From Candidatus Eiseniibacteriota bacterium (lineage in GTDB: Bacteria; Eisenbacteria; RBG-16-71-46), in contig JADLGX010000557.1 in the NCBI GenBank assembly GCA_020849095.1, positions 1-34,533 on the forward strand: a stretch of DNA of 34,533 nucleotides, in the 5' to 3' direction. The notes below the pieces were generated by a model. The model saw only the letters and a program-made list of their open reading frames with translations, ran no database searches and was not told the DNA's origin. Shown in pieces: positions 1-34,533 of this stretch. A program made the translations under genes and the position numbers. How positions within the stretch are numbered: the stretch's first letter is position 1; each line of letters begins with the position of its first letter.

Positions 1-132
1 TCGGTTCGTTCCCCGCTTCCTCCAGACGCTCCCTCGCGGTCACGCCCTTGCGGTTCGCTTGAGTCCCTGTGACCAAGTCCTCGGAGGACTTCCACCTCCA
101 AGTCAGCGCCCATGCTGGGCGTACCGAAGAAA

Positions 133-154
133 GGCGGGGCCGGACGGCCCCGCC
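133..154 (-). terminator. Rho-independent terminator downstream of the acyl-CoA dehydrogenase
   Basis: Perfect 9-bp stem ggcggggcc/ggccccgcc with loop ggac; on the minus strand it is followed by TTTCTT. Confidence 0.75.
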
Positions 155-190
155 ATTCAGACACGCCGCCGGGGCGCCGGGTTGGAATGC

Positions 191-2074
191 CTACTTGCCG
201 CGCGCCACCCGGTCGTCCGGCTTCTCGTACGGCGCGGCCACGACGCCGTCCTCGAGCCACGCGTAGCGCCCGCCGAGGATGCCCTTGGACACTTCGTAGT
301 TCGACACGTCGTCGTTGGACTCGATCGCCGCGAACAGCGCCTCGATGCGGCGGCGGGACGCCTTGCAGAACGTGTCGGCCAGGTTGATCGCTCCGCCGTC
401 GCCGATGCCCTTCTTGGTGTCGCGCTGAGCGCGGCAGCAGGTGGCGATCATCGCGAACAGCTCGGCGCCCACGTCCACCGCCCGGAACAGCTGCGACTGC
501 CGGCGCTCGAGCGCCGGGCCGTAGCCCACCATGAGATGGAAGATCTGGCGCGACAGCCGGCGCGACATGCGTTCGACCCAGCGGACGTGATCGGCCAGGC
601 GCCCGAACTCGGCGTACTGCGGCCAGCGCCCCCAGCCGAGCCAGCGCGACGGATACCAGCCGGCGTAGAAGAGCCCCGAGCGCACGAGCCCGGCGAGCCG
701 CTTGTCCATCGGCACGTTGGGCATGACCACGTCGCCGGCCACCTTGAGATGGACGTCGAGCGCCTCGCGCGCGATGAACAGCCGCATCACCTGGTTGGAG
801 CCCTCGAAGATGCGGTTGATGCGCAGGTCGCGCATGGCGCGCTCGAGCGGAATGGGCGGCTCGCCGCGCAGCGCCAGGCTGGGCGCGGTCTCGTAGCCGC
901 GGCCGCCGCGGATCTGCATGGCGTCATCGCACAGCAGCCAGGCCAGGTCGGTGTTCCACAGCTTGCCGATCGCGGCCTCGAGCCGGATGTCCGACTTGCC
1001 GCGGTCCGCGAGCAGGCAGCCCAGGTCCCCGACGGCTTCCATGGCGTACGTGTCGGCCGCCATCTTGGCGAGCATCTGCGCGATCGCGTCGTGCTTGCCG
1101 ACGTTCTTGCCCCACTGCTGGCGCGCGTTGGCCCAGTGTCGGCAGACGCCGAGGCACCACTTGCCCAGCGCCGCCATGGTGGCGGGCAGCGTCAGCCGGC
1201 CCGTGTTGAGCGTGATGAGCGCGAGCTTGAGCCCCTTGCCCTCGCCCCACAGCAGGTTCTCGCGGGGCACGCGCACGTCGGTGAACTTGAGCGTGGCGTT
1301 CTCGATGCCGCGCAGTCCCATGAACGAAAGCCGTTCGACGATCTCGAACCCGGGCGAGTTCACCTCGACGATGAACGCGCTGATCGGGCCCGGCTTGCCG
1401 TCCTTGCCCGGCGTGCGCGCCATGACCACCATGAGCTCGGCGACCGAACCGTTCGTGATCCACAACTTGGAGCCGTTCAGGATGTAGGCGGAGCCGTCCT
1501 CGGTGGGCATGGCCGTGGTGGTCATGCGCGCCGGGTCGGAGCCCACCTCGTCCTCGGTGAGCGCGAAGGCCGAGATGGCGCCCTTGGCGAGCCGCGGCAG
1601 GAAGCGCTTTTTCTGCTCGTCGGTGCCGAACATCTTGACCGGGCCGGGCACTCCGATCGACTGGTGCGCGGACAACAGCGCCACGAGTGACGAGTTGACC
1701 GTGGACAGCAGCGACATGGCGCGGCAGTACGTGTACTGCGACAGCCCGAGGCCGCCGTACTCGCGCGGGATCTTGATGCCGAACGCGCCGATGTCGCGCA
1801 GCCCCTGGATGATCTCCTCGGGGATGCGCGCGTCGCGCTCGATCCGCTCGGAGTCCACCTTTTCGCGCGCGAACTTCTCGAGCACCGCCAGGAAGTCCTC
1901 GGCGCGCTTCTGCTCCTCGGCCTCCGGCTCGGGCCAGGGATGGATCAGCCCCAGGTCGAGCTTGCCCAGGAACAGCTCGCGCACGAAAGAGGGCGCTTCC
2001 CAGGTGGTCTCACGCGCCCCTTCGGCGACCGCGCGGGCTTCGTGCTCGGAAACGTTCGGCTTCGAAGTGCTCAT
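191..2074 (-). CDS. Acyl-CoA dehydrogenase family protein (about 627 aa, long form)
   Basis: Start at MSTSKPNV (ATG 2072-2074) preceded by a GGGGTGG-type SD. Contains ACAD motifs AFALTEDEVGSDPARM, LNGSKLWITNGSVAELMVVMART and QIRGGRGYETAPSLALRGEPPIPLERAMRDLRINRIFEGSNQVMRLFIA. Confidence 0.92.
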   Translation of the reverse strand: MSTSKPNVSEHEARAVAEGARETTWEAPSFVRELFLGKLDLGLIHPWPEPEAEEQKRAEDFLAVLEKFAREKVDSERIERDARIPEEIIQGLRDIGAFGIKIPREYGGLGLSQYTYCRAMSLLSTVNSSLVALLSAHQSIGVPGPVKMFGTDEQKKRFLPRLAKGAISAFALTEDEVGSDPARMTTTAMPTEDGSAYILNGSKLWITNGSVAELMVVMARTPGKDGKPGPISAFIVEVNSPGFEIVERLSFMGLRGIENATLKFTDVRVPRENLLWGEGKGLKLALITLNTGRLTLPATMAALGKWCLGVCRHWANARQQWGKNVGKHDAIAQMLAKMAADTYAMEAVGDLGCLLADRGKSDIRLEAAIGKLWNTDLAWLLCDDAMQIRGGRGYETAPSLALRGEPPIPLERAMRDLRINRIFEGSNQVMRLFIAREALDVHLKVAGDVVMPNVPMDKRLAGLVRSGLFYAGWYPSRWLGWGRWPQYAEFGRLADHVRWVERMSRRLSRQIFHLMVGYGPALERRQSQLFRAVDVGAELFAMIATCCRAQRDTKKGIGDGGAINLADTFCKASRRRIEALFAAIESNDDVSNYEVSKGILGGRYAWLEDGVVAAPYEKPDDRVARGK

Positions 2075-2094
2075 GACGGAACCACCCCTCTCAC

Positions 2095-4071
2095 TCAGTC
2101 GTGACATTCCTGGCAGGCGCGCGCCGGAGGGCGCGGGTCGCCGTTCTCGAACTTGTGGCAGGAGATGCACTCTTCACCGTTCTCACGATGCTGCTTGTGC
2201 GAGAACTCGCCGCGCGCGACACGCACGGTGCGTTCGTTCACGTCCCCATGGCAGCGGAAGCAGTCCTTGAACTTGTCCGGTCCCAGGTCGCGATGGTGGC
2301 ACGTGGTGCAGCCGTCGGGTCCGAACCGCACCACCTCGACCTCGGGACGCTCGGAGTGCTTCCGGTGGCACTTCTCGCAGTCCAGCTTGGCATCGCCCAG
2401 GTGCGGGCCGTGCGAGAAGCGCCGCCCGCCGAACGTGCCGGACTGCCGCTCGATTCCGGTGTGGCAGGACATGCACGGGCTGTTCGACACGCTCGCCCAC
2501 GGACGGGCGGCCGCCGGCAGCCCGCGTCCGGCGCGCGCCTCGTTGAGCTGCTGCCAGGCCTTGTCGAGCACGGCGTACGCGTAGGTCACGTTGTGGACAC
2601 CCTTGCCGCGGCTGACGAGCAGGAAGTTGTGGCGGGCGTCGTCCCACGCCTGCGGAGCCTCCACGCCCATGACGCCGGCGTTGGCCTCCATGAGCCGCTT
2701 CATGCCCTCGGTGCGCGCGTCCACGGCTTGCTTCCAGCCTTCGTAGATCCGCTTGTAGCCCGGGCCGTGGCACGACATGCAGGACACCACGCCGGCCTTC
2801 ACGGTGCGCGGCCCCTCGGGCCCGCCGACTCCCAGCGAAGCGGCCGCGACATCGCTGAACGCGGGGTCGTGGCAACCCTGGCAGCGCACGCCCGTCGCGT
2901 ACATCGTGCTGGGCATGTCGGGCACGCCGCGCGCGCCCTTGCCCGCGTAGAGCTGCTGCTGCGGGTTGTGGCCGGAGCCGTGGCAGGACTCGCAGGGGTT
3001 GACCGCGTGCGAGCCCGTGGACTGCGGCAGGTCGGGCATGAGGTCCTCGGCGTGCGGCATGCCCTTGCGCTGCTGGTGCTTTTCGAGGAAGCCCTCGCCA
3101 CCGCGCGGCGCCACGGAAGCCAGCGTCGTGTCTCCGTGCGCGCTCTTCACTTCCGCCGCGAGAACGGAGTCGGGAGGCGCCAGCCGGGGCACGATACCGT
3201 GCTCGATCGGCGAGTGGCAGTCCTGGCAGTCGATCTTGTGCTCGCTCACGTGCATGCGGTGCAGGAACAGCTTGTCGCCGAACTTCTCGAGCCGGTCGGG
3301 CTGGTTGTGGCAGCCCAGGCAGCGCTCGCGCGCGACGTCGCCCGTTCCGCGCACGATGCCCTCGTGGCAGGAGACGCAGTTCATGTCGCGCCGCGAGACT
3401 TCGCTGTGATCGAAGCTCGTGGCGTCGGCCAGCTGGACGCGCTGCGGCACTTCGTGACAGCCGCGGCACTCGCCCAGCCCCGCGTTGGGCTCCTGTCCCT
3501 TGAAGTGACAGAGCGCGCAGGTGGACGTGGTGACGGTGAGATGAATGCCCTGAACGATCTGCGAGTGGCACGACGTGCAGCGCAGCTTGAGCCCGCGACG
3601 GCTCTCGGTGAGGTGAGGGCGGTGGTCGAACGCCACGCCCTCGAACTCGACCCGTCCGTCGAGCAGGCGGCGCTCGTGGCAGCGCAGGCAGGCCGCGTCG
3701 TCCACCTCGGCCCACGGCTTGGTGCCGTAGGTCGCGGTGAAGTACTTGGCCACCATGGACAGCGCCTCGAACTTCTTGCGCACCTCGGCCGTCAGCCCGG
3801 GCGAGATGTGGCATTCCACGCAGGCGATCTTATTGTGCGCGGAGTTCTCCCAGGACTTGTAGTACGGCTTCATGATGTGACACGTGCCGCAGAACTGCGG
3901 CGTCGACGACACCTGCACGAACGCGAGCAGGCCCACGATCGCCATGCCGATCAGGATGGGCACGAACGAGCGCAGCGTCTGGAATCGCTGCAGCGCGGGG
4001 AACCGGCCGGCCAAGCCGGCCATCCCTCGCGCGAGCGGCGAGCCGGGACCGAATCCGGGAATACGCGGCAC
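2095..4071 (-). CDS. Membrane-anchored 18-CXXCH multiheme cytochrome c with NapC/NirT-like N-terminus
   Basis: GTG start. One N-terminal TM helix (FVPILIGMAIVGLLAFVQ) followed by CGTCHIMKPYYKSWENSAHNKIACVECHISPG, typical of NapC/NrfH. 18 CXXCH motifs counted. Confidence 0.9.
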   Translation of the reverse strand: MPRIPGFGPGSPLARGMAGLAGRFPALQRFQTLRSFVPILIGMAIVGLLAFVQVSSTPQFCGTCHIMKPYYKSWENSAHNKIACVECHISPGLTAEVRKKFEALSMVAKYFTATYGTKPWAEVDDAACLRCHERRLLDGRVEFEGVAFDHRPHLTESRRGLKLRCTSCHSQIVQGIHLTVTTSTCALCHFKGQEPNAGLGECRGCHEVPQRVQLADATSFDHSEVSRRDMNCVSCHEGIVRGTGDVARERCLGCHNQPDRLEKFGDKLFLHRMHVSEHKIDCQDCHSPIEHGIVPRLAPPDSVLAAEVKSAHGDTTLASVAPRGGEGFLEKHQQRKGMPHAEDLMPDLPQSTGSHAVNPCESCHGSGHNPQQQLYAGKGARGVPDMPSTMYATGVRCQGCHDPAFSDVAAASLGVGGPEGPRTVKAGVVSCMSCHGPGYKRIYEGWKQAVDARTEGMKRLMEANAGVMGVEAPQAWDDARHNFLLVSRGKGVHNVTYAYAVLDKAWQQLNEARAGRGLPAAARPWASVSNSPCMSCHTGIERQSGTFGGRRFSHGPHLGDAKLDCEKCHRKHSERPEVEVVRFGPDGCTTCHHRDLGPDKFKDCFRCHGDVNERTVRVARGEFSHKQHRENGEECISCHKFENGDPRPPARACQECHD

Positions 4072-5349
4072 CTACTTCACCGCCCGCGGACCGGCATCAC
4101 GGAAGCGGCGGATGATCCCGATCGTGACGATGACGTAGAACCAGAACACGAGCAGGAAGAGCTTCTCGACGGTGATGTTCTGCAGCTTGCTGCCGAGTTC
4201 CTCCTGGATCTCCTCACCCACCGAGCGCGCGCGCGTGGTGTAGCCGCTCATGGCTTCGGGGCTCACCGCGTGCGCGGCCGTCAGCGCCTCGAACAGGTAC
4301 GTGTGGGCTTCCTCGATGCGAGCCTTGTAGTCCTCGGTCTGGATCGGCACGGCGTCCGCCCGGGCCACGACCTTCTCGGCCTTCTCGATGGCCTCGGCGG
4401 CGGACTGGTAGTCGGCCAGCAGCGTGGCTCCGAGCACTTCGTCCTTGCTGCCCTTGTCGTGGCACTTCACGCAGCTCGACGCCAGCCGCGCGGTCTCGCT
4501 GGGCGCGATGCCGTGGTCGCCGTGGCAGGAGCTGCACTCGGCCATCTGCTCGGCGGCCATGGCGGCCGCGTGCGGGCCGGACTTGAAGTAGCGCCGCTCG
4601 GCGGTGTGGCAGCGGCCGCACACCTTGTTCACGTTGCCGATGTCGGAAGGCGCGGCGCCGTGCACGCCGTGGCAGCTGACGCACGTCGGGGCCTTGAGGT
4701 TGCCCTTGTCGAACAGCGACTTGGCGTGAACGCTGCCGAGGTACTCGTGGTACGTGTCCTTCATCTTGCGCTCGCGGACGAGCGTCGTGTCGCCGTGGCA
4801 GGTGCCGCAGGTGCGCGGGATGTTGGTGACGTACGTGCGGCTGGCCGGATCGTGGGCGCTGAGCACGTCGTGCGCGCCATGACAGTCCGAGCACACCGCG
4901 ACCTTGCCGTCGCCCTTGGCGAGCAGCTTGCCGTGCCCGCTCGTCTGGTACTGCGAGTACTGGTCCACGGGCAGGTCGTAGGGCTGCATGACCTTTTCGT
5001 CCGCGTGGCACGAGGCGCACATGGCCGGGTCCTGCGCGCGCGTGATCTTGCCCCGCCAGCCGTTGCCCTGGTGCGCGCCGGCCTCGTCTAGGCTCTGGTC
5101 GTTGCCGCCGTGGCAGGACGTGCAGTGCATGTCCTCGCCCGCGTGCCGGCTCTTCTCGAACGCGACGCGCTCGTCCGGATGGCACGAGCCGCAGCGCCCG
5201 GAAGCCTTGGTCACCTTGCCGTCACCGGTCTTGCGGGCAGCGGCGAACGCGCCGGAAGCCAGCAGGAACGCGAGCGGCAACAACAGGAGCGTCAGCGCGG
5301 TCGCGCGGCGCCAGAGGCCCATCCCCTTTTCCTTCGCGTGAGCGCTCAT
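4072..5349 (-). CDS. 9-CXXCH multiheme cytochrome c with C-terminal TM anchor
   Basis: Start MSAHAKEKG (ATG 5347-5349), signal peptide, 9 CXXCH, C-terminal helix LFLLVFWFYVIVTIGIIRRF. ATGA overlap with the upstream cytochrome b stop. Confidence 0.9.
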   Translation of the reverse strand: MSAHAKEKGMGLWRRATALTLLLLPLAFLLASGAFAAARKTGDGKVTKASGRCGSCHPDERVAFEKSRHAGEDMHCTSCHGGNDQSLDEAGAHQGNGWRGKITRAQDPAMCASCHADEKVMQPYDLPVDQYSQYQTSGHGKLLAKGDGKVAVCSDCHGAHDVLSAHDPASRTYVTNIPRTCGTCHGDTTLVRERKMKDTYHEYLGSVHAKSLFDKGNLKAPTCVSCHGVHGAAPSDIGNVNKVCGRCHTAERRYFKSGPHAAAMAAEQMAECSSCHGDHGIAPSETARLASSCVKCHDKGSKDEVLGATLLADYQSAAEAIEKAEKVVARADAVPIQTEDYKARIEEAHTYLFEALTAAHAVSPEAMSGYTTRARSVGEEIQEELGSKLQNITVEKLFLLVFWFYVIVTIGIIRRFRDAGPRAVK

Positions 5350-6479
5350 CGGCGATCCACGAACGCGCCCAGAACGGAGAGCACGAGCCAGAGTCCGAAG
5401 ACCGCGAGTCCCGCCATGCGCAGGCGCTTGTCGTCGAGGCGATTGCCCGCGGCGCGGACGATCGCGGGCAGGAACGGAAGCGTGAACGCGGTGCCCACCA
5501 GCGCGAGACCCGGAATCCACCGGGGCAGCGGCAACTGGAACAGCGCATAGGGCGCCAGCATGTACCAGGGCGGCAGCGTGCCCTTGGGCGTCCGGTACGG
5601 ATCGGCCGGGCCGTGGAACTGGAACGGCATCAGCGTGGAGAGCGTGACCAGCCCCGCGAACAGCAGCAGCGTGATGATGACGAGGTCGCTGGCGTGCCGG
5701 CGGAACGTGGTCAGCTTGGGCGCCACACCACCGACGCGGCTCAGCCCCACACGGCGCATGGTCGCGAAGGTCAGGTAGACGAACGCCAGGTACAGGACCG
5801 GGAGCACGATGATGTGCAGCACGTAGAAACGGTTGAGCACGTCCTCGCTCATGGTGCGGCCGCCGACCAGCGCCGAGAGCATCGGGCCGACGATCGGCAG
5901 CGCCCACACGATTTCGAGCCCGCGGACCGCCGACCAGTAGGACTGCTCGTCCCAGGGCAGCAGCAGCCCGGTGAAGTCGAGCTGGATCACCAGCCACGCG
6001 AGCGCCACCGCGGAGAACCACAGCAGCTCGCGCGGCGCCTGGTAGAGGCCGTCCCAGAACAGCCGGATCATCCTGACGAGTACGACCGCGACCAGCAGCC
6101 ACGAGCCCCACATGTGCACGTGGTGCACGAGCCAGCCGAGCATCACGTCACGAACGATCGAGCGCGTGCTGTCGTAGGCGCCGAGCGCGGTGGGCTGGTA
6201 GTAGAACGCCAGAAGGATGCCGCTGACGGCTTCGAGTGCGAACAGCAGCGCGGTCAGCAGGCCCAGGATGTGCGGCCAGCGCGCGTACGACTCGAGCGGC
6301 GTGGTGCGGATCTGCTCGAGGACGTCACGCAGCGGGCGCCTGGTGTCGACGGGCGTGTAAATGAGGCCGAAGTGCGTCAGGAACGAGAACAGCTCGGACA
6401 GGTTGATCCGGGCGTCGATCCAGTCCACGGCGCGGTCCCGGCGGGTACGGGCGGGTGTTTCACTCGCGAGCGTGCTCAT
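5346..6479 (-). CDS. Cytochrome b (b6/bc1-type, membrane quinol oxidation subunit)
   Basis: Start MSTLASETPARTRR. Multiple TM helices; WPHILGLLTALLFALEAVSGILLAFYYQPT, HHVHMWGSW, LLPWDEQSYWSA, RFYVLHIIVLPVLYL and GTLPPWYMLAPYALFQLP fit cytochrome b/b6 with subunit IV. Confidence 0.9.
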   Translation of the reverse strand: MSTLASETPARTRRDRAVDWIDARINLSELFSFLTHFGLIYTPVDTRRPLRDVLEQIRTTPLESYARWPHILGLLTALLFALEAVSGILLAFYYQPTALGAYDSTRSIVRDVMLGWLVHHVHMWGSWLLVAVVLVRMIRLFWDGLYQAPRELLWFSAVALAWLVIQLDFTGLLLPWDEQSYWSAVRGLEIVWALPIVGPMLSALVGGRTMSEDVLNRFYVLHIIVLPVLYLAFVYLTFATMRRVGLSRVGGVAPKLTTFRRHASDLVIITLLLFAGLVTLSTLMPFQFHGPADPYRTPKGTLPPWYMLAPYALFQLPLPRWIPGLALVGTAFTLPFLPAIVRAAGNRLDDKRLRMAGLAVFGLWLVLSVLGAFVDRR

Positions 6480-6949
6480 ACGCGGACGAAGACCTCCCCG
6501 GCTCGCGTGGATACTTCGTAGGTGGGCAGCGCGCGCGGAGGCGGACCCGAAACGACGTTGCCGTTCAGGTCGAAGCGCCCGTCGTGGCAGGGACAGATGA
6601 GCCCGCGGCGCTCGTGGTCGTACGCGAGGATGCAGCGGACGTGCGTGCAGACGGCGGACAGGGCGATCACGTGTTCGGCGCCGGTGCGGATGACGAAGAA
6701 GGGCGACACTCCGTGGCGGACCAGGCGGGCCTCGCCGATGCGGAGGTCTTCGAGCCGGCCGATGCGCACCACGCGCTCGTTGGAGGACTCGTTGTGCTCG
6801 GGCGCCCGCATGTAGGCTGCGATCGCGCCGGCGCCACCGAGAGCCCACAGGCTCAGGAAGGCGCCCGACAGCGTCTTGAGGAAGCCCCGGCGGTCCGTTC
6901 CACCTTCTGCGCCCGGCTGGTCATCCGAACGTCCTGCTCCGTCGGCCAT
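6476..6949 (-). CDS. Rieske [2Fe-2S] iron-sulfur protein with Tat-like signal
   Basis: RRGFLKTLSGAFLSLWALGGAGAIAAY N-terminal anchor; Rieske boxes CTHVRC and CPCHDGRFDLNGNVVSGPPPRALPTYEV. Overlaps the start of cytochrome b. Confidence 0.95.
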   Translation of the reverse strand: MADGAGRSDDQPGAEGGTDRRGFLKTLSGAFLSLWALGGAGAIAAYMRAPEHNESSNERVVRIGRLEDLRIGEARLVRHGVSPFFVIRTGAEHVIALSAVCTHVRCILAYDHERRGLICPCHDGRFDLNGNVVSGPPPRALPTYEVSTRAGEVFVRV

Positions 6950-6981
6950 GCGGCCTCCCCTTCGTGATCACTGCTTGCGAC

Positions 6982-7016
6982 GCGGCCAGCCCGGAGTCGA
7001 ACCCCGAACCGGCCGC
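6982..7016 (-). other. Intergenic GC-rich inverted repeat between the CbcL-like gene and the Rieske gene
   Basis: gcggcc (6982-6987) pairs with ggccgc (7011-7016); no T-tract on the minus strand. Confidence 0.45.
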
Positions 7017-7034
7017 ATCCTATTCCGATCGGGC

Positions 7035-9230
7035 CTATTCGTGAACTCCCGGCCCGCCCTCGCGCGCCCCGGGCTCGGCCGGCGCGGTCTCGTCCTTCGC
7101 CTCGGCCTTCAGCTCGGCCTTCAGCTCGGCCTCGAGGATGCGCTCGTACTCGATGATGTGCTCGTGCCGCATCTGTGCGTCCGAGATGCGCCCGGTGAGC
7201 CACGTCCAGTTCATGGGGTAGACGTCCGGGTTCACGATGTTCATGTAGAGGTGCCACACGACGATCGCGAGGAAGGCGAGCCATGCCTCGTAGTAGTGCA
7301 CCACCGTGGAGAGATCGATCATCCACTTGGGCAGCTCGCGCAGCGACGAGTTCTCGAACCACAGGATGAACCCGGTGAGCGTCATCACGACCGTGCCCCA
7401 GATGAGCGCCCAGTACTCGGCCTTCTCGATGTACCCGAAGCGGTCGAAGCGGGCCGGGGTGCGGCGCAGCCCCACCAGGTAGAGCATCTGCTGCACCAGG
7501 TCGAGCGCGTCCTTGGGCTGCGGGAACAGGTCCATGACCAGCTTGCGGCCGCGCGGGGTGAACAGGTAGGCGACGTGGAAGAGCGACACCGCAACCATCG
7601 CGACCGCCGCGATGCGGTGAACGAGCGCGCGCCACGAGTAGCCGCCCTCGAGCTGGGTCATCCAGTGGAACAGGATGTTCTCGGGGAACTTGAGCGCGAA
7701 GCCCGTGTAGACGAGCGTGAAGAAGCTCACCGCCAGCAGGAAGTGCTGGATGCGCTCGGCGACCGTCATGCGCTCGAACCACCGCGTGGCCGCATGCCCG
7801 TGCGAGGGCGCCTGCCCCAGGTGGGCGGAGAAGCTCGCGCCGATCTTGCGAACGAAGTCGAGCCCCTGGTGCAGCGCCATGAACCCGATCGTGCCGGCGA
7901 TGAGGAACAGGTAGACGATGCGCGTCCAGTAGGGGACCGGCTGGCTTTCCGTGGCCATCGTGACGTGCACGGCGCTGATCTTGAACTTGGTGCCGGCGCC
8001 CGGATGGCACTTGCCGCAGGTCTCTCCCACGCGCTGAGGGGAGACCAGCGAGGCGGGATCAGTGGACGGCAGGATGTCGTGATAGCCGTGGCAGCTGGCG
8101 CAGTTCGCGACCACCGGTGATCCGCCGCGCGCGGCAAGTCCGTGGAAGCTGTCGCGATAGCTGGACAACCGGCCGGCGGGCAGGCCGAACGTCTCGCGGA
8201 TACCGGTCGCCTCGTGGCAGCGCGAGCAGGTCTCGCTCACGTTGGCTGCGGCGACGGGCGAGCCGTTGGCGTGCGGCCCGCGGATCATGTGCTCGCCGTG
8301 GCAGTCCGTGCAGACGGGCGTCGCCGTGACGCCGCGGACCAGCGCCTGGCCGTGAACGCCCTTGGCGTAGCGGGCGGCCTCCTTGCGGTGGCACTTGCCG
8401 CAGGTGGCGGGGATGTTGCCGCGGTAGATGGACGACGTGGGATCGTTGGCGCGCTTGAGGTCGTGCGACTCGTGACAGTCGTTGCAGCGCGCGGCGCCTT
8501 CCTTCTTGGAACGGCCGTGCGCGCTGTTGCGGAACAGCTGCACGGCTTCGGGAATCGTGATCTTGCGCTTGGCCATCAGCTGCCGGTCGGCGTGGCACTT
8601 GGCGCAGGTCTCGGTGATCCGGAAGGGCCCCGTCATGGACTCGGGGTCGTCCTTGGATCGCACGCCGTGCGGGTGGCCATGGCAGTCGCGGCACGTGGAG
8701 GCGTCGGCGTCGCCGTGCAGGCGCGCCAGCCCGTGCACGCTGGTCGCGTAGTCCTTGGATGCCTTCTCGTGGCATCGCTCGCACAGCGCGCGCCCCTTGG
8801 CGGCGACCTTGTGCACTCCGCCGTGGCAGGCACGGCAGGCCGCGTCGACGCTCGCCCCCTTGCCTCCCACCCGGCGATGCGCGCCGACCGACAGCGAGTC
8901 GGCCGTGCCCTTGTGGCAGCCGACGCAGTCGACCGCGGGCAACTGGGTCGGGTGGCGCAGCGTGGTGCCCTTGTGGCACTCGATGCAGGCCAGCTTGCCG
9001 TGGCCCGTGTGCGCCAGCGCGGCGGCGTCCACGGTGAGCGAGCCCGACCGGCCCATGTCGCGGGCCAGCGAGCTGTTCTTGTGGCACATCAGGCAGTCCG
9101 CGTCGCTCGGGCCGGCAGCAGCGGCGGCCGTGAGCGGCGCCAGCGTCAACATGAGGACCTGTATCACCGACATGGCGGCCTGGCGCATGCGACGCGCCGA
9201 GCCGCCCGGAGCTTCCGTGCGATCCGCCAT
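7035..9230 (-). CDS. Fused multiheme cytochrome c (13 CXXCH) plus C-terminal HydC/FdnI-type cytochrome b (CbcL-like quinone oxidoreductase)
   Basis: Start MADRTEAPGG with signal peptide. 13 CXXCH, then membrane domain VAERIQHFLLAVSFFTLVYTGFALKFPENILFHWMTQ...WRALVHRIAAVAMVAVSLFHVAYLF...YYEAWLAFLAIVVWHLYMNIVNPDVYPMNWTWLTG. Confidence 0.9.
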   Translation of the reverse strand: MADRTEAPGGSARRMRQAAMSVIQVLMLTLAPLTAAAAAGPSDADCLMCHKNSSLARDMGRSGSLTVDAAALAHTGHGKLACIECHKGTTLRHPTQLPAVDCVGCHKGTADSLSVGAHRRVGGKGASVDAACRACHGGVHKVAAKGRALCERCHEKASKDYATSVHGLARLHGDADASTCRDCHGHPHGVRSKDDPESMTGPFRITETCAKCHADRQLMAKRKITIPEAVQLFRNSAHGRSKKEGAARCNDCHESHDLKRANDPTSSIYRGNIPATCGKCHRKEAARYAKGVHGQALVRGVTATPVCTDCHGEHMIRGPHANGSPVAAANVSETCSRCHEATGIRETFGLPAGRLSSYRDSFHGLAARGGSPVVANCASCHGYHDILPSTDPASLVSPQRVGETCGKCHPGAGTKFKISAVHVTMATESQPVPYWTRIVYLFLIAGTIGFMALHQGLDFVRKIGASFSAHLGQAPSHGHAATRWFERMTVAERIQHFLLAVSFFTLVYTGFALKFPENILFHWMTQLEGGYSWRALVHRIAAVAMVAVSLFHVAYLFTPRGRKLVMDLFPQPKDALDLVQQMLYLVGLRRTPARFDRFGYIEKAEYWALIWGTVVMTLTGFILWFENSSLRELPKWMIDLSTVVHYYEAWLAFLAIVVWHLYMNIVNPDVYPMNWTWLTGRISDAQMRHEHIIEYERILEAELKAELKAEAKDETAPAEPGAREGGPGVHE

Positions 9231-9276
9231 CCCGCTACCCCTCTCCCTCATCTCGTCCGCCCGGCGGGCCGACGCT

Positions 9277-9300
9277 GCGCGGGAGCCCCTGCTCCCGCGC
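9277..9300 (-). other. Perfect hairpin between the 42-heme gene and the CbcL-like gene
   Basis: gcgcgggagc (9277-9286) / gctcccgcgc (9291-9300), loop ccct; no T-tract follows on the minus strand. Confidence 0.6.
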
Positions 9301-9368
9301 ACCACTTACTTCTTCGAACTTCTCTCCCGGCGCCCACGGACTTCGAGGCGGCGGTGTTGCTGTCGCGT

Positions 9369-12300
9369 CTACTTCGGCCCGTGCCCGCCGCCTTCGCCGG
9401 GAGCCATGTTGGCGTCGTGGCACTGCACGCACAGGTCGCGCTTCGGGTCATTGCGGAGCAATCCGGCGAACGGAGCCGCATGCGGCGAGTGACAGCTCGT
9501 GCACGTCAGCGGCAGGCCGTCCGGACCGGGCTTGTCGCTCGTCGGCTTGTGGAAGTGCTTCGACGTGTCCGCGTGGCACTTGCGACAGCCGTCCGCGATG
9601 GTGTTGGCCTTGCCCAGCTTGGGCCCATCCGAACCGTGCGGGTCGTGGCAGGCGACACAGCCGCGCTTCATGGCCGAGTGCACCACCGCGCCCTCGAACT
9701 TCTTCTTCTCGTGGCACTCGAAGCACAGCCCGTCTCCCACCGCGCGCAGTGACGACGGCCCCGCGCCGCCGTGCGGGCCGTGGCAGGACAGACACTGCTT
9801 GGCCGACGTGACCGGCGCGTGCGTGCTCTTGCGCCCGGCCCAGCCGCCCTTCGGGTGACAGCTGATGCACAGGTCGGCGCCCGTCTTCTTGAGCTTGGCG
9901 CTTCCCTTGGACGTGTGGCAGGCCGTGCACTCGCCGCGCACGAACGGAATGTGCTTGCCCGGCAGCAGCAGTCCGCGCTGGCCCTTGGGCTGCGCGTGCG
10001 GGTCGTGACAGCTGCTGCAGTTGGTGGTCGCGATCTCCATGCCGGCGTGCCCGGCGACCGCCGCGAGCTTCTTGGAGTCGTGACACGACGTGCAGAGCGC
10101 GGCGCCGGCGCGACGGGTCATGCCCGGGCGCTCGGAGCCGTGGCTCGCGTGGCAGGTGAGGCACTGGCCGCGAGCGGCCGGCGCGTGCGCGTTGCCCTCG
10201 GCGATGCGCTTGGAGACGTCCTGGTGGCAGCCGGCGCACAACTGGACGGGGGTCTTCTTGAGCATGCCCACGCCGGTGCCGCGGTGCGGTTCATGACAGA
10301 CGCCGCACTCACCCTTGGCGACCGGCGCGTGGCCGTGCGCGAGCTGGGCGACCTTCGCCACCGCCGGGTGACAGCTGACACAGAGGCGGTCCGGAGCATC
10401 GATGAGCAGCTTGGCCTGGTCGGATCCGTGCGGTGAGTGGCAGGACTTGCAGGCGCCCTTCGCCACCGGCTGGTGCACCTTCTCGCCCGCCGTGCGCGGC
10501 TTGTTCACCGAGTGGCACTTGATGCAGAGCTGCGCCGCCGGAGCGTTCAGGTTGGTGACCGACGGCACGCCCGGCCCGTGGCACTTGGTGCAGTTCTTGT
10601 CGCCGAAGCCGGGGTGAGCGTGCGACTGCAGCAGGCCCGCCGACTTGGAAGCGTGCGCCGAGTGGCACGAGAGGCAGTTCGCGGTGGCGACGTTGGCCTC
10701 TTTGTGCGCGCCGCGCATGGACTTGGTGTCGGTCTCGTGGCACTCGATGCAGAGCCCCGGAACCGTGCGCGCCAGCGCGGGCGCCGCGGGGCCGCCGTGC
10801 GGGTCGTGGCAGGACATGCACTCGCGGTCCGCGACCGGCGGATGCACGTTGTCCCCCTGGTGCCCGACGTCGGCGTGGCACTTGGCGCAGAGTTCCGCCG
10901 CGGGCGCGCGCAGGAGGTTGTTGAGCTTGGAGCCGTGCGGCTCGTGGCACGCCTGGCAGTCCCCGCGCGCCGCCACCGTGTGCGCGCCGGCGCCCGCGAC
11001 CTTGCGGGCGATCGGCAGGTGACAGCCGCCGCACAGTTCGCCTTCGGGCTTGGTCAGCAACCCCTTGCCGATGCCGCCGTGCGGGCCGTGACAGCTGATG
11101 CACTTGCCGGATTTGGCGGGCCCGTGCACGTGTTCCCGGGCGAGCTCGCGCTGCAGCTCGGTGTGACAGCCGAGGCACGTGCTCGCGTTGTCCGCGAGGG
11201 CCAGCTTGGGCAGCGTGGACGAGTGCGGCTTGTGGCATGCGGTGCAGCTGCCGGAGTTGAACGGCGCGTGGGCGGTCTTCTCCTCGAGCGCCTTGACCGC
11301 GTCGCGGTGACAGCTCACGCAAAGCGGCTTCTCTTCCTGGCGTAGCAGCGCCTTGCGCGTGCTGGCGTGCGGCGAGTGGCACTTGAGGCAGTCGCGCTTG
11401 GCCGCCGGAGGGTGCACTCCCTTGGGATCGGCGAGGTCGTGCTCGACGGTCTTGTGGCACGACAGGCACATGGCGCCGTCCGCCGTGCGGGCGAGCGCGG
11501 GATTGGCCGAGCCGTGCGCGTCGTGACAGCTCGCGCAGTTGCCCTCGGAGAACGCCCGGTGAACGACGGGCATCTTCAGCTGGGCGGCCAGCTCGTCGTG
11601 GCAGCTGCCGCACATCTGCGCGGGACGCGACTTGAGCAGCTTGCCCGAAGTGGAGCCCCGGTGCGCGTCGTGGCACTCGAGACAGTTGCCCTCGGCGGCC
11701 GGATCGTGCGGATGCGCGCGCTCGCCGAGCCCCGACATGTCGTCGTGACACTCGATGCAGAGCTTGGCGCCCGTCGCGACCATCTTGGCCGTGGGCTTGC
11801 CCGCTTCCATGACGTGACAGGATTCGCAGTCGCCCGAGGCCACGGGATCGTGCGCGGCTTCGCGCCCGAGCGCCGGCTTGGAGCTGGCGTGCGGCGAGTG
11901 GCAGTCCAGGCACTCGAGCCCGCGTCGCGGCGACTTGGCATGCTTGCCTTCGACCCGGGCGAGCGCGTGGCACGGAGTGCAGAGCGCGTCACCCTTCGCC
12001 TTCACCATGCCCTCGTTGGGGCTCTGGTGCGCCTCGTGACAGGACGAGCAGTTGCCCTTGAGGAACGGCTCGTGCTGATGGGCCATCTTGGACTCGGCCA
12101 GCGAGCCCGAGTGACACGTGAAGCAGGAACCCACCGGCGTCGTGTCGCGCACGAGGTGCGGACGGTCGCTGGCGTGCGGGTCGTGACAGCCCAGGCAGTC
12201 GCCTCGCTTGAAGGCCGGATGCTGGTGCGCGGCCGCCGTGCCCTTGAGCATGTCGCCGTGACAGTCCAGGCAGATCTGGTTGGCGGCCTTCTGCAGCACG

Positions 12301-12614
12301 AGGCTCTGCGAGAAGCCGTGGCTGCGATGGCACGACGCGCAGTCGTTCTTCTTGAGCGGTGCGTGCAGGAACTTCTTCTTCTTGAACGCCGTGCGCGACG
12401 CCCCATGGCAGTCGTAGCACTCACGCGCCGGTCCCGAGCCGCGGCGAACGGTGGCCGCCGGCGCGGGTCGCGCCGCGGAGGCCGGCGGCGTGGCGGGAGT
12501 GACGGACGTCGTGGCCGTGGCGGGGGCCGGGGGCGCCGACAGCGCGAGTCGCGCCGCCGGCAGGCCGAGCGCGAGGACCGCCACCGCGCTCCACAGGAGA
12601 TTCCGGGATTTCAC
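9369..12614 (-). CDS. Giant secreted multiheme cytochrome c with 42 CXXCH motifs (1081 aa)
   Basis: GTG start, signal peptide MKSRNLLWSAVAVLALGLPAARLALSA. 42 CXXCH counted by hand, mostly in HxPxxxGxCxxCHxPHGS...LCxxCH units about 26 aa per heme. Confidence 0.93.
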   Translation of the reverse strand: MKSRNLLWSAVAVLALGLPAARLALSAPPAPATATTSVTPATPPASAARPAPAATVRRGSGPARECYDCHGASRTAFKKKKFLHAPLKKNDCASCHRSHGFSQSLVLQKAANQICLDCHGDMLKGTAAAHQHPAFKRGDCLGCHDPHASDRPHLVRDTTPVGSCFTCHSGSLAESKMAHQHEPFLKGNCSSCHEAHQSPNEGMVKAKGDALCTPCHALARVEGKHAKSPRRGLECLDCHSPHASSKPALGREAAHDPVASGDCESCHVMEAGKPTAKMVATGAKLCIECHDDMSGLGERAHPHDPAAEGNCLECHDAHRGSTSGKLLKSRPAQMCGSCHDELAAQLKMPVVHRAFSEGNCASCHDAHGSANPALARTADGAMCLSCHKTVEHDLADPKGVHPPAAKRDCLKCHSPHASTRKALLRQEEKPLCVSCHRDAVKALEEKTAHAPFNSGSCTACHKPHSSTLPKLALADNASTCLGCHTELQRELAREHVHGPAKSGKCISCHGPHGGIGKGLLTKPEGELCGGCHLPIARKVAGAGAHTVAARGDCQACHEPHGSKLNNLLRAPAAELCAKCHADVGHQGDNVHPPVADRECMSCHDPHGGPAAPALARTVPGLCIECHETDTKSMRGAHKEANVATANCLSCHSAHASKSAGLLQSHAHPGFGDKNCTKCHGPGVPSVTNLNAPAAQLCIKCHSVNKPRTAGEKVHQPVAKGACKSCHSPHGSDQAKLLIDAPDRLCVSCHPAVAKVAQLAHGHAPVAKGECGVCHEPHRGTGVGMLKKTPVQLCAGCHQDVSKRIAEGNAHAPAARGQCLTCHASHGSERPGMTRRAGAALCTSCHDSKKLAAVAGHAGMEIATTNCSSCHDPHAQPKGQRGLLLPGKHIPFVRGECTACHTSKGSAKLKKTGADLCISCHPKGGWAGRKSTHAPVTSAKQCLSCHGPHGGAGPSSLRAVGDGLCFECHEKKKFEGAVVHSAMKRGCVACHDPHGSDGPKLGKANTIADGCRKCHADTSKHFHKPTSDKPGPDGLPLTCTSCHSPHAAPFAGLLRNDPKRDLCVQCHDANMAPGEGGGHGPK

Positions 12615-13132
12615 CGCGCTCCCCCTTCACGCTGCCGGATCTTGATCGCGAGCGAGTCCTGGCTTTCGATGAGCGGCCGGTTGAGGAACTCGATCCGGGT
12701 CGCGACGAACGCGAGCTGCGACTTGGCGCTGAAGTGGGGCGGCATGTTGAAGAACGCCCACGACGTGTCGTGGGCGGCGCCCGCCTTGCTGACGACGATC
12801 TGGAACCCGGGGTTGTTGGGCTCGCCGCTCATGGACACGACCTTGCGGTTCTTGATGTCCATGGAGAAATCCGGCTCGAACCGGATGAGCCGGGCCGTGT
12901 ACTCGGTGTCGCCGACGCGGAAGGACTTGTTCGGGACGGCCACGACCTTGTCGTGAAAGTTGGGAAACACGCGGCTGAAGATGTGCAGCGTGACGTTCTT
13001 GAGCTTGGCAGGGCCCTTGCCCGCAGCCGCGGGAGCGGAAGTGCGAGGGGCGGTGGTGCCCGGCGTGGCCGCGTGACCGAGTGCGCTGGCGAGAAGCAGC
13101 AGCGCGGCGAAGAGGACGATGGATTTCCTCAT
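12611..13132 (-). CDS. Secreted protein of unknown function in the cytochrome cluster
   Basis: Signal peptide MRKSIVLFAALLLLASALGHA; SD GGAAGACC directly before ATG; 4-bp overlap with the 42-heme gene. No family recognised. Confidence 0.85.
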   Translation of the reverse strand: MRKSIVLFAALLLLASALGHAATPGTTAPRTSAPAAAGKGPAKLKNVTLHIFSRVFPNFHDKVVAVPNKSFRVGDTEYTARLIRFEPDFSMDIKNRKVVSMSGEPNNPGFQIVVSKAGAAHDTSWAFFNMPPHFSAKSQLAFVATRIEFLNRPLIESQDSLAIKIRQREGGAR

Positions 13133-13743
13133 GGTCTTCCTTCCGTCGTGGAGACGCTATCCGTCATGTCGGGGATGTCGATTTCGTTCACGAGCTCGCG
13201 AGCGGTGGCTTCGGCGAGGCGGTCGAGGCTTTCCTCTCTCCCCCAGCCGAAGATGGTCTCGCGGTCCTGGCCCGAACGGGCGCGAAGATCCGCCCAGACC
13301 ACCTGCCCGGTCCTTCCGTCCAGCACCCGGAGGGTCAGCCCGAACGACGGGATGTCCCCATCCGGCGTGCGCATGGTGCCGCACTCCAACAGTGTTCCCG
13401 CCACGATCCAGCGCGCGTTCAGCCGGCTGGACACGCGCAGCACCTGTTCGCGCGTGAGCGAGCCGGCCGATCGGATGCGCAGCTCGCCCAGGGCCGCGTC
13501 CACTTCGCCCGGGTCGATCGCGTCGAAGCGGCCCGATCGCGCCAGCATGGACCACACGAGGCGGCTGAAGCGGTCGCCGTTCTCGGCGCGCCCCGTGAGG
13601 TTCTCGAGAGGCAGCAGGATGACCGCCTTGCGCTGGCCGGCGGGCAGCGGGTGCGGCCGGGCGGAGGAACCCGCGCAGCCGGCGGCCAGGGCGCAGACGA
13701 TCAGCAGCGGCGCCAGCAGGCGCAATGACGGGAGCGCTCTCAC
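13129..13743 (-). CDS. Outer-membrane lipoprotein, CsgG/LpoB-like fold (putative)
   Basis: Lipobox LIVCALAAGC; KAVILLPLENLTGRAENGDRFSRLVWSML...FDAIDPGEVDAAL...RWIVAGTLLECG pattern; GTGA overlap with the upstream CDS. Confidence 0.8.
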   Translation of the reverse strand: MRALPSLRLLAPLLIVCALAAGCAGSSARPHPLPAGQRKAVILLPLENLTGRAENGDRFSRLVWSMLARSGRFDAIDPGEVDAALGELRIRSAGSLTREQVLRVSSRLNARWIVAGTLLECGTMRTPDGDIPSFGLTLRVLDGRTGQVVWADLRARSGQDRETIFGWGREESLDRLAEATARELVNEIDIPDMTDSVSTTEGRP

Positions 13744-14342
13744 AGGATCTTCGCCCGCAGCAGCGTCACCGCGCTCTGGCAGGCCTCCTGGGTGACGCGG
13801 GAAAACGTGCGCTCGCCCGATCCGCCGATGATCGGCAGCCGGCCCTTGCCCGAGTGCTGGATGGACAGGCGCCAGATCACGATGCCGGTCTGAACGTCGA
13901 GCATCTCGCAGTCGAACGCCACGACCGGGAACTCGTCCGTGCCCGCGCGGCGGATGGCGTACTCCGACACGCTGCCGCGGATGACGGCCGTGGCCTGGAG
14001 CTTGGCGGCCGCGTCGCGCAGTTTGTTCACGTCGAACTGGCCGGTCGCGTCGGGCGTGACATTGGCCTGCTCGAGCTCGCCGAGCAGCAGCGAGGGGTCC
14101 ACGATCTGGAAGCGGTCCACCATGATCAGTTCGGTGGTGAGCGCCCGGACCACGCGGCCGACGGCGTAGGGCTCCCCGCTCAGGTTGACGAACGGCACGA
14201 TCACGACGCGCTTGTACATCGTCATGTCCGCATCACGGTTGACGAACAACCGCGGGCCCGGCGCGCAGCCGGCCATCAGTGCGGTCAGGGCGACCGCGAC
14301 GAACAGGCGCGAGACCAGGTGCGACGCCGAGGGCACTTTCAT
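13740..14342 (-). CDS. Outer-membrane lipoprotein, CsgG/LpoB-like fold (putative), second copy
   Basis: Lipobox ALTALMAGC; YKRVVIVPFVNLSGEPYAVGRVVRALTTELIMVDRFQIVDPSLL...ATAVIRGSVSEYAI; overlaps both neighbours by 4 bp. Confidence 0.8.
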   Translation of the reverse strand: MKVPSASHLVSRLFVAVALTALMAGCAPGPRLFVNRDADMTMYKRVVIVPFVNLSGEPYAVGRVVRALTTELIMVDRFQIVDPSLLLGELEQANVTPDATGQFDVNKLRDAAAKLQATAVIRGSVSEYAIRRAGTDEFPVVAFDCEMLDVQTGIVIWRLSIQHSGKGRLPIIGGSGERTFSRVTQEACQSAVTLLRAKIL

Positions 14343-16060
14343 CGTCCGAAGCTCCAGGCAAGGGTCAGGTCGAGCCGGCGGGACTCCAGCTCATGACCGG
14401 GATCGTTATACGACAGGGCTGCATTGGCGGCAAAACGGCGGTTCGGCTCGAACTGCAGGCGGGTCGTGTACACCTCACGGCTCGACAACCGGCCGGCGAT
14501 GCTGACCACCTCCCGCTGATCGCTACGGGTCCAGCTTCCGTACCACTGCCAGCGCCGGGCGGGTTCGTAGCGCGCGGTCACGGTTCGGGTGGTGGAGCGG
14601 CCGGACGAGCTGGGGGCCGCGTCGTTCCAGCCGTACTGCCCCACGAGCTGAAGCGTGCGCACGGGGCGCCAGTTGACGTCCAGGGTGAGTCCGCGCGCGA
14701 CGGAAAGAGGGCGCAGCAGACCGGGGCCGTTGCGAAGGCTGCGAAGCGAGAGCATCAGCTGCAGCGCGCGCAGCGGAGTGCCCTGCACGCGCGCGGACCA
14801 GGCGCTGGAATAGCGCGAGCTGGCGGCGCTGGAGTCTGTATTCGCGGTCACCTGCAGGTTGGCGTCCGCCTGCAGCCGGGGGTTGAGGACGCCCCGGGTC
14901 GAGCCCGACATGGACTCGACGTGGTACGCGGCCTTGCCGGGATCCCAGTTGGTCGTGTGGGAAACATTGGACGACAGCGTCCACTTGCGCCGGATCGGCG
15001 CGTCGATGGTGGCGAGCGCCATCGCGTAGCGCTGGACGCCATCCGAGAGCGAGACGCCGCCGGCGCCCTCCCGCACGGTGCGATATCCCAGCCCCGACAG
15101 CACGTGGGAGCGCCGAGTGAAGAGATAGCGACCCATCAGCGTTCCTTCGTGGTCCGTCAACGAGGGCAGGTTCCGGTTGCCCGAGTCCACACGCCGCCAC
15201 TGCACGCTCGAGGTGCCGAGCCACTGGGTGCCGCCTCGCCAGTCGCCGTTGAGCGAGGCCGACTGGCTGAACTGGGCCGGTCGGCGCGCTCCACCGGTCG
15301 AACTGAGCACGTCGCTGGCGTCGTACTGGCCGTTGAACGACAGGTTCGGGCGGGCGGCATAGCGATAGGTGCCGCCGGCGGCGAGCACGGTCTGGACGTT
15401 CGTCTGCGACCCGGGCGTGCCCGAGAGGATGCGCTGCTGGTTCACCGTGCCATAGGTGGAGTAGCGATCGCGGTCGAACGTCACTCGCGCGCTTCGCGTC
15501 TGGTTGCGGTCGCCGAGCGACCCCGCGCCGTCGCGCCGGCGGCTGATCCACGCCAGGTCCACACGCGGCAGGTTCGGGAACGAGAAGTGGCCCGCGACCA
15601 TGGACTCCTTGTTGTGGGTCGTCACCGTGCGCGTGGTCACCGAGTCCGGATTGAGTCCGCTCTGCGACGACAGCGAGGCGCGCGTCAGCGCCGGCTGGTG
15701 CGACGCCATCACCTGGATGTAGGGATGAACCAGCCGCATCACACCCGCCGGAGTGCGGGCGAGATCATCGCGATCGAGGTACGAGCGCTCGGAGAAGCGC
15801 ACGTTCGACTCGAGCATCAGGTTCTGCCGCAGGTAGCTCTGCTGGTGCAGGTCGATCGAGCGCAGCCACAGTTCCTGGGACACACTCACCTTGCGCGAGT
15901 TGCCGCCGCCGGTCAGCAGCAAGGAGGTCTCGTCGAGCTTCTGGTACTGCGTGGTGAACGAGCCGTAGATCCCCTCGGCGCCCACGGGAGCGGCGCACAG
16001 CAGCGCGCCGAGCGCCGCTGCCGCCAGTCCCAGAGACCGATGCCGGGGTTCATCGCGCAT
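14339..16060 (-). CDS. Outer-membrane beta-barrel-like protein (putative conduit/porin partner)
   Basis: Start MRDEPRHRSLG with signal peptide AALGALLCAAPVGAEG. Alternating amphipathic strands rich in aromatic/Ser/Thr/Arg with short turns throughout; ends LTLAWSFGR. No CXXCH. Overlaps the upstream gene by 11 bp. Confidence 0.75.
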   Translation of the reverse strand: MRDEPRHRSLGLAAAALGALLCAAPVGAEGIYGSFTTQYQKLDETSLLLTGGGNSRKVSVSQELWLRSIDLHQQSYLRQNLMLESNVRFSERSYLDRDDLARTPAGVMRLVHPYIQVMASHQPALTRASLSSQSGLNPDSVTTRTVTTHNKESMVAGHFSFPNLPRVDLAWISRRRDGAGSLGDRNQTRSARVTFDRDRYSTYGTVNQQRILSGTPGSQTNVQTVLAAGGTYRYAARPNLSFNGQYDASDVLSSTGGARRPAQFSQSASLNGDWRGGTQWLGTSSVQWRRVDSGNRNLPSLTDHEGTLMGRYLFTRRSHVLSGLGYRTVREGAGGVSLSDGVQRYAMALATIDAPIRRKWTLSSNVSHTTNWDPGKAAYHVESMSGSTRGVLNPRLQADANLQVTANTDSSAASSRYSSAWSARVQGTPLRALQLMLSLRSLRNGPGLLRPLSVARGLTLDVNWRPVRTLQLVGQYGWNDAAPSSSGRSTTRTVTARYEPARRWQWYGSWTRSDQREVVSIAGRLSSREVYTTRLQFEPNRRFAANAALSYNDPGHELESRRLDLTLAWSFGR

Positions 16061-17507
16061 AGTTGACGGTGTACGACTCGCTTCCGTGGCAGGACGCGGT
16101 GCAGGTACCACCCGAAGCCGTGCGCGTGTAGGTGATCAGGCCGGGCGAACGCCCGAGCACGAGCAGGTTGGGCTGCGTGGTCGAGCCGTGCGTCACGTGG
16201 CACGCGTAGCAGGGAACCCGCTCCTCACCCACGTGCTCCGCATGCCCCATTTCGGAGTTGGGCGCGTTGAACCGCGACGCCGCGCGCGTGGTGGAGGGCG
16301 ATGAAGGATTCGCGTACACGTCGTAGTCGTGGCAGGCGAAGCAGAGTTCGTCGGAGCTCATCGTGCGCTCGCTGGCGGACGCGGGCGAAGGGCGGCGGAG
16401 CAGCCCCGCATTCGTCGAGCCGTGCGGACCGGCGACACCGCCGAAGTCGGAACCGTGGCAGGATCCGCAGCGCGTGATCGACGTGGCGCTCCAGCCGGGC
16501 GTGAACGCCATCGGCGAGATGTTCAGGTTCCGGCCGATGTCCTCGACGGGGTGATACGAGGGATTCGCCGGGTTGAGTACGAGCCCCATGTCGGTCTGCC
16601 CCGAGGGCTGCGTCGTCCACGACGAATGGCACTTGAAACAGAGCTGGTACTCGGCGTTCGGCGAAGACAGCGAGTCCGACGCGCCGAAGAGCGTGTACAG
16701 CGGGCGGGATCCCGCCCCGCCGTTGGAGACGGCGACTCGGCTCACGCCGAGCACGAGGCGGGACGCCTCGGTGGTGCCCTCGACCGACGAGCGGTCGGCC
16801 CGGGAGACGTGGGGATTGTGGCAGTCCTCGCATTCGGCGTGACGCTGGTTCACCGGCGTGACCCCGAACTCGGAGGGAAGCTGCTCGTCGGCGCCGGTGT
16901 GCCGGCCCGCGATCGTCAGTGTCGGGTGCCGATAGGGCTTGCTGAACTCGGCGGCGATGTTGGCGCTCGCGGGGCTGCCGTCGTGGCAAGCCAGGCAGAG
17001 TTGCTCCTCGCGCCGCAGCGCGAGCCGGGGCACGACACCCTGCGCGTCGGTGACACCGTGAGGGTCGTGGCAGTTGACGCACTTCGTGGCGGCGTCGGGC
17101 TCGAGGCGCATGGGCGGCACCGGACCGGGCCACACCATCGAGGTGCTGGAGCCGTGCCCTGTGCCCAGGTAGAGCTTTTCGACCGCGAAGCTGCCCTGCG
17201 TCCAGGGGCGATCATGGCACTCGATGCAGAGCGAGTTGTCGTTGGGGCCCTTGAGCGCGTTCGGAAAAACCGTGACCTGACCGGTGCCGTGCATCGAGTG
17301 GCAGCGGTCGCAGTCACCGTCGTGCAGTCCGGTGGCGAGGCTCAGGCGGATGCTGTCGGCATCGCGCGGAGTGCGCAGCGCGGGAGGCCCGGCCGAGAGC
17401 GCCAGCAGGGACGACAGCAGGAGCATCGCGAGGCGCAGGCCGGAGTGCTGGTGCCATGCGCGGGGCGATGTGGACGCGTGGCCTGGATGGCGAGGCGACT
17501 CGTGCAC
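16050..17507 (-). CDS. Secreted multiheme cytochrome c (9 CXXCH + 1 CX3CH)
   Basis: GTG start with SD AAAAGGGGAGCACC. CXXCH: CDRCH, CIECH, CVNCH, CLACH, CEDCH, CFKCH, CGSCH, CFACH, CYACH; terminal CTASCH. Confidence 0.9.
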   Translation of the reverse strand: MHESPRHPGHASTSPRAWHQHSGLRLAMLLLSSLLALSAGPPALRTPRDADSIRLSLATGLHDGDCDRCHSMHGTGQVTVFPNALKGPNDNSLCIECHDRPWTQGSFAVEKLYLGTGHGSSTSMVWPGPVPPMRLEPDAATKCVNCHDPHGVTDAQGVVPRLALRREEQLCLACHDGSPASANIAAEFSKPYRHPTLTIAGRHTGADEQLPSEFGVTPVNQRHAECEDCHNPHVSRADRSSVEGTTEASRLVLGVSRVAVSNGGAGSRPLYTLFGASDSLSSPNAEYQLCFKCHSSWTTQPSGQTDMGLVLNPANPSYHPVEDIGRNLNISPMAFTPGWSATSITRCGSCHGSDFGGVAGPHGSTNAGLLRRPSPASASERTMSSDELCFACHDYDVYANPSSPSTTRAASRFNAPNSEMGHAEHVGEERVPCYACHVTHGSTTQPNLLVLGRSPGLITYTRTASGGTCTASCHGSESYTVNYAR

Positions 17508-17548
17508 GGTGCTCCCCTTTTCGGTTTCGTGGTGCGTGGAACCGCGAC

Positions 17549-17582
17549 GGGCGGTGCGGGTCCGGGAGGACTCGCACCGCCC
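17549..17582 (-). other. Intergenic hairpin downstream of the OmcS-like gene
   Basis: gggcggtgcg (17549-17558) / cgcaccgccc (17573-17582), inner gtcc/ggac extension; no T-run on the minus strand. Confidence 0.6.
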
Positions 17583-17626
17583 CCTCCGGCCACCTTACTT
17601 CATGGCCGAAGACTCGCGTTCAGGAC

Positions 17627-18619
17627 TCAGGCGCCCTGACGGTGGCACTGACGGCAGAGCGACCGCATGTTGCCGCCGTCGCCTTCTTCCGTACGCGCAC
17701 CGGCACCGTCCATGAAGATGAGGCCGAAGGCGTTCTTGTTGCCATGGCCCTTGTGGCAGCTCATGCAGGACGGCGTCAGGGTGTTGTCCGTACCCGTGCC
17801 GATCCACAGACCCTGCGAGTCCATCACCTTGACCTTGTTCGTCACGAGCGTGTAGTTGGCCGTCGTGCTCATGTTGACGTCGGCGACCGGGTGACGCGTC
17901 CAATCGACCGTGCCGCCGCCCATGTTGGCGTCGCCAGCCTGGCCGTGGAAGTCGGTGTGGCAGTTCTGGCACCAGCGGCCGTACTTGCTGTTGCGGATGT
18001 CCGGCTCGTTGAAGTCGACATCGGCTTCCGTGTACGCGGCAGCGGAGTGCTCGAAGATGTCCTTGGTGAGGTCGTTCGTTCCGACCGCGTAGGTCAGCGT
18101 GTCGCCGGTGAAGATGCCGCGGCGGCTCAGGTTACGGTACGTCGGGCCGCCATGGACCATATGGCAGCTGCCGCACCACAGACCGTGCGTGGCGTCCGGC
18201 ACGTACGCGCTGGTGGCGCCGCCTGGGGGCATCGCCATCGAGAACAGCGTGTGGCCGTTGATTTCGTCATAGCCGGCGTCGTTCGAGAAGCCATGGCCGG
18301 CCGCGGCGTTCAGGCCGCCCGCCTGGCGAAGACCAGCGGTTCCACCGTTGGCGCCGAAGACGTCCGGAGCGAACGAGGAGCCGTTGTGGCACGACAGGCA
18401 GAGCGAGACTTCGTCGTTGCGGAGCAGGGAGGCGTACGGGCCGGCCGTGCCCATCGGGGTGAAGACGCCGCTGGTCGAATAGCCGTGCTGCTGGCTGTAG
18501 TGAGCGACGTGGCAATCGGAGCAGATCAGCGACGTGCTGGTATGGAAGTCACCAGCGGTGGCCAGCGCGGCAGCCCCGACCATCATGAGGCCGGTCAGAA
18601 GAAGGGTAATGCGCTTCAT
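17627..18619 (-). CDS. Secreted hexaheme cytochrome c, OmcS-like
   Basis: SD GGAG before ATG; signal peptide MKRITLLLTGLMMVGAAALATA then FH near the mature N-terminus. Six CXXCH: CSDCHVAH, CLSCHNG, CGSCHMVHG, CQNCHTDFH, CMSCHKGH, CRQCH at the very C-terminus. Confidence 0.9.
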   Translation of the reverse strand: MKRITLLLTGLMMVGAAALATAGDFHTSTSLICSDCHVAHYSQQHGYSTSGVFTPMGTAGPYASLLRNDEVSLCLSCHNGSSFAPDVFGANGGTAGLRQAGGLNAAAGHGFSNDAGYDEINGHTLFSMAMPPGGATSAYVPDATHGLWCGSCHMVHGGPTYRNLSRRGIFTGDTLTYAVGTNDLTKDIFEHSAAAYTEADVDFNEPDIRNSKYGRWCQNCHTDFHGQAGDANMGGGTVDWTRHPVADVNMSTTANYTLVTNKVKVMDSQGLWIGTGTDNTLTPSCMSCHKGHGNKNAFGLIFMDGAGARTEEGDGGNMRSLCRQCHRQGA

Positions 18620-18728
18620 TGGGTGTCTCCATCTATCTTGTGTGACGGGAAACGGTGGGAGAACAACGTGTGCAGTGAGACGGTGCGGCCCTGCTTGCGT
18701 CCTCAGAACTACTTTGATCCGCCGGCGA

Positions 18729-19751
18729 TCAGCGAACCCACATCAACCGCAGCAGCTTGCTGCCGGTTTCGACAGTGGCGAACATGCCCTTGCCGTCACT
18801 GGCCAACGCGCTGGGGTACAGCATCGCCCCGGATCCCTCCCCACCACCCAGAATGCCCAGTAACTGCCCCGTGGAATCGAAGACCTGCACGTTGTGGCGA
18901 ATCAGGTCGGAGACCCAGTAGCGGGAGTCCGGCGTGATCACGATGCCGCTGGGCGCGGAGAACCTTCCCGGCCCCTGATCGTGCACTCCGAAGCCGCGGA
19001 GGTACTTGCCCCCGGCGTCGAACACCTGGACGCCGAGTTCGGTGAGAACGCAGGTCACCGCGACCTCACCATTGGGCGCCACCGCGAGACCCGCGATCGC
19101 GCTCAGCTTGCCGGGCTCCTTGCCCGCTTCGCCCCACGAGGACAGCCAGCGGCCCTCGGGCGAGAAAACGTGTACACGGCCCATGCGGCCGCGCGATGCC
19201 ACCAGAATGCGTCCATCGGGCGCGATGGCGATCGCGCCCGGTCCGCCGCCGCCTTCGAGAGCGGAGTCCGGCGCTGGCAGCGTGATGTGTTCCAAGGTGC
19301 GGCCGCGGTAGTCGCAGACGTCCACGTAGGAGGCGAAGGCATCCACCACGAGGATCCGGCCCGCGGCGTCCACGGCCACGTGCTTGGGAAGGCCGTCGCG
19401 GACGGCGCCGTCTGAGCCGACGACGCGGTGCACGAAGAAGCCCTGCGGCTGGCCGTCGCGAGAGAAGAACTCGACGCGGTTCATGCCGGTGTTGGCCACG
19501 ACGATCTCGCCGGAGCGGATGTCGAAGGCCACACCCAGGGGCTGCTCGAACGTGCGCCCACCGTTCGCCTCGCCGCGGGTGTACATGGAGTCCACCTGGG
19601 GCTCGATCGCGCCTTCGGCGTTGGCCGCGGCGAACGGGGAAATGCCGCCGAGGAAGACCACCGCGAGGAAGCTGGCCACAGCCACCGTGCGCGTCACCAT
19701 CCCGCTCGCCCGGGCGGGCGATTCGGCGGCGAAGGCGAAGGGCTGGTTCAT
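18729..19751 (-). CDS. NHL-repeat beta-propeller protein, secreted
   Basis: NHL-type repeats: FEQPLGVAFDIRSGEIVVANTGMNRVEFFSRDG, LPKHVAVDAAGRILVVDAFASYVDVCDYRG, GAIAIAPDGRILVASRGRMGRVHVFSPEG, IAGLAVAPNGEVAVTCVLTELGVQVFDAGG, APSGIVITPDSRYWVSDLIRHNVQVFDSTG. The start may alternatively be 19700 (MVTRTVAVASF). Confidence 0.88.
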   Translation of the reverse strand: MNQPFAFAAESPARASGMVTRTVAVASFLAVVFLGGISPFAAANAEGAIEPQVDSMYTRGEANGGRTFEQPLGVAFDIRSGEIVVANTGMNRVEFFSRDGQPQGFFVHRVVGSDGAVRDGLPKHVAVDAAGRILVVDAFASYVDVCDYRGRTLEHITLPAPDSALEGGGGPGAIAIAPDGRILVASRGRMGRVHVFSPEGRWLSSWGEAGKEPGKLSAIAGLAVAPNGEVAVTCVLTELGVQVFDAGGKYLRGFGVHDQGPGRFSAPSGIVITPDSRYWVSDLIRHNVQVFDSTGQLLGILGGGEGSGAMLYPSALASDGKGMFATVETGSKLLRLMWVR

Positions 19752-20037
19752 GGCGGCGATCCCCAAGGAGCAGGCTTTCAGAGAGGGCTTCGTGTTCTCT
19801 GGTACCGCGCAAAGGCCCGCGGTCCTGTCCCATACCCATATCAATGCTTGTGCCACGATTCACAAGGTCGGCCGGTTCGAGAAGTGAGGCTTCATCCCGT
19901 TGGAGCACAAATGGTTGTAACGTCACGTTTCTGGAGTGGCTTTCCCCCGCCGGCAAGGGGTCTCTCGCTGGACTGCCAGCGCGTCAGGAACATACGTAGA
20001 ACTACTGACAGCTTGACCGTTGCGTGTACGGCCTGAC

Positions 20038-20109
20038 GGCGCGGCAGTCCCCTCCTCGACGTTCCCCCATGGGGCGTCGAAGATGCCTCCTCGTGGGGGT
20101 TGCCGCGCC
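20038..20109 (+). other. Structured leader/intergenic element (nested inverted repeats)
   Basis: ggcgcggca (20038-20046) pairs with tgccgcgcc (20101-20109), cccc with gggg inside, and an inner hairpin tcgacg...cgtcga (20056-20080). Confidence 0.45.
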
Positions 20110-20180
20110 TGCCCGGCCCTCGCGCAAGTGACCGCCTTCAGGCGGCATGGAACTGGCTATGCATGGGAACGGAGGATTCC

Positions 20181-21413
20181 ATGAACGACCTTTCAGCCGT
20201 GATCCAGCCCGCCACCTGGGCTCTTGCCGTCCTTTCGCTCGTCGTCTTCGCACTCATCGCGGCACGTCCCAGCCGGGCCGGCCGCCTGCTCGCCGTGACC
20301 GCTCTTCTATGGAGCGCGCTCCTGCTCGCCGGGGCGCTCCTGTTGCCGGCCTGGATTCCGGCGGGCGCCTCACTCGTCCATGCGGACGGAAGCACGGGGG
20401 ACCCGCGCGTGATCTCGGCGCTCCTGGTCGGCCTCGCTGCGCTCTTCTCCCTTCTTCCGGGCGTGCGCTCCCTGCGCATCCACGCGATCGGGCAGGTGGG
20501 CTTCTGGCTCCCCGGCGTCGTGATCGGGGCGCTCGTTGGCGCGGGCGCCTACTTCGCCGGCCTGCAGCACGCCGTTGCGCTAGCCGGGCTGGTGCTGGGA
20601 GGCGCCGTGCTGGGGACCGCCGTGAACATGGTGATTCGCCAGCGTGGGGACAACGCGGGCGTTTCGGCGGCCCTGCTGGCCGGCTGCGCCGCGCTCGTGG
20701 TCATCTCGGCCATGCTGGCCCTGCACGGCGCCCGCGCGCAGAAGCTGGCGCTCGAGGAGGGCGGCAGCCTCGACACCCTCGGCACTCGCGTCACCTTCGT
20801 CGCGACCGAAGCGCCCCACGACAGCCTCCGCCGCATGAAGTTCGCGCTCAGCTCGAGCGCCGGTGTGGACACGGTGTGGGCGGAGCTTCGTGGGCGCGCG
20901 GGCGCAGATCGCGGATTCCGCGCGGCCGGCACGCCGTTCGGCGCCCTGGTGCTCGTACCCGTCGCGCTCGAGGAACGGCAGGTCAATCCGCACGGCATCT
21001 CGTGGATCCGCAAGGGCGAGACTGTGGGCGCGGGCGACGCCCAGGTGAAGTTCGTCAAGTTCCGCTTCGAGATGGGCGACACGATTCGCCTGTACGCGGA
21101 CCTCGAAGTGACGCGCAACGGCAAGACGCAGTCGGTCTCGCCCGGAGCGATCGCGAACTCCAAGGGTGAGGTGCCATTCCCGGCCGAAGCCGAGGGCCTC
21201 GGCCCGATCGCGATCGCCGGCGTGGACGCGGACAACGCGCGCGTCGGACTGGTGCTGCCCGCGCCGACCCAGGCCCGCGTGGTGCGAACGGCCGTGGTGG
21301 ACCTGCGCCTGCGACCTTCCGTTCGGCTCGCCGGGATCGGAGCAGCGATCGCCGTCCTCGCGTTCTTCCTGGCGATCGGATTCACTCGTGAGGAGCGGCC
21401 GTCGGCGGTGTGA
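20181..21413 (+). CDS. Polytopic membrane protein with extracytoplasmic domain, possibly CcmF C-terminal-like
   Basis: SD GGAGG 5 nt before ATG. Several TM helices then LALEEGGSLDTLGTRVTFV...DTIRLYADLEVTRNGKTQSVSPG...VDLRLRPSVRLAGIGAAIAVLAFFLAIGF, reminiscent of the CcmF C-terminal region. Confidence 0.8.
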   Translation: MNDLSAVIQPATWALAVLSLVVFALIAARPSRAGRLLAVTALLWSALLLAGALLLPAWIPAGASLVHADGSTGDPRVISALLVGLAALFSLLPGVRSLRIHAIGQVGFWLPGVVIGALVGAGAYFAGLQHAVALAGLVLGGAVLGTAVNMVIRQRGDNAGVSAALLAGCAALVVISAMLALHGARAQKLALEEGGSLDTLGTRVTFVATEAPHDSLRRMKFALSSSAGVDTVWAELRGRAGADRGFRAAGTPFGALVLVPVALEERQVNPHGISWIRKGETVGAGDAQVKFVKFRFEMGDTIRLYADLEVTRNGKTQSVSPGAIANSKGEVPFPAEAEGLGPIAIAGVDADNARVGLVLPAPTQARVVRTAVVDLRLRPSVRLAGIGAAIAVLAFFLAIGFTREERPSAV

Positions 21414-21693
21414 TGCGGGTCGTGCCTCCTCGGAGCGGGTGGTGAGGTTCGGGGCTCTCGTTCGGGCCCGGCCTTCCCCGCCCGCTTCGCCGTTCCGGGT
21501 GAGAGTTGCGGGCTTGTTTCATCCCTGACGATTCGTTTATCCTTCCGCGCCTTCCGGATACCCCCCATGGGGTTCCCGGAAGAACCAACCCACCGGTGCG
21601 CGGGCCGCCTCCCCAACTGCATCCTCGCAGCTGCCCCGTGCTGGAAACTCCGGCTGTCGTCTGCCGGTCGCCTGACCAACCGAGGAGCACCCG

Positions 21694-24099
<2,406 letters not shown>

Positions 24100-24118
24100 C
24101 GCCGCGCCGAGGCAACCG

Positions 24119-24151
24119 AAAGCCCCCGCCGGGATCCCGGCGGGGGCTTTT
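24119..24151 (+). terminator. Rho-independent terminator after hppA
   Basis: Perfect 32-nt palindrome aaagcccccgccgggatcccggcgggggcttt followed by t. Confidence 0.9.
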
Positions 24152-24309
24152 CGATGGGTGATTCTCGCCATCGGCCACGGCGTCGCGTGCCCCGGGTGGG
24201 AAAGAACCTTCGAAGTCCCCACTTTCCCGTTTCACAAGGGCTGGACAGCGGTTAAGCTCGTGCCCTCTGTGGACTGGACGCCCGAGACCGACACGCGAGG
24301 AAACCCCCG

Positions 24310-26367
24310 ATGCTCCCCCGACGCCTGCCCCTTCTCGCTGCCCTGCTCACCCTCGTCGCACTCTCGACCCTGCTCGCCGGCTCGTCGGCGGCCGGATCGG
24401 TGACGAATCTCGTCGTCGAGACGCGCAACGGCCAGACGTTCCTGACCTGGGAAAACGTCCCGGGCACGAACTGGATCTACCACATCTACGAGTCGCCCGT
24501 CCCCATCACGAGATCGTCCGACATCGTGTTCGCGACCGAGATCGGATCCGTGCGGGACTCGAGCGCGATCGACTTCCGGATGTCGTCGCTGCTCGGCGAG
24601 CTCTGCACCTTCCGCGTGGACAGCGCGAGCGCTCCGCTGCCCCCGTCGGGCGGGCTCTACGTTCACACCGTGATCAACGAGCGAAGCGTGTACTACGCCG
24701 TCGTCGCCGACTCGGTCGGTGGCAATGTCTCGATGGACATCGAGCCCGGCCAGAGTTCCATGATCACGCCCGTCCACGAGCTGGTCGGCCTTCCGGTGCC
24801 GGTCTGGCAGCGCGAGCTGAACGAGCCCGTCTCCGGCGAGGTGTACGCGCTCTTCACGACGGACTCGGACAAGACGTTCCAGTTCCCGGCCATGAGCCCG
24901 CGCGGGCGGCGTGAGCTCCACTTCGGCATCAAGCGCGGCCTGCCGGGAGGCGCGCTGCTCCTGCACGGGCACGGGCGCGGCGGCAGCTTCTTCAACGCCA
25001 TGTCGGGCACGGGCACGCCCGGTGAAACGGTGATCGCGATCGACGACTACCTCCCGACGAACGACGTGGGCGACTTCTACTACGGCTTCGCGGAGACCTA
25101 TGACCTCGCGCGCGAGTGGAACCCCGCGCCCCGGCGCGGCAAGGTCGTGGACTACACCGATCGCGGCGTCATGTACCTGCTCGACTGGGCCGAGCGCACG
25201 ATCCAGCACGACCGCAACCGGGTGTACGCGATGGGCGGCTCGATGGGCGGCACCTTCGCCACGTTCCTCGCCTGGCATCATCCTGAGCGCATCGCCGCGG
25301 CGCTGGCGTTCATCCCCAAGCTCTGCTTTGGCTACACGCCGGATTCCTACCCGAACCTGCGCATCTCGTTCGACCGCATGTGGGGAACGCTCAACGCGAA
25401 CCTGCCCACGCAGAACGGGCCCGGCATCTTCGACTGGATGGACGGCCGCTACATGTCGCGCGCGCTCTACCGCGGGCACGGTGCGCCGGTCACCGCCTTC
25501 ATGGGACGCAACGACGACGTCGTCGGCTGGCCCGAGAAGGTCGCGTTCTTCAGCGCGATGCAGGAGCACAAGCTCGGCGGCACCTGGTTCTGGGACACCC
25601 GCGCGCACTACGACCCGACCACGTCCGTGGACTGGCTCCCGATGCAGGACTGGAGGGTGCTCTACCGCTACCGCCTCGACCAGAGCTTTCCCGCTCTCTC
25701 GCGCTGCACGGCGGACCAGGATCCGGGCGACGGCACGACCACGACGGGTGATCCGGTCGGAAGCATCAACGGCATGATCGAGTGGGACCCCGAAGTGGTG
25801 GACCAGCCCGCCCAGTGGGAAGTCGTCCTGCGCTCCCGCCAGATGGCCTCGCAGGGCGAGACGTTCGCCGCGCCCCCGGTCGCGCACGTCGACGTGACTC
25901 CCCGGCGGCTGCAGCAGTTCATCGTCACCACCCGCGTCCCCTACCGCTACGAGGCCTACGACCAGGCCACGCACACGCTCGTCGCCCAGGGCGAACTGAG
26001 CGCCGACAGTCTCGCGGTCCTGACGATTCCCCAGATTCCCGTGACGCCCTCCGGCACGCGGCTGATCGTGGCGCCCATCACGATCGCCGGCGTGGGTGGA
26101 AGCGGACTGAAGCAGCCGGTCATGAGCCTCGCCTCGAACCCCGTGCGCGGACGGGCCGCCGTCCGCTTCGCGTGGCCGAGCGACGCACGCGCCCAGGTGG
26201 AGCTGTTCGACCTCGCCGGCCGGCGCATGCGCACGGTGTACGACGGGCCGGCCCGCCAGGCGTCGGATCTGAGCATCGCGACCACCGACCTGGCCCCGGG
26301 CATCTACCTGCTGTCGGCACGGCAGGGCGCGGCGCACGCCGTGGAACGCATGGTCGTCGTGAAGTGA
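24310..26367 (+). CDS. Secreted alpha/beta-hydrolase (esterase/depolymerase-like) with C-terminal T9SS-type sorting domain
   Basis: Signal peptide; nucleophile elbow MGGSMGGTFATFLAWHHPERIAAAL; C-terminal SNPVRGRAAVRFAWPSDARAQVELFDLAGRRMRTVYDG...ATTDLAPGIYLLSARQGAAHAVERMVVVK. Confidence 0.85.
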   Translation: MLPRRLPLLAALLTLVALSTLLAGSSAAGSVTNLVVETRNGQTFLTWENVPGTNWIYHIYESPVPITRSSDIVFATEIGSVRDSSAIDFRMSSLLGELCTFRVDSASAPLPPSGGLYVHTVINERSVYYAVVADSVGGNVSMDIEPGQSSMITPVHELVGLPVPVWQRELNEPVSGEVYALFTTDSDKTFQFPAMSPRGRRELHFGIKRGLPGGALLLHGHGRGGSFFNAMSGTGTPGETVIAIDDYLPTNDVGDFYYGFAETYDLAREWNPAPRRGKVVDYTDRGVMYLLDWAERTIQHDRNRVYAMGGSMGGTFATFLAWHHPERIAAALAFIPKLCFGYTPDSYPNLRISFDRMWGTLNANLPTQNGPGIFDWMDGRYMSRALYRGHGAPVTAFMGRNDDVVGWPEKVAFFSAMQEHKLGGTWFWDTRAHYDPTTSVDWLPMQDWRVLYRYRLDQSFPALSRCTADQDPGDGTTTTGDPVGSINGMIEWDPEVVDQPAQWEVVLRSRQMASQGETFAAPPVAHVDVTPRRLQQFIVTTRVPYRYEAYDQATHTLVAQGELSADSLAVLTIPQIPVTPSGTRLIVAPITIAGVGGSGLKQPVMSLASNPVRGRAAVRFAWPSDARAQVELFDLAGRRMRTVYDGPARQASDLSIATTDLAPGIYLLSARQGAAHAVERMVVVK

Positions 26368-26380
26368 CCGCAATCGCGGA

Positions 26381-26422
26381 ATCGAGAGGGGCGCACCCGG
26401 CGACGGGCGCGCCCCTTTCGAT
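26381..26422. terminator. Bidirectional terminator between convergent genes
   Basis: atcgagaggggcgc pairs with gcgcccctttcgat (14 bp with one G-U). Confidence 0.75.
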
Positions 26423-26434
26423 TGCCCGGGCGGG

Positions 26435-27766
26435 TCAGAGCTCGTTGCGCCGGATGATGTCCGCGTACTTCCACGCGCTCGGGCGGATCCGGCGGGCCTG
26501 GGTCGCGTAGTCCACTTCGATCAGGCCGAACCGCGCTCCGTAGCCGTCGGCCCACTCGAAGTTGTCGAGAAGCGACCAGTGCAGGTAGCCCACGACCGGG
26601 ACACCGTCGGCGATCGCGCGCGCGACCTGCCAGAGGTGCATGAAGAGGAACGTCCAGCGATCGCCGTCGTCCCGCGCCGGGATCCCGTTCTCCGTGATCA
26701 GGATCGGCAGCCGGAAGCGCGCGTACTCCCGCAGGTACTGTGCGAGCCCCTCGGGGTACACCTCCCATCCGAGGTCGTTGAGCTTGCCCACCTGCTGGCG
26801 ATGATCGAGGTCACACGCTCCGCCCATCCATCCCGGCAGGTCGAGCCCCGAGTTGTGGACGAAATCGCGCGTGTAGTAGTTGACGCCGATGAAGTCCAGC
26901 GTGCGGCCGCGCGGAAGGCGCTCCCAGAAGAGTCCCGGCACGCGCAGCACGCCGGAGTGCAGGGCATCGAGGAACAAGTGGTTGAAGAAGTAGCTGCGCA
27001 GCCTCACGGACATGCGGTCGCGCCAGCTGCGCGGGTCGCACGCCGAGAGCGCCAGGACGTGCTTCGCGATGCTCACCCGGGCGTCCGGCCGGGCATGATG
27101 GATCTCGTGGTACGCGAGCACGTGCGCGTGCAGCATGTGCCGCAGCACGCGGAGGGCGGCGGGCCACTCCACCTTGCCGGGAGGCCACTGCCCGATGAGC
27201 CAGCCCTTGTAGACCTGCACGACGGGCTCGTTCAGCGTGATCCACCAGCGCGCGAGCGGACCCACCTCGGCCATGACCCGGCGCACGTAACGCGCGAACC
27301 ACTTTTCGATCTCCGGGTTCTCCCACCCGCCCCGTTCCGCCACCCAGAGCGGCAACGTGTAGTGAAGCAGGGTGACCACCGGTTCGAGCCCGCGCTCGCG
27401 GAGCGCCTCGAGCACGTCGCGGTAGTGCCGGATCTCGTTCTCGTCCCACACGCCCTCGGCCGGTTCGATCCGGCTCCACTCGATTGAAAAGCGGTGCGCG
27501 TTGTGCTCGAGCGCCTGCGCGAGCGCGAAGTCCTCACGGAACCGGCGGTAGTGGTCGGCGGCATCGCCGGACCGATGCGGCACGCGCCCCGCCTGCTCCC
27601 ATGCCCACCAGTCGTTGCGCGTGTTGCCGCCCTCGACCTGATGGGCCGAAGTGGACGCGCCCCACAGGAACCCCGGAGGGAACCGGAAGTTGGCCGCGTG
27701 GATGCCATGCGGGCGCTCTCCATCGCGAGGTGCGTCGCCGGCCCGGACTTCGTTCAGGTGGTCCAA
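26435..27766 (-). CDS. Glycoside hydrolase family 1 (beta-glucosidase-like)
   Basis: FPPGFLWGASTSAHQVEGGNTRNDWWAWE, acid/base TLNEP, nucleophile ITENG, SIEWSRIEP, GYLHWSLLDNFEWADGYGARFGLIEVDY. Confidence 0.95.
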   Translation of the reverse strand: MDHLNEVRAGDAPRDGERPHGIHAANFRFPPGFLWGASTSAHQVEGGNTRNDWWAWEQAGRVPHRSGDAADHYRRFREDFALAQALEHNAHRFSIEWSRIEPAEGVWDENEIRHYRDVLEALRERGLEPVVTLLHYTLPLWVAERGGWENPEIEKWFARYVRRVMAEVGPLARWWITLNEPVVQVYKGWLIGQWPPGKVEWPAALRVLRHMLHAHVLAYHEIHHARPDARVSIAKHVLALSACDPRSWRDRMSVRLRSYFFNHLFLDALHSGVLRVPGLFWERLPRGRTLDFIGVNYYTRDFVHNSGLDLPGWMGGACDLDHRQQVGKLNDLGWEVYPEGLAQYLREYARFRLPILITENGIPARDDGDRWTFLFMHLWQVARAIADGVPVVGYLHWSLLDNFEWADGYGARFGLIEVDYATQARRIRPSAWKYADIIRRNEL

Positions 27767-27942
27767 TCGTCGCTCCGCAGGTTTACTCCGGCCGCCGCCC
27801 GGCGGCCCTGTCCCGCTCCCGGTGCGTTCTCATCCGCTTGACGAACGCGGGGTCGTTCGGTTCCCCTGACGTTCTCTCTCACCCTGCCGACGGCGGGCCC
27901 GCCTCGTGAGGCCGGCTCGCGCCGTCGCGAACAGGAGTATTC

Positions 27943-28518
27943 ATGCCGAAGCAGCAGGTCTCACGCAACGTCCTCAAGGCTCCCCGCGCCGGCCGAACGG
28001 CCGAGGCCGCTTCGTTCCTGCTTCAATGGAACGACCTGAGCCGTCGGCTGTTCGACGATCTCGCCGGGTGCGGCGCCCCAGAACTGGGCTGGCAGCCGCG
28101 GCGAGGAGCCAACACGATCGGCATGCTGCTCGCGCACAACGCGGTCGTCGAAGTGTACTGGATGCTCATCGCCACCGAGACCTTCACGCCCGAGCGGCTC
28201 CGGAAGATCCTCGGGCTCGACATGGACGACGATGGAATGCCGTTGCCGGCCGGCTCCCTGCCGCCCGCGAACCTGCGCGGGCGTCCGCTGTCCTGGTACC
28301 GCAGGCTTCACGACAAGGCCCGCGCGTTCTCGACCGGCGCGGTCCGCACGCTGGACGGCGCCGCGATGAACCGCGTCATTCGCCGCCCGCGGCGCGACGG
28401 TTCGCGACACGATTCCAACGTCCGCTGGATCCTGTATCACGTCCTCGAGCATCAGGCCGGGCACTACGGCCAGATGCTGCTGCTTCGCCATCTCCACGCC
28501 GACCGGAGGAAGAAGTGA
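27943..28518 (+). CDS. DinB-family protein
   Basis: ELGWQPRRGANTIGMLLAHNAVVEVYWM...RWILYHVLEHQAGHYGQMLLLRHL, DinB/YfiT-like metal-site His pattern. Confidence 0.85.
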   Translation: MPKQQVSRNVLKAPRAGRTAEAASFLLQWNDLSRRLFDDLAGCGAPELGWQPRRGANTIGMLLAHNAVVEVYWMLIATETFTPERLRKILGLDMDDDGMPLPAGSLPPANLRGRPLSWYRRLHDKARAFSTGAVRTLDGAAMNRVIRRPRRDGSRHDSNVRWILYHVLEHQAGHYGQMLLLRHLHADRRKK

Positions 28519-28523
28519 CGCGA

Positions 28524-29084
28524 ATGAAGATCGACCGGCTGGTGCCGGCCCCCGGGTACCCCTCCCGCGACGTGGCCCTCTTCGTGGCGGAACTCGAGGA
28601 ACTGCACGAACGCGTCGTGCTCGCCTCGATGGCGCTTTCGCCCGGCCAGCTCGGCTGGCAGCCGCGCCCGGGCGCCAGCTCCGCGGGCATGCTGCTCGCC
28701 CATATCGCGGTCGCGGAAACCCACCTGGTCCAGGTCGGGCTGCTCGGCGAGGAATCCGGCCACGTCGAGGACGTCATCGGAATCCGCGAGGACGACGACG
28801 GAATGCCGCTGGATTCCAACGGGCTTCCTCCCGCCGCACTGCGGGATCGCGACGCGGCCTGGTTCGCCGGGTTGCTGGCGCGCTCGGCCGCCCACCTCCG
28901 AACCGCGGCGGCCGGGCTGACTGACGACGATCTCGACACGGACGTGGTGCGCCCGCCGCGCCCGGACGGAACCCAGCGAGTGTTCAACAAGCGCTGGATT
29001 CTCTGGCACATCGTCGAGCACACGGCCGGCCACCTGGGGCAGCTCCAGATGCTCGTGAACCTGGTTCGGGGGCAGGCCAGCTGA
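28524..29084 (+). CDS. DinB-family protein, tandem paralog
   Basis: QLGWQPRPGASSAGMLLAHIAVAETHLVQ...KRWILWHIVEHTAGHLGQLQMLVNLVRG; a GTG in frame at 28515 overlapping the upstream stop is an alternative start. Confidence 0.85.
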   Translation: MKIDRLVPAPGYPSRDVALFVAELEELHERVVLASMALSPGQLGWQPRPGASSAGMLLAHIAVAETHLVQVGLLGEESGHVEDVIGIREDDDGMPLDSNGLPPAALRDRDAAWFAGLLARSAAHLRTAAAGLTDDDLDTDVVRPPRPDGTQRVFNKRWILWHIVEHTAGHLGQLQMLVNLVRGQAS

Positions 29085-29159
29085 CGTCTGCATCCCCTTG
29101 CCGCAGAGCCTCTTGAGGGCGTCACTTCACGCGGCGCCGCAGCAACTAGCCGGCAACGG

Positions 29160-29192
29160 GACGCCCCGGCCGAAACCACCGGCCGGGGCGTC
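29160..29192. terminator. Terminator-like hairpin between convergent genes
   Basis: Perfect 13-bp stem gacgccccggccg/cggccggggcgtc, 7-nt loop. Confidence 0.65.
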
Positions 29193-29215
29193 GCGCTTTG
29201 CGGCTGGAGCGTGGA

Positions 29216-30520
29216 CTACGTGCCTTCGCTCCACGTCGCCAGGTACTTCACCTGATCGGCGGTGAGCGTGTCGATTTCGATGCCCATGCTCTTCAGCTTG
29301 AGCCGGGCGACTTCCTTGTCGATGTTCGACGGCACCACGTACACGTTGTTCTGGAGCGTCTTGGCCTTCTTGACCAGGTACTCGACCGACAGCGCCTGGT
29401 TCGCGAACGACATGTCCATCACCATCGCCGGGTGGCCTTCGGCCGCCGCGAGGTTGATCAGACGGCCTTCGCCCAGCAGGTAGACGCGCTTGCCACCCTT
29501 GAGCTTGTACTCGTCCACGAACGGACGGGCCTGGCGCTTGCTGACCGCCATGCGCTCGAGCGAGGGGATGTCGAGTTCGACGTTGAAGTGGCCGCTGTTG
29601 CAGACGATCGCGCCGTCCTTCATGGCCGCGAAGTGCTCCTTGCGGATCACGGACTTGTTGCCGGTCACCGTGATGAACAGGTCGCCCTTGGGAGCGGCCT
29701 CTTCCATCGAGCAGGAGATGTAGCCGTCCATCTGCGCCTCGAGGGCGCGTAGAGGATCGACCTCGGTGACCATGACCGTGGCGCCCATGCCCTTGGCACG
29801 AGCGGCGAGGCCGCGACCGCACCAGCCGTAGCCGGCGATGACCACCGTGGAGCCGGCGATCAGCATGTTGGTGGCGCGCAGGACGCCGTCGAGCGTGCTC
29901 TGGCCGGTGCCGTAGCGGTTGTCGAACAGGTGCTTGGTGTCGGCGTCGTTGATGGCGATGACGGGGAACTTGAGCTTCTTGTCCGCCGCCATGGCGCGCA
30001 GGCGCGTGACGCCCGTGGAGGTCTCTTCCGTGCCGGCGAAGACCGTCTTGAGGTACTTGGTCATCTTGGTGTGCATGACCGTCACGAGGTCGCAGCCGTC
30101 GTCCATCGTGATGTTGGGGCTGGCCTCGATGCAGGACACGATGTGCGAGTAGTAGGTCTTGTGATCCTCGCCCTTGATCGCGAACGTCGGGATGCCGTAG
30201 TGGGCGACCAGCGCGGCCGCCACGTCATCCTGCGTGCTCAGCGGGTTGGAACCGCAAAGAAAGACCTCGGCGCCGCCCGCCTTCAGCGTGCGCATGAGAC
30301 CGGCCGTCTCCGTCGTCACGTGCAGGCACGCGGCGATGCGGAGCTTCTTGAGCGGCTGCTCCTTGGCGAAGCGGGCACGGATGGCGCGCAGCACGGGCAT
30401 GTTGCGATCGGCCCATTCGATGCGGGCCTTGCCCTCGCGCGCGAGCTTGATGTCCTTGACGTGACCGGGGGTCGCCGGGGCTTCGGCGCCAGCGGCGCCC
30501 TTCTTCTTCTGAGTCGCCAT
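29216..30520 (-). CDS. ahcY: Adenosylhomocysteinase (S-adenosyl-L-homocysteine hydrolase)
   Basis: [109 protein letters not shown]. Confidence 0.95.
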
Positions 30521-30644
30521 GCACACTCCTGAAAGTGGATCGGGAAACTTCGTGATCGTGGTACGGAACCGCGAGGGATTGTGCCGGAGACATTGGCGGA
30601 GCTCAAACGAAAATTGAGTGCTCGCCCGAGCCTGCCGATAGTGT

Positions 30645-30658
30645 TATGCATACGCATA
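30645..30658 (+). promoter_or_regulatory. Possible VapB operator (TATGC-N4-GCATA)
   Basis: Inverted repeat tatgc-atac-gcata abutting the likely antitoxin start codon. Confidence 0.35.
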
Positions 30659-30897
30659 TGAAGCGGACCACCCTGATCCTGGATTCCGGCATTTACGCCG
30701 AGCTTCGCCGCCGCGCGGCCGCGGAGGGCGTGACGCTGACGTCGGCCGTCGAACGTGTCCTGAGGCTGGGGCTCGAGCAGCTGGCCGCGCCGAAGCGCGC
30801 CCGCGTTCACCTGCCCTCCTACGACCTCGGTCCGTTCCTCGCGGATCCGTCACGGCGCGAGACAATGCCCGGCGCACCCGCCGAGGACGAGAGCTGA
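30658..30897 (+). CDS. VapB-type ribbon-helix-helix antitoxin
   Basis: MKRTTLILDSGIYAELRRRAAAEGVTLTSAVERVLRLGLEQL; immediately upstream of and overlapping a PIN-domain gene. Start could be 30646. Confidence 0.75.
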   Translation: MKRTTLILDSGIYAELRRRAAAEGVTLTSAVERVLRLGLEQLAAPKRARVHLPSYDLGPFLADPSRRETMPGAPAEDES

Positions 30898-31397
30898 TGC
30901 GCGCCGTGGACACCAGCGTGCTCGCCTACGCCGTCAACCGGTTCGCGCCCGAGCACGCGCGGGCCGCGGCGACGCTCGAGGAACTGGCCAATGGCGACCG
31001 GCCGTGGGCGCTGCCCTGGCCCGCCGTGCACGAGTTCCTCGCGCGCGTCACCCATCCCCACGCGGTGGCCCGCGCGCTGCGTCCCACCGAGGCGTGGACG
31101 TTCGTCGAAGAGCTCCTGCGCAGCCCCGGCGCCCGGCTGCTGTCCGCCACCGAGCGCCACGCCGCAGTGGCGGCCGAGGTGCTGGCGCTCATGCCGGGCG
31201 AGTCCCGCGCGCTGCCGGCCGGCTTCGAACTGGCCGTCGTGCTGCGCGAGCACGGCGTGCGCGAACTGCTGTCGTGCGACGCCGGCATGCGGCGCTGGCG
31301 CTTTCTCGACGTGCGCGACCCCGTTCACGGCGCGCTCTGGACACCGGACGAAAAACCCGCCCGCCGTTACCGTACGCTGGGCGGCCGCCGCCGCTGA
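30897..31397 (+). CDS. PIN-domain toxin (VapC-like)
   Basis: N-terminal MRAVDTSVLAYAVN, PAVHEFLARVT, C-terminal VRELLSCDAGMRRWRFLDVRDP; TGATG overlap with the antitoxin. Confidence 0.85.
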   Translation: MRAVDTSVLAYAVNRFAPEHARAAATLEELANGDRPWALPWPAVHEFLARVTHPHAVARALRPTEAWTFVEELLRSPGARLLSATERHAAVAAEVLALMPGESRALPAGFELAVVLREHGVRELLSCDAGMRRWRFLDVRDPVHGALWTPDEKPARRYRTLGGRRR

Positions 31398-31432
31398 CCG
31401 AAACACCCGCCCCCCCCTTCTCCGGAGGACGC

Positions 31433-31780
31433 TTGAGCATCGCCCCCACGCCCCAGCCACCGTATTTCGCCGTGATCTTCACGTCGCGGCGCACCGCAGA
31501 GGACTCGGACGGGTACGCCCGAATGGCCGAAGCCATGACGGCGCTCGCCTCCTCCCAGCCCGGCTACCTGGGCGTCGAGAGCGCGCGCGACGGCGCGGGC
31601 TTCGGGATCACGGTCAGCTACTGGCGCGACGAGGAGAGCATCGCGGGCTGGAAGCGCAACGCCGCCCATCTGGCCGCGCAACGGGGCGGGCACGAGCGCT
31701 GGTACGAGGACTTCGCCACCCGCGTGGCGCGCGTGGAGCGTGCGTACGCGAAGGACACGAGCCCGCGCGAAGGGTTCTGA
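31433..31780 (+). CDS. Antibiotic biosynthesis monooxygenase (ABM)-domain protein
   Basis: TTG start with SD GGAGG; PYFAVIFTSRRTAEDSDGYARMAEAMTALASSQPGYLGVESARDGAGFGITVSYWRDEESIAGWKRNAAHLAAQRGG. Confidence 0.85.
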   Translation: MSIAPTPQPPYFAVIFTSRRTAEDSDGYARMAEAMTALASSQPGYLGVESARDGAGFGITVSYWRDEESIAGWKRNAAHLAAQRGGHERWYEDFATRVARVERAYAKDTSPREGF

Positions 31781-31801
31781 ACGGCGCGATCGGCCCGAAA
31801 C

Positions 31802-31842
31802 GGGCGAGGCGCGGCCGATCGTCGCTCGGCCGCGCCTCGCCC
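31802..31842. terminator. Strong hairpin between convergent genes
   Basis: Perfect 17-bp stem gggcgaggcgcggccga / tcggccgcgcctcgccc, 7-nt loop. Confidence 0.7.
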
Positions 31843-31857
31843 TGAACCGGACGCCGG

Positions 31858-34533
31858 TCAGCGGATGCGCACGACACGCCTGCCGGTCTGGCCGTCTCCG
31901 TGGCGCACCTGCAGCCAGAACACGCCTGCTCCGGCGTCCGCCCCCGCCGCCGTCCTGCCGTCCCAGCCGAACACGTGGCGGCCGGCCGAAAGCCTGCGCT
32001 CCGCCGATGACGCCACGAGGCGCCCCTGGGCGTCGAAGACGAGCCAGCGGACCGGCTCTGCACGGCCGATCGTGAGCTCGAAGTGCAGCGTGTTCGCGAA
32101 CGGATTGCCTCGCAGCACGAGTCCGTCCGGTGTGCCCCCCGGCTCCACCGCGAGAGGACCGAAGGCGGCCGAGTCGCGCTCCATCTCGACCGGCTGCGCG
32201 CGCCCGTTCGCCACCCAGGCGTCGTACAGCTCCTGGCCGGCCGTGTTGGTGGTGTTCTGGTCGCGGAGGAACTCCACGTAGTCGCGGCTGGTGCTCTGGT
32301 AGAGCAGGCGCACCTTCACGGTGCGCGCGCTCGCCGGAAGCGGATAGCCGGCCACGTCCCAGTTCTGGCCGTCCGCGTACCGCGGCCCCGGCCCCTCGTG
32401 TTCCGGATCCACCGGCTCGCCGCCGAAGCCCGCGAAGGCCGTGTTGGTGAAGCCCGCGGGCGGGATGCGGTTGTCCAGGTACACCGTGTCGTTGAGCGCG
32501 AAGTGGAACGACGGCCCTCCCGCCCCCGCACCGAGCGCCGCGGCCAGACCGGGCGAGATCCCGAGATGCGTCTCGTAGGTGCGAAGCAGCGGGTCGGCGG
32601 TGAGCAGCCCGCTCGACGCGTCGTAAGCGCCGCTCGTCAGGACCGGAGCGCCGAACCCGTCATACGCGGTCAGCTCGATCCAGATCCGCCGGCCCTCGGG
32701 GTATCCCGTGGGAAGCTTGTGGCCGGAACGGTTCGTGACCGTCACGATCGCGCGCGTGCTGTCCCCTTCGGGCACCACCTCCACGTCGAGTGCGGCCGCC
32801 TTTCCGAGGAGTTCCCGCGAGCGCACTGCTCCATCGGCGAGCGCCGTCGCGTCGGTCTCGCCCGGATACAGCGTGCCGACCACGCCGAGCATCCACGAGC
32901 TTCCGCCCGAGAGGTCGTGGCGCGGCAGGTCGGAGCGCGTCTGGGCGAGCGGATCGCTGCAGCCCTTGCCGTTCGCGTCGGGCATGTGACAGGCCTGGCA
33001 GGAACTCGCCATGCCGCCGGGCTTCGTCCCGACGAACTCCGGCGCGTACACGCCCGCGGGGAACGCGCTGTGCTTCCACTCGCTGTAGGTGCGCTCGAGC
33101 GGCATGACGTCGCTCGACAGCAGGCTCGGCGCTCGCTCGTCGAGCGGGCCCGGAACGTAGTCCCGGTCTCCCGCCCGGACGAAGACGGGATTGGACACGT
33201 CGTGGCACGTTCCGCAGAAGTCGCTGCTCCGGTGGAACGCGGACGAGAGAACCTGATGCGGCGCGACGGTGTCGCTGTACGGGCCGCGGCGGCGCGCCTG
33301 CGGGTCGATCACCATCTGGCCGTTCGAGTAGTTCACCGGCGTGTGTCCCGGAAGCAGGCTCAGGAGCACGCCATCGTCCTCCGGCGGGCTCACGTTGCCC
33401 GCGTCCACGGGGTCCACCAGCCGGTGGCACAGGTCGCAGTTCACGCCGTCACGATCGGCGCTGCCCAGCGCGCTCCCGTCCGTCGGCTGGCTGCGGCCCG
33501 CCATCCAGCCATTCATCGAATGGCAGCGAATGCACAGGTCGCCGGCGCCGGGCGCATCCCGGTCCGCGACGGCCAGGCAGGCGTAGAAGAGCGGATCCCT
33601 TCCGGCCTGCGCCATCATGCTGCCCTTGAAGAGGTGCCCGGGCTCGACCGCCGGGGCGTAGCCGCCATGGCAGTTCGTGCACGTGGAGGAACTCTCCAGC
33701 GCTCCCACCTGGAGCGGTTGCGTTCCCGGCAACTCGAAGTCACGCAGGGTGGTCGGAGCGATGCCGCCCGGCGTGGCCGTGACCGCGAAGTTGGCGGCGC
33801 TCGAGTCGCGGCCGGAGTTTCCGCGCGCGTCCCACGCGACGACCTTCACGCGCGCGGCGATCGTGGGCATGTTGGGCACGAACCAGTTCACGCTCCCCGA
33901 GTTCGTGCCGCCGAGCAGCACGGGCGTCCACGGCGCGCTCGCGCCGTCCCGCCAGTAGACGTCGACGGACGTGACCCCCACGTTGTCCGTCGCGCTCCAC
34001 GTGATCGCGTGAGCCGAGCCGCCGACCCAGGAGTTGCCTCCGTCCGGAGAGAGCACGTTGACGACCGGCGGCTGCGAGTCGAGCGCCGTCTGCGGCGTGA
34101 GCGCCGGAGTCAGTTCGGAGAGCGTCGGAATGTTCACGCAGTTCCCGACATTCGCGGCCGTGAGCCCGGGGAACGTGGGGGTGTTCGCGTAGGTCAGGTT
34201 CGTGACCTCGACGAACGTCGTGTAGCCGTCGGCGTCCGAATCCTCGGCCTCGATGGCGTGAATGGCCAGTTGCCGGCCGGCGTCGTTGTTGGAGTAGTTG
34301 CCGATCACGTTCCCGAGCCGCACGCCGTACGGGTTGCGCGCGCCACCGCCGTTCAGGTCGTAGTGGCACACGCCGCAGTGGCCGGTGTGACTCGGCAGGT
34401 TGTCCAGCCGGCTCCCCGCCGCCGCGGTGTACACGTTGAAGAACGACTGGCGAATGGTCGGGCGGGCAGCCGCGGGCGCGGCAAACCACAGGCCCGCCGC
34501 GGCAAGTGCGAATGCTGCGGCGAACGCGATGAA
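31858..34533 (-). CDS. Secreted hexaheme cytochrome c with EF-hand-like loop, Ig-like region and FlgD/T9SS-type C-terminus (5' end beyond window)
   Basis: Six CXXCH (CGVCH, CTNCH, CIRCH, CDLCH, CGTCH, CQACH). The frame is open past 34434 to the window edge and reads FIAFAAAFALAAAGLWFAAPAAARPTIRQSFFN (signal peptide). C-terminus LVFDAQGRLV...GRHVFGWDGRTAAGADAGAGVFWLQVRHGDGQTGRRVVRIR. Confidence 0.9.
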   Translation of the reverse strand, partial: FIAFAAAFALAAAGLWFAAPAAARPTIRQSFFNVYTAAAGSRLDNLPSHTGHCGVCHYDLNGGGARNPYGVRLGNVIGNYSNNDAGRQLAIHAIEAEDSDADGYTTFVEVTNLTYANTPTFPGLTAANVGNCVNIPTLSELTPALTPQTALDSQPPVVNVLSPDGGNSWVGGSAHAITWSATDNVGVTSVDVYWRDGASAPWTPVLLGGTNSGSVNWFVPNMPTIAARVKVVAWDARGNSGRDSSAANFAVTATPGGIAPTTLRDFELPGTQPLQVGALESSSTCTNCHGGYAPAVEPGHLFKGSMMAQAGRDPLFYACLAVADRDAPGAGDLCIRCHSMNGWMAGRSQPTDGSALGSADRDGVNCDLCHRLVDPVDAGNVSPPEDDGVLLSLLPGHTPVNYSNGQMVIDPQARRRGPYSDTVAPHQVLSSAFHRSSDFCGTCHDVSNPVFVRAGDRDYVPGPLDERAPSLLSSDVMPLERTYSEWKHSAFPAGVYAPEFVGTKPGGMASSCQACHMPDANGKGCSDPLAQTRSDLPRHDLSGGSSWMLGVVGTLYPGETDATALADGAVRSRELLGKAAALDVEVVPEGDSTRAIVTVTNRSGHKLPTGYPEGRRIWIELTAYDGFGAPVLTSGAYDASSGLLTADPLLRTYETHLGISPGLAAALGAGAGGPSFHFALNDTVYLDNRIPPAGFTNTAFAGFGGEPVDPEHEGPGPRYADGQNWDVAGYPLPASARTVKVRLLYQSTSRDYVEFLRDQNTTNTAGQELYDAWVANGRAQPVEMERDSAAFGPLAVEPGGTPDGLVLRGNPFANTLHFELTIGRAEPVRWLVFDAQGRLVASSAERRLSAGRHVFGWDGRTAAGADAGAGVFWLQVRHGDGQTGRRVVRIR

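Follow-up and report, generated by a model that had tools for sequence, protein, structure and literature searches.

The gene at 17627–18619 of the window (the whole stretch of 34,533 nt that was analysed, which is one whole contig of a Candidatus Eiseniibacteriota bacterium) encodes a secreted hexaheme c-type cytochrome that, as judged from sequence profiles and a structural model, is near certainly homologous to OmcS. On balance we favour a reading in which this compact, divergent OmcS-superfamily member serves as the subunit from which an extracellular cytochrome filament is built, and this uncultured bacterium probably makes OmcS-like wires.

The reading frame (Table 1) starts with ATG and has a coding-like GC3 of 0.87. 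Six CXXCH motifs are found at residues 33, 74, 149, 217, 285 and 322, against an expectation of about 0.02 on the basis of composition. The local motifs are CSDCHVAH, CLSCH, CGSCHMVHG, WCQNCHTDFH followed by TRHP, and CMSCHKGH, and the sixth haem lies 4 residues before the C-terminus. Cleavage of the signal peptide appears to fall between ATA and GDFH, which leaves a mature protein of about 308 residues versus 407 in OmcS. The preliminary description had given this reading frame and motif order, a mature protein about 100 aa shorter than OmcS and a second histidine in the first motif. All of this was borne out by the coordinates, motif positions, local sequences and lengths; the histidine is His40, which aligns to H16 of OmcS. 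Relatives of the hexaheme were found in 12 of the 39 genomes searched. The aligned homologues, from genomes of the same genus, family or class, show 49–73% identity and all have six haems. A search of the bacterium's own genome revealed no second member of the family.

Table 1. Positions in the window of the hexaheme gene, its haem motifs and the genes of the surrounding operon.
Feature	Position	Strand	Remarks
OmcS-like hexaheme c-type cytochrome, proposed filament subunit	17627..18619	-	330 aa with signal peptide
Haem motif 1 CSDCH	18509..18523	-	followed by His40 at 18500-18502, OmcS His16 equivalent
Haem motif 2 CLSCH	18386..18400	-	
Haem motif 3 CGSCH	18161..18175	-	then His156 as presumed distal ligand (CHMVHG)
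Haem motif 4 CQNCH	17957..17971	-	presumed distal ligand His243 (RHP) downstream
Haem motif 5 CMSCH	17753..17767	-	then His292 as presumed distal ligand (CHKGH)
Haem motif 6 CRQCH	17642..17656	-	four residues from C-terminus
NHL-repeat beta-propeller protein	18729..19856	-	directly upstream; homologues adjoin OmcS-type hexahemes in Geobacter and other phyla
9-haem cytochrome (nonaheme)	16050..17507	-	directly downstream; only first haem segment OmcS-like
Outer-membrane beta-barrel porin, MtrB-like	14339..16111	-	start codon uncertain; from AF2 model, fold match and hhalign
LpoB-like lipoprotein, 200 aa	13740..14342	-	
LpoB-like lipoprotein, 204 aa	13129..13743	-	
173-aa protein, signal peptide, no family match	12611..13132	-	occupies the PPIase place of the Geobacter cluster
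42-haem cytochrome, 1081 aa	9369..12614	-	counterpart of the 26-/16-haem cytochromes of the Geobacter OmcS cluster
13-CXXCH protein fused to cytochrome b561/formate-dehydrogenase-gamma-like membrane domain	7035..9305	-	
Rieske iron-sulfur protein	6476..6949	-	
Cytochrome b (b6/petB type)	5346..6848	-	N-terminal part of ORF overlaps Rieske gene
9-haem cytochrome	4072..5265	-	C-terminal part of ORF 4072-6111; start uncertain
18-haem cytochrome, NapC/NirT-type N-terminus	2095..4071	-	

A single-sequence phmmer search of the PDB with the hexaheme did not retrieve OmcS. With a profile built on 45 homologues that span many phyla, OmcS was the top PDB chain (E = 1.5e-14) and outranked all other multiheme cytochromes in the PDB, the next chain scoring 18.6 bits. 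Since multihaem proteins share motifs and composition, we used shuffles as a control, in which the residues of OmcS (a reference sequence that matches PDB 6ef8 over all 407 residues) were permuted only between fixed positions, while all CXXCH motifs and all histidines were held. In about 1000–2000 shuffles the maximum was 48.8 bits for the 45-sequence profile, versus 57.3 bits for OmcS, and 66.7 bits for a broader profile of 51 sequences, versus 98.2 bits for OmcS. With its motif letters masked, OmcS reached only 0.4 and 13.4 bits with the two profiles, which shows that the score comes mostly from the motif letters.

Profile-profile alignment of the window family with 26 OmcS-family proteins extended over 281 columns. 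As a control, the nonaheme from the same operon was aligned with the OmcS family, which gave 39 columns only, and a PDB search with the nonaheme retrieved no OmcS; on these two grounds the nonaheme itself was rejected as an OmcS homologue. The E-values of hhalign are inflated for multihaem proteins (6e-12 over 39 columns for the nonaheme control), and we therefore relied on aligned length and on specificity within the PDB. When the hexaheme profile was applied to nine whole Geobacterales genomes, the best two matches, both close relatives, came from a Geobacteraceae MAG (G039), and OmcS-clade genes made up most of the other strong ones. An AF2 model of the hexaheme without haem (pLDDT 80.7, pTM 0.77) had OmcS as the sole significant match in a fold search of the PDB (E = 5.5e-4, prob 0.98), with a TM score of only 0.41. 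Identity to OmcS is 27% over 269 aligned positions.

If the hexaheme were an ordinary periplasmic or secreted multihaem cytochrome, its resemblance to OmcS would be convergence driven by CXXCH. The failure of the single-sequence search and the low scores of motif-masked OmcS speak for such convergence, but the shuffles that keep motifs and histidines argue against it, as do the nonaheme control, the result of the fold search and the synteny described below, and we find it hardly credible. The preliminary description had named alignment with OmcS as the check on its reading: similarity beyond CXXCH was found in the profile search, the shuffles, the 281-column alignment, the fold search, the pattern of 12 histidines and the gene neighbourhood.

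Of the 12 His ligands in the OmcS structure, 11 belong to the chain that binds the haem, and the neighbouring chain supplies the remaining one, on haem 505 (PMC6584659). Six of them lie in the haem motifs. H2, H16, H110, H147, H257 and H335 are presumed to be the six distal ligands on the basis of their conservation, and together with the motif histidines they add up to the count of that structure (PMC6584659). The equivalents in the window protein are H26, H40, H123, H156, H243 and H292, so that all 12 presumed axial histidines of OmcS are retained. At the six distal positions, His is present in 73–74 of the 74 members of the window's clade, that is, in every member having the position; His40 is conserved in 73 of 73 and never lost there. 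Among 13 Geobacter OmcS-clade proteins examined, H2, H110, H147, H257 and H335 were kept in all 13 and H16 in 8. His16, reportedly the inter-subunit ligand of OmcS in the 2019 structure work, is the only presumed ligand whose equivalent is missing from any Geobacter paralogue examined. This is as expected if those paralogues do not polymerise, and loss of the His16 equivalent is a possible sequence marker of non-polymerising paralogues.

Hexahemes without the His16 equivalent (L158:3214-4524, L159:2488-3876, L159:4070-5410, L162:4574-5911, L161:1895-3136, L099 and L136) are near or related to Geobacterales OmcS clusters; they keep all other presumed axial histidines, and one has 7 CXXCH motifs. 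Further variation was seen at haem 3 of the OmcS-like proteins of L093, L095 and L097, where CAGTNGCHG, CAGTYGCHG or CAGALGCHG (C-x5-CH) stands in place of CXXCH; the haem there may be lost or bound at an unusual site. OmcS-like N-terminal regions also occur in ORFs of 751, 1755 and 656 aa (L080:5481-7733, L084:1368-6632 and L085:7995-9962), which have 12–14 CXXCH and are possible fusions.

In a tree of 124 proteins (quick search, root drawn at midpoint) the Geobacter OmcS/T/J-type proteins formed one group (support 99, branch length 1.27) and the window protein fell into a separate group of 74 proteins (support 95) dominated by Planctomycetota, Eisenbacteria, Armatimonadota and Zixibacteria. 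By its position in this tree, the window protein is a member of a separate clade across many, mostly uncultured phyla and is not an OmcS orthologue. The OmcS-type subunit of the preliminary description is thus well supported as far as homology goes, in view of profile, shuffles, fold, 12 histidines and synteny, but only partly as a whole, since the protein is no orthologue and its polymerisation is a proposal. The MAG G039 carries both an OmcS relative (50% identity) and a window-type member, which means that the two types coexist.

Polymerisation of the hexaheme is only likely, because several Geobacter paralogues of OmcS have no demonstrated filament (PMC12977616). The protein could also be an OmcS-like hexaheme of the outer surface that does not polymerise and serves the porin conduit as an entry or exit cytochrome, either as a monomer or in short oligomers; the Geobacter paralogues OmcT, OmcJ or GSU2501, which are functionally uncharacterised, would be comparable. 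Its place outside the OmcS clade and the absence of much of the OmcS shell (about 100 aa) agree with this, as does the fact that among four G. sulfurreducens relatives only OmcS is known to form a wire (PMC12977616). The complete retention of His40 in its clade argues against it, since some Geobacter paralogues have lost exactly that histidine and no other. We regard a non-polymerising hexaheme as doubtful, though to be taken seriously.

The hexaheme gene is part of an operon with the order NHL propeller, hexaheme, nonaheme, porin, two LpoB-like lipoproteins, 173-aa protein, 42-haem cytochrome, 13-haem/b561 fusion, Rieske protein, cytochrome b, 9-haem cytochrome and 18-haem NapC-type cytochrome. 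From the nonaheme through the 42-haem gene the ends overlap. The AF2 model of the porin is all-beta (pLDDT 86.5) and has MtrB (6r2q_B) as its top PDB fold match (E = 2.3e-12). The 42-haem cytochrome has about one haem per 26 residues. Two consecutive inner-membrane electron-transfer modules occupy 2095-9305 on the minus strand, namely the 13-CXXCH/b561 fusion, whose architecture we presume to be CbcL-like, and the group of Rieske protein, cytochrome b, 9-haem and 18-haem NapC-type cytochromes. The cytochrome b is weakly ExtP-like, and the overlap of its ORF with the Rieske gene means that its true start is further in. A membrane pyrophosphatase (H+/Na+-translocating type) adjoins the operon on the opposite strand (21694-24099, +). 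The gene at 31858-34434 (-) encodes a protein of 858 aa, possibly a further exported cytochrome, in which six CXXCH are combined with Ig-like domains and a C-terminal tail of FlgD/Por-secretion-like type.

The Geobacter cluster has the order OmcS-type hexahemes, propeller, porin, two LpoB-like proteins, PPIase, 26-haem cytochrome, 15/16-haem cytochrome, NHL propeller and hexaheme. Propeller, porin, two LpoB-like lipoproteins and a giant multihaem cytochrome beside a hexaheme are thus common to both, in order. Against a database of about 70 ORFs, which makes the values optimistic, phmmer gave E of about 1e-16 to 1e-21 for the LpoB-like proteins and 1e-7 to 1e-11 for the NHL proteins versus their Geobacter counterparts; the porins were aligned by hhalign over 204 columns (prob 94.8). 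The PPIase of the Geobacter cluster, a 590-aa protein with rotamase domains, was not found among the scanned proteins of the window operon, and no counterpart of the 173-aa protein was found in the Geobacter clusters. Among 73 related loci, many of them on contigs that end early, the NHL gene is directly upstream of the hexaheme gene in 39. Porin and LpoB occur together in 27 of the 73 loci, and in 21 of the 47 loci of at least 12 kb.

According to PMC12977616, which cites Shen et al. 2025, the eight-gene block GSU2500-GSU2493 has recently been tied to OmcS maturation and secretion. We equated the Geobacterales loci with this block by gene content and order, and by the same features the window neighbourhood matches the Geobacter OmcS maturation/secretion cluster, a match that is new here. 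Family identity suggests that the window operon additionally has quinol-oxidising inner-membrane modules.

The nonaheme has five residues in its first haem segment (H62, C66, C69, H70 and H73) that are invariant in 11 homologues, and this segment resembles the N-terminal His donor of OmcS over 39 columns. The nonaheme is a candidate for the filament base or cap. His40 may instead serve a fixed hetero-complex of hexaheme and adjacent nonaheme, in which one protein gives an axial histidine to a haem of the other; the pair would then act as a short extracellular relay at the porin rather than as a homopolymer. Such a complex would fit with the invariant segment and with the 9-haem gene that almost always follows the hexaheme gene in Eisenbacteria loci. 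Many homologues in other phyla, however, have no 9-haem neighbour and yet conserve His40 throughout, and the alignment over 39 columns may reflect a shared CXXCH-type motif alone, so that we consider the hetero-complex quite improbable.

For the filament that we favour, electrons would be taken from quinol via the Rieske/cytochrome b and 13-haem/b561 modules. They would then pass along the giant 42-haem cytochrome and through the MtrB-like porin with lipoproteins and nonaheme, and end in a linear chain of stacked bis-His haems of the hexaheme subunits. The hexaheme would be exported through the conserved conduit and stack head to tail, with His40 of each subunit donated to haem 5 of its neighbour. 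Homology to OmcS, the retained 12 presumed axial histidines and the synteny with the Geobacter OmcS cluster are observed; polymerisation, export to the outside (hinted at by the signal peptide and the neighbouring porin), which way the electrons flow and what each partner does are inferred. In the alignment, the approximately 100 residues absent relative to OmcS fall between the conserved histidines, and their loss would make the layer of protein that surrounds the haem chain thinner. In its widest form the proposal would be that compact subunits form nanowires in a separate lineage across many, mostly uncultured phyla, that the Eisenbacteria nonaheme is the base or cap by which the terminal subunit, with its open haem, is joined to the MtrB-like porin, and that one operon encodes the whole wire from quinol to filament; we think it rather unlikely that all of this holds.

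OmcS homologues were already reported to be widespread (PMC10954620), as also stated in the passages of PMC12954529 that cite Baquero 2023, and sulfate reducers are known to carry OmcS-like genes next to porin conduits (PMC10553843). Eisenbacteria are listed among taxa with iron-cycling genes (PMC8478452). No description of the window's clade or operon was found in a search of open-licence literature. If the hexaheme polymerises, OmcS-type wires would extend to uncultured phyla, among them Eisenbacteria, Zixibacteria, Latescibacterota and Planctomycetota, and would be part of an old, widely shared conduit that is not specific to Geobacterales. Homology methods do not reliably tell wire-forming from other OmcS-like proteins (PMC12977616). 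The anchoring of OmcS filaments is still called speculative (PMC12307469), and their physiological role has been disputed (PMC6771412). His40, strictly kept in the clade and lost in some Geobacter paralogues, may provide a sequence test for which OmcS-like proteins can form wires, and the nonaheme is a testable candidate for filament anchoring.

Among known systems, the OmcE filament (PDB 7TFS) also has a linear haem chain with one inter-subunit histidine (PMC12954529), but it has four haems and matches the window hexaheme only at chance level (profile E = 0.24, fold E = 2.8). The MtrCAB complex (PDB 6R2Q) provides, with MtrB, the best PDB fold match of the window porin, and the hexaheme model had no significant fold match to it (E = 5.9). 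The OmcS-like cytochromes that syntrophic sulfate reducers encode next to their OetABI conduit (PMC10553843), compared by description, resemble the window in combining a hexaheme with an outer-membrane porin and multihaem cytochromes, while the window also has inner-membrane quinol modules. OmcT, OmcJ and the GSU2501-type hexahemes of Geobacter belong to the same superfamily and cluster as OmcS; they lie inside the OmcS clade, unlike the window protein, and are not orthologous to it. Some hexahemes of Geobacterales clusters are without the His16 equivalent, whereas the window protein keeps that histidine. The closest likeness is to OmcS of G. sulfurreducens (GSU2504; PDB 6EF8/6NEF), which has six haems in the same order and all 12 presumed axial histidines. 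In both proteins an N-terminal F/Y-H precedes haem 1 by eight residues, haem 4 is followed by RHP and the last haem is at the C-terminus, and both stand beside a propeller, a porin, two LpoB-like lipoproteins and a giant cytochrome. They differ in that the window protein is about 27% identical to OmcS, about 100 aa shorter, placed in a separate clade and only a putative filament subunit; the window operon has the nonaheme and the 173-aa protein where the Geobacter OmcS cluster has a second propeller and the PPIase.
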